Counted from the first letter of the stretch, positions 1-42,916 are shown. The stretch: 42,916 nt of DNA from Cyanobacteria bacterium DS2.3.42 (GCA_013823055.1 PNLN01000014.1:1-42916); one strand, 5' to 3'. The notes: generated by a model not told the origin, from the sequence alone. Program-made: numbers and translations.

Positions 1-1
1 A

Positions 2-241
2 GAGATGTTAATCGAGACATCTGTTTCTGTAACCGAAATCAATGATGACAGTCCAGTCGTCTTTCGATTTCCTGCCCTGGCCAATTCGGATCAAGAAGAG
101 TTGACGCTTCATGTTTTCGTGCAAAATGTCGACGTGCCTGTTCGCCTTCTGGAAATGCGCAAGTATGAACTGGGCGGCTTTGGCAACCTTTCGACCAAGT
201 GTTTTGCCGGCTTTATTTTTGGTGAAGAAAGCTTCCGTTAG
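2..241 (+). CDS. C-terminal fragment of an unidentified protein (left edge)
   Basis: The reading frame is open to the left edge and stops with TAG at 239-241. The first Met codon inside is at position 5, but the frame continues upstream of it, so this is probably the end of a longer gene. The roughly 79 residues alternate hydrophobic and polar positions as in a beta-rich domain. They include an FRFPALANS stretch and end with a GGFGNLSTKCFAGFIF-like strand pair. This loosely recalls beta-sandwich tails found on some glycosyltransferases, but I cannot name the family. The stop abuts the stop of the convergent GT2 gene with no spacer. The opposite strand is also open in frame beyond the GT2 stop, so coding here is likely but not certain. 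Confidence 0.45.
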   Translation, partial: EMLIETSVSVTEINDDSPVVFRFPALANSDQEELTLHVFVQNVDVPVRLLEMRKYELGGFGNLSTKCFAGFIFGEESFR

Positions 242-1132
242 CTAACTTTCGCGTGGCGCATGTTGCGCGGATACTTTCAGTGCGCGCTTCACTGTTTGCC
301 ACTTGTTTCTGAGTTTCCAGAAACCGCTCGATTCCATTTGCCTGATTCTGTCACGTAAGTTCAGCAGTTCGCGCTTTAGCTCGGTTTCTGAGGTTTCGTC
401 TTCAATCAGCACCTTCAATTCTGCAAGTCTGTGCATGACAAACTCGATATTTTGAGAATAGAGTTGGCGGTGATTGCTGACGAGACTGTCGTACATCTCT
501 ATTTTTTGATTTCTGCTGAATTTCTTCGTTCGAGACTCGGCAAGTTTTCTGTAGCGGAAAAGTGTTTTGGGAATTCGTATAATCGTGCGCTTAAGTTCAA
601 TTATGGAAAGCCAGAAATCATGGTCTTCCCAGCCGTGCTTCATGTTGACGTTATAGCCGCCGACTCGGTGCCAATCGTCTTTTCTGAACACCGCTGAGGC
701 AAAAATGTAATTGTCCAAAAGTATATCGGGAAAATTGTATGGAGGCAGTTCCCATCGGCCCGTTTCATCGCCGAAAAACTCTGCATCGCAATAAACAATG
801 CCTGCATCATCGTTGTTGCAAAAAACTTGAATCGCTTCTTCGATATAGGTCGGCGCCAGTGCGTCGTCCGCGTCGAGGGGAAGAATCAACTCTCCTTGCG
901 CTTTTTCAATTCCACAGTTGCGTGCAAACGAGGGGCCTGAATTAGGTATTTCAATCAGTGAAATGCCCTTTTGTTCGAGCATTTGCAGCAAACTTGCGCT
1001 CGGTCGCTCTGTGGAGCCGTCATCCACCACAATTATCTCGGTGTCAAAATGCGTTTGCGAAAGGGCGCTTTGCAAAGCCTCCGGCAGGTATTGCCAGTGG
1101 TTGTAGCAGGGAATGACTATGGAGACTTTCAC
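242..1132 (-). CDS. GT2 family glycosyltransferase with coiled-coil/FWKLR tail
   Basis: A 296-residue GT-A fold transferase predicted to add a sugar from a nucleotide donor to a growing glycan at the inner face of the membrane. The N-terminus reads VSIVIPCYNH. The nucleotide-binding VDDGS is at residues 36-40 and the metal-binding DADD at 87-90, both intact. The catalytic domain ends near residue 220. A short coiled coil follows, then a basic tail with the MESSGFWKLR motif, seen on many cyanobacterial glycosyltransferases and methyltransferases. The start is GTG at 1132, chosen because VSIVIP follows at once; a weak AGG lies about 11 bases upstream. The gene lies 35 bases downstream of the nucleotidyltransferase gene and is probably cotranscribed with it. 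Donor and acceptor cannot be read from sequence. Confidence 0.9.
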   Translation of the reverse strand: MKVSIVIPCYNHWQYLPEALQSALSQTHFDTEIIVVDDGSTERPSASLLQMLEQKGISLIEIPNSGPSFARNCGIEKAQGELILPLDADDALAPTYIEEAIQVFCNNDDAGIVYCDAEFFGDETGRWELPPYNFPDILLDNYIFASAVFRKDDWHRVGGYNVNMKHGWEDHDFWLSIIELKRTIIRIPKTLFRYRKLAESRTKKFSRNQKIEMYDSLVSNHRQLYSQNIEFVMHRLAELKVLIEDETSETELKRELLNLRDRIRQMESSGFWKLRNKWQTVKRALKVSAQHAPRES

Positions 1133-1167
1133 TTGAAAAACACCTGAAGCGCGCGCCGAGTCCTATA

Positions 1168-1941
1168 TTAATCGAACTGCCACAACTTGTTTTGACTCAA
1201 ATATGCGCGCGTCTCAATCAATCTTTCCTGCGTATTGAGATCGTAAAAGCGTCTGTGCACTTCATAACCAGCCAGTTTTCCCGCTCTGGCCAGGTCTTGA
1301 AAGACCAAACCGAGGTCAAAAGATTTCTTTTTTCTGAAGCTGTCGAATGCCGATTTTCGAAAAAAGGAAAGTCCGAAATCAATGTGCTGCATTGCTTCCG
1401 TTGGCTTCTTTTTGTCATAAGCCACAATCTTAGCCCCTTGCCTGTCGAACTCTACATTGCTCACTTCCCACTGGTTGTTATTGTCGGGGTTGTTTTCCAA
1501 AACAGTCATCAATCCAGGCATTCCGGAAGCGATAAATGCCTGGTAAACAGGAGCTATGGATATATCCAGATAGGTGTCACCGTACATGATAGCGAATTCA
1601 TCGCCGACTTCACTCAGGACTTTGGCGATGCAACCACCCGTTCCTAGAGCCTTTTCACCATCTTCAAAGTAGGCGATTTCCATATGAAAGTCATCTGCGC
1701 TTTCGATAAATTCTTTGATTTTGTCACCTAAATGACCAATCAGAAAAACTACCCTGGTTGCACCTTCCCGTTTCAAAAGTTTTAGCTGGTGCGAAATGAA
1801 AGGCTCCCCACCGATATCCAACAGCGATTTCGGAGTGTCTTTGGCGACCTCCTTCAGTCTTTTGGCCAGGCCACCGGCGGGAATGAGCACTGGCACAGCG
1901 GCCAGAGATGATGCCAGTGCCTCGCCTTTATTTTCAGGCAC
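1168..1941 (-). CDS. Sugar-1-phosphate nucleotidyltransferase, HddC-like
   Basis: A 257-residue cytoplasmic enzyme that would activate a sugar 1-phosphate to an NDP-sugar. The Rossmann-like signature PAGGLAKRL is at residues 21-29, followed by TPKSLLDIGG around 36-45. LGTGG at 99-103 and the metal-binding YGDTYLD at 120-126 complete the NTP-transferase core. This arrangement resembles D-glycero-D-manno-heptose 1-phosphate guanylyltransferase (HddC) and related short pyrophosphorylases without a left-handed beta-helix domain. No other heptose pathway gene is visible, so the substrate is open. The start is GTG at 1941, preceded by AGGAG seven bases upstream; an ATG two bases away is out of frame. 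The gene diverges from the plus-strand operon starting at 2124. Confidence 0.85.
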   Translation of the reverse strand: MPENKGEALASSLAAVPVLIPAGGLAKRLKEVAKDTPKSLLDIGGEPFISHQLKLLKREGATRVVFLIGHLGDKIKEFIESADDFHMEIAYFEDGEKALGTGGCIAKVLSEVGDEFAIMYGDTYLDISIAPVYQAFIASGMPGLMTVLENNPDNNNQWEVSNVEFDRQGAKIVAYDKKKPTEAMQHIDFGLSFFRKSAFDSFRKKKSFDLGLVFQDLARAGKLAGYEVHRRFYDLNTQERLIETRAYLSQNKLWQFD

Positions 1942-1957
1942 TCATTTGCTCCTGTTT

Positions 1958-1991
1958 TTGGACATAAACCAGAACTTGGATATTGTCCAAG
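1958..1991 (+). promoter_or_regulatory. Candidate promoter with operator-like inverted repeat
   Basis: A possible -35 TTGGAC (1958-1963) is followed after 17 bases by a possible -10 TATTGT (1981-1986). The -10 sits inside an inverted repeat, CTTGGA (1975-1980) and TCCAAG (1986-1991), separated by five bases. It would drive the plus-strand operon at 2124 and leave a leader of about 130 bases. Both hexamers are imperfect, so this is only a candidate. Confidence 0.25.
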
Positions 1992-2042
1992 ATTATCAAG
2001 TCTGAAAAAAGGCTTTAGAACTAGCTAATTCATGCTTTTGAG

Positions 2043-2088
2043 GGCTGCGGCCCGGTATGCTTTAGGCTGGAAAGTCATGCCCGCAGCC
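2043..2088 (+). promoter_or_regulatory. Long leader stem-loop upstream of the 2124 operon
   Basis: Three nested pairing blocks line up: GGCTGCG (2043-2049) with CGCAGCC (2082-2088), GGTATG (2054-2059) with CATGCC (2076-2081, one G-U pair), and CTTT (2060-2063) with AAAG (2071-2074). They form 17 base pairs around a seven-base loop, with a four-base bulge on one side and a single T on the other. No T-run follows, so it is not an ordinary terminator. It ends about 17 bases before the ribosome-binding site of the reductase gene, which suggests a 5'-leader regulatory or stability element. No known riboswitch class was recognised. Confidence 0.45.
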
Positions 2089-2123
2089 GATGATAAGTGG
2101 GGCGAGAAGGAACATCTGGGATT

Positions 2124-3020
2124 ATGAGTGATAGGGTTCTAATTTTTGGCGGTTCCGGTATGCTCGGCCACAAGCTGAGTCAGGTTATCTCCAAGCAACA
2201 AGATACGTTCGTGACGCTGAGAGACAGAGGCGTTGCAGCGAAGTATCCACAGTTCTTTGAGCGGGCACGGATTATTGACAAAGTCGATGCCCAAGATACT
2301 GAGAGCATTTCCAGGGCTTTTGACGAAGCGCGCCCAGACGTGGTGGTCAACGGCATCGGGGTCGTAAAACAGCTCGATTCTTCTAAAGATGCTGTGATGA
2401 GCATTAATATCAACTCACTCTTGCCGCATCGCTTGGCTGAATTGTGTGCCTCGCGCGGCGCTCGCTTGATTACGATTTCGACCGACTGCGTATTTTCGGG
2501 AAGTAAAGGAAATTACAAAGAGTCTGAAAATCCTGATCCCGAAGATCTCTACGGGCGCTCGAAATTGCTAGGAGAAGTTCAATCCGGCAATGCCCTGACG
2601 ATTCGAACTTCCATAATCGGGCGCCAAATTCACGGCTCGCACGCACTTTTAGAGTGGTTCTTGAGCCAATCTGGTGGGCTGGTTAAGGGCTATAACAAGG
2701 CCATATTCACTGGATGGCCGACCCTGATCCTGTCTGAGATTATCGCCGGCATCATCACTGAACATCAAGAATTGAAGGGTGTTTTGCATGTTGCATCAAA
2801 CCCGATTTCCAAATTCGATCTTTTGAATTTGATCAAAGATAAGTTTGGTTTGAATATCGAGATTGAACCGAGCGACCAACTGGACTGCAATCGATCGCTA
2901 AACGGAGAGTTGTTTAGAAAGTTGACCGGATTCAAAACCCCAGAGTGGGATGAATTGGTCACTCGTATGCGAGATGACCAGGCATCATATGCGGTGCCGG
3001 CAGAATTGAGTTTGAAATAA
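2124..3020 (+). CDS. NDP-4-keto-6-deoxysugar reductase, RmlD-like SDR (WbvR-like candidate)
   Basis: A 298-residue short-chain dehydrogenase of the extended RmlD type. GGSGMLG (residues 9-15) binds NAD(P)H, STDCVFSG is at 119-126, and the catalytic Y143-x3-K147 pair lies in YGRSKLLGE. RmlD relatives reduce a 4-keto-6-deoxy nucleotide sugar at C4. The same strand carries a UDP-GlcNAc 2-epimerase, and a CapE-type dehydratase lies nearby. This protein has no C-terminal cupin, unlike CapF/FnlB/WbjC (about 370 residues), so a WbvR-type role in UDP-L-RhaNAc/L-QuiNAc synthesis is the best inference. The chosen ATG is preceded by AGAAGGAA about 11 bases upstream. An in-frame GTG at 2097 would add nine residues but lacks a good binding site. 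It heads a five-gene plus-strand operon. Confidence 0.8.
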   Translation: MSDRVLIFGGSGMLGHKLSQVISKQQDTFVTLRDRGVAAKYPQFFERARIIDKVDAQDTESISRAFDEARPDVVVNGIGVVKQLDSSKDAVMSININSLLPHRLAELCASRGARLITISTDCVFSGSKGNYKESENPDPEDLYGRSKLLGEVQSGNALTIRTSIIGRQIHGSHALLEWFLSQSGGLVKGYNKAIFTGWPTLILSEIIAGIITEHQELKGVLHVASNPISKFDLLNLIKDKFGLNIEIEPSDQLDCNRSLNGELFRKLTGFKTPEWDELVTRMRDDQASYAVPAELSLK

Positions 3021-3060
3021 AGGTATTTGGAAATTAGGAAATAGGATTGAACGGGGAATT

Positions 3061-3840
3061 ATGACGGCATCACCAACGGCGACTACGCTGGATAACAGGC
3101 AAAAGTCGCATACGCAGGAAAGAGTAAAGCGAGTACCTACGTTTTGCGTTGTCTTGCCCATGTACAACGAACAAGATAGCGCTCATAAGTGTATCGGAGG
3201 CATTGCCGACTTTATCTCCACACTGCACAGTCGTACTGCTGTGATTGCTGTAAATGACGGCAGTTCCGACAATACATTGGGCGTTTTGAAAGATCTCGCC
3301 AAGCAATATCCGAATTTGATCATCGTTAATTGTCCAAACAACGGCGGTTATGGTGAGGCCAATCGCGCCGGCTTTAGAGCAGCAATTGATCACGGCTTCG
3401 ACTATGCACTGGTTATGGACGGAGACGGCACACAGCATCCTGTCTTTATCGAGCAGTTCTTGCGCCCGATGATGTTGTCTTACGATTTCATCAAGGCTAC
3501 GCGTTACTCACCCTTCAGCAGGGTAGAGGGCGTTACTTTCAAGCGCCGATTCATCTCGATGGTGGGAAATAAGCTGGCGCATGCTTTCATCCGTGTGCCA
3601 ATCTCCGATTACACAAATGGATTCAGAGCCATCAAATGCACGCTGCTTGCACGCATGATGACCAAGGAAAAAGGCTTCTCCATGCTGATCGAAGAAGTCG
3701 TGCAAGGCAAGAAGCTGGGCGCTAAATTCTATGAGGTACCCTACACTTTGACTGCTCGCTGCAAGGGCGAATCGATGTCGAAATTCGTCTATTCGCTGAG
3801 AGTTTATGGCAGTTATTTGAAACATCTGCTCAATCACTAG
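3061..3840 (+). CDS. Dpm1-like GT2 glycosyltransferase
   Basis: A 259-residue GT-A transferase. CVVLPMYNEQ opens the fold near residue 29, NDGSSDNT is at 65-72 and the metal-binding MDGDG at 119-123. NGFRAIKCTLL lies where polyprenyl-phosphate transferases carry their acceptor-contact segment. The pattern is that of dolichol-phosphate mannosyltransferase-like enzymes, which load a sugar onto a polyprenyl phosphate at the cytoplasmic face. Unlike GtrB or ArnC it has no C-terminal membrane helices, so it may instead act directly on a glycan. The first 25 residues are polar and probably disordered. ATG 3061 follows a GGGGAA element. The gene sits between the reductase (40 bases) and the C-methyltransferase (14 bases) in one operon. 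Confidence 0.85.
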   Translation: MTASPTATTLDNRQKSHTQERVKRVPTFCVVLPMYNEQDSAHKCIGGIADFISTLHSRTAVIAVNDGSSDNTLGVLKDLAKQYPNLIIVNCPNNGGYGEANRAGFRAAIDHGFDYALVMDGDGTQHPVFIEQFLRPMMLSYDFIKATRYSPFSRVEGVTFKRRFISMVGNKLAHAFIRVPISDYTNGFRAIKCTLLARMMTKEKGFSMLIEEVVQGKKLGAKFYEVPYTLTARCKGESMSKFVYSLRVYGSYLKHLLNH

Positions 3841-3854
3841 TTTGGAGAGCCGCC

Positions 3855-5162
3855 GTGTCCGCATTGTCTACCGAGTTTGAGAAAAGCAAAGAACAAACGA
3901 CATTGACCGTCGCCTGCGCTTTTTGCAAAGGGAAAAGCATGCATCTGGTCATGGACTTCGGCGAAGTAGCTTTGGCAGGCGGTTTTCTCAAGAAAGATGA
4001 TTTTGCAAGCGAGCCGAGATTTCCTTTGCGCCTGTTTTTTTGCGAGGAATGTTTTGCAGTCCAGGTTGTCGATGTAGTCGACCCGGCAGTGCTGTTTCAA
4101 AACTATTTTTATTTCTCTTCTGCGATTAGGACGCTTAGAGAACATTTTGTCGATTATGCAATGGAGGCCTGTTCGCGCTTTCTGAATCCCGAGCAGGCAA
4201 CGGTTGTCGAAATCGGCTGCAATGACGGCATTCTTCTCAAGCCGCTGGCCGATCAAAACGTTAAGACCTTAATTGGCGTCGATCCTGCTGCCAATGTAAT
4301 TGACACGATTCAAGATGCCAGAATACATACGATCAACGACTTTTTCGGTGTGCCTGTCGGCCAGCAGATCGAGAGTAAATATGGCAAAGCCGATCTAATT
4401 GTTGCCAACAATGTATTTGCCCATATACCGGATATCAACGGTGTCACCGCTGCAATTGCCGACCTCCTCAAGGAGGACGGAGTATTTATCTTCGAAGTTC
4501 ATTATTTAGGCAAGATCATCGAGTCGCTGCAGTATGACATGGTTTATCACGAGCATCTCTACTACTACTCTTTGATTTCGCTGCAAAAACATTTTGAGCG
4601 CTTCGGGCTATCCGTGTTTGACGTGAAGCCAATTCCCATTCATGCCGGTTCCATGCGCTACTACGTTGCCAAAAATAGCAGCAGCCATGCGCGCAAGCCA
4701 TCTGCTCGAGTGGAGATGTTGGCGAAGGAAGAATTGGCCAAAGGCTACGACCGTAAGGAAACATATGCGCGCTTCAGCGATCAAGTGGCTGAGCGCAGAA
4801 GCCAGCTAATGAAACTGCTTGCCGATCTTAAGAAGAAAGGCAGGAGCATTGCTGGTTATGGCGCTTCCGGTCGTGCCAATACAATCATTCAATATTCGGG
4901 TATCACTGGCGATCATATCGACTACATGATTGATGATGCGCCGGCGAAATCGGGTTATTACACACCGGGATCTCATTTTGAGATTTTTTCGAATCACCGA
5001 CTGAGTGAAAATCCGCCTGATTATCTTTTGATTTTTGCCTGGGGATATTTCAATGAGATCGCAGAAAAATGCCAGCATTACCTGGCTTCGGGTGGTCGCA
5101 TGATTACGCCTCTGCCTGAAGTCAAAGTTGTGTTTGTTCCCACCAAAGATTCTGACCTATAG
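3855..5162 (+). CDS. Nucleotide-sugar C-methyltransferase (TylC3/EvaC type)
   Basis: A 435-residue three-domain methyltransferase. Cysteines C21, C24, C63 and C66 form the N-terminal zinc-binding domain. EIGCNDG (119-125) is the SAM-binding motif I. YHEHLYYYS (231-239) is the active-site segment typical of sugar C-3 methyltransferases. GYGASGRANT (334-343) marks the C-terminal domain that binds the nucleotide sugar. Characterised relatives add a methyl carbon to C3 of a dTDP-4-keto-2,6-dideoxyhexose, giving branched sugars. Which 4-keto donor is used here is unknown; the window has at least two dehydratases that make 4-keto sugars. Start GTG 3855 is supported by GGAGAG six bases upstream. The next gene follows after nine bases, so the operon is tight. 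Confidence 0.85.
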   Translation: MSALSTEFEKSKEQTTLTVACAFCKGKSMHLVMDFGEVALAGGFLKKDDFASEPRFPLRLFFCEECFAVQVVDVVDPAVLFQNYFYFSSAIRTLREHFVDYAMEACSRFLNPEQATVVEIGCNDGILLKPLADQNVKTLIGVDPAANVIDTIQDARIHTINDFFGVPVGQQIESKYGKADLIVANNVFAHIPDINGVTAAIADLLKEDGVFIFEVHYLGKIIESLQYDMVYHEHLYYYSLISLQKHFERFGLSVFDVKPIPIHAGSMRYYVAKNSSSHARKPSARVEMLAKEELAKGYDRKETYARFSDQVAERRSQLMKLLADLKKKGRSIAGYGASGRANTIIQYSGITGDHIDYMIDDAPAKSGYYTPGSHFEIFSNHRLSENPPDYLLIFAWGYFNEIAEKCQHYLASGGRMITPLPEVKVVFVPTKDSDL

Positions 5163-5171
5163 GAAACCATC

Positions 5172-6254
5172 TTGAAAGTCATTACGATATTTGGCACTCG
5201 ACCTGAGATGATCAAGCTCTGGTCAACTATGAAAATGCTGGACGAATTAAACTTCGAGCACATTATGGTGCACACAGGGCAGAATTTTACGCCCGAATTG
5301 AAGGACTTCTTCTTTAGCGATCTGAAACTCCGGAAGCCTGATTTCCAGCTGGAAATCGACACTTCCAGCTATGCCAAGGAAGTGGCTGATGTAATAGTCA
5401 AATGCGACGACTTGTTTGAGAAAGTCAAACCGGATGCACTTCTGATTCTCGGCGACACCTTCAGTGGACTTTCTGTGATGCCGGCTTCTCAGCGCGGTAT
5501 TCGCTCATTCCATATGGAAGCGGGGCTCAGAGCCTGGGATGCCAGAATGCCAGAGCAGCGCAATCGCAAACTCATCGATCACGCCGCTACGATTAATTTG
5601 CCGTTTAATCAGTATCACAGAGAAAATCTCATGCGGGAGGGCATTCATCCCTCCAAGATTTTTGTTTCCGGCAATCCGACCTTTGAAGTTATTCGTGCAT
5701 TCATGCCGGAAATAGAAAACTGCGATGTTCTCAACCGCTTGAGTTTGAGCGCGAAAGAATATGTTCTCGTAACAGCGCACCGCAGCGAAAATGTCGACAA
5801 TCCAAAGTATTTGAATGCCATCATCGGCGCTCTTGGTGAGATACACAAGCGTTTCAAAAAAGACGTCATTTATCCGATGCACCCGCGCACTCAGAGCAAA
5901 CTCAAAGGTATTGAAGTTCCTAAAGGCGTGCAGATTATGAATCCTTTGGGGTTCTATGATTTCAACCGCCTTTATCAGCACGCTTTTTGCGTACTTTCCG
6001 ATTCAGGTACCGCGCCTGAAGAAGCTTATTTCTGGAAGGTTCCTTGCGTCAGCCTGAGAATGACGACTGAGCGTCCGGAGTCAGTGGAAGGTGGAGCCAA
6101 TGTTGTGGCCGGCATGGAGCAAGATAATATTGTGGAGTCAGTAGAGACCGTGACCAGCCAGGGCTGGCATGGCAGATATAGCCTGGAAGAGAATTTTAGT
6201 CCGGCGGCAGTGGTGGCAAATGTTATGCGCAGCCAAATAACGAACTTCTTTTAG
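5172..6254 (+). CDS. UDP-N-acetylglucosamine 2-epimerase family (WecB/CapG/WbvD-like)
   Basis: A 360-residue GT-B-fold epimerase. GTRPE (8-12) opens the protein. D95, E116 and E128 occupy the places of the catalytic acids D95, E117 and E131 of E. coli WecB, and H203 in TAHRSEN matches H213. SDSGTAPEEA is the nucleotide-binding loop. Family members invert C2 of UDP-GlcNAc or of UDP-6-deoxy-L-HexNAc. With the RmlD-like reductase upstream and the CapE-like dehydratase at 10240, the last step of UDP-L-QuiNAc or L-FucNAc synthesis is favoured over plain UDP-ManNAc; this is inference. The sequence differs from canonical WecB at GDTFSG (usually GDTNS). Start TTG 5172 has AGGAAA six bases upstream and leads straight into KVITIFGTRPE. 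Confidence 0.88.
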   Translation: MKVITIFGTRPEMIKLWSTMKMLDELNFEHIMVHTGQNFTPELKDFFFSDLKLRKPDFQLEIDTSSYAKEVADVIVKCDDLFEKVKPDALLILGDTFSGLSVMPASQRGIRSFHMEAGLRAWDARMPEQRNRKLIDHAATINLPFNQYHRENLMREGIHPSKIFVSGNPTFEVIRAFMPEIENCDVLNRLSLSAKEYVLVTAHRSENVDNPKYLNAIIGALGEIHKRFKKDVIYPMHPRTQSKLKGIEVPKGVQIMNPLGFYDFNRLYQHAFCVLSDSGTAPEEAYFWKVPCVSLRMTTERPESVEGGANVVAGMEQDNIVESVETVTSQGWHGRYSLEENFSPAAVVANVMRSQITNFF

Positions 6255-6262
6255 GGGCGAAG

Positions 6263-7444
6263 ATGAATTCTACGATGGAAAAAAAGGTCGCACCGAATGC
6301 AAGTGAAGGCACCAAAAGCGAAAGGCTGACGGGCGCTGCCATCAAGCTAGTGAGAAATGTGCCTGGATTGAAGCAGTCTGTATTGCATGGAGTGGCACTG
6401 CTGACGCGTCATGAGACCGGCTATCTGCAGGCCAAGCTCAAGAAAGAAGAGCAGCTCAATCTGGATCTCACCAACCGCTGTGAAGAATTGACCGGGATGC
6501 TTGCATCGATTGCCAAACACATTGAGCTTGAGCAAAAGCTGAATAAATCAGTCAAGCACGAAGCAGGTGCTGTCAGAAGATTGATGTTTATCGAACAGCA
6601 GCATCAGCAAATCAGGAGTCATTTTCCTGACCTGGCCAAGCATCTACCTTCGCCTGGTTCTTTGGATACTGCGCTTGCCGAAGCAGTTCAGCAAACAATC
6701 ATGCCGGTCATCGTTTTTACACACATTCAAAAGACAGCCGGCAACAGTGTTATCGCATTCCTGAGGCGCTGTTTGACCGCCCCTCAAGTGGCAAGGATTC
6801 ACGAGTTGGAGGTTGCCTCTAGAGAGACCATCAAGGAAGCGATAGACAGTAAATTCGGGAAGTATGATGTTCTGGCCGGGCACATTCCCTTCTCGCGCCG
6901 CATCGATCTCTTGCTTGACAGACCAAGTGCCAACATAAGCATCATGCGAGAGCCTGTAGACAGGGTGGTGTCCCTGTACTTCTACTTAAAGGCAAATGCA
7001 AGCTGGTTGGACCAGGGCAAATACATTGTGGACAATGCCATATCGCTCAAGGATTTCGCCAGCTGTGAAGCCTATTTCGACAACCACATGGTGCGGATGA
7101 TGTGCGATCTCGATCCGATGTCCGTCTCGCTCGGCAAATGCACCAATGAAATGCTGGAGCAAGCCAAAATCAATGTGGTGAAGAACTTTCTTCTGGTCGG
7201 ACTTACTGAAAAGATTCACGAATACCTGGCTGTTCTTGCCCATCTATTTTGTTGGTCGCTGGACGATGTTCCTAAGGAAAACGTCAATGAGATGCGCGCG
7301 CCCATATCGAAAGTTCCGGATGACGCCATCATGGCGGTGGCAGAATGCAACAAATATGATGTCGAACTCTATCAGTTCGTAAAGGAATTGTGGGAAATTA
7401 CCACCAGAGAGAGTCGGCCCATTAAGACATCTAGCCAGCCTTAG
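6263..7444 (+). CDS. Sulfotransferase family 2 protein with N-terminal coiled coil
   Basis: A 393-residue protein. The 5'-phosphosulfate loop HIQKTAGNS is at residues 154-162 and the 3'-phosphate segment IMREPVDRVVSLYFY at 227-241, as in Golgi-type carbohydrate sulfotransferases (Sulfotransfer_2). It would transfer sulfate from PAPS to a sugar hydroxyl in the cytoplasm. The first 130 residues are a separate region: an amphipathic basic start and heptad-like helices around 55-125, possibly for membrane association or oligomerisation. The start at 6263 follows an AGGGGCGA element overlapping the stop of the epimerase, so the two are coupled. The 3' end overlaps the convergent YfhO-like gene by 14 bases. 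The canonical loop is HIPKTAGTS; the P to Q change is unusual. Confidence 0.82.
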   Translation: MNSTMEKKVAPNASEGTKSERLTGAAIKLVRNVPGLKQSVLHGVALLTRHETGYLQAKLKKEEQLNLDLTNRCEELTGMLASIAKHIELEQKLNKSVKHEAGAVRRLMFIEQQHQQIRSHFPDLAKHLPSPGSLDTALAEAVQQTIMPVIVFTHIQKTAGNSVIAFLRRCLTAPQVARIHELEVASRETIKEAIDSKFGKYDVLAGHIPFSRRIDLLLDRPSANISIMREPVDRVVSLYFYLKANASWLDQGKYIVDNAISLKDFASCEAYFDNHMVRMMCDLDPMSVSLGKCTNEMLEQAKINVVKNFLLVGLTEKIHEYLAVLAHLFCWSLDDVPKENVNEMRAPISKVPDDAIMAVAECNKYDVELYQFVKELWEITTRESRPIKTSSQP

Positions 7445-9935
7445 GTTTTTCTCGATTTAGAAGAGCATCGAGTTTTGCGCGAAAACAGAGCGCTGCGATC
7501 AGTAATGCCAGTATCGAAAGCGTGGCCACTATGCCGGCTGTCAGTGACTTAGGACGGTAATTCATTTCAATCTGATGTGTTCCCTTAGGAACCACTACAC
7601 CGCGAAATGTCTCGTCGACAAGTCCAATGTAGACAGGCTTTCCATCGAGTGTGGCACTCCAATTAGGATGCCAGTTGTCGGTAAGGACGACAATGGAAGG
7701 CTTTTCTAGATTAGCGTCTATAACAACTTTGTCGTTGTGATAGCTGGAAATCGTGCAAGCTGAGTCTTTGATGGCAACTGGTACGATTCCCTTTTCGGCA
7801 ACAGGTATTTCAGCACGGCGGGCATCTTTCAACAAAAGTTTGTCGTCAGAATATGCAATCGAACGACAGGCATTCGGCAAGTCTGAATCGATCAAGGCTC
7901 GCTCTGTAAGAGCACTCACCGCAAATGCTCTGGGGTAGGCATTGGGATTTTCATAAATGTGCAAGCGCGTCGATGCGAAATACCGAGTGCATCCGGCCTC
8001 TTCTAAAAATTTTCTGGTCTTGAACCAGAAGGTCGCAACCACAAAATATCGCACCCCGGAAAGATTGCACATTGTCATGTTGAGCTTAGGCTTCCAATCT
8101 TTATCGGCTGGCTCAAGCATGTTGAAAAATGTGCAGAATCTGCCCCAGGAGGGCACGTCCTTATTGACGAAGTGCCGATGGAAAAACGCCTCATAGGGAG
8201 GCAATATATTCATGTTCATGGTTTCAATTTGTTGAATTTGAAATGCCGAACCCTGCTCGGGGGGGATAATTCCAACATTCATGTTTACGACTCGCCAGAT
8301 ACCGCTTTTTTGTTTGAGCACCTGCACTGCTATTGACGAGTGGCGGAAGTAATCAGTTTTGAGGAATCGAAAGTACATAATGTCGAATATCAATTCGCTC
8401 GTCATAATGACGAGAATGACTATGCATGCCGCTTTCGCAAAGCGCTTCTGCCACCCTGCCATAACCACCAGTGCAAAAGTTACCAACGTCACAGTACATA
8501 AAATCGATACGCACATTTGTTTGTATTCGACGTCCGGTTGAATGAAGCCATAGTTGAAATACAAGTACGCAAGCGCTGCTGAAACGATCGAGGTAACTGC
8601 CAGGGCTGGAATCCAGACTCTCGGTAGACTTCTTTCGATCGCTTCAACGCCCAGAGGCACTGCTAAAACATAAGCGCAAGCTGTGCAAACAAACCAGTAT
8701 TGCTCACCGAGACTTCTAATACCTGGCGTGATGCTTACCAATTGATCGATTATCGGTATGCCGAAGATTCGACCGGCACTGATTGCGATAAGTGCTAAGC
8801 AAGTAATGGCGACAGGGCGTAAATGCCCGCTCAATACGGATGCGCAGACTGCCACGATGGATACGCTGGCGCCGAAATGATACATCGAATTGCTGACTGT
8901 AATTGCCTTATTGTGCGGTGCGCCACTGTGAAGAAATGTCGGGATAGCGCAGTATTCTTCCCAAAAATGTTTGTTAGAGAAAAAAGAAAGGACACTATTT
9001 ATGTTGGCGTGAATAAATGTGCGTGCGTTGTACATTGAGACAGCATCGACATAGAAGAGACTCTCAATAATCGGAAAGTAGAGAAAGCCAAGTCCTAGAA
9101 GTGCAAAAACTAGGGCGGCGACTTGCACACAGGCTAGACCAGCGATTCCACGCCAGCCGTATTTTTTAAGCGATACCGCATACGACAGTCCAATCAGGTG
9201 AGTTGTGAGCAACATCAAAAAGGTAGTCGGAAAAAAAGTAGCTGAGAGTATGCAGGCGTCGACAAGAACCAGGATGACCATACGGAAAGTAGTAGGTCTT
9301 TTACAAAAGGATGCCAGAGCGCACATAAGCAGCGGGAAGTAGAGATAAGCTTGGGAAGTATTGGAACCTACAGTCGATGTGCTGTATCCGCAGAATGCAA
9401 AGGTCATGCAGGACGCCAATGCCGCTATTTTCGATACTTTCAAAAAGCGGCTGCAAAATATGTACAAGAAAAACAGGGCAACAAAATACGAGCCGATCAA
9501 GACCGCGTTGACAGCGGTTTGGCTTCCTTTTAGAAGCGCGATAAGAAGCGTATGGAATGAAAATTTCAGATCGACCAATGTTTCCGGTCCGAGTTGCCCT
9601 GCACCGGAGTACGGGTTCCAGTAAGGCGACTCGCCTGTCTTCAGGCAATTTCGTATAAATTGCTGGGCTGGTTCCATTTGCCAAAGTGCACCCCCGGCGT
9701 CGGAAAATGCGTCTTGAGACCGTCTTTGAAGTGGTTGTGGATAGAATGATGCGATCTTCTGATTGGTCATCGCACCGACAAATTGTGAGGTGTGGCTCAG
9801 TCCGGCTCTCAAAAACAACGCGTCCGGGAAAAAAAGCACGCAAATGACGATAGCGGACAGTATCGCGCAGACAATCTCGTTATCTAAAGCCAGTTTGAAG
9901 ACGCGAGGCGCGCCCTCCATTCTTGTGAATTTCAT
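7431..9935 (-). CDS. YfhO-family polytopic membrane protein
   Basis: An 834-residue integral membrane protein with roughly a dozen hydrophobic segments in the first 530 residues and another near 805-825. Between them lies a large soluble domain that ends with DNWHPNWSATLDGKP and PKGTHQIEMNYRP, the characteristic end of YfhO proteins. YfhO in Bacillus is required for glycosylation of lipoteichoic acid, and the family belongs to the GT-C-like membrane transferases using lipid-linked sugars. The first loop has a YWNPYSGAGQLGPET segment typical of the group. Here it probably adds a sugar to a glycan or protein on the outer face. The ATG at 9935 was chosen; a second Met at codon 6 is possible. It stands alone on its strand, with a 304-base gap upstream. 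Confidence 0.8.
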   Translation of the reverse strand: MKFTRMEGAPRVFKLALDNEIVCAILSAIVICVLFFPDALFLRAGLSHTSQFVGAMTNQKIASFYPQPLQRRSQDAFSDAGGALWQMEPAQQFIRNCLKTGESPYWNPYSGAGQLGPETLVDLKFSFHTLLIALLKGSQTAVNAVLIGSYFVALFFLYIFCSRFLKVSKIAALASCMTFAFCGYSTSTVGSNTSQAYLYFPLLMCALASFCKRPTTFRMVILVLVDACILSATFFPTTFLMLLTTHLIGLSYAVSLKKYGWRGIAGLACVQVAALVFALLGLGFLYFPIIESLFYVDAVSMYNARTFIHANINSVLSFFSNKHFWEEYCAIPTFLHSGAPHNKAITVSNSMYHFGASVSIVAVCASVLSGHLRPVAITCLALIAISAGRIFGIPIIDQLVSITPGIRSLGEQYWFVCTACAYVLAVPLGVEAIERSLPRVWIPALAVTSIVSAALAYLYFNYGFIQPDVEYKQMCVSILCTVTLVTFALVVMAGWQKRFAKAACIVILVIMTSELIFDIMYFRFLKTDYFRHSSIAVQVLKQKSGIWRVVNMNVGIIPPEQGSAFQIQQIETMNMNILPPYEAFFHRHFVNKDVPSWGRFCTFFNMLEPADKDWKPKLNMTMCNLSGVRYFVVATFWFKTRKFLEEAGCTRYFASTRLHIYENPNAYPRAFAVSALTERALIDSDLPNACRSIAYSDDKLLLKDARRAEIPVAEKGIVPVAIKDSACTISSYHNDKVVIDANLEKPSIVVLTDNWHPNWSATLDGKPVYIGLVDETFRGVVVPKGTHQIEMNYRPKSLTAGIVATLSILALLIAALCFRAKLDALLNREKPKAG

Positions 9936-10239
9936 CGGTAGCTAGTCAGGGTCTTTTCTGTCCGCTGTAAAACTAGCGAAAAGCAGCAGGCTTCAGTGTG
10001 AACAATTTCTTAGAAGCCAATCTAAATATTTGGAACTGTTCGTTAAGGCTAAATCTTGCCATTTTCTCATCCGTCGTATTCCTTGCCCAGACTGGTATTT
10101 GTAGATTTCAGAACGATTTTGACGCTTTCAGCATTGCTTTCATTTTGTCTTGCAATGGCTTCTACACAAGACCGTCGGCGTTATGTTTGCTATGATCCTC
10201 GGGTTAGAAGTGTGCTGAGCGGGCTGCCGCTGGGGTTTT
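9936..10239. other. Divergent intergenic region, no gene seen
   Basis: These 304 bases separate the YfhO-like gene from the CapE-like gene. A small plus-strand open frame (9998-10195) has no ribosome-binding site or recognisable motif and is taken as chance. The region presumably carries promoters for both flanking genes. Apart from the extended -10 candidate listed separately, I see no repeat, structured RNA or conserved site. Confidence 0.6.
10188..10196 (+). promoter_or_regulatory. Candidate extended -10 promoter
   Basis: TGC followed by TATGAT (10191-10196) matches the extended -10 form TGnTATAAT with one mismatch. It would start transcription near 10203 and give a leader of about 37 bases before ATG 10240. 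No matching -35 is evident. Confidence 0.25.
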
Positions 10240-11307
10240 ATGCTGACCGATAAGAATGTAGTTGTATTCGGTGGGACCGGTTCTTTAGGCAAATTGCTCG
10301 TAAAGAGATTGCTGGCAGGAGAGTGCGGCAAGCCGAAAAAACTCTTGATTGTTTCGCGCGACGAAGCAAAGCAACACTTTATGAGATTGGAGTTTCAGCA
10401 ACTGGCCGTTGCCACAGACGAGCTCTTCTATCACAACTATCAGCGCGTTTTGCAGTTTCACATCGGCGATATTCGCGACTACAGCTCCGTCAGAACCGCA
10501 ATAAGGGACGCTGATTTTGTTTTCAATGCTGCTGCCTTGAAGCAAGTGCCTGCTTGCGAATATTTCCCATATGAGGCGGTGTTGACCAATATTGTCGGCG
10601 CTGAAAATATCGCTCGAGCCATTCGAGAAAATGGTTTGCCTGTACATACAGTAATTGGCGTATCGACAGATAAAGCCTGCAAACCTGTAAATGTTATGGG
10701 CATGACAAAAGCGATTCAGGAGAGAATTTACGGACGGGCAAATTTAGACTGTCCGGAAACTAGATTTGCATGCGTGCGCTACGGCAATGTACTGGCTTCG
10801 CGCGGTTCGGTCATTCCTTTGTTCCACGAGCAAATTGCCTGCGGCGGACCTTTGACAATCACAACCGAGACAATGACGCGATTCTTGCTGCCTCTCGATC
10901 ATGCTGTAGACACAATTTTTGCATGCTTGAGGGGAGCGAAAGCAGGCGAGATTTATGTCCCCAAGTGCCCTGCGGCCAACATCAAAGATCTCGCTGAAGT
11001 AATGATTGGCGATAGCGGAGTGGCGCTCAAAGTAATCGGCATTCGCCCCGGCGAAAAGGAGCATGAGGCGCTTGTTTCGGATGAAGAGTCTTATCGCACA
11101 GTCGAGCGTGGCGATTACTATGTCGTCCTGCCAATATTGCCGGAATTGCAACCGGAGACATTCGAGCCTTCCAGCCTGGCCGGCGAAGAGTACGACTCCA
11201 GAAAAGATTTGATGGACAAGAAGCAGATTAAGGAATTGCTCGACAAGAATGACTTGCTCAGACCGCATGCAATTGCTGTGAGAATGAAAGAAACAGCAAA
11301 GCGCTAA
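10240..11307 (+). CDS. UDP-GlcNAc 4,6-dehydratase, 5-inverting (CapE/FnlA/WbjB type)
   Basis: A 355-residue soluble SDR without the membrane domain of long CapD/WbpM enzymes. GGTGSLG (11-17) is the nucleotide loop. STDKA (142-146) contributes the catalytic Asp-Lys. The usual Tyr of YxxxK is Met153 in NVMGMTK (K157), the replacement that marks the CapE/FlaA1 branch. CapE-like enzymes convert UDP-GlcNAc to the 4-keto-6-deoxy L-arabino sugar and start UDP-L-FucNAc, L-RhaNAc and L-QuiNAc synthesis. The reductase at 2124 and epimerase at 5172 could complete the route, although a minus-strand gene separates them. TGGGG lies four bases before ATG 10240. Its stop interlocks with the stop of the convergent glycosyltransferase in the four bases CTAA. 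Confidence 0.87.
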   Translation: MLTDKNVVVFGGTGSLGKLLVKRLLAGECGKPKKLLIVSRDEAKQHFMRLEFQQLAVATDELFYHNYQRVLQFHIGDIRDYSSVRTAIRDADFVFNAAALKQVPACEYFPYEAVLTNIVGAENIARAIRENGLPVHTVIGVSTDKACKPVNVMGMTKAIQERIYGRANLDCPETRFACVRYGNVLASRGSVIPLFHEQIACGGPLTITTETMTRFLLPLDHAVDTIFACLRGAKAGEIYVPKCPAANIKDLAEVMIGDSGVALKVIGIRPGEKEHEALVSDEESYRTVERGDYYVVLPILPELQPETFEPSSLAGEEYDSRKDLMDKKQIKELLDKNDLLRPHAIAVRMKETAKR

Positions 11308-12548
11308 GAGCGTCTGGCACAGTTATTTCGCGACAGAATCTCTTCGTACAGTTCAATCATTCTGGCTACATGCGTATTCCAATTGTAGTTTTGTTCTGCT
11401 AAGTGCCGCGCTTCGGCACCAATGGACTTTCGCATGTCCGGGTTTTCAATTAATTGTCTCAACGTTGCCGACAGGGCATCGCTATCACCCATTGGGACAG
11501 CCATTGCTCCCTTGGGCGCGAATGTAACCTCAGGCAGTGAAGTCCCCTCAAACACGATTGTAGGCTTGCCTGAAGCCATTGCTTCAATGGCCATGACGCC
11601 AAACGCTTCTGCAGTCGATGGCATGAGAAAAATGTCGGCAGCCCTGTAAGCGTCGGCAATCAAGTCGCTATCTTCCAGCCAACCCAAATCAATCAATTGA
11701 TACTTGCCCAGATAGTTTTTGAAGAGTTGTTTGTCCTCGACGGTGAGGATAGTTAGGGGTGTTGTGGATGGCAGCTTGTCCAGAGCCTCGAAAATGTAGG
11801 GAAGACCCTTGAATGGACTGACTGTGGCACGCAGGCAGATCACAGTATTGTCTGGATGAATGCCAAGTTTTTTTCGGGATGCTTCCGAATTGCCCGGACG
11901 GAATTTATCGAGGTCGATGCCGAAAGGAATCAGGTGATGCCTGAAATGAGAAAAAATCGGCGATTGTTGAACCTTAGCAAGCATCCATTTCGAAGCGACG
12001 ATAATATCAAGCTGTGACTTTGCAAAAACATCCTTTTTGATTTGCCACATTTTTTGCGTGTTGTCTTTTTTCATGGACTGAATGACGTCCAGATCCGGGC
12101 AGCTACCACAGCCGGTCATCCATCTGTCGCAAGAGCGAGGATATACGCAGTGCCCCGTCAGGCTCCAGGGGTCATGCAGAGTCATGATGCTGGACTTGTT
12201 CTTTGTCAAAGACGGTAAGCCAAGCAAGCTGAACCAGCCTGTGTGCAGTAAATGGTAATGGACAAGATCTGCAGCTCTAAAGTGATTGTTTGCAGAAATA
12301 GCAAATGCAGCGGGATGAAGAATCGACTGAAGAGACAGTTCTCTTTCAGCTTTGTTGAGGACATCGTTTAATTGTTCTTTGAACGGATAGTCGATTTGGC
12401 TTGTGTTTGTTTCAGTGCCGAGTTTCTTCCAGACCAGGTGATGGGAGTCAAAGCCTCTCTGGCTGAGAGCCGAGTGCAGATCCTGTCCATTGAATCGGCT
12501 GCCGGTGGTATCGATATTTCCAATTTGTAGCGTTCGAAATTTAGTCAT
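11304..12548 (-). CDS. GT4 glycosyltransferase, WcaC-like, second copy
   Basis: A 414-residue GT-B transferase. C134, C140, C147 and C150 in the GHC...GCGSCPDL segment form a four-Cys cluster typical of this WcaC-like subgroup. The donor-binding EX7E pair is E314 and E322 in STAEAFGVMAIE. It is a clear paralogue of the protein at 14176-15456: these motifs fall at identical residue numbers if translation starts at ATG 12548. That supports this start over the TTG at 12557. The ATG lies one base after the TGA of the truncated gene upstream, so translation is probably coupled. The stop interlocks with that of the CapE-like gene. Donor and linkage are unknown. Confidence 0.88.
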   Translation of the reverse strand: MTKFRTLQIGNIDTTGSRFNGQDLHSALSQRGFDSHHLVWKKLGTETNTSQIDYPFKEQLNDVLNKAERELSLQSILHPAAFAISANNHFRAADLVHYHLLHTGWFSLLGLPSLTKNKSSIMTLHDPWSLTGHCVYPRSCDRWMTGCGSCPDLDVIQSMKKDNTQKMWQIKKDVFAKSQLDIIVASKWMLAKVQQSPIFSHFRHHLIPFGIDLDKFRPGNSEASRKKLGIHPDNTVICLRATVSPFKGLPYIFEALDKLPSTTPLTILTVEDKQLFKNYLGKYQLIDLGWLEDSDLIADAYRAADIFLMPSTAEAFGVMAIEAMASGKPTIVFEGTSLPEVTFAPKGAMAVPMGDSDALSATLRQLIENPDMRKSIGAEARHLAEQNYNWNTHVARMIELYEEILSRNNCARRS

Positions 12549-12549
12549 T

Positions 12550-13170
12550 TCATTCAATCGCTTTTACACATTCAAGCAGCTGTTCTTCAGATATCGAGGT
12601 GATTAATTCATGTTGCGCTGCGCGTAGACCGTTGGCTGCGATGTTGTCGTAGTGTTCTAAGTCGAAAATCAATCTGTCAAAAGAGTTATAGAGCTCGACA
12701 TCAATGGACTCACAAGAATGGCAAAACACGGCCGCATTTTGTGATTTGAGAAAACTGACTGGAGCTGCATAGTCCGGCCCATGAAACACCAGGGGCCGTC
12801 CACTTCTTAAGAGCAATGACAATTCCGGGGGGAAGTGCGTGCGTGTCTGCTCTGCAAATTTCGGCTCAAACTTTTGCGAGCAATACATGATTTGGGCTGT
12901 GGACAACATTTCTATTGTTTTTGCTTCAGTGGAAATACCGAGGAAGCGGGCATAAACAGGCGTGTTGCAATCAAAGCCAAAATCTTTTCCGAATACCAGC
13001 AGCTGGATTTTGTTGTTGCGTATCTGCCATCCTACTTTATCGAGCGTTGAAAGCAGACACTTCCACTCCCAGTTGTCTTTAGAAGCGTTTGCAACAGCAA
13101 TTGTGATGGTGCTGGATTCACTATTGGTACTGGGTTCAGGCACGGATAAAAGCTCATTTTGTAAAGACAA
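12550..13170 (-). CDS. Truncated glycosyltransferase paralogue (C-terminal half only)
   Basis: About 206 residues align only with the second half of the proteins at 15453-16724 and 16727-18004. Shared marks include an acidic-aromatic stretch near residue 32, GRPLVFHGPDYAAP, FLKSQNAAVFCH and the closing helix. The N-terminal GT-B domain is absent, and a TAG lies in frame three codons before the TTG used here, so it is not simply out of frame. Positions conserved in the intact copies have drifted: AGQLYSS became VANASKD, CPYWF became CSQKF, and FPSKL became FPPEL. Catalysis is therefore doubtful. It may be a decaying remnant or a regulatory partner of the WcaC-like protein one base downstream. 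Start is uncertain (TTG 13170 or GTG 13143). Confidence 0.65.
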   Translation of the reverse strand: MSLQNELLSVPEPSTNSESSTITIAVANASKDNWEWKCLLSTLDKVGWQIRNNKIQLLVFGKDFGFDCNTPVYARFLGISTEAKTIEMLSTAQIMYCSQKFEPKFAEQTRTHFPPELSLLLRSGRPLVFHGPDYAAPVSFLKSQNAAVFCHSCESIDVELYNSFDRLIFDLEHYDNIAANGLRAAQHELITSISEEQLLECVKAIE

Positions 13171-13268
13171 TAGAGCCTAAATCAATTGCTGAATTCTTTG
13201 GAGTAATATCGACAAGCGGCTCAGAGAAATATTGCTGGAAAAAAGTTGTGATCATTCAGCTAAGAGTG

Positions 13269-13997
13269 TCAGAGTGATTTTCTAAAAAGTGCAGTACATC
13301 CGAACAGTCCGTAAAAATCAAAATTTGGATCGCACAACATCGCGTCGTTTGCTCCTTTATAGACACCATAAACGTGTTCAGGGTCGGCATTGGCTGGATC
13401 GTTGTAATCGTGAAACAGGCAGAAGCCGCCATTTTTCAGAAGCTTTTTTGCACGCATCGCTGCTTCGTAAGTGGCAGCGTAACCATGCCAATGATCGATG
13501 AAGATAAAGCTATACGATTTGCCTTTTGCAATAGCTTTGTCCATGTATTCGGTGGCGTCCAGAATATTGAATTCTACAGGCGCTCTGCCAGGTTTTGACT
13601 GAACGTTTTTTCGTGCCAGGGCATTTGCTTCTTTGTCAATGTCAACTGTTTCAAAACGGATCTGCTGTTTTGAATCGTGAATTGCCTGAGCAATTATGCT
13701 TGTTGAAAGTCCGCAGTACGTGCCTAACTCGAGTATATCGCCGCCGGCAAAATAAGCCAGTTCGTAAAGTTTGAGCGCATCGCCATGCTGGAGATAACCA
13801 TCAATATCGATATTGATGCAGACCTTAATGTCTTTGTAGCCAGATGGACAATTGGAATAGTACTCGTGGTTTGCATTGATGTAAGAACCGGGAAACCTAT
13901 ACGTAGGTACGTAAGGAGTTGTTTTTTTTCCTAATTCACTTAACCCTAGGAAACTATCTGCATGTCGAATGGTTTCATGCATTATCGAGGCAGTCAT
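13269..13997 (-). CDS. Class I SAM-dependent methyltransferase (Methyltransf_24 type)
   Basis: A 242-residue soluble enzyme. ELGTYCG (90-96) is SAM motif I, VDIDKEA near 118 holds the acidic ribose-binding residue, and FIFIDHWHGY (165-174) with a later FHDY supplies the Asp/His cluster of the Methyltransf_24 family. Members in glycan clusters O-methylate sugars; some relatives act on other hydroxyl groups. The sugar target is not predictable. ATG 13997 is preceded by GAGG six bases upstream. The gene lies between the two copies of the paired glycosyltransferase module, 178 bases after the first copy and 98 before the truncated gene, and may have entered with or after the duplication. Confidence 0.8.
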   Translation of the reverse strand: MTASIMHETIRHADSFLGLSELGKKTTPYVPTYRFPGSYINANHEYYSNCPSGYKDIKVCINIDIDGYLQHGDALKLYELAYFAGGDILELGTYCGLSTSIIAQAIHDSKQQIRFETVDIDKEANALARKNVQSKPGRAPVEFNILDATEYMDKAIAKGKSYSFIFIDHWHGYAATYEAAMRAKKLLKNGGFCLFHDYNDPANADPEHVYGVYKGANDAMLCDPNFDFYGLFGCTALFRKSL

Positions 13998-14175
13998 ATG
14001 ATCCTCATTCTTGACCGGGCAAAGCGGCGTTTGCCGGATGGATATAGGCGATCGGCATTATAAACGTAAGCCTGGCGTGGCGCATGGGAATTCGGCTAAT
14101 CTATCAAGAATTCTCGATTCCACGTCGCAGGCGCGTTGGAGTTTTCTTGGAATTTCTTAATCAGACTGAAAGCGC

Positions 14176-15456
14176 CTATTTGTGGCTGGATTGCGCAGGG
14201 CGAGTTGGCTCGGCAGGGCTAGGGGCAGCTGTTCCGGCTCTTGCCAGGGCATTCTCGTAAAGGTTTTGCATTCGGTCAACGTGCAATTTGAAGTCATAGT
14301 TCTGGACGGAAAGATTCCTCGCTTCATCTCCAAGCTGTTTTCTCGCTCTTTGGTCCGTTAAGAGATGCTTCGTTGCTTTGAGCAATTCGTTTGCATTTTT
14401 GGGGATAGAAATCGCCCCGCGCGGTGCAAACGTGACTTCAGGCAAGGCGGTACCGTCGAACACGATAGAGGGCTTGCCGCAAGCCATTGATTCGATTGCC
14501 ATCATGCCGAATGATTCTGCTGTTGACGGCATGAGGAACAAATCGCAAGCCTGTAGAGTTTGTGCGTAGGCACTTGATTCCTTTATCCAGCCGACTTCTA
14601 CGATATGGTGACGTCCTAAATATTTGTCGAAATGACCTTTTTGATTGAAGGCAAGAATGGTGATGGGCAGCTCAAAATCCAGGTGCTCAAACATTTCCTG
14701 TATATAACTGAGTCCTTTGAAATCGTTGGAATTGGCGCGCAGACCAATAACCAAATTGTCTTTGGGGATACCGAGTTTTGCCTTGCAATCTGCAGTATCT
14801 CCCGGCGCAAATAGCTGGGTATCTATGCCGAATGGAATGTGATGCAGGCGAAAGTTTGACATCAAAGGTGATTCCTCTGCCATCTTCATCATCCACTTCG
14901 ATGCCAGGACTATATCGATGCGCGATGCGTGGTAGAGAAACTTCTTTGCCTTCCACAAGAAAGCTGTATTGTCGTGCTGCAGAGGAAACATGATCTTGAG
15001 GTCAGGGCAATTCCCGCAACCGATTTTCCATCTGTCGCAGCCAAATGGATGTACGCAATGTCCGGTCATCGCCCAGGGATCATGCAATGTCCACACGGAC
15101 GGCTTCATGCGCGTCAAAAGCGGCAAGGCTCCTAGACTGAAGTAGCCGGTGTGGAGAAGGTGGTAGTGGACCAGATCGGCTTCTTTGAATTGCTTTCGAA
15201 GCGGAAACTCAAAGGCAAAAGGATAAAGCAGTGACTGAAGACTGAATTTGTATTCCAGCCGTTGAATTTTCTGTTGTCGTTTTATTGATTTGGTGGTCTT
15301 GATTTCGCTGGTGTCAGGGTCATCGCCCGTCTTCGACCAGACCATATGATGTGATCGAAAGCCGCGTTCTCTCAATTCCTTATGGAGGTCTTGTCCATTG
15401 AATCTGGCACCTTCTTCATCGGTGGCGCCTACTTGCAGGATGTTGATTTGCTTCAT
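14176..15456 (-). CDS. GT4 glycosyltransferase, WcaC-like, first copy
   Basis: A 426-residue GT-B transferase. An RFNGQDLH segment near residue 18 is shared with its paralogue. The Cys cluster is C134, C140, C147, C150, and the EX7E motif is E314/E322 in STAESFGMMAIE. By eye it is about half identical to the protein at 11304-12548 along its whole length, apart from a Pro/Ala-rich C-terminal tail of some 20 residues found only here. ATG 15456 overlaps the TGA of the upstream glycosyltransferase as ATGA, so the two are probably made in equal amounts and may act consecutively. WcaC-type enzymes add sugars during colanic-acid-like repeat assembly; the actual donor is unknown. Confidence 0.88.
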   Translation of the reverse strand: MKQINILQVGATDEEGARFNGQDLHKELRERGFRSHHMVWSKTGDDPDTSEIKTTKSIKRQQKIQRLEYKFSLQSLLYPFAFEFPLRKQFKEADLVHYHLLHTGYFSLGALPLLTRMKPSVWTLHDPWAMTGHCVHPFGCDRWKIGCGNCPDLKIMFPLQHDNTAFLWKAKKFLYHASRIDIVLASKWMMKMAEESPLMSNFRLHHIPFGIDTQLFAPGDTADCKAKLGIPKDNLVIGLRANSNDFKGLSYIQEMFEHLDFELPITILAFNQKGHFDKYLGRHHIVEVGWIKESSAYAQTLQACDLFLMPSTAESFGMMAIESMACGKPSIVFDGTALPEVTFAPRGAISIPKNANELLKATKHLLTDQRARKQLGDEARNLSVQNYDFKLHVDRMQNLYENALARAGTAAPSPAEPTRPAQSSHK

Positions 15457-16724
15457 TCGTCACTTTTCAGGTCTTCAACTTTCAACCCAAGAAATTCAGC
15501 AAATTGCTTGCGCATGATATCCAGAGTTAGATGTTGGTGAAAGGCTTTAGATCCATTTTCGGCTGTCTGTCTATAAAGCTCCGCATTCGATACCAGTCTA
15601 TCTAATTGGTTGTAAATGTCTGAGCGGGCCAGGTCGTGGCAAAGCACCGCGGCGTTGTGTTGCTTCAAGAATTTTGCAGGAGAGGCATAATCCGGGCCGT
15701 GAAAAAAAACAGGACGCCCTGTCGCCAAGTACGTCGTCAACTTCGAGGGAAAGCTCAAGCTTGCTTCTTCTTTGAAAACCGGGTCGAACCAGTATGGGCA
15801 GTACATCACATCCATTTGAGAGAGGATATCTATTGATTCGGCTTGTGTTCTCCAACCCAAATATTCAACATTCATCGGTGAATTGGACTGGAAAGTGACG
15901 GCACGACCGAGCACTTTTATTTTCACGTTGCGATTGCCGATTTTCCACTGTGCATGCTTGAGGGTGAGCAGCAAATTCTCCCATTCTTTTGAAGAATACA
16001 GCTGCCCCGCCATGCCGATGGTGAGCTCGTCTTCTTTGTTCATTCCTGTCGCCGGCGGCTTAGCCAGTGCGGCATCTAGACTGGGAATCACTGTAATTGA
16101 GCGGCAGCCGTATAGGCTTTCATAACTTTCTGCCATCGCCCATGATGCGGCGGCAAAGCGAACTGATTTTTTCATTGCTGATGCGAAATCAGCAAGAATG
16201 AGATTTTGCGACCAGCTGTCAACTTTGTTTGCGCGCAGCCACCAGGTCGGGGGATCCCAGACTTCAGTCAGCAAAGGTACATTCATGAGGTCAGCAACTT
16301 GGTTGGCGAGTCTGATCATTGTTTGTCCCTGAACAACGCACCAGACTGCATCGGCGCCGAACTGAGTGCCGAATTCAGCTGCTTGCCTGGCGATTTTCTT
16401 GACCGTGACCTTTTCCGTGTATTTCTCCGCCAGAAAGCTTTCCAGTGCTCCTATTTTGCCGGGCAAATGCCGCGGCTTGTGTTCCTTTGGTTTGGAGACG
16501 ATCTTGATCGGAATATCTGCATGAGTAATTTCCGGATCAAGCTCCCTGTTCAGTACTGTAAAACAGCTGACTGAACCGGCAGGCAGAAACGAGCACAGTT
16601 GATCGAGAACCAGTCCTGCTGTGAAGTTTCGGCATGGAGGAATGTCGGTCAGCAATAGGAATTTCTTGCCTTGGGTTTTTCCTTCCGCAACCGGACTTGT
16701 TCTTTGTATGAGTTCGCTTGGCAT
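15453..16724 (-). CDS. GT-B glycosyltransferase, WDPPxWWLR family, copy 2
   Basis: A 423-residue two-domain transferase. The N-terminal domain ends with a striking WDPPTWWLR at 156-164 and an AAASWAMAESY stretch. The C-terminal donor domain has AGQLYS (239-244), YCPYWFDP (308-315), FPSKL (325-329) and GRPVFFHGPDYASP (336-349). It lacks a standard EX7E motif, and I can only place it in the broad GT4-like group. Closest relatives in the window are 16727-18004 (full length), 12550-13170 (half) and 34396-35814 (distant). ATG 16724 lies two bases after the preceding gene, and its stop overlaps the following WcaC-like gene by four bases. The tight pairing suggests the two add neighbouring sugars. 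Confidence 0.8.
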   Translation of the reverse strand: MPSELIQRTSPVAEGKTQGKKFLLLTDIPPCRNFTAGLVLDQLCSFLPAGSVSCFTVLNRELDPEITHADIPIKIVSKPKEHKPRHLPGKIGALESFLAEKYTEKVTVKKIARQAAEFGTQFGADAVWCVVQGQTMIRLANQVADLMNVPLLTEVWDPPTWWLRANKVDSWSQNLILADFASAMKKSVRFAAASWAMAESYESLYGCRSITVIPSLDAALAKPPATGMNKEDELTIGMAGQLYSSKEWENLLLTLKHAQWKIGNRNVKIKVLGRAVTFQSNSPMNVEYLGWRTQAESIDILSQMDVMYCPYWFDPVFKEEASLSFPSKLTTYLATGRPVFFHGPDYASPAKFLKQHNAAVLCHDLARSDIYNQLDRLVSNAELYRQTAENGSKAFHQHLTLDIMRKQFAEFLGLKVEDLKSDE

Positions 16725-16726
16725 TT

Positions 16727-18004
16727 TTAGTTTTTTAAAGCCTTCAAAAATTGTGCTTGCATGTGTTCTTCGGTGAGATGTCCATGAAATGCCTTTGTGC
16801 CATTTAAGGGCAGGCGGCTGTAGAGAGCTGAATCAGCTACCAGTGTGCTGATGGCGTCAATGAGGTTCTTTTGATTCAAGCTGTTGCATTGCATGGCTGC
16901 GTCGTGCTCACTAAGAAATCGTGATGGAGATGAGTATGACGGTCCGTGGAAAAGCACCGGTCTGCCGGAGGCAAGGTAGCCGGTCAGTTTTGAAGGGAAA
17001 CTCAAACGAGATTCTGTCTCAAATTTTGGCGAAAACCAGTAAGGGCAATACAAAATATCGCACTCAGAAAGAATGTGCAGCGTTTCTTTTTGTGATCGCC
17101 AGCCGTAAAAGCGAATATTTCTTCGGCCCTCTGCACTAAGTCCGAAAGTGCGCCCCAGTGCTCTTACCTCCACCGGTCGTCCTTCCACTTTCCAGTCAAC
17201 TGATTCAAGTGCCTGCATCAGGCAGTTCCATTCTTCACTCGAATACAATTGCCCGGCAAAGCCGATCGTGAGAGTTTCGGCGTCATTGAGACCTGCTGCC
17301 GGCTCGAATGCCCAATCTTTCGGCAAGCCGGGAATCACGGGAATGGCATTGCAGCCGAATTCCTGCTTGTACTGTTCAGCCATCGCCCAGGAAGCCGCCG
17401 CAACCGTCGTTTTCGAATTTGAGAGAATCTTTGCAAAGTCTGCCAGCACTTCGGCCCTGGAAAACCTATCTACGTTGTTGTCTCTCAGCCACCAGCCGGG
17501 AGGGTCCCATATTTGTGCCACCATTGGCAGTGGCAACTGCTTTTGTAATGATGCCGCCAAACGTATCAACGTCTGTCCTTCAAGTGTGCACCAGATCTTC
17601 TGCGCGCCCACCCTTTCGGCAAAAGCAAGAATTTCTTCGGCAATTCGCGGAACAGCGAATTTAGCTACCGATTGTTCTTTTATGTACGATTCAATTACGC
17701 CAAGATGCAGCGGAAAGTGTCGGATATGAGATTCACTCGGCTTTTGTCGGTGCCGATACGGTATGTCTCGCCAGTCAGGATGAATTTCGCTACTAAGTCC
17801 TGGGGTCATGACTGCAAAACACGAGAGTTTGTCGGCAGGCAGTGCCTGGCACATGGAATGCAACATCAAGGCGCCGGTGTATTTCGAGCTAGGCGGCACA
17901 GAAGAGAGAAGGAGCACATTGCCAATCTTTTCTGTGCTGGACGTTTGCAGTACTTCAGTCGAAGTATTGCGTGGTTCGCCTGCAAGTGAAATTGTGTTGG
18001 GCAT
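16727..18004 (-). CDS. GT-B glycosyltransferase, WDPPxWWLR family, copy 1
   Basis: A 425-residue paralogue of the next gene downstream. WDPPGWWLR is at 166-174, followed by a run of VDRFSRAEVLADF and the AAASWAMAEQY stretch. The C-terminal domain again has AGQLYSSEEW, CPYWFSP, FPSKLTGYLASGRPV and an FHGPSYSSP loop. The first 28 residues are polar and unlike the paralogue. Two adjacent full-length copies with a two-base gap indicate tandem duplication with divergence, probably to different acceptors. ATG 18004 was taken as start; no strong ribosome-binding site is visible. The preceding acyltransferase ends 104 bases upstream. Confidence 0.8.
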   Translation of the reverse strand: MPNTISLAGEPRNTSTEVLQTSSTEKIGNVLLLSSVPPSSKYTGALMLHSMCQALPADKLSCFAVMTPGLSSEIHPDWRDIPYRHRQKPSESHIRHFPLHLGVIESYIKEQSVAKFAVPRIAEEILAFAERVGAQKIWCTLEGQTLIRLAASLQKQLPLPMVAQIWDPPGWWLRDNNVDRFSRAEVLADFAKILSNSKTTVAAASWAMAEQYKQEFGCNAIPVIPGLPKDWAFEPAAGLNDAETLTIGFAGQLYSSEEWNCLMQALESVDWKVEGRPVEVRALGRTFGLSAEGRRNIRFYGWRSQKETLHILSECDILYCPYWFSPKFETESRLSFPSKLTGYLASGRPVLFHGPSYSSPSRFLSEHDAAMQCNSLNQKNLIDAISTLVADSALYSRLPLNGTKAFHGHLTEEHMQAQFLKALKN

Positions 18005-18108
18005 TAGTTTGGCGATGGATTGGAAAATGGGCGGTACTGACGCATGAAAGGATAATTCTTTTGAACTCTACTCGGGTTTGCAGGAGTTAATGGTTCGCAA
18101 CCCAAGAT

Positions 18109-19233
18109 TCAGGGCGCGATCCAGGTCGGGACTCTGAACAGACGACAAAGCAAATAAAATGCCCACGAGAGGAGGAAAGTAACGGACGAGACGGCCAGTA
18201 TGTATGCGACCGTTATTAGTGAACGGTGAGTGTGCAAATCGAGCATCCACCTTAAGTGCAAACACACAGTGTCCAAGAAAATCGGATGCACCAGGTAGAT
18301 CGTAAAGCTTGCCGCGCTAACAGCCTCAATCAGCCCGGCTAGCCAGCGTTTTCGTGGCTTGACTACGAGTAATTTTGCGGCGAGAAAGAGAATGGCCGAG
18401 TAGACAATAATCTGCGGGCTCGTGTAATTGAAAAGCGTTTGATCGAGTTTTTTGTCAACCGCGCTGAACGACAGCCAATATGTACCCATAATCGTTGCAA
18501 GCAGGCAGGTAGCAGCGATCAGTGAGGCCAACGGCAACTGGCGTTTGGAAATTTGATAGTCCCGCAATACATATCCCAAAATGAAATATCCTGAAAATCC
18601 GGTCGCTACGGCGAAAAGGAACGGCGGTCTCACTCCGGTCAGAGAGCCAACCAGCGGTAAAACGCTGGCGCTGGCGAACCAGAGGGCAAGGAAATAGAAC
18701 ACGTCCTGCTTGCTTGCCCCCCGGAGAAAAGCTTTGAAAATGGGTACGGCCAGGTAGAGTCCAGCCAGATAATAGAGATAGTGCAGATGGTAGCAAGCCG
18801 GTTGATTGACGACGGTGAGCCAGTCTAGCTTTAGACCATGAGTAGCCATCCAAATCGAGTAAATTGCCGTCCATGAAACCAAAGGCATACCGATGCGCCA
18901 GATCCGGCGTTTGAGAAAGGTCCCGGCGTTTTCGGATTGCAGCGAAGAGAGCAAAAGCATTCCGCTGATCAGCAAAAACAATGGGACGCACGATCTCGTG
19001 AGCGAGTTGAAGATGCATCCGACCCAGAAGAGCCCTGGTGAAGAAACTGCATTTGCCATGGGGGCGGACGCATGCAAGAGAATTACCTGAATCGTAGCGA
19101 AGCAGCGTAAAAAATCGATATAAAAAAGGCGGTTAGAATTGGGCGCGTCGCTGGCTGGCAAGGAGTTGTCAGCCAGGTGGCTTGGCTGTGTGTCTCTCGA
19201 CAGCGTGGCGACTTGCTTCATGGGATCAGCCAT
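18109..19233 (-). CDS. Acyltransferase 3 family membrane protein, copy 2
   Basis: A 374-residue integral membrane O-acyltransferase with about ten hydrophobic segments. YIDFLRCFATIQVILLHAS near the start carries the Arg and His typical of the family, PLFLLISGMLL follows, and FTIYLVHPIFLD lies near the end. Such proteins move acetyl or other acyl groups across the membrane onto sugar hydroxyls (OafA, WecH type). Start choice: ATG 19233 has GAAGG seven bases upstream, while ATG 19221 gives an ATGA overlap with the upstream stop like other junctions in this operon. The open frame extends further into the upstream gene but is unlikely to be used. Copy 1 is immediately upstream, and both end in a similar P-x-W-I/L-x-P tail. 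Confidence 0.88.
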   Translation of the reverse strand: MADPMKQVATLSRDTQPSHLADNSLPASDAPNSNRLFYIDFLRCFATIQVILLHASAPMANAVSSPGLFWVGCIFNSLTRSCVPLFLLISGMLLLSSLQSENAGTFLKRRIWRIGMPLVSWTAIYSIWMATHGLKLDWLTVVNQPACYHLHYLYYLAGLYLAVPIFKAFLRGASKQDVFYFLALWFASASVLPLVGSLTGVRPPFLFAVATGFSGYFILGYVLRDYQISKRQLPLASLIAATCLLATIMGTYWLSFSAVDKKLDQTLFNYTSPQIIVYSAILFLAAKLLVVKPRKRWLAGLIEAVSAASFTIYLVHPIFLDTVCLHLRWMLDLHTHRSLITVAYILAVSSVTFLLSWAFYLLCRLFRVPTWIAP

Positions 19234-20318
19234 TGGGGAGCCTTCAAAAACCTGCCGATGCGAACTATCGACCAGGAGACGAGAGTGACAATTGCAGTAA
19301 GCAGAATTATCTTTAAAGTCGTCCATCCGAAGCCGGTTTTGTGAAAAATCGAGTGCAATTTCAATCTTATGCAAATGTCGAGAATGATCGGATGAACGAG
19401 ATACATCGTAAACGCTGAATCACCAATGGATTTGCCGACTTTCAAAAGTCCTGGGCAGTTTTTTTTCAGACATTCATAGTTGAATGATTTGAAAATGAGA
19501 AGTGTTGCTGCTGAATATACGAAAATCAGGGCACTGGAAGATTCTACGAAGAACGGATCAAAGATTCCTCCATTTGAAGCGGTAAGAAAATAGGTGGAAG
19601 CACAACAGGCCAGGAACGCTGCGATTGCAGTCAACCAGAGTAGCGGCAAAGCGGCCTTTGACACTACGTAATCCTTGAGTGCATATCCAATCACGAAATA
19701 CCCGGTCAGATGAGTTGCCACTACAAGTTGAATTGCGCAATCCAGCCCCAGCAGTTTTTTCAATGTCGGAAGGACAGACGCGCTGATCAGCCATAAAACT
19801 ATGAAGTACTGGTAATCTTTTTTTGTTGCCGACTTCGTAAAGACCTTCAACAGAGGTGTAGCAAGATAAAGTCCGGTTAGAAAGTAGAGGTAACCGAGAT
19901 GGTAATAGGCTGGCGTGCCTAAAACTGCCACACACCTCTGAATGTTCACTTCGCTTCCCTTAAACCAGCATCCCCACGCTAAGTAAATGCCGGACCAAAC
20001 GGCCAGGGGAATAAGAATTCTGCCCACGCGTTTTTTTAGAAAGCTAAAGGGCGAGGATATGTCTTTGTCCAACAAGAAAAGACCGCTCAACATTAAAAAC
20101 AAGGGTACGCTCGCCCTGCCGAAGACTTCAGGAAACAGGCATGCCCACCAGGAGCTTGCTGCTTTGAGATTGCCAAAATAGGTGACCGTGCAGTGCACAT
20201 TTATCACTTGCAATATCGCCAGAGCGCGAAGCAGGTCGGCATACAGCAGCCGCTGTGAGACCGGCTTGTCGGCGACACTGATGTGGACTTTCTCTCTTTC
20301 AGCAAGGGAAATGGTCAT
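19218..20318 (-). CDS. Acyltransferase 3 family membrane protein, copy 1
   Basis: A 366-residue polytopic acyltransferase, closely similar in plan to the next gene. YADLLRALAILQVINVHCT, PLFLMLSGLFLL and FTMYLVHPIILD correspond to the same positions in copy 2. The family has about ten membrane helices and uses acyl-CoA on the inside to modify a sugar outside. Two adjacent copies imply either acylation of two positions or a heteromeric pair. ATG 20318 has no clear ribosome-binding site, and the CACCTC just upstream is the complement of one, so expression may rely on the preceding sulfotransferase 85 bases upstream. The stop overlaps the start region of copy 2. Confidence 0.88.
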   Translation of the reverse strand: MTISLAEREKVHISVADKPVSQRLLYADLLRALAILQVINVHCTVTYFGNLKAASSWWACLFPEVFGRASVPLFLMLSGLFLLDKDISSPFSFLKKRVGRILIPLAVWSGIYLAWGCWFKGSEVNIQRCVAVLGTPAYYHLGYLYFLTGLYLATPLLKVFTKSATKKDYQYFIVLWLISASVLPTLKKLLGLDCAIQLVVATHLTGYFVIGYALKDYVVSKAALPLLWLTAIAAFLACCASTYFLTASNGGIFDPFFVESSSALIFVYSAATLLIFKSFNYECLKKNCPGLLKVGKSIGDSAFTMYLVHPIILDICIRLKLHSIFHKTGFGWTTLKIILLTAIVTLVSWSIVRIGRFLKAPQWLIP

Positions 20319-20403
20319 AGAGGTGGATCATAGCGCCTTATCAAGCGATTCCAAAGGATACCTAAATTGGAACCAGTTCATAATTGAAAGGGGTCTAATT
20401 TAT

Positions 20404-21750
20404 TTATGTCATTGGTGCCGGGACCAGCTTTACCCACTTGATCTCCGTGTGTGTTTGAAACTCGCTTTGATCGTCTCCGAAGATGCCATCGATGCACAAT
20501 TCTGAGAAGTCCTGTTGCCAGTTGGCGTTCTCGCAGGTTCGAAAGCGAACAACATGGTAGTGATCGCATGTTCTGAATGGGGCGATATGGCTTCTCTCCG
20601 GAGTGAATTCTTCTCCCTTTTTCCTCCACGACAAGCGGCATTGGGTGCCGGTTCCACCCTTGACGCAAAGCCATACTTCCATCGTTCGCGGATGTTTCTT
20701 TACGTCAACAGCAAAGCTGATACGGCAAGAACTGTGGTTGCTTCGGATCCTGATCTTTCCTTGGTCAGCGATTCTTTCAATGGCTCCTTCTTCGACTGCA
20801 ACAGAGTTCTGGGTCAGCTCAGAAAAATTTATTTCTATTGACTTTGCTTCGTCGCGCGACACCACTGGTTCATAACCCAGCTTCTGAAGCGCGTCGAAGT
20901 TCAAAATTTGAAGATAGAAGAGAGCTCGCTTCGAAATTTCTTCGTGTTTCCACCTTTCCTTGGATTCTGCCAAGCTGCTGGTCGAGTGTACAGCGTGAGG
21001 CGAAGTGTCCAAAGGTTCCATGGCTTTCCAGCCGATGCGAGACTCGAGCAGTCGAAGTAAATTGTCGGTGTCCTGGCAAATTTCTTCGTACTTGAGCAGC
21101 AGCACCGAGTCTTCGTGTTCCACTTCCATAGTTGATTCGAATAGGCTGTTGAATTGCGCGCTTAATTGCCACGCTCTGGTCATGTCGGTGGCGTTCTTGA
21201 GACCGAAATTAGCGGCTGGATTCTTCTTGTTATAGGCAATCTGTGAAAGATAAGTGTCACGTGGATCGCGGAATAACGCCAGAGTCAAGGATGGTATGTT
21301 CTTTCTGACGAAAAAGGGCACCCAAATCGGACACTTTTCGGCATGATAGCGTGCTTCTGGTATTTTTTCGATACTGGTCCGGCTGGCCGTCGACCAGAGG
21401 GCTTTAAAAACCGCATCACGCGATATTGTAATGTCGCTTTTTCCTCGTGGGGAGCGCAGATACACTGTATCCAGCTTTTTGGAAAACAGATCGGTGACGG
21501 TAATTGCCGGCTCTTGTTGCTCCTGATCGTCTCGCTCCAAAGTATCGGAAATTTTTGCGAGATAACTGAGGACATGCTTTTCAAAGGGATAGGTGCGATC
21601 AAAGAGGCAGCGCTTATCTCTTGCCAGATGCGACATCAATAGCGTGGTGCCGCTGCGAGGAATAAATGCCACCATGATGGGAAGAAGCAGTCTGTCCACA
21701 GCAACCGCATCGAGCACCGCCTTGTCGGCCATCTTCTTTTGCTCATTCAT
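20404..21750 (-). CDS. Sulfotransferase with extra C-terminal domain, paralogue A
   Basis: A 448-residue protein. RSGTT (32-36) is the PAPS 5'-phosphosulfate loop and FRDPRDTYLSQ (160-170) the 3'-phosphate segment. HAEKCPIWVPFF (136-147) lies where many sulfotransferases have an active-site EK segment. The catalytic domain ends near residue 290. The last 130 residues form a separate, probably beta-sandwich domain with EVWLCVKGG, LSWRKKGEEF, VVRFRTCENANW and a closing IKWVKLVPAP strand. The same domain ends the sulfotransferase at 31372-32757, so it is a shared architecture, perhaps carbohydrate-binding. It lies 19 bases after the GT-C-like gene and before two acyltransferases, consistent with cytoplasmic sulfation of the same glycan. 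Confidence 0.82.
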   Translation of the reverse strand: MNEQKKMADKAVLDAVAVDRLLLPIMVAFIPRSGTTLLMSHLARDKRCLFDRTYPFEKHVLSYLAKISDTLERDDQEQQEPAITVTDLFSKKLDTVYLRSPRGKSDITISRDAVFKALWSTASRTSIEKIPEARYHAEKCPIWVPFFVRKNIPSLTLALFRDPRDTYLSQIAYNKKNPAANFGLKNATDMTRAWQLSAQFNSLFESTMEVEHEDSVLLLKYEEICQDTDNLLRLLESRIGWKAMEPLDTSPHAVHSTSSLAESKERWKHEEISKRALFYLQILNFDALQKLGYEPVVSRDEAKSIEINFSELTQNSVAVEEGAIERIADQGKIRIRSNHSSCRISFAVDVKKHPRTMEVWLCVKGGTGTQCRLSWRKKGEEFTPERSHIAPFRTCDHYHVVRFRTCENANWQQDFSELCIDGIFGDDQSEFQTHTEIKWVKLVPAPMT

Positions 21751-21769
21751 TTAGTTGTACATCCTGGTC

Positions 21770-23626
21770 TCATGGTTGCCTGTATCGTAGAATTGAAATT
21801 CGATTATGCAGGTCACTCAAATCAGTCTTGCCCGTTGTGATATCGACAGATGGCGCATCGTATGGGCATATCAGAGTGCCCATCCTTTGAAAGTCATCTG
21901 GAAATTTATAACCTGCAGTGGCAAAAGACTGCTCGAGAATTTTGTCCCCATCGTAATTAGTGACCACAAAAAATTGATTGGGCGACTCTCTTTTCAGCTC
22001 CGCAAGAGAGGCCTCGAACATCGTGCGGCCAATTTTGCCAGGCAAAAAAGTAGCAAATTTCACGGAGCGACCATCTGCTGCATACACCAGCCCCGGCATA
22101 TTGTAAGCGGCAATAATCGTGTCTCCTTTCTGAAAACCACCGGCTAAAAGCATGGCAAAATATGAATCGAAAAAGCTTTTGGCGCCCAGTGCCTGTTTGA
22201 TTTTTTGCAGCTTGGGGGCGACGCTCACGTGTTTTTGCTCAAGCATGGATAGCGGAATTCCATACGGCGTTTTGATAAATCCGGTAATGAATTGAGAGCC
22301 AATCACCATGATAAAGAGTGCTGCAACTGCAAGAAAAGGCGCTCTAGACCTTAGTTGATCGGAAAGCTTCAAGGATAAAAACAGTCCAATTAATACAAGT
22401 GGAGCAACAAAGATTTTCGTATGTGCAATTACTTCGTTGTTCGTCCCCATCGAGCAGACTAGAGGCACGCCGGCCAACAAAAGCAAGTGAAGATTCGTCG
22501 GGGCGATTGGCAGTTCTAGGTTCTTGTGCAAATTCAAGCCGATGAAAGCTGCGACAAGCAGTGCGGGAATTATGTAGAAGGCTTCTACGGAGGCTCGGCA
22601 CGTGTTGAAATAGCCTGCGAAATAGAAAGTAATCAATGCCCAGCCAGTAAAAACCAAGGGAAATGGCAAGGAAAGGCTTTCACGTTTTTTAGCGAATATT
22701 TGACCTGCGAAATTTGTGCAGAAGCTGAGGATGAATATCAAACCAGTGTATAAAACAACATGAAGTGCCAGCTTCAGCAAACTGAGAACATACTTGTTTA
22801 TCGCTAACTCGGAAGTGTAAAGACCGGTTTGTCGAAAGTAGTCGGAAGCTTGCAGGAAGCTTGGTATGCAAGTCGCAAAAGGCTCCACAAAAAGAAAATA
22901 CGCCGTTGTGGATAAAGCTGCCCCACAAGCGACTAAAGCCAGTCCTGTCGCTAGCTTATTGCTTTTTCTTTCGGCAAAGAGCAAAGCAAGCAGGAGTGGA
23001 AATAGCAATAAAGCACTGGTTACTTTAGAAAAAACGACCAGCCCTGCAAATGCACCGCTAAGCAAATACAAAATTTTGCGATTTTTTTCGACCGTTTGAG
23101 CCCAAAGTAAAAATCCGACAGAAGCAAACGTAGTCGTTGCCACTAGCGTGTTGTAAGAAGCTGACAGTGGGAACATTGAGAAAATAAGAAGGCTGCCCGA
23201 CACAGCCAGTGACCAGAAAATGAACTGCTGGCTGTAGCTGAGTGGTCCGGTCCGCCCCATTGATTTTGAGAAACCGATTGAGAGAATAGTCGCCCCTGTA
23301 ATTTGAAGGAGCAGTTGCCACAAGCGTCCATTAATCACCTCCGACGAAGATAGCATCGGAAGTTTGTTCAATAAGAATCCGAATTTGGTGACTGAGCAGT
23401 TGTATCTGTGCGGATCACTGCTGACCAGAAGATAATAAGCTTCGTCTGTTATGCAGAATCCTTTGTTGGTGCCCCAGAGGATCAATGCGATTATTGCTGC
23501 CAGAAGCAGTCCAGAAAGCAGCGCCGCAGCGAATTCCACATTTTTTCCAGCAGAGATTGGTGCAACATTCTCTGCTTCTTCTGGTGAAGAGGATTTGTGC
23601 ATCAGACTGGAGGAATGGCTGGTCAC
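21770..23626 (-). CDS. GT-C-like polytopic membrane glycosyltransferase (putative)
   Basis: A 618-residue membrane protein with about eleven hydrophobic segments between residues 30 and 450 and a soluble C-terminal region of some 150 residues. ITDEAYYLLVSSDP places an acidic pair (D61, E62) in the first loop after the first helix, as in ArnT/PMT-type GT-C transferases that use polyprenyl-phosphate sugars on the outer face. No full PMT signature is visible, so the assignment is by topology and this motif. A GtrB/ArnC-like donor synthase begins the same operon, which fits. GTG 23626 overlaps the upstream TGA as GTGA and has GGGGAG about seven bases upstream. A Wzy-like role is an alternative. 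Confidence 0.65.
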   Translation of the reverse strand: MTSHSSSLMHKSSSPEEAENVAPISAGKNVEFAAALLSGLLLAAIIALILWGTNKGFCITDEAYYLLVSSDPHRYNCSVTKFGFLLNKLPMLSSSEVINGRLWQLLLQITGATILSIGFSKSMGRTGPLSYSQQFIFWSLAVSGSLLIFSMFPLSASYNTLVATTTFASVGFLLWAQTVEKNRKILYLLSGAFAGLVVFSKVTSALLLFPLLLALLFAERKSNKLATGLALVACGAALSTTAYFLFVEPFATCIPSFLQASDYFRQTGLYTSELAINKYVLSLLKLALHVVLYTGLIFILSFCTNFAGQIFAKKRESLSLPFPLVFTGWALITFYFAGYFNTCRASVEAFYIIPALLVAAFIGLNLHKNLELPIAPTNLHLLLLAGVPLVCSMGTNNEVIAHTKIFVAPLVLIGLFLSLKLSDQLRSRAPFLAVAALFIMVIGSQFITGFIKTPYGIPLSMLEQKHVSVAPKLQKIKQALGAKSFFDSYFAMLLAGGFQKGDTIIAAYNMPGLVYAADGRSVKFATFLPGKIGRTMFEASLAELKRESPNQFFVVTNYDGDKILEQSFATAGYKFPDDFQRMGTLICPYDAPSVDITTGKTDLSDLHNRISILRYRQP

Positions 23627-24639
23627 ATTTTGCTCCCCAGAGACCGGGAATTTGCTTCCAGAATTCTGTTTAGGTCTCCTGCAACCAGCTCTGTGCGTAT
23701 TTTTCTTCCTTCCTTTCTGACGTGGTAAATGCAGTCGAGGAAGTAGTGATCAGATAGTGAGTACCTGCTGTAGTTGCCGATCACTTGAGCGTTAAGCGAA
23801 TTCGACATTTCTTTGTAGAAGCTATCCAGTTGAGATTTCCGGAGGCGGGAAAATGTCTGCGTTGTCACTGGCGGAAGAAGAACAACTTTTGCCCCGCGAG
23901 CTTGCAGTTTCTCGACAATGGAGTTGAACGACTCGATTGCCGCTCGATTGGGATGGCTAAAATCGGCTAGTGAAGTCTGGGCGCTGTCGAAAGGCTTACT
24001 CGGCAATTCGAGATGGGCAATGAAATCGCCGCTTTTGTTGAATCCGGCATGTTTGTACAATACGGAGTTCTCATCTGGATCTGCGCTTTTGAATGACACT
24101 GGGAGCAAGTGTCTTGCCCGCTTCTGTGCCATCGAGGAGAAATCGCCGCTAATGCGATTCACCAACGTTTCAGGCGAGAAATAGCTGGGCGCTATCCAGG
24201 CAATCGACTCCGGAATAAGTGCCGGCAGCATCAACAAATATTTGCTTCCATCAAACTGGTCGACCCAATGCTCATATTCCGGCATAACAGCAATCGTGTC
24301 GCCTTCCCTTACCTGAGAAGCGATTTCGCGCAGCATGTATCCAAGTCCGACCTGGATGCATGTACCCATGTTTACCACCTTGCGTTTGAGGCGGTTTTCC
24401 AAAAGTGCACTGTCCAGCCCGGTGGCAAGGTTCGAGCCGCCCACCAAAATGACTCTGGGAGAAGCTGTTTCCTTGAGAAGGCGATGTTTGTCAATGCAGG
24501 AAGCTAAGTAGGAATCGCGATCAAATTTGGTCTGTGTAAAGAAAACACCGCACAGCAATAGAAGAAGAACGCTCAGACTGGCAATCGCTGCAGACCTCTT
24601 CTGTCTGGCAGTTTCTGTTTCAGTGCCACTCATGGTCAT
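23623..24639 (-). CDS. Membrane-anchored SGNH-like protein
   Basis: A 338-residue protein with a single hydrophobic helix at about 18-36 and the remainder predicted outside the membrane. VGGSN (66-70) resembles SGNH block I with S69 as nucleophile. NMGTCIQVGLG (90-100) could be block II. A D302-x3-H306 pair in DCIYHVRKEG could supply the Asp-His. This plan recalls DltD and AlgJ/AlgX-like proteins that acetylate or deacylate exported polysaccharides. Two acyltransferase-3 proteins in the same operon could supply the acyl group. ATG 24639 has AGGAG seven bases upstream and forms an ATGA overlap with the preceding methyltransferase. The block II match is weak, so a non-enzymatic role is possible. 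Confidence 0.65.
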   Translation of the reverse strand: MTMSGTETETARQKRSAAIASLSVLLLLLCGVFFTQTKFDRDSYLASCIDKHRLLKETASPRVILVGGSNLATGLDSALLENRLKRKVVNMGTCIQVGLGYMLREIASQVREGDTIAVMPEYEHWVDQFDGSKYLLMLPALIPESIAWIAPSYFSPETLVNRISGDFSSMAQKRARHLLPVSFKSADPDENSVLYKHAGFNKSGDFIAHLELPSKPFDSAQTSLADFSHPNRAAIESFNSIVEKLQARGAKVVLLPPVTTQTFSRLRKSQLDSFYKEMSNSLNAQVIGNYSRYSLSDHYFLDCIYHVRKEGRKIRTELVAGDLNRILEANSRSLGSKM

Positions 24640-25466
24640 TGCGCTTCTCCTGACTGCGCGGATTTGACTGCAATCAGTAAGAGTGAGCCGCCTGCCGGTA
24701 ATTTGAAGGAATTGCAGATCGCGATATGTTCCAGTTGAAGAATTCTTTCCAGCACTCTGTTTATGAGTATGGGTAGTTTGAGTTCGGCCGTGGGATCGAA
24801 GTTTTCAGCGGCTTTTTTACGTGACCGCGATACAAACATGATTGGTAGAAGCAAAGATACAAATGAAGTCGCAAATGTGACAGTGAAGCCGGCCGCCTCT
24901 ACTTTTTTGACGAGCTCGTCTCTCGTATAGCGACGTTTGTGACAGGAGACATCGTCGAGGTGACTCCACAGCCAGCGGTGTTGCGGCACAGTCAATATGA
25001 TTCCCTGGCGGCAGCCTTTGAACATCTGCTGGAGAACCAGCTCGTCTTCTTCAATGTGTTCAATTACATCGAAGGCGCCAATTACGTCGAAAGCTTCAGA
25101 GAAGGGCAGGTTTCGAGCGTCGAGCTCGATCAAATTCGCGTTGGGAAGCCTCTTTTGCGCAAATGACAGGCCTTCTGCAAAGAGTTCGCTGCCGCAGAGT
25201 TCCAAGTGGGCAATGGCAGTGTTTATGCCGGTGAGCACGAACCCCGTGCCGCAGCCGATTTCCAAGAAGTTTTTCGCTTGCGGAAAAAATTTCTTCAGGG
25301 CCCAGATGATTAACTTGTTGCGATTACGGAACCAGAAATTGTCCTTCTCCAGGTCGTATAAATCTCTGAAAAACTCTTTTTTGAAACCGTCTTTCTCAAG
25401 GACGGATTCAATGACTTTGGATGTAGAAGTGGAGAGCGACTTGGTCATTTCCGCGCCTTCTGTCAC
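24636..25466 (-). CDS. Class I SAM-dependent methyltransferase (Methyltransf_11/23 type)
   Basis: A 276-residue enzyme with FLEIGCGTG (67-75) as SAM motif I, a GAFDVIEHIEED segment as motif II/III, and VPQHRWLWS followed by HKRRYTRDELVKKVEAAGF, a signature of methyltransferases common in glycan and lipid-carrier clusters. A hydrophobic stretch near residues 198-212 (ATSFVSLLLPIMFVS) may dip into the membrane, suggesting a lipid-linked or membrane-proximal substrate. Start GTG 25466 overlaps the aminotransferase stop as GTGA; an internal ATG at 25448 with AAGG upstream would remove six residues. The position between an aminotransferase and an SGNH protein suggests sugar O- or N-methylation, but the target is unknown. 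Confidence 0.8.
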   Translation of the reverse strand: MTEGAEMTKSLSTSTSKVIESVLEKDGFKKEFFRDLYDLEKDNFWFRNRNKLIIWALKKFFPQAKNFLEIGCGTGFVLTGINTAIAHLELCGSELFAEGLSFAQKRLPNANLIELDARNLPFSEAFDVIGAFDVIEHIEEDELVLQQMFKGCRQGIILTVPQHRWLWSHLDDVSCHKRRYTRDELVKKVEAAGFTVTFATSFVSLLLPIMFVSRSRKKAAENFDPTAELKLPILINRVLERILQLEHIAICNSFKLPAGGSLLLIAVKSAQSGEAQ

Positions 25467-26647
25467 TGATATGCAAATGTTGAATTGAAACGATCTTTGC
25501 CGGAATTGTTTTTTGAAGAGAAACTCCTGACAGCATCGATCACTTTATCCTGTTGCTCGAATGTAAGACTGTTGTACAAAGGCAGCCGCAAGAGTCGGTC
25601 GCTTACGTAGTTTGTGACCGGTAAGTCATAGCTCTTCTTGCTCAGCTGCCGTCCCATTTTTGAAGAATGAAGTGGAACGTAATGATGCACGGCAAGAATA
25701 CCGTGCATTTTTAGCATTGCTGTAAGCGCCTCTCTATCCTCAAGCGAATTCATGAGCAGGTAGAAAACATGATGAGAGTGCTCGCAACCTTGAGGGATTT
25801 GCGGAAGCTTTATCCCTTCTTTAGAAGCCCATTCATTCAGTGAGAACAGATATCTTTCCCATAGTGCCTTTCTTTGCGACTGAATTTTGTCTCGGCTTTC
25901 CAGCTGAGCAAATAGAATGGCTGACAATACTTCTGATGGCAGGTAGCTGGAGCCTATGTCGACCCATGAGTATTTGTCTACTTGTCCGCGGAAGAATTTT
26001 TTTCTATCGGTTCCCTTTTCGCGAATAATCTCTGCTCTCTCTACATATTTGTCATCGTTGATTAGCAGAGCACCACCTTCTCCGCACTGGAAATTCTTGG
26101 TTTCATGGAAGCTTTGCGTGGCCATTGCACCGAATGTGCCGAGGTATTTACCGTTGTATTTGGCAAATAGTCCATGCGCATTATCTTCGACAATGGCAAT
26201 ATCGTGCTTGGAAGCAATCGAACAAATCGTTTCCATCTGGCAGCCGACACCGCCATAGTGTACGGGAACGATCGCCTTGGTTCTGTCGGTTATTTCCGCT
26301 TCGATCAGTTTCTCGTCGATATTGAAAGTGTCTGGTCTAACATCTACGAAAACGGGTATAGCACCACGCAGCATGAACGCATTGGCCGTTGAAACAAACG
26401 TGAAAGAAGGCAAAATGACTTCGTCTCCTTCTTTTATGTCCAAAAGTAAGGCCGCCATTTCCAGCGCATGGGTACAGGAGGTGGTAAGCAAGGCTTTTCT
26501 CACCGCTAGCTGTTCTTCAAGTAGATTGCTGCATCGTTGTGTAAATTGCCCGTCGCCCGAAAGATGTCCGGTAGTAAGTGCCTGACTGATGTAATCAAGC
26601 TCTGGACCCGTAAAATGCGGCTTATTGAAGGGAATGACGTAGTTCAT
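25463..26647 (-). CDS. wecE: dTDP-4-amino-4,6-dideoxygalactose transaminase-like (WecE/RffA)
   Basis: A 394-residue DegT/DnrJ/EryC1/StrS aminotransferase using PLP. The internal aldimine lysine is K184 in FHETKNFQCGEGGA, and E154-D155 precede it in VEDNAHG. Long stretches match E. coli WecE as I remember it, including ALEMAALLLDI, SFTFVSTANAF, VDVRPDT, REKGT and FFRGQVDKYSW. WecE converts dTDP-4-keto-6-deoxyglucose to dTDP-Fuc4N for enterobacterial common antigen. A WecD-like acetyltransferase lies just across the promoter region at 27785. No rmlA/rmlB pair is in the window, so the donor must come from elsewhere. The chosen ATG 26647 overlaps the previous stop as TAATG. The frame extends 29 codons further upstream into the preceding gene but that part does not resemble the family. 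Confidence 0.88.
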   Translation of the reverse strand: MNYVIPFNKPHFTGPELDYISQALTTGHLSGDGQFTQRCSNLLEEQLAVRKALLTTSCTHALEMAALLLDIKEGDEVILPSFTFVSTANAFMLRGAIPVFVDVRPDTFNIDEKLIEAEITDRTKAIVPVHYGGVGCQMETICSIASKHDIAIVEDNAHGLFAKYNGKYLGTFGAMATQSFHETKNFQCGEGGALLINDDKYVERAEIIREKGTDRKKFFRGQVDKYSWVDIGSSYLPSEVLSAILFAQLESRDKIQSQRKALWERYLFSLNEWASKEGIKLPQIPQGCEHSHHVFYLLMNSLEDREALTAMLKMHGILAVHHYVPLHSSKMGRQLSKKSYDLPVTNYVSDRLLRLPLYNSLTFEQQDKVIDAVRSFSSKNNSGKDRFNSTFAYQ

Positions 26648-27711
26648 TAGGAGGCGGTTTCCGCCGTGGTTCCATGCACGCCTACAACTGTTTTCGCATC
26701 CCCGCTTTTCAGCATATCGACCGGCACAGAGCAATCAATTGAAATTTCGGTACTGGCACCTGCTTCTTTGTCAGCGACGTTTTCAACCAGGGATTCAATG
26801 AAATAGGAAGGTATGCTCAGACTGCGCTCGTACATTCTGCCCAGATACTCGCCGATGATGCCTAAGGCAAACAATTGAGCGCCGGAGAAAATGATAATTA
26901 CGGAAGCGAGGAACGGGAAGCCTGGCACTGATCCGCCATTGCGGAAGTAGCAAATGAAAACGTAGAGCAGCAGGACGATGCCCAGCAGAATGCACAAAAT
27001 GCCGTTAAAAACGGCAATCCTAAGCGGTATCGTAGTAAAGCCTGTAATCAAATTGAGCGCGCACAGCACCAGTTTTGAAAACGTGTAGTTTGAGGCGCCG
27101 AATTGCCTTTCTGAGTGATTGACAAAAACATATGCGAATCTTGATGTGCCCCAGCTCAAGAGCACATCAATAAGTGTGAACTGTCCTTGAGCATCTTTGA
27201 ATGCGTCGCGCAGTTTTGTCCTGAAAGCACGAAACGGTGAGATGTATGTGGCAATCTCTCCACCAAGCAATCGCTTCAAAGTCAGCTTTGTCAATTGAGA
27301 AGCAGCATTTCTTAGAAAACCGTGTTGCTGTCTTTCGGGTGAGCCGTAAACAACGTCAAAACCCTGATCAAGTTTTTCAATCAGTTGCGGAATGTCTTCT
27401 GGAACGAATTGTAAATCGTCGTCCATTGTTACGCAGGTAGAAAATCTTGCCAGTCTGATTCCGCAGAGAAGCGCATTATGTTGCCCTGCATTGCGGCCGA
27501 GATTGATAGCGCGCAGGCGTGAATCTTGGCGTGCCAAATTGGCGATTACTAACCAGCTCTCATCTTTGCTGGCGTCATTAACTAGAATTATTTCGAAACG
27601 TTCAACAATTTTCTCCAGCACCGCGACAGCCCGGGATACAACCAGAGATATTTGGTCGGCGCTGTTGTATACGGGGATTACCAGTGAAAGCTGGCTGCAC
27701 TTAGTTGTCAT
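26647..27711 (-). CDS. GtrB/ArnC-like undecaprenyl-phosphate glycosyltransferase
   Basis: A 354-residue GT2 protein with a membrane anchor. LVIPVYNSADQ starts the fold, VNDAS (44-48) binds nucleotide and MDDDLQ (96-101) binds metal. Two long hydrophobic helices follow, about 235-258 and 268-292, with the GIIGEYLGRMYE loop that typifies GtrB, ArnC and related enzymes. These load a sugar onto undecaprenyl phosphate so that a GT-C partner can use it outside. The GT-C-like protein three genes further on is the likely partner, and the WecE-like aminotransferase directly downstream hints that the sugar is an amino-dideoxyhexose. The last 60 residues are an extra polar tail. It is the first gene of the long minus-strand train. 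Confidence 0.87.
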   Translation of the reverse strand: MTTKCSQLSLVIPVYNSADQISLVVSRAVAVLEKIVERFEIILVNDASKDESWLVIANLARQDSRLRAINLGRNAGQHNALLCGIRLARFSTCVTMDDDLQFVPEDIPQLIEKLDQGFDVVYGSPERQQHGFLRNAASQLTKLTLKRLLGGEIATYISPFRAFRTKLRDAFKDAQGQFTLIDVLLSWGTSRFAYVFVNHSERQFGASNYTFSKLVLCALNLITGFTTIPLRIAVFNGILCILLGIVLLLYVFICYFRNGGSVPGFPFLASVIIIFSGAQLFALGIIGEYLGRMYERSLSIPSYFIESLVENVADKEAGASTEISIDCSVPVDMLKSGDAKTVVGVHGTTAETAS

Positions 27712-27784
27712 ATAAGCTTTATTATGTAGCCTATAGTTATAAAGCTCATGAAGCAGCCGTAATCTTTCCTAGAGGTGTTTTTTT
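27712..27784. promoter_or_regulatory. Divergent promoter region, wecE-side operon and wecD-like gene
   Basis: Seventy-three AT-rich bases separate the outward-facing genes for the GtrB-like and WecD-like proteins. TATAGTTATAAAG (from about 27733) could supply -10 elements for either direction, but no well-spaced -35 is clear. AGAGGTG (about 27771-27777) is the ribosome-binding site for TTG 27785. Confidence 0.35.
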
Positions 27785-28747
27785 TTGACTACTACGGACA
27801 TTGCAATAAGTGCAGAATCGATAATTTCAGAGTGGAGCCACCTGCCATATCAATTTTTGCATTCACAGCGAAAGGACGCTGTGAGCACTTACGTCGGAAG
27901 ATTCAAAAACCTTTCCGACGCCAATATTTCTTGCGATGAAGGTGCGCAACGCATGGCAATTTTGCGTGGACTGGAAAGTGAGTCTCATGTGTTGGGATTG
28001 AGATGCGGACGTCTGGAGCCGTTAGTTCTAAATGTTGAAAGTGAGTTGACGGATAGTGCTGTTGCAATGTCTGGGCGCTTCATTCGCGAGACTCTTGAGC
28101 GCTCAAAAACCTTTGATCACATTTCCAGCGTCGTAGCTTGTGCAGACATGCACACTCAGTTAGCGCTGAGGTCCGCTGATTTTCGGCTGGCAGATACGAT
28201 TTTGGGATATCACGCCCAGCTTGATTCGATAGACCTGGGCGACAATGACAGTAGTGTTAGAGAATCACGTGCAGATGACGTTGAAGAACTTTCTAAAATT
28301 GCTTTTCGCTGCTTTTGCGAGCGTAAAATGAGCGGAAATCGGTTTGCTATGGATCCTGCATTTGCCAGCGAAGCAGTGGGAAACTTGTATGCTTCCTGGC
28401 TAAGAGCTGCGATTCTCGAACTTCAAGCAGATCGCTGTTTTGTCTTTGACGATGGAGAGATCTCCGGTTTCATGACGTTTAAATTGCCAATCGACCTCGA
28501 GAACGAAGTCGGCTACAGCATGGGGAAGGCTGTTTTGAGTGGTGTGCTCCCGGAGCGTCAAGGACTGGGGATTTATAGACGTTTGCTATTAGCTGGAGCG
28601 CGTTGGCTAAAGTCCCAGGGAGTTGAGAAAATGGAAGGGAAAACGCAGATCACCACAGTTCCCGCCATTCGCGCTTGGCAAAAAATCGGCGCCAGTCTGA
28701 ATATCACTTATCACACCTTTCATTGGTCGAATCAATCTGCCAATTAG
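27785..28747 (+). CDS. GNAT N-acetyltransferase, WecD-like amino-sugar acetyltransferase
   Basis: A 320-residue protein. The last 160 residues form a GNAT domain: ADDVEELSKIAF opens it and ERQGLGIYRRLLLAGARWL (R258, Q259, G260, G262) is the acetyl-CoA pyrophosphate loop. A C-terminal KIGASLNITYHTFHW strand resembles the end of WecD. The first 150 residues correspond to the shorter N-terminal region of WecD but are longer and more diverged. WecD acetylates the 4-amino group of dTDP-Fuc4N, and the WecE-like gene lies head-to-head 1.1 kb away, so this function is inferred. TTG 27785 is the start because AGAGGTG precedes it and the next Met is at codon 57. It is followed after 62 bases by a GT2 gene on the same strand. 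Confidence 0.72.
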   Translation: MTTTDIAISAESIISEWSHLPYQFLHSQRKDAVSTYVGRFKNLSDANISCDEGAQRMAILRGLESESHVLGLRCGRLEPLVLNVESELTDSAVAMSGRFIRETLERSKTFDHISSVVACADMHTQLALRSADFRLADTILGYHAQLDSIDLGDNDSSVRESRADDVEELSKIAFRCFCERKMSGNRFAMDPAFASEAVGNLYASWLRAAILELQADRCFVFDDGEISGFMTFKLPIDLENEVGYSMGKAVLSGVLPERQGLGIYRRLLLAGARWLKSQGVEKMEGKTQITTVPAIRAWQKIGASLNITYHTFHWSNQSAN

Positions 28748-28809
28748 GTTCCACCTCAATGTCAGGACTGCCGATTTGTCTGGCTCAATGGTGAGTTTGT
28801 GAGGGCTGC

Positions 28810-29826
28810 ATGGTAAGCGGACCACTGGCGACAGTAATCATTCCTACTTTTGACCATGGCGAGACAATCTGTTTTGCTGTCGAAAGTGCGCTCTCTCAAA
28901 CAATTTGTGACCTGGAAATTGTCATCGTAGGCGATGGCGTTCCGGACTTTGCCAAGCCGGCCATTGAGCGCTGCCTGGAAGACTCGCGCGTGCGGTTTTT
29001 GGAGTTTCCGAAGTCGACAAGGAAGGGGGAGGAATACAGACATAAGGTATTGGAAACAGCAAAAAGCGAAATAGTTTGCTACCTATCAGATGACGATCTG
29101 TGGCTGCCAAATCATTTAGAGACGATGCTTGGAATGTTGTCGGAGGCTGACTTTGCAGTCTCGCGTTCCATTGCTTGTTATCCGGGTGGAGCAAAAGAGT
29201 GCAAGATCTGGTGGTCGGATGTTGAAGGAGATGCTGGTAAGAGATTGTTGGCAGAAAGGACTGGTCCACCGCTTTCCACCGGTGCCCATACGCTGGCAGC
29301 CTACAGGCGCCTTGCGGAAGGATGGACTTCGACACCTGCCGGTATTCAGACGGATCTTTTTTTCTGGAATAAATTCATAAGTGACGGACAATTTACCCTG
29401 CGGTCTGGTGGTTTGCCGACAGTTTTGAAGTTCTGCAGCATTTCGCGAAGGGGCTGGAGCAATCAGTCGCGGGCCAGCGAGTTAGAGGAATGGAGCGAAT
29501 TGATCAAGTGTCCTCAATTTCGCTCTGCTTTGATTTCCAATACCTTAAGCCAATTGATTCGAGAAAAGGAAATTGCACTTCTAGAAGCACGATTGTCCGA
29601 ACAATCATACAGGGCGCGCGCAAACGAACTGAAAGCTGCAGTCGAGCATCTCGAAGCTCGACTGACCGATACCGATGAAAACGCTAAAATCGCTCAGAGC
29701 AAGCAGTTTAGCGCCGAGCAAGAGTTGAATCGGCTGCGGAAATCAAAGTCTGTTCGAGTTGCGAAACTGTTTTCCAGTATCCCGCTTTTTAGAACAGTTG
29801 TAGACTCTAGAAAGCAAGCTGATTGA
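28810..29826 (+). CDS. GT2 glycosyltransferase with C-terminal coiled coil
   Basis: A 338-residue GT-A protein. ATVIIPTFDHG starts the fold, IVIVGDG (37-43) replaces the usual VDDGS, and the metal-binding LSDDDLW spans 92-98. An IQTDLFFWNKF stretch lies in the acceptor part. Residues 245-305 form a long charged coiled coil, ending in a basic hydrophobic tail (RLRKSKSVRVAKLFSSIPLF). The same plan, catalytic domain then coiled coil then RxSK-type tail, recurs at 242-1132 and 40815-42197. ATG 28810 follows GAGGG. It probably shares a transcript with the WecD-like gene, so it may transfer the acetylated amino sugar; that is inference. The gene faces the convergent GT4 at 29885 across 58 bases in which I see no hairpin. 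Confidence 0.87.
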   Translation: MVSGPLATVIIPTFDHGETICFAVESALSQTICDLEIVIVGDGVPDFAKPAIERCLEDSRVRFLEFPKSTRKGEEYRHKVLETAKSEIVCYLSDDDLWLPNHLETMLGMLSEADFAVSRSIACYPGGAKECKIWWSDVEGDAGKRLLAERTGPPLSTGAHTLAAYRRLAEGWTSTPAGIQTDLFFWNKFISDGQFTLRSGGLPTVLKFCSISRRGWSNQSRASELEEWSELIKCPQFRSALISNTLSQLIREKEIALLEARLSEQSYRARANELKAAVEHLEARLTDTDENAKIAQSKQFSAEQELNRLRKSKSVRVAKLFSSIPLFRTVVDSRKQAD

Positions 29827-29884
29827 GCAGTTCTTTGAGTGAAGGCAATTGCGCGTCTATCCCAATTCGTCTTTCGGGCTCCGC

Positions 29885-31375
29885 TTAAACTTTCCTCTGA
29901 ATTCCAGCCAACCTGACCAGTTTGCGCACGGCTCTTCGAATCAAACTTGGTGGTTTGGGGGGCTGGACTTTGGGCAATGGAGCAACGAGTGGTACTGTCT
30001 CTGGCTCTGGCTCTGGCTTGGGCGTTTCTGGGGGTGCTGGAGCGGAACTCATATGTGCCGGCATCTGCTGCAAGCTTACGTTGTCGAGTAATGAACCAAT
30101 TGATTCAACAAGGAACTTGTACGGTAGTGCTGTTTTGGCATCTCTTTGTTGAAAACGGTGAATGGCCTCTTCGTATTTTTTCACCGATAATTCCACCGCC
30201 GTTTTTGGATCACAAAATGTTCGCACGCGCTCTATACCGGCTGCTGCGAATCGTCTGCGTAAGTTTACATCGGCGGCTATTCGAATAACCTTATCTGCTA
30301 GATCGACAGAATTTCCCACTTCAAAGAGAAGTCCGCATTCGCCATCAATGCAGTATTCCGGCAGACCTCCAACCCTGGATGCGACCACTGGTACACCGTA
30401 GGACATTGCCTCCAGGCATGTATAACACGCTGTTTCATATCGTGATGGGAACACACAAATATCTGCCTTTTGTGCGGTCTCGATTATTTGGGCCCGCTCC
30501 AGAAAGCCGAGAAATTTTACGTGGTCAGTTAATCCGAGCTCTGCAACTCTATTCTTCAGCCTTTCTGCCAGCGGTGAAGTCTCACCAGCTAGTGCGATTT
30601 CGCGGCCACCTATAGTCAATTGGAAGTCTGGAAATCTTTCTTTGATGAGGGGCAATGACTCAATCAGAGTATCTGCACCTTTGAGTTTGATCACTTGCCC
30701 CCAGAAAAAAAGTGAAGGAAAGCCGGCGCTGTTTACGTCCCTGATTTCCGGCAAACTTTTTTCCGTTATGCAGAATGGCGTTCGGATTATAGAAAACTCG
30801 TCGACACTTATCCCGCTCAGATTGCTCAGAGTCGAGGCCATATCGTGGCAAATTGTAATTAATCCATCAGCAGCGCAGATGGTTGCCAATTCCATTGCAC
30901 CGACGGCCTTTGTATCGGACTGCGGATAATTTCCTACCAGCCCTGCTTGCATAATCGTTCCCAGGGGACCATAGCAGCGTATTACTAATGGAAAATCGTG
31001 AGAGGCCGCAAAGAAGGCGCCAAGAGCATTGAATTCCTGGCATTCAATTACATCTGGGTTGAATTGTGAAAGCTCGTCTTGAAAGCTCACGTACAATTCT
31101 CGCGCATAGCCGATTATGGACGCGGTTGTTGGTATTCCCGGCAGTGCGTTTAGAGAGTCGTATTTAGTCCAATCTCTCGGTTTGCGCAAGACAGTGATGC
31201 CATCTACGTCATATTTGCCGGCGATATCATCGGGTTTAAATGGATCGCAAAAGCAGAGAACGAGCAATTCATGACCTTGCCGTTTCATCTCACGCGCCAT
31301 CTGCCATGCGGCCGGGAAGACCGGATCTTCATGGGCGCTGCGCGGAAACGAACCAAGAACCAGGGCGATTCTCAT
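29885..31375 (-). CDS. GT4 glycosyltransferase with Pro-Glu linker and basic tail
   Basis: A 496-residue GT-B transferase. MRIALVLGSFPRS opens it, FFWGQVIKLKG near residue 223 starts the donor domain, and the EX7E motif is E314/E322 in YETACYTCLEAMSYG. After about residue 425 comes a linker rich in Pro and Glu (PKPEPEPET) encoded by a six-base repeat, then a basic amphipathic end (IRRAVRKLVRLAG) that may bind the membrane. It is paralogous to the proteins at 32793-34292 and 37409-38854. ATG 31375 overlaps the upstream sulfotransferase stop as ATGA, so the two may act on the same residue. Donor unknown. Confidence 0.88.
   Translation of the reverse strand: MRIALVLGSFPRSAHEDPVFPAAWQMAREMKRQGHELLVLCFCDPFKPDDIAGKYDVDGITVLRKPRDWTKYDSLNALPGIPTTASIIGYARELYVSFQDELSQFNPDVIECQEFNALGAFFAASHDFPLVIRCYGPLGTIMQAGLVGNYPQSDTKAVGAMELATICAADGLITICHDMASTLSNLSGISVDEFSIIRTPFCITEKSLPEIRDVNSAGFPSLFFWGQVIKLKGADTLIESLPLIKERFPDFQLTIGGREIALAGETSPLAERLKNRVAELGLTDHVKFLGFLERAQIIETAQKADICVFPSRYETACYTCLEAMSYGVPVVASRVGGLPEYCIDGECGLLFEVGNSVDLADKVIRIAADVNLRRRFAAAGIERVRTFCDPKTAVELSVKKYEEAIHRFQQRDAKTALPYKFLVESIGSLLDNVSLQQMPAHMSSAPAPPETPKPEPEPETVPLVAPLPKVQPPKPPSLIRRAVRKLVRLAGIQRKV
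30001..30018 (-). repeat. Three tandem CTGGCT hexamers encoding the Pro-Glu linker
   Basis: CTGGCT occurs three times in a row on the plus strand, and flanking bases extend the pattern imperfectly. On the coding strand it gives repeated CCA-GAG (Pro-Glu) in the linker of the GT4 at 29885. Changes in copy number would keep the frame and alter only linker length. Confidence 0.6.
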
Positions 31376-32757
31376 TGATGATTCACACCTTCCGATTCCG
31401 GGATGAATTTGATCCAGCGAACGAAGCTTGGCTGTTGTTCTTCGACACCCGCCTGGTGCCAGCCGGAGATGAACAATTCAGCGAATTGCTCCGACCAGCC
31501 TGGATGCTCGCCGACCTTGAAGCGGAGAATATTTGTATGTTTCAAGTCTTCGCGTTGGGCAACGATCACTCTGTCATCGCTAAAGCTTTGATCTGAGTGT
31601 CGCCAGTAGAGGGCAAAAGTATTGTGACAGCTCTGACCAATGCACAACCAAACTTCCGCGGTTTTTCCGAGCGTTCGCTCCCCTCTATTAACCACTATAG
31701 AGGTTGCTGCTGCTGTGGACACGATGCGCAGTGAGCGGCCGGATTCAATGGATAAGTCTGCGTTATCGACGCGGAAGTGTGGATTTTGATCTTCTGTAAG
31801 ATCGATTTTCCAGAGTCTATTTGTAATTGCAGGATTGGATGGAGAGTAATTGAAGTATTCCATCATCTCTGTCGGTACGCTGTCCAGATAGAATAGCTCC
31901 TTGGATGAAATTTCCTCAGATTTCCATCGCTCGATAGAAGAGCCGGGATCTTTTGTGGTGCGGTGCTTGTCGTAGAAATCTTGTTTGAGCGCGTCTGATG
32001 GTTTCCAGCCAATCGAGTCCTGAAGGAGAGTCAGGACTTTTTCCGGCTCCTTCACCAGGTCTTCATACTTGATGACGATTGAATTTTCTGCCTGCTCCTG
32101 GGCAAGGAACTCTTCGAAAATGCAGCTCAATTCGTAGACAAGCTTCAAGGCGCCATCATTTGCTTGGAAGGCATTAGTGTCAATTTTTTCGGAGAAGGCA
32201 ATTTGAGAGAGAAATATGTCTTTTGGATCTCTAAAGATAAAAATTGTGATGACAGGCAGTTTGTCCTGCAAAAATAGCGGCACCCAGAGCGAAGTTTTTT
32301 CTGCATACCAGAGTGCATTTCTGTTGTTTTCCAGGCTGCTGATACTTATGCTATTCCACACGGTGCGCAGAAGTTGCGTATCACTGAATCTCAAGTCGGT
32401 CGATCGCGTTCCTGTTCCCAGGCAAATTGGCTGTCTTTCAGTTAGTGAAGGTGACATTGCTCTGATGGTCATCTCTGGCTTGTACAGTGGAACTACAGGT
32501 AATGTCTGAGAGAACTTTGCGATGTAGGAGAGCAATCTAGTTTCAAATGCATATGTGCGATCAAAGAGAATTCTTTCATCTCTGGCCAGGTGTGCCATTA
32601 AAAGAGTAGTCCCACTGCGGCCGACACCGACGACGGCGATCGGCATCAGCATAAATGACTTCGAGTTGGTATCTAATGAGTGTTCGGTATAGCTTTGCGT
32701 TTGACCCTGCCCACTTGTGTGGGGCGTAAATGTAATTTTTTCATTGGTATCAAGCAT
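31372..32757 (-). CDS. Sulfotransferase with extra C-terminal domain, paralogue B
   Basis: A 461-residue relative of the protein at 20404-21750. GRSGTT (46-51) is the 5'-phosphosulfate loop and FRDPKDIFLSQ the 3'-phosphate segment. WYAEKTSLWVPLF corresponds to the EK segment of paralogue A. HLARDERILFDRTYAFE is nearly the same in both. The C-terminal 130 residues again form the extra domain, with EVWLCIGQSC, LYWRHSDQSF, ILRFKVGEHPGW and a final VRWIKFIPES strand. It would sulfate a sugar from PAPS. ATG 32757 lies 35 bases after the GT4 at 32793 and its stop overlaps the GT4 at 29885, so a sulfotransferase sits between two related glycosyltransferases in one operon. The first 35 residues are polar and probably disordered. 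Confidence 0.82.
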   Translation of the reverse strand: MLDTNEKITFTPHTSGQGQTQSYTEHSLDTNSKSFMLMPIAVVGVGRSGTTLLMAHLARDERILFDRTYAFETRLLSYIAKFSQTLPVVPLYKPEMTIRAMSPSLTERQPICLGTGTRSTDLRFSDTQLLRTVWNSISISSLENNRNALWYAEKTSLWVPLFLQDKLPVITIFIFRDPKDIFLSQIAFSEKIDTNAFQANDGALKLVYELSCIFEEFLAQEQAENSIVIKYEDLVKEPEKVLTLLQDSIGWKPSDALKQDFYDKHRTTKDPGSSIERWKSEEISSKELFYLDSVPTEMMEYFNYSPSNPAITNRLWKIDLTEDQNPHFRVDNADLSIESGRSLRIVSTAAATSIVVNRGERTLGKTAEVWLCIGQSCHNTFALYWRHSDQSFSDDRVIVAQREDLKHTNILRFKVGEHPGWSEQFAELFISGWHQAGVEEQQPSFVRWIKFIPESEGVNHQ

Positions 32758-32792
32758 TTTTTTCTTTTGCGGTCCTAAAACACAACTCTATT

Positions 32793-34292
32793 TCAATTGC
32801 CAGAGCCTTGAATTGAGGTCTTCGCCATTTCCTTCAATTTGCGCTTGATTCGTCCCAATTTAGATCTGACTCGATCTTTTATTGGTCTGTGTGCCGCTAA
32901 CTGGGCGCGCGCCTTCTCCAGCTCATTTTTGAGGTGCTGAATTTCGACAGAGCGTTGATCGAGACCGGCCTGAAGTCCGTTCTGATAAACAGTAGCCTGA
33001 AGGTTTTCCAGATACGAGTAAATGCTTCTGTCTGAAAGCCCGTCCAAAAGCATTGCTCCGATCGAAGCGAATGTACCGGATGAAGGGCCGGGACTGAATC
33101 TTCTAATTGCTTCCTGGTAAGCTTCTTGCGCGGATTGGGCAGCAATCTTTGTATCGCAAACTTTTAGTATCTCGGTTTTTGCCTTCTGAGCGAGTCGAGA
33201 GCGCAAATCGTCGTCAGTGCTCAGTTTGATAATTGCTTGCCCTAGCGCTTCATGATCTCCGGACGGCACGTGCCAGCCGGTGACTTCGTGTTGCACATAT
33301 TCTTTTAGTCCACCTACCGCGGTGGCAATCACGCAACATCCATAAGACATCGCTTCCAATGCGGCGTAGCAGGCGCCTTCGTACAGTGATGGAAAAATGC
33401 AAAGGTCTGAATTCACTGCTAATTTGACGAGCTTCGCGCGTGGCAAAAGACCAGTGAATTCAACGTTTTTCGTCAGATTTAACTCTTGTACTCGTTTGTT
33501 CAGCTTCTCAAAATAGAGAGGATCTCCCTGTGAGCTGCCAACAAATGTTGCTTTGAAATTTGGAAAGTTTGCCGCCACTGCAGGTAAAGATTCAACAAGC
33601 AGGTCGCAACCTTTCTGCGGGTCGATTCGGCCCCAGAAAAGTATTTCCGGAAATGGGCGGCTGCCTTTGGGATGTGAGTCTCGTTCAGGAATATCTTTTG
33701 GCGGAGACAGTGGTGCTCGGATTACACGAAAGTGGTCTTCCGGGAGCCCCGTCATCTTTCTGACAATTAACGGTAAGTCTTCGCAGAGTGAAACTGCCAG
33801 CGAGGCACTGCCAATGGTGGCAAATTCAAGTGCAGTCGAGAATTGTCTTGCCATTTGCGTCGCCGGCACTGAGCCATTTCTCATCATTTCAGACAGCGAA
33901 CCAATCATGCGAATCACGACAGGATATGTGCCGTCGCAAATCCATGGCAGTGCCAGTCCCAGGAAATCATGGCATTCAATGATATCCGGCTTGAATTCGT
34001 CTACAACTTGTTTTGCCGCCGAGTGCAAAAGGAGAGTGCAATGCAGCCAATACGCGAATATACTCAAATCGCCGACGGCGGCAAGACCGTTGTACTGCTC
34101 AAAGTCCGGTTTGACTCTAAAAACCCTTATGCCACCAACTTTTTCTTCGCCTTCTTTATCCGGCGATAACGTCACAATGAAAAGTTCGTGCCCTTCATTT
34201 TTGAGCCCTACTGTTACTTCGAGGCTCATTGTTAGAAAATCGCCGTCAATTGGTTCGGACGGATAATTGGGAGTGATGATGGCGATACGCAC
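32793..34292 (-). CDS. GT4 glycosyltransferase with coiled-coil basic tail
   Basis: A 499-residue GT-B transferase. RIAIITPNYPSEPIDGDF opens it, ILFWGRIDPQKGCD (from about 217) begins the donor domain, and E305/E313 in YEGACYAALEAMSYG form the EX7E motif. Its nearest relative in the window is 37409-38854, which shares the PSEP-DG-FLTMSLE start and WGRIDPQKG. After residue 400 a helical region leads to a very basic end (RVRSKLGRIKRKLKEMAK), likely to bind acidic membrane lipids. Start GTG 34292 is chosen because the fold begins immediately; no clear ribosome-binding site was found. It heads a minus-strand operon with the sulfotransferase and another GT4. Specificity is not predictable. Confidence 0.88.
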   Translation of the reverse strand: MRIAIITPNYPSEPIDGDFLTMSLEVTVGLKNEGHELFIVTLSPDKEGEEKVGGIRVFRVKPDFEQYNGLAAVGDLSIFAYWLHCTLLLHSAAKQVVDEFKPDIIECHDFLGLALPWICDGTYPVVIRMIGSLSEMMRNGSVPATQMARQFSTALEFATIGSASLAVSLCEDLPLIVRKMTGLPEDHFRVIRAPLSPPKDIPERDSHPKGSRPFPEILFWGRIDPQKGCDLLVESLPAVAANFPNFKATFVGSSQGDPLYFEKLNKRVQELNLTKNVEFTGLLPRAKLVKLAVNSDLCIFPSLYEGACYAALEAMSYGCCVIATAVGGLKEYVQHEVTGWHVPSGDHEALGQAIIKLSTDDDLRSRLAQKAKTEILKVCDTKIAAQSAQEAYQEAIRRFSPGPSSGTFASIGAMLLDGLSDRSIYSYLENLQATVYQNGLQAGLDQRSVEIQHLKNELEKARAQLAAHRPIKDRVRSKLGRIKRKLKEMAKTSIQGSGN

Positions 34293-34395
34293 GGCAACAA
34301 CTCAAATTAAGCACTTGAAACGCCAGTATAAAGCCAGTTTAAGCACTCAGTATTATTCGAAATTAATTGTGTCAGCGTTCTGTAATCCGTCCGGA

Positions 34396-35814
34396 TCACT
34401 GTTGGGCCGCTATTAGTTTCGTGTTGGAACCTAAGCTGTCCTCTTGCTCAAATGACGAATCGCAGTGACTCTCGATACTGCTTGCGAGGTCATCCCGCTG
34501 CGCCCTGAGCAGCCGGGCTAGCCGCGAAAGATAGGCTTCGCTGCCCAAAACGTCCCGGACCGCTTCATCTCGCGCTAGGGCGCAGCGTTGTCTGAAAGAC
34601 TGATCATCTACCAGCCTGATGATTGTGTCGGCTAGAACTTTTGTGTCCAAAACATTACAAGATGCTCCTACCGGATAGCTCGTCAGAAATCTTTCTACGG
34701 AGGAATCGGCCGGCCCATGATATAGAACAGGGGTGCCGGAAGAAAGATAGAGACTGAGTTTGTTCGGAAAGCACTGGCGAACACAGCGGGCGAACTTGCT
34801 GTCGAACCAATATGGCAAATAGCCAAGATCTACCTGGTTGAGAACACTTCGAGCTTGCTTTTCCGGGAGGAAGCCTAGGAAGCGAAAATCGGCTCGGGAA
34901 GCTGGGGCATGAACTGGTAAATCAAATGAATGCCCGAGGATCCAGAGGCTGAGTTGGCGCCCTTGCGCTTTCCACTGCAAAAGGTTGAGAGCATGCAAGA
35001 GTGTTTCCATCTCTTTTCGAGCATAGAGACTGCCGGCAAAACCGATACGAAAGTGTGAGTTGTCTCTTTGCTGCGGTGGCGTTTCTTCAAGAGCAACGGG
35101 ATTAATGATCACCTCGCACTCGACGCCATAGCGAAGCTCGATTTCTGCTTTCATTCCTGTCGATGCCACTCCGCACATTTCCGCCCGTTTCATCAAAAGT
35201 GCGAAGTCTTTCATGATCTGGTCGACAGCGGCGTGGTCGAATCCGCGATTTTCGGCAACATAGTCAATCGGGTCCCAGATTATCGGGACAAAGGGCACAG
35301 GTAAAAGCTCCGCGACTTTCTTTGCCAGATAGATCGTGGCCGGACCAGCCAGTATGGCAACCACTTTTTCTATCTTGTTTTTTAGTGCATAGTCCACAAC
35401 TTCCTGCGCCAAAAAGTCTGATGCCGCTTGAACTTCCTTAAGCCGGCGGTTGGAAATTTTGGCGCCTGGGTTTGAATACAGACGCAAGTACTCGCCGGCC
35501 CATTCATTGGGCAGCTCATGGACAGTCATGGGAAGCCAATCCAGTAATTGAGACGCCAGACCAGCATCGTAACCTTCTCCCCGTGCGGCAAAGCAGACGA
35601 GCCGATCGTGTGGAAAAGCCAGGCAGAAATTGCGCAAGAAGACTTCAGCGACGCTGCCTTCCCCGGGGCGTGTGGGTGTTAAAAGTAGTGTTTTTGCAAT
35701 AGTCACTGCAGCTAAAGCGCTCAGGAGAGACGACCGAGAACGCTTAAGTATATATCCGGCGGGCAATTTGGTCATCGCTGGCTTTAAGGGCGTCTTGAGA
35801 CCGAGGCAAATCAC
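34396..35814 (-). CDS. GT-B glycosyltransferase, divergent WDPPxWWLR relative
   Basis: A protein of up to 472 residues related to those at 15453 and 16727. IIWDPIDYVAENRGFD replaces the WDPPxWWLR segment. The C-terminal domain keeps AGSLYARKEMETLL, YLPYWFDSKF, FPNKL and SSGTPVLYHGPADSS. It therefore belongs to the same family but is clearly older than the tandem copies. The start is uncertain: GTG 35814 gives the full frame, and ATG 35775 would remove 13 residues; neither has a good ribosome-binding site. The last 40 residues are polar. It diverges from the GT4 at 35877 across 62 bases and precedes the GT4 at 32793 by 103 bases, so it may start its own transcript. Confidence 0.78.
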   Translation of the reverse strand: MICLGLKTPLKPAMTKLPAGYILKRSRSSLLSALAAVTIAKTLLLTPTRPGEGSVAEVFLRNFCLAFPHDRLVCFAARGEGYDAGLASQLLDWLPMTVHELPNEWAGEYLRLYSNPGAKISNRRLKEVQAASDFLAQEVVDYALKNKIEKVVAILAGPATIYLAKKVAELLPVPFVPIIWDPIDYVAENRGFDHAAVDQIMKDFALLMKRAEMCGVASTGMKAEIELRYGVECEVIINPVALEETPPQQRDNSHFRIGFAGSLYARKEMETLLHALNLLQWKAQGRQLSLWILGHSFDLPVHAPASRADFRFLGFLPEKQARSVLNQVDLGYLPYWFDSKFARCVRQCFPNKLSLYLSSGTPVLYHGPADSSVERFLTSYPVGASCNVLDTKVLADTIIRLVDDQSFRQRCALARDEAVRDVLGSEAYLSRLARLLRAQRDDLASSIESHCDSSFEQEDSLGSNTKLIAAQQ

Positions 35815-35876
35815 AGCACAAAGGCTTACAGTTTCTTAATTACAGGCTCCTGCTGGTCGAGTAGATTCCACTTACT

Positions 35877-37379
35877 ATGGCTATTGACCTGTCTATTGTT
35901 CAGCCGGCTCCGGCAAAAACTGCAAAGCAAAGCGATTCAGCTGATGTGTGCGCAATCGCCTCGCGCAGCAACGGCTCGTTTGAAACGCGAGCGCGAGTGC
36001 TTTTTGTTGCTGTCGACGAACACGCAAATGAGTGCTATCAAGATTTTTTGATGGCTGCAATTGAAAGACTGAGTTTGACTGGCAGCCAATGCTATGTGCT
36101 GGTCTCCAAGCCGGGTGCGTTGAGCAAGCGCGCTTCGCAGCGCGGCCTCTACTATTTTCTTCTTGATTCAGAAGCTGAACTTAGCGTGCCGTCCTGGCGC
36201 CGTAACTTTTCTCGAGCGCGGCAGATATGTGCTTTCCTGCGCCAATATACATTCGATGTTGTCGTTTATTTGGGGCCATCTGATTTGCCTGTGGTTCGAA
36301 TAGCCGCGTGGATGTCCGGCACACCAATTCGTATCGCAGTGGCATACGATCCCGCTTACTGCTCCAGCTGGGCGGGGGAGGCTCTGGAGTTCTCCACTTC
36401 CAATCTGGACACAGAGACTGTCGCCCTCTCGGACTGGATTGGCTGGAAGTATCAAAAGCTGGGACGGGCTGATGTAATGAAACATCGCTTGTGCTCCGTT
36501 CAGCCGGAAAATTTCGACATTGAAAAGTTTGACTGTGCCACCGCGCGTGCGGATGTTCTCTCGAGGTTGGGTATTTCCAGTTGCACGAAGCTTGTTTGTT
36601 TGTTCGGAGATTTTCAGCCTTATTATCCAAGAACCTCCTTTTTTCCGGAGCACCTCTTTGGTGTATTGGTTCATGATTCACGTTTATTCGTGAAATCCAT
36701 CAAAGCGGTTCTAGATAAACACCCGGACGCACACTTTGTTGTCGTCGGCACCCAAAAAGATGCCCACGGGCAGGGCTATGCCAAGTATCTTCGTGACTTC
36801 GCCATTGAACTGGGTGTCTCGGAGCATTTTCATTGCTTGCCGGAGTCGCAAACTACGCCGCAATTGCTAGCTGCGGCAGACATTGTGGTACAGCCGGCTC
36901 ACCTGGATGTGGCACCAAATATAGTGCGGGCTCTCTTAATGGAAAAACCTGTGATTGCCACGAGGCGCGAGGGAGAGCCTTCAATCATAGAGCACAATAA
37001 AACAGGGCTTCTCGTTCTGCCTGATGACTCGGTCGCTCTCTCAGAGGCTATAGAGTCGCTGTTCGACGTGGAGGTCGCACGCAAGCTGGCGACTGCCGGC
37101 AGGCAGGCGATGCTCCAGCGAGCAAACCTGGATGAGTCGGGCATCCTCTTCAGCAAAGACATCGGCCGATCGTCAACGCGCAGAGATTCTCGCTTGCTGC
37201 CTTTTGTCAGGTTCTGGCTGGGCATGTTTATTATCTTTTGTCTGAAATTCATGCTGAAGGCCAAGGCCATGCGCGCAGGTAAAGCTGAAAGCGGGAAGAG
37301 AATGTGTGACTTAGTGGCAAACTTCACCTTTAGATGGCTCGGGTTTTTCACGGGTAGACTGAAGAAAATGTTGCAATAG
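35877..37379 (+). CDS. GT4-like glycosyltransferase with atypical donor motif and hydrophobic tail
   Basis: A 500-residue GT-B protein. ARVLFVAVDEHANECYQDF begins the N-terminal domain near residue 38, and KLVCLFGDFQ (about 237) begins the donor domain. The last part has PVIATRREGEPSIIEHNKTGLLV, typical of GT4. The expected EX7E motif is changed: the region reads HLDVAPNIVRALLMEKPVIA, with Asp for the first Glu and Ala for the second. Related short-motif variants exist, so activity is not excluded. A hydrophobic segment at about 440-460 (FWLGMFIIFCLKFML) is a probable membrane anchor. ATG 35877 has no strong ribosome-binding site. It is followed after 29 bases by another GT4 in the same direction. 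Confidence 0.78.
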   Translation: MAIDLSIVQPAPAKTAKQSDSADVCAIASRSNGSFETRARVLFVAVDEHANECYQDFLMAAIERLSLTGSQCYVLVSKPGALSKRASQRGLYYFLLDSEAELSVPSWRRNFSRARQICAFLRQYTFDVVVYLGPSDLPVVRIAAWMSGTPIRIAVAYDPAYCSSWAGEALEFSTSNLDTETVALSDWIGWKYQKLGRADVMKHRLCSVQPENFDIEKFDCATARADVLSRLGISSCTKLVCLFGDFQPYYPRTSFFPEHLFGVLVHDSRLFVKSIKAVLDKHPDAHFVVVGTQKDAHGQGYAKYLRDFAIELGVSEHFHCLPESQTTPQLLAAADIVVQPAHLDVAPNIVRALLMEKPVIATRREGEPSIIEHNKTGLLVLPDDSVALSEAIESLFDVEVARKLATAGRQAMLQRANLDESGILFSKDIGRSSTRRDSRLLPFVRFWLGMFIIFCLKFMLKAKAMRAGKAESGKRMCDLVANFTFRWLGFFTGRLKKMLQ

Positions 37380-37408
37380 CAATAGAGCCAGGGAGCAAGG
37401 AGAGTTTT

Positions 37409-38854
37409 TTGCGAGTTTGTATTGTCACGCCGAGTTTTCCTTCTGAGCCCGTTGATGGCATGTTTCTAACCATGAGCCTGGAGATTGCTGAAGGGCTCAA
37501 AAATGCCGGCAATGAAGTGATGATTGTGACCTTGTCGATGGACAAAGAAGGCGAGGATACAGTGCGCGGTATGCCTGTTTTTCGTGTCTTGATTAACGAG
37601 AACTGCAATTTTGGCTGGGGCGGAATATTGCGATTAGGCCTGATCGGTTATTGGTCAAGTCAGGCCCTTGAGTTGTATACACGAGCTAGAAGTCTTGTGG
37701 CTGCCTTCAACCCGGACATTATCGAGACGCATGATTACTTTGGGCTGGGGTTTCCCTGGGTAATGGAAGGCTCTTATCCGGTGGCGATGCGGTGTATCGG
37801 CTCGCTTCCCGTTGTGATGGCAAACGGTAGTTTGGGCGATATTTCACCGATGGAGTTGAATATTGCGCGAGCAGTTGAGCTCGCCACTATCACTGGTGCT
37901 GACGCGTTGATGTCTTTGTGCCACGATCTCCCCGCAAGAATCTCGCAGAATTCAGGACTGGAGCCTGAGCGCTTCACAATCATCCGAACCCCTTTAACGC
38001 TTGGCCCGGAGCCGACAAAGAAGACCGGTGATGGCTTAGCTGAGGGAAAGTTTCCGCAACTATTTTCCTGGGGACGCATCGATCCTCAAAAAGGATTTGA
38101 TTTAATTGTCGAAGCGATGCCAGCGATAAAGAAGCGCTTTCCTTCGGTATATCTGAGGATTGCTGGCAACGAGAGCTATTGCAAGGAATACAGCCAAAAT
38201 CTCAAAAGCAGAGTCGAGGAGCTGCAGCTTTCCGACAGCGTAAGTTTCGAAGGTGAGCTGCCTCGCTCTGATATACAGCGCTTTGCCGTTGAGTCTGATA
38301 TCTGTATTTTTGCATCTCGTTATGAGACCGCTTGCTATGCGTGTTTGGAGGCAATGTCTTATGGTTGTTGTGTGGTTGCGGCTGCCGCCGGAGGACTGGG
38401 AGAATATGTGCAAGATCGCAAAACCGGATTGCTAATTGCGGTCGACGATCGTGCGGCACTGGAGGCTTCGGTCATAGAACTCAGCGAAAATACTCAGTTG
38501 CGAGAGCGCCTGGCTGAGTCTGGTAGAGCAAGCGTCATGGAGATGTGCTCTCCAGCAAGAGCAATCAAAGAGACGATTTCTGTCTATAGGGAGGCGATTG
38601 ACTCGTTTCAAAAAGGCTCCAGAGCGCGCGAGCGAGCTCGTTCAACTGTGCCGAATATCATGCAGTTTCTGGCGATAGCGTCATTGGATAAAAGCCACGG
38701 CGATGCCATCACCAAACTTGCAGGAGAAAATTACGCCAATGGATTTAGAGACGGACGGAATTACGAGCAAGCGAATTTCGCTGCTCGATTGGCTGGGCAA
38801 AGGCCTTCCATGCTCAGGCGCATCGCCCGCAAAGTAAAACGCTTGATTAAGTAA
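37409..38854 (+). CDS. GT4 glycosyltransferase, paralogue of 32793-34292
   Basis: A 481-residue GT-B transferase. RVCIVTPSFPSEPVDGMF at the start, WGRIDPQKGFD near 221-231, and E306/E314 in YETACYACLEAMSYG are shared with the two minus-strand GT4 paralogues, most closely with 32793-34292. The C-terminal 60 residues end in RRIARKVKRLIK, a basic helix probably lying on the membrane. Start TTG 37409 is supported by AAGGAGAG a few bases upstream and by the immediate start of the fold. The stop lies 17 bases from the stop of the convergent nucleotidyltransferase, with a short palindrome between. The sugar donor is unknown. Confidence 0.88.
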   Translation: MRVCIVTPSFPSEPVDGMFLTMSLEIAEGLKNAGNEVMIVTLSMDKEGEDTVRGMPVFRVLINENCNFGWGGILRLGLIGYWSSQALELYTRARSLVAAFNPDIIETHDYFGLGFPWVMEGSYPVAMRCIGSLPVVMANGSLGDISPMELNIARAVELATITGADALMSLCHDLPARISQNSGLEPERFTIIRTPLTLGPEPTKKTGDGLAEGKFPQLFSWGRIDPQKGFDLIVEAMPAIKKRFPSVYLRIAGNESYCKEYSQNLKSRVEELQLSDSVSFEGELPRSDIQRFAVESDICIFASRYETACYACLEAMSYGCCVVAAAAGGLGEYVQDRKTGLLIAVDDRAALEASVIELSENTQLRERLAESGRASVMEMCSPARAIKETISVYREAIDSFQKGSRARERARSTVPNIMQFLAIASLDKSHGDAITKLAGENYANGFRDGRNYEQANFAARLAGQRPSMLRRIARKVKRLIK

Positions 38855-38867
38855 GATGTGTCTGAGA

Positions 38868-38879
38868 AAGCCTAGGCTT
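38868..38879. repeat. 12-base perfect palindrome between convergent genes
   Basis: AAGCCTAGGCTT spans the stop region of the minus-strand nucleotidyltransferase. It has no loop and no T-run, so it is not a standard terminator; it may be chance or a protein site. Confidence 0.3.
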
Positions 38880-39639
38880 CTCTGGCTGGTGCTTCTGCCT
38901 TAAGATACAGTGGTTTCACCACTTCATCCATTGATCTGGAATGCTGTCTGCGTACGCGCTCAAGCTCTTTTAGATCTCCGACATCGGTCCACTGCCCTTT
39001 AATCACGTAAGCTACGGTCTTTTGCTCTTCGTCTCTCAGGCAATTAAACAATTGCGGCATATCGAAATGCTCTCCTTTGGGAATCCTTGAGACGGCGCTG
39101 GGACTGAGGACGTAGATACCAGCATTGGCGTAGGCTTGAAGTACGGGCTTTTCACAAACTTTCGATAACAGGTCGCCGTCAATCTCGACGATTCCGTAGG
39201 GAAGCTGAATTTCATACGGAACAACACACATAGTGGCGACGGCTTGGCACTGCCTGTGGTGCGCCATTATTTCAGTGAAGTTTGCGTCGGTTATAAGGTC
39301 GCCGTTCATAACTAGTGTCGACTTTGTTACCTTGTCGCCAAGCAGTCCCAGGGCGCCGGCTGTTCCAAGTCGCTTTTCTTCCTGTAGGTATTCAATCGAG
39401 ACGCCCCACTTACGACCATCTTGAAAGTAGTTGTAGAACGCTTCGGCCTTGTAGTGAACAGCCAGGCAAAAACGTTTGAATCCCGCCGCAATAAGATTTT
39501 CCAGTGTGTGCTCGAGTATCGGTTTGCCGCCTATTTCCAGCATTGGTTTGGGGCAGTTTTCGGTCAATGGTCTGAGGCGGAGACCACTGCCGCCTACCAT
39601 CAAAACTGCATCTAGTTCAGGAGTAAAATCTAAAACCAC
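38872..39639 (-). CDS. Sugar-phosphate nucleotidyltransferase, PtmE/HddC-like
   Basis: A 255-residue NTP-transferase. VGGSGLRLRPLT (15-26) with K31 binds the nucleotide, LGTAGAL (91-97) contacts the sugar and MNGDLITD (111-118) binds metal. The GFKRF-VHYKAE segment and GTAGALGLL resemble the catalytic part of PtmE, the GlcN-1-phosphate guanylyltransferase of the Campylobacter legionaminate route, but the N-terminal CBS domains of PtmE are absent. The LegB-like dehydratase 31 bases upstream supports this link: together they could make a GDP- or UDP-linked 4-keto-6-deoxy-HexNAc. Glucose- or mannose-1-phosphate activation remains possible. GTG 39639 was taken as start, without a clear ribosome-binding site. 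Confidence 0.82.
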   Translation of the reverse strand: MVLDFTPELDAVLMVGGSGLRLRPLTENCPKPMLEIGGKPILEHTLENLIAAGFKRFCLAVHYKAEAFYNYFQDGRKWGVSIEYLQEEKRLGTAGALGLLGDKVTKSTLVMNGDLITDANFTEIMAHHRQCQAVATMCVVPYEIQLPYGIVEIDGDLLSKVCEKPVLQAYANAGIYVLSPSAVSRIPKGEHFDMPQLFNCLRDEEQKTVAYVIKGQWTDVGDLKELERVRRQHSRSMDEVVKPLYLKAEAPAREA

Positions 39640-39670
39640 TTGGTTGTTCTCGTGATTGCTGTCACCACAA

Positions 39671-40675
39671 TTAAACGTTGTAGACGGATGTTTTGTATCC
39701 CTTGAGATTGGACTTGTCCAAAAACCACTCTACGGTCTCGGTTAGTCCGCGGCGCAGACCTTCCTTGCCTGCGTATTTAGGCTGCCATCCCGTCAGTCGT
39801 TTTGCCTTAGAGTTGTCGGCCCAAAGCCTGTCTACTTCACTGCGTTCCGGTCGCAAACGCGCCTGATCCGTCTCCACTTTGATCTCGGCATTCATCACTT
39901 CGGAGATCAGCTCTACAGTGTCCTTGATGGATATTTCGAAGTTGCTGCCGATGTTGATCACTTCTCCGAGGGAGTTCTCTGACTCACAAACGGCAATAAA
40001 GCCATCTACAGTGTCGAGAACATAGTTGAAGTCTCGGGTTGGATGCAGCGCGCCCAATTTGATCGTTTTTTCTCCGGCGGCAATTTGCACTATTGTTGCC
40101 GGAATGATTGCTCGAGCGGATTGCCGAGGTCCATACGTGTTGAATGGTCGGACAATAGCCACTGGCGTTGAGAAGGAATTGTAGAAGGACAGGGCCAGTT
40201 GATCGGCGCCAATTTTTGTTGCAGAGTAAGGAGATTGTCCTTGCAATGGATGTTCTTCGGTGATGGGCACGAAGCGGGCGGTACCATAAACTTCGCTGGT
40301 GGATGTGTGGACGATCTTTTCGATACCCAGCTCTCTGCCTGCTTGAAGGATGTTCAAAGTGCCGGTGATATTCGTTTCTACATACGAAGCTGGTGCCTGG
40401 TATGAATACGGAATGGCTATCAATGCGGCCAGGTGAAAGACGATATCGCATCCCTTCATAGCCTGCATAACGCAATGGGGATCGCGAACGTCGCCGGCTG
40501 AGATTTCTACGGATTTGCGCACTTCGGCAGGACAAAAGTCTAGATTGCCCCAGGAATTCAGAGAGTTGTAGACGACAAAAGCCCGAACATCGTAACCTCT
40601 GCGAACAAGCTGCTCGGTGAGATGCGAACCGATGAATCCGTCAGCGCCAGTAACAAGGACTTTTTGCTTGCTCAT
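39671..40675 (-). CDS. legB: NDP-GlcNAc 4,6-dehydratase, LegB type
   Basis: A 334-residue extended SDR. GADGFIG (10-16) binds NAD, TSTSEVYG (124-131) and Y150-x3-K154 form the active site. AFVVYNSLNSWGNLD (about 32-46), AALIAIPYSYQAP and IRPFNTYGPRQSARAIIP match LegB-type dehydratases, which remove water from NDP-GlcNAc to give the 4-keto-6-deoxy sugar for legionaminic acid or bacillosamine-type sugars. The partner nucleotidyltransferase follows directly. No LegC, LegH, LegG, LegI or LegF gene is in the window, so legionaminate itself is not implied. The WecE-like aminotransferase could in principle take the keto product, though that is speculation. ATG 40675 lacks a strong ribosome-binding site. 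Confidence 0.85.
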   Translation of the reverse strand: MSKQKVLVTGADGFIGSHLTEQLVRRGYDVRAFVVYNSLNSWGNLDFCPAEVRKSVEISAGDVRDPHCVMQAMKGCDIVFHLAALIAIPYSYQAPASYVETNITGTLNILQAGRELGIEKIVHTSTSEVYGTARFVPITEEHPLQGQSPYSATKIGADQLALSFYNSFSTPVAIVRPFNTYGPRQSARAIIPATIVQIAAGEKTIKLGALHPTRDFNYVLDTVDGFIAVCESENSLGEVINIGSNFEISIKDTVELISEVMNAEIKVETDQARLRPERSEVDRLWADNSKAKRLTGWQPKYAGKEGLRRGLTETVEWFLDKSNLKGYKTSVYNV

Positions 40676-40814
40676 TTCAAAATTGAAAAGTCTGATCTAA
40701 TGGTTTCCACAGAGCAACCATATCAAAAGTAAGATAGTTTCTGCAGGTAAGACCTCTAACATTACAAATGGCGAACGCTGTCATGGACTCAAGGTGAGGC
40801 AGAATTTAGAATCT

Positions 40815-42197
40815 TCAGGTTATGCTTTTTTGAGGAAACAGCGAAGTGACTCGCATTTTAAGTGTCGCCAAATGGCATAAAAGAATCCATTTTTTTGATT
40901 GGCGGATGCGGTCGAGCTCGCTACTTAAATCATTGGCGACGTTCTGACTTCGACCGAACCGCGCCTCCCACTCGTCACCAGCCTTTTTTGCTTCAGCAAA
41001 TCGTTCTTCCGCTTCGACTAGCTTTTCTCTAGCTTGAACGAGTTCTCTAACCTCAATCAGTTTTTGATGTTTCAACTCTTCGTGCCTAAGAGCTTCCGTT
41101 CTTTCGATTTCTTGCAATCTACACCACGAGTAAAAAGTGTCAGTGCCTTCAGCGCAGTCAAATGGGTCGGGAAAACGTTCGCGCAATTCTTGGTTTTGTC
41201 GGTAAAGCAGCCTATGTTCTTTCTCGATCTGCTGCCCATTTGCAAATAGGCCATAAATCCATGCATTGGCAAGATCTTCACTTTTTTCTAGCCGACGGCA
41301 TTCTGCGATGTACCAATCGCGCAGGTCATAGAGGCAACGAACATCCTTCGCGTACTTGTTGAGCATGTTGAGTTGCTGGCCGCTATCCAGACCAGAGAAG
41401 TGATAAAACACAAGTGGCTCAGAGTTGGCGGTAAATCCCTCAGATAGAGAGCCTGACACCTTTCTTTCAAGGATATTCCAGGTGGCAACGTTGTATCCGG
41501 GGTTTTTCAATATTGCGACTCGGTCAAATAGCGCCGGGACAAGGTCTCCCCAGCGCTGATCTGTGAAGATGCCGTTGGAAGGATCGTCGTAGCAATATTT
41601 TTCCAGTCTGTGACTCCACCATCGGGCAAAACGATTGCCTTCAACATCGTTTTTTACACCCAGAAAGCCGAAATTGAAGACACCATGTCGCAGAGAACCG
41701 AGCTCCTCTGCCAGGTTGCCATCGAGTGCCTGCGGCTGCGTAATGTGGGGTGTGAGAAGAATCGAAGACTTCTGGAACTCACTGAGAATGTTATCTACCG
41801 ACGACAGAACAACGCAATCTGGATCAATATAGACGACCGACTCGCAGTCCTTCTTTGCCAGAAGATGGACAAGCATATGTCCTTTCACTCCGGTGCAAAA
41901 CTCAACCACGTCGTGTTGGAAAGCCCAGGCACGGAAATCTTGAATGGGCAGCTCTTCGCAATATACGACTTCGTCAAAACCGCTGTCGTGCCCGTATGGC
42001 GTGCCGACCGGCTCCGAAAAGACAACAGCAAATTTGATCGATGGATTGTACTGCTCTAGAGAGCGGGCGAGCATCCGCGCTTTGGGTAAGTACTTCGCAT
42101 TGATACTAGTGTAAACCCAGGCTGTCACCAACATTATCCTGATTCGTCGCAATAGCTTAGCACTGTCATTGCTTACTTCCTGACTGCTATTGGACAT
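40815..42197 (-). CDS. GT-A glycosyltransferase with C-terminal coiled coil
   Basis: A 460-residue protein. LVTAWVYTSINAKYLPKARMLARSLEQ starts a GT8-like fold, and YIDPDCVVL carries the metal-binding D125-P-D127. HGVFNFGFLGVKN, TDQRWGDLVP and FYHFSGLD are acceptor-side and closing motifs seen in this poorly characterised group, often next to glycan methyltransferases. From about residue 355 a charged coiled coil runs to RIRQSKKWILLCHLATLKMR, a tail like those at 242 and 28810. The start at 42197 gives a polar leader of 20 residues; Met22 is an alternative at the start of the fold. It lies 139 bases upstream of legB on the same strand and diverges from the phosphohexomutase gene. Confidence 0.8.
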   Translation of the reverse strand: MSNSSQEVSNDSAKLLRRIRIMLVTAWVYTSINAKYLPKARMLARSLEQYNPSIKFAVVFSEPVGTPYGHDSGFDEVVYCEELPIQDFRAWAFQHDVVEFCTGVKGHMLVHLLAKKDCESVVYIDPDCVVLSSVDNILSEFQKSSILLTPHITQPQALDGNLAEELGSLRHGVFNFGFLGVKNDVEGNRFARWWSHRLEKYCYDDPSNGIFTDQRWGDLVPALFDRVAILKNPGYNVATWNILERKVSGSLSEGFTANSEPLVFYHFSGLDSGQQLNMLNKYAKDVRCLYDLRDWYIAECRRLEKSEDLANAWIYGLFANGQQIEKEHRLLYRQNQELRERFPDPFDCAEGTDTFYSWCRLQEIERTEALRHEELKHQKLIEVRELVQAREKLVEAEERFAEAKKAGDEWEARFGRSQNVANDLSSELDRIRQSKKWILLCHLATLKMRVTSLFPQKSIT

Positions 42198-42344
42198 CGA
42201 ATCTGAGTTGGACCGCTCCGCGAAAAAAACAAGCCTTGTTTGCCGGTAGGTTTGGGATGGCGGCCCGTCGGTTGATCTGATATCGAAACATTATCTAATC
42301 GTGTGAGCCCCCGGTTAAGTCTTGGTAAGGCTATTGTCATGAGT

Positions 42345-42364
42345 CCCTTTTCAGCCCTTTTCAG
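42345..42364. repeat. Tandem 10-base direct repeat in divergent spacer
   Basis: CCCTTTTCAG is repeated twice without a gap, about 55 bases before the phosphohexomutase start. It could be a paired binding site or a replication slip. The rest of the 222-base spacer (42198-42419) shows no clear promoter to me. Confidence 0.35.
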
Positions 42365-42419
42365 ATTACTCTTCTATGGCAAGATTGAAGTAGTCAATAG
42401 ATGAGGTCAACGTTTCTCA

Positions 42420-42916
42420 ATGGGTTCTGGTCACAAGCTTTTCGGCGCATACGACATTCGCGGCACTTATGGTGGGGCACTCAACGAAGATTTCGCCTTC
42501 AAGCTCGGCCGAGCCTATGGTCGCTTTCTCTCGTCCACAGAGCGTTTGAAGGTTTTGGTCGGACACGACAGCCGCACCCATTCACCAAAGCTTGCCGAAG
42601 CACTTTCTGCCGGTTTGATCACCGCCGGACATGACGTTGTTTCGCTATCGGTCGCCTCCACTCCCATGATTGCCTGGTACGGAGCCGCCAACGGCTTTGA
42701 CGGTTCAATTGCCGTGACCGCCAGCCACCTGGGCAAAGAGCACAATGGTTTCAAGCTCTACACAGGCAAAGCCAACCCCATTGGCGCTCTCAATGGTCTT
42801 AAAGAAATCGAGCAGATTTTGAACTCGCTGGAGCCGGTCAACGGCAAGAAGCCTGGTTCGATATCTCAGATTGACGGTGTCGAGCAATACATTGAATTTC
42901 TGAGCTCGCTATTGGC
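42420..42916 (+). CDS. Phosphohexomutase (phosphomannomutase/phosphoglucomutase), 5' part
   Basis: The frame opens at ATG 42420 and stays open to the right edge, giving 165 residues of a protein that should reach about 450. FGAYDIRG (8-15) and VLVGHDSR (44-51) are the N-terminal signatures of the alpha-D-phosphohexomutase superfamily. The phosphoserine loop is TASHLGKEHNGFK with Ser102; most relatives have TASHN, so the Asn is replaced by Leu. The enzyme would interconvert hexose 6- and 1-phosphates and feed the nucleotidyltransferases of this locus. GAGG lies 13 bases before the ATG, a rather long spacing. It is transcribed away from the glycosyltransferase at 40815 and may belong to the next transcription unit. 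Confidence 0.85.
   Translation, partial: MGSGHKLFGAYDIRGTYGGALNEDFAFKLGRAYGRFLSSTERLKVLVGHDSRTHSPKLAEALSAGLITAGHDVVSLSVASTPMIAWYGAANGFDGSIAVTASHLGKEHNGFKLYTGKANPIGALNGLKEIEQILNSLEPVNGKKPGSISQIDGVEQYIEFLSSLL

Follow-up and report, generated by a model that had tools for sequence, protein, structure and literature searches.

Gene organisation of the locus

The window, i.e. the whole 42,916-nucleotide stretch that was analysed, is contig C3 of a metagenome assembly (G000) that is 64% complete. The host genus, which also includes MAGs labelled Candidatus Melainabacteria or Obscuribacterales, consists of uncultured non-photosynthetic relatives of cyanobacteria. The features of interest lie on the minus strand and are given in Table 1 in their order along that strand. 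Beyond B2 lies a PseB/FnlA-like gene in convergent orientation (10240-11307, +).

Table 1. Features of the glycosyltransferase array, in minus-strand order
Feature	Position	Strand	Assignment	Details
A0	16727..18004	-	full-length GT-B glycosyltransferase, third A-family member	425 aa; 43.6% identity to A1, E 1e-132
A1	15453..16724	-	full-length GT-B glycosyltransferase, closest A2 paralogue	423 aa; AlphaFold2, Foldseek, tree
B1	14176..15456	-	WcaC-like GT4 glycosyltransferase	426 aa; PF00534 E 2e-16; Cys cluster and EX7E intact
Intergenic block	14051..14062	-	promoter-like block TATAATGCCGAT, upstream ATTAGCCGAA, between B1 and MT	identical in four species in a variable intergenic stretch
MT	13269..13997	-	class I SAM methyltransferase (Methyltransf_24)	242 aa; PF13578 E 4e-13; orthologues 80-83%
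X stub	13154..13255	-	remnant of deleted methyltransferase gene X	33 codons plus stop
A2	12550..13143	-	half-length pseudo-glycosyltransferase	197 aa from GTG 13143; frame extendable to TTG 13170
B2	11304..12548	-	WcaC-like GT4 glycosyltransferase	414 aa from ATG 12548; PF00534 E 8e-21; EX7E and Cys cluster intact

The open genes A1 and B1 overlapped at ATGA, and the pair recurred in the same order as A2 and B2, both open and separated by a single base, as described in an earlier reading made from the sequence only. Identity was 38.7% over 199 aa between A1 and A2 (E 1e-47) and 49.6% over 411 aa between B1 and B2 (E 2e-154), both far above chance. The two pairs of the duplicated two-gene module proposed in that reading are therefore real; the proposal had, however, overlooked a third full-length A-family gene, A0, directly upstream, and with the MT gene lying between the pairs the array is A0-A1-B1-MT-A2-B2. 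The description of the two pair members as unrelated was overstated. A1 was modelled as a full GT-B fold near GT4-type structures and the B proteins are GT4, which makes A and B distant cousins. In both B proteins the Cys cluster (HDPWxxTGHC...CDRW..GCGxCP, at residue 125) and EX7E (at 314) occupied identical positions, in line with the earlier description.

The A2 frame was intact, as had been stated, and four complete copies from different genomes showed neither gaps nor stops. The 206-residue product originally proposed from TTG 13170 was not upheld. That codon sits inside debris of another gene, and the start was therefore assigned to GTG 13143; at this position the orthologues of three other genomes also align from an ATG or GTG, giving exactly 197 aa in all four. 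Pfam and NCBIfam searches with A2 gave no match at all.

Predicted fold and putative donor pocket of A2

Modelled alone with AlphaFold2, the A2 product formed a single Rossmann-like domain (pLDDT 81, pTM 0.79). Its best fold match was GtfC of Limosilactobacillus reuteri, and the glycogen synthase C domain was also matched, with moderate TM-scores (~0.6). The A1 model was a two-domain GT-B protein (pLDDT 88, pTM 0.86) with Foldseek matches to PglA, BshA, MshA and GtfC, and A1 showed a weak profile match to PRK09814 sugar transferase models. Searching the sequences of solved structures, whether with A1 or with the A alignments, yielded nothing useful. A2 aligned to residues 215-410 of A1 only and had one Rossmann domain where an active GT-B enzyme has two facing each other.

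The reported absence of the N-terminal domain and the alteration of AGQLYS, CPYWF and FPSKL in A2 were reproduced; CPYWF is not, however, a strictly conserved motif, with CAYWF and CPYFF occurring in full-length members. Ten full-length relatives shared 63 invariant C-domain residues; of these, the four complete halves had kept 30 and lost 25, the remaining 8 being mixed. The lost residues clustered (A1 numbering) in G-x-A-G-Q-L-Y-S at 237-244, W-R-x-Q-x-E at 291-296, Y311 and L-S-F-P-S-K-L-T-x-Y-L-A at 323-334. In all five halves, K328 was replaced by Glu and Y311 by Gln, while W291 had become Ile, Met or Lys. Conversely, seven positions were fixed in 5/5 halves and different in every full-length relative (A16, W25, S32, R42, L48, Q90 and E107).

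In GtfC, the uracil stacks against Trp214 and the phosphates are bound by Lys251; the catalytic residue, Asp101, belongs to the N-domain (PMC12809243). The spacing between W291 and K328 of A1 is 37, as is that between Trp214 and Lys251, and from the fold match and this spacing, rather than from superposition, we infer that these residues correspond. The A2 losses would then sit in the expected donor pocket. With both the N-domain and these putative donor-site residues gone, loss of catalysis is very likely and loss of donor (UDP-sugar) binding is likely.

The half-length form in related genomes

Orthologues of A2 were found in three further members of the genus, the species G002 (L030/L053), G005 (L029/L052) and G006 (L031/L054). 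They were 65-66% identical to A2, 197 aa long and free of indels and stops. All three genomes shared the block A0-A1-B1-MT-X-A2-B2-PseB-like, in which X is a 330-aa SAM methyltransferase gene; the half-length form stood next to the WcaC-like B2 and no full-length gene occurred at that position. The A0 orthologues were at 72% and those of B2 at 78-79% identity. In a fifth species, G001, the start of the half form, with the same motifs lost, directly followed A1-B1, and the contig ended inside the gene. Another contig of that genome (C270) opened with a 41-aa A-like C-terminus and then B2, and probably continues the same locus; as BLAST gave no statistical assignment of the fragment to A2, adjacency of A2 and B2 in G001 is only likely.

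Genome G003 carried a single full-length A-B pair only. All other hits in the family had open frames of 370 aa or more, and the distant matches in a phylum-wide sample of 386 genomes all had open frames of at least 400 aa; neither search turned up another half-length form. Within the genomes searched, the half form is thus confined to this genus. The sample of the half form comprised five species of the one genus, all metagenome assemblies, one of the five being cut by a contig end.

That the half gene arose by mis-assembly or faulty gene calling might be suspected from the incomplete source assembly, in which one neighbouring gene, X, is deleted in this assembly only. The same half gene was, however, present in the same place in three separately deposited assemblies, which refutes an artefact for A2 and leaves this explanation a negligible probability.

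Selection on A2

The dN/dS values of A2 were taken from the less divergent pairs only, YN00 and many dS values against G000 being saturated or failed. They were 0.11 for G005/G002 (bootstrap CI 0.05-0.19), 0.09 for G006/G002 (0.04-0.18) and 0.18 for G005/G006 (0.07-0.44), indicating purifying rather than neutral substitution. The matching C-domain gave 0.06-0.09 in A0; in A1 it gave 0.14 for the closest pair, the other pairs having a saturated dS. When neutral evolution was simulated, only 3% of 197-codon frames were still open at 0.15 substitutions per site; at 0.5, none were. A2 is thus functional and kept by purifying selection. Identity was ~65% for A2 versus 78-81% for A1, B2 and MT; this faster divergence indicates a weaker constraint on A2 than on its neighbours.

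The same-length orthologues together with dN/dS ruled out A2 as a pseudogene. Under a related explanation, A2 would be an old pseudogene, or else a leader whose translation sustains that of B2, in either case with a functionless product; this would accommodate the weaker constraint and the overlap of start and stop with neighbouring genes. The explanation is nevertheless very improbable, being largely refuted by a dN/dS of ~0.1 with an upper bound well below 1, by the lack of any indel in four complete copies and by a hydrophobic core and Trp residues that are strongly conserved across the copies. The earlier suggestion that A2 is a pseudoenzyme rather than fresh debris has therefore gained ground: the half form is conserved in relatives, no full-length gene, neutral substitution or frameshift was found, and pseudoenzyme status is well supported.

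Origin of the half gene

The tree joined A1 and A2 as sisters (86/84) and separated them from A0 and from the G003 copy, with a rooting that is not firm. A2 formed one clade (98/98) on a long stem, and B1 and B2 each formed one clade (100/99), both being present in G001. This fits a duplication of the A-B pair before G001 split off, with truncation of A2 and a burst of change thereafter. The course of events that we propose would begin with duplication of the coupled A-B pair within the genus, which trees and synteny support. As the alignment shows, the new A copy then lost the N-terminal domain, which binds the acceptor and in GtfC also bears the catalytic Asp, and its donor-pocket residues were replaced; these replacements would presumably have abolished UDP-sugar binding. 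The remaining Rossmann domain is still predicted to fold and is under purifying selection. A2 would most likely serve as a protein-binding subunit, produced together with B2, that stabilises or tunes this intact GT4 enzyme.

Candidate partner of A2

The A2 stop and the B2 start overlapped by 8 bases (ATGACTAA) in G002, G005 and G006 and were 1 base apart in G000. The gene upstream of A2 varied, being X in the former three genomes, the X stub in G000 and B1 in G001. That A2 stays coupled to B2 although the gene before it differs among genomes makes B2 the favoured partner, by analogy with GtfA/GtfB (PMC12809243) and, in logic only, with EryCIII/EryCII (PMC3391682). In all four genomes with a complete A2 (G000, G002, G005 and G006), an inactive transferase homologue under selection is encoded beside an intact transferase. 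As selection has preserved the half gene beside its intact partner across four or more species, A2 probably works as a helper subunit and is not a dead gene. We put at roughly 0.5 the probability of the main reading, namely that A2 is a conserved, non-catalytic descendant of GT-B enzymes comprising the C-terminal domain only and likely serving as a subunit or chaperone of B2, a role suggested by gene coupling and precedent. The chaperone or specificity subunit suggested in the earlier reading is, on the same grounds, plausible. The coupling could also reflect operon economy instead of a complex. A1 or A0 may be a second candidate partner, A2 possibly having inherited their C-domain contacts, and A2 may also act within the A family without B2.

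The seven positions fixed specifically in the halves, none of them matching any full-length relative, and the long stem branch leading to A2 would also be expected if A2 had taken on a role outside glycosyl transfer, for instance as a binder of another ligand or a regulator of the locus, and were simply riding in the operon. We regard this as unlikely, given that nothing positive identifies a ligand and that the constant coupling despite a changing upstream neighbour points to B2.

A split but active glycosyltransferase was also considered, with A2 as an Alg13-like donor half and the N-domain supplied by A1, A0 or B2. A2 corresponds exactly to the donor-binding domain as a separate chain, and separately expressed GT-B domains can form an active enzyme (PMC10937113). 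This arrangement is improbable, since the locus holds no free N-domain gene, the neighbours being methyltransferases and full-length transferases, and since the putative uracil-stacking Trp and phosphate-binding Lys are absent from all halves, the charge of the Lys being reversed to Glu. The 330-aa gene preceding A2 in the relatives was ruled out as the missing N-domain because it encodes a methyltransferase.

Comparison with known systems

In accessory Sec systems, the GT4 enzyme GtfA has a catalytically inactive partner of the GT-B type, GtfB (PMC12809243). A2/B2 resembles GtfA/GtfB in that an inactive glycosyltransferase homologue is encoded beside an intact GT4-type enzyme. GtfB keeps its whole two-domain body, whereas A2 is a lone C-domain. 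GtfAB modifies serine-rich adhesins, whereas the A2 locus looks like one for surface polysaccharide synthesis; the GtfAB complex has been shown, whereas a complex of A2 with B2 is a candidate.

As in Alg13/Alg14 and related split GT-B enzymes (PMC10937113), the C-terminal donor domain of A2 is on its own polypeptide. Alg13, however, binds the donor and pairs with a separate N-domain, whereas A2 lacks the putative donor residues and no free N-domain gene was found with it. Every two-gene GT-B enzyme that has been reported lies close to the Alg13/Alg14 family, according to PMC10937113. A shared logic may also be proposed with EryCIII/EryCII and DesVII/DesVIII (PMC3391682), in which a non-catalytic protein acts as stabiliser and activator of the GT-B enzyme beside it; EryCII, unlike A2, is a P450 homologue and not a glycosyltransferase domain. 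GtfC/Gtf3 (GT113; PMC12809243), to which the best fold match of A2 belongs, is an active full-length tetramer, whereas A2 has neither the N-domain with the catalytic Asp nor the putative UDP-binding Trp and Lys.

Inactive transferase partners are already known, but the examples met in the literature searched either retain their full length or have a different fold. That literature contained no close precedent for a pseudo-transferase reduced to its C-domain in a bacterial polysaccharide locus, which is not proof of absence. A tentative generalisation, held with a little less confidence than the main reading, is that a stand-alone GT-B donor domain gave up binding its donor and evolved into a subunit dedicated to a neighbouring, only distantly related GT4 enzyme, outside the Alg13/14 and GtfAB cases. 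If true, a duplicated enzyme can turn into a subunit by domain loss, which would provide a route to pseudo-glycosyltransferases, and short transferase ORFs in polysaccharide loci would need to be tested for selection before being dismissed as fragments.

Methyltransferase remnant and intergenic block

In G002, G005 and G006, gene X between MT and A2 had a dN/dS of ~0.03, indicating strong constraint. In the window, an internal deletion had left a 33-codon in-frame remnant (MITTFFQQYFSEPLVDITPKNSAIDLGSIVFTK), whose N-terminal 18 residues were 78% identical to X and which retained the C-terminal GSIVFTK. The genuine debris at the locus is the methyltransferase gene X and not A2. No second copy of X was found in the incomplete G000 genome, and mis-assembly may apply to the deletion of X.

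The conserved TATAATGCCGAT block may be promoter-like or another element. A scan for -35/-10 consensus promoters did not flag it and showed no excess over shuffles. Because the block is conserved upstream of MT, MT-(X)-A2-B2 may be transcribed apart from A0-A1-B1.

Surrounding putative polysaccharide genes

A fourth, distant, full-length A-family protein of 472 aa was encoded at 34396-35814 (-). Its relatives in two other genomes, G010 and G024, sit among nucleotide-sugar genes, and in G010 they form an overlapping tandem pair. Two neighbouring acyltransferase genes (18109-19374 and 19218-20318, -), the first of them Acyl_transf_3, have translations that look like a tandem duplicate; in related loci only the first was matched beside A0.

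The PseB/FnlA-like dehydratase gene was accompanied in the window by genes for a UDP-GlcNAc 2-epimerase (5172-6254, +) and an RmlD-like protein (2097-3020, +). This set resembles UDP-L-FucNAc-type pathways, with the dehydratase below curated NCBIfam cut-offs and the sugar only putative. Sulfotransferase-like genes were present at 6263-7444 (+), 20404-21750 (-) and 31372-32757 (-), one of which matches the Gal-3-O-sulfotransferase family, and the three together suggest a sulfated surface polysaccharide.
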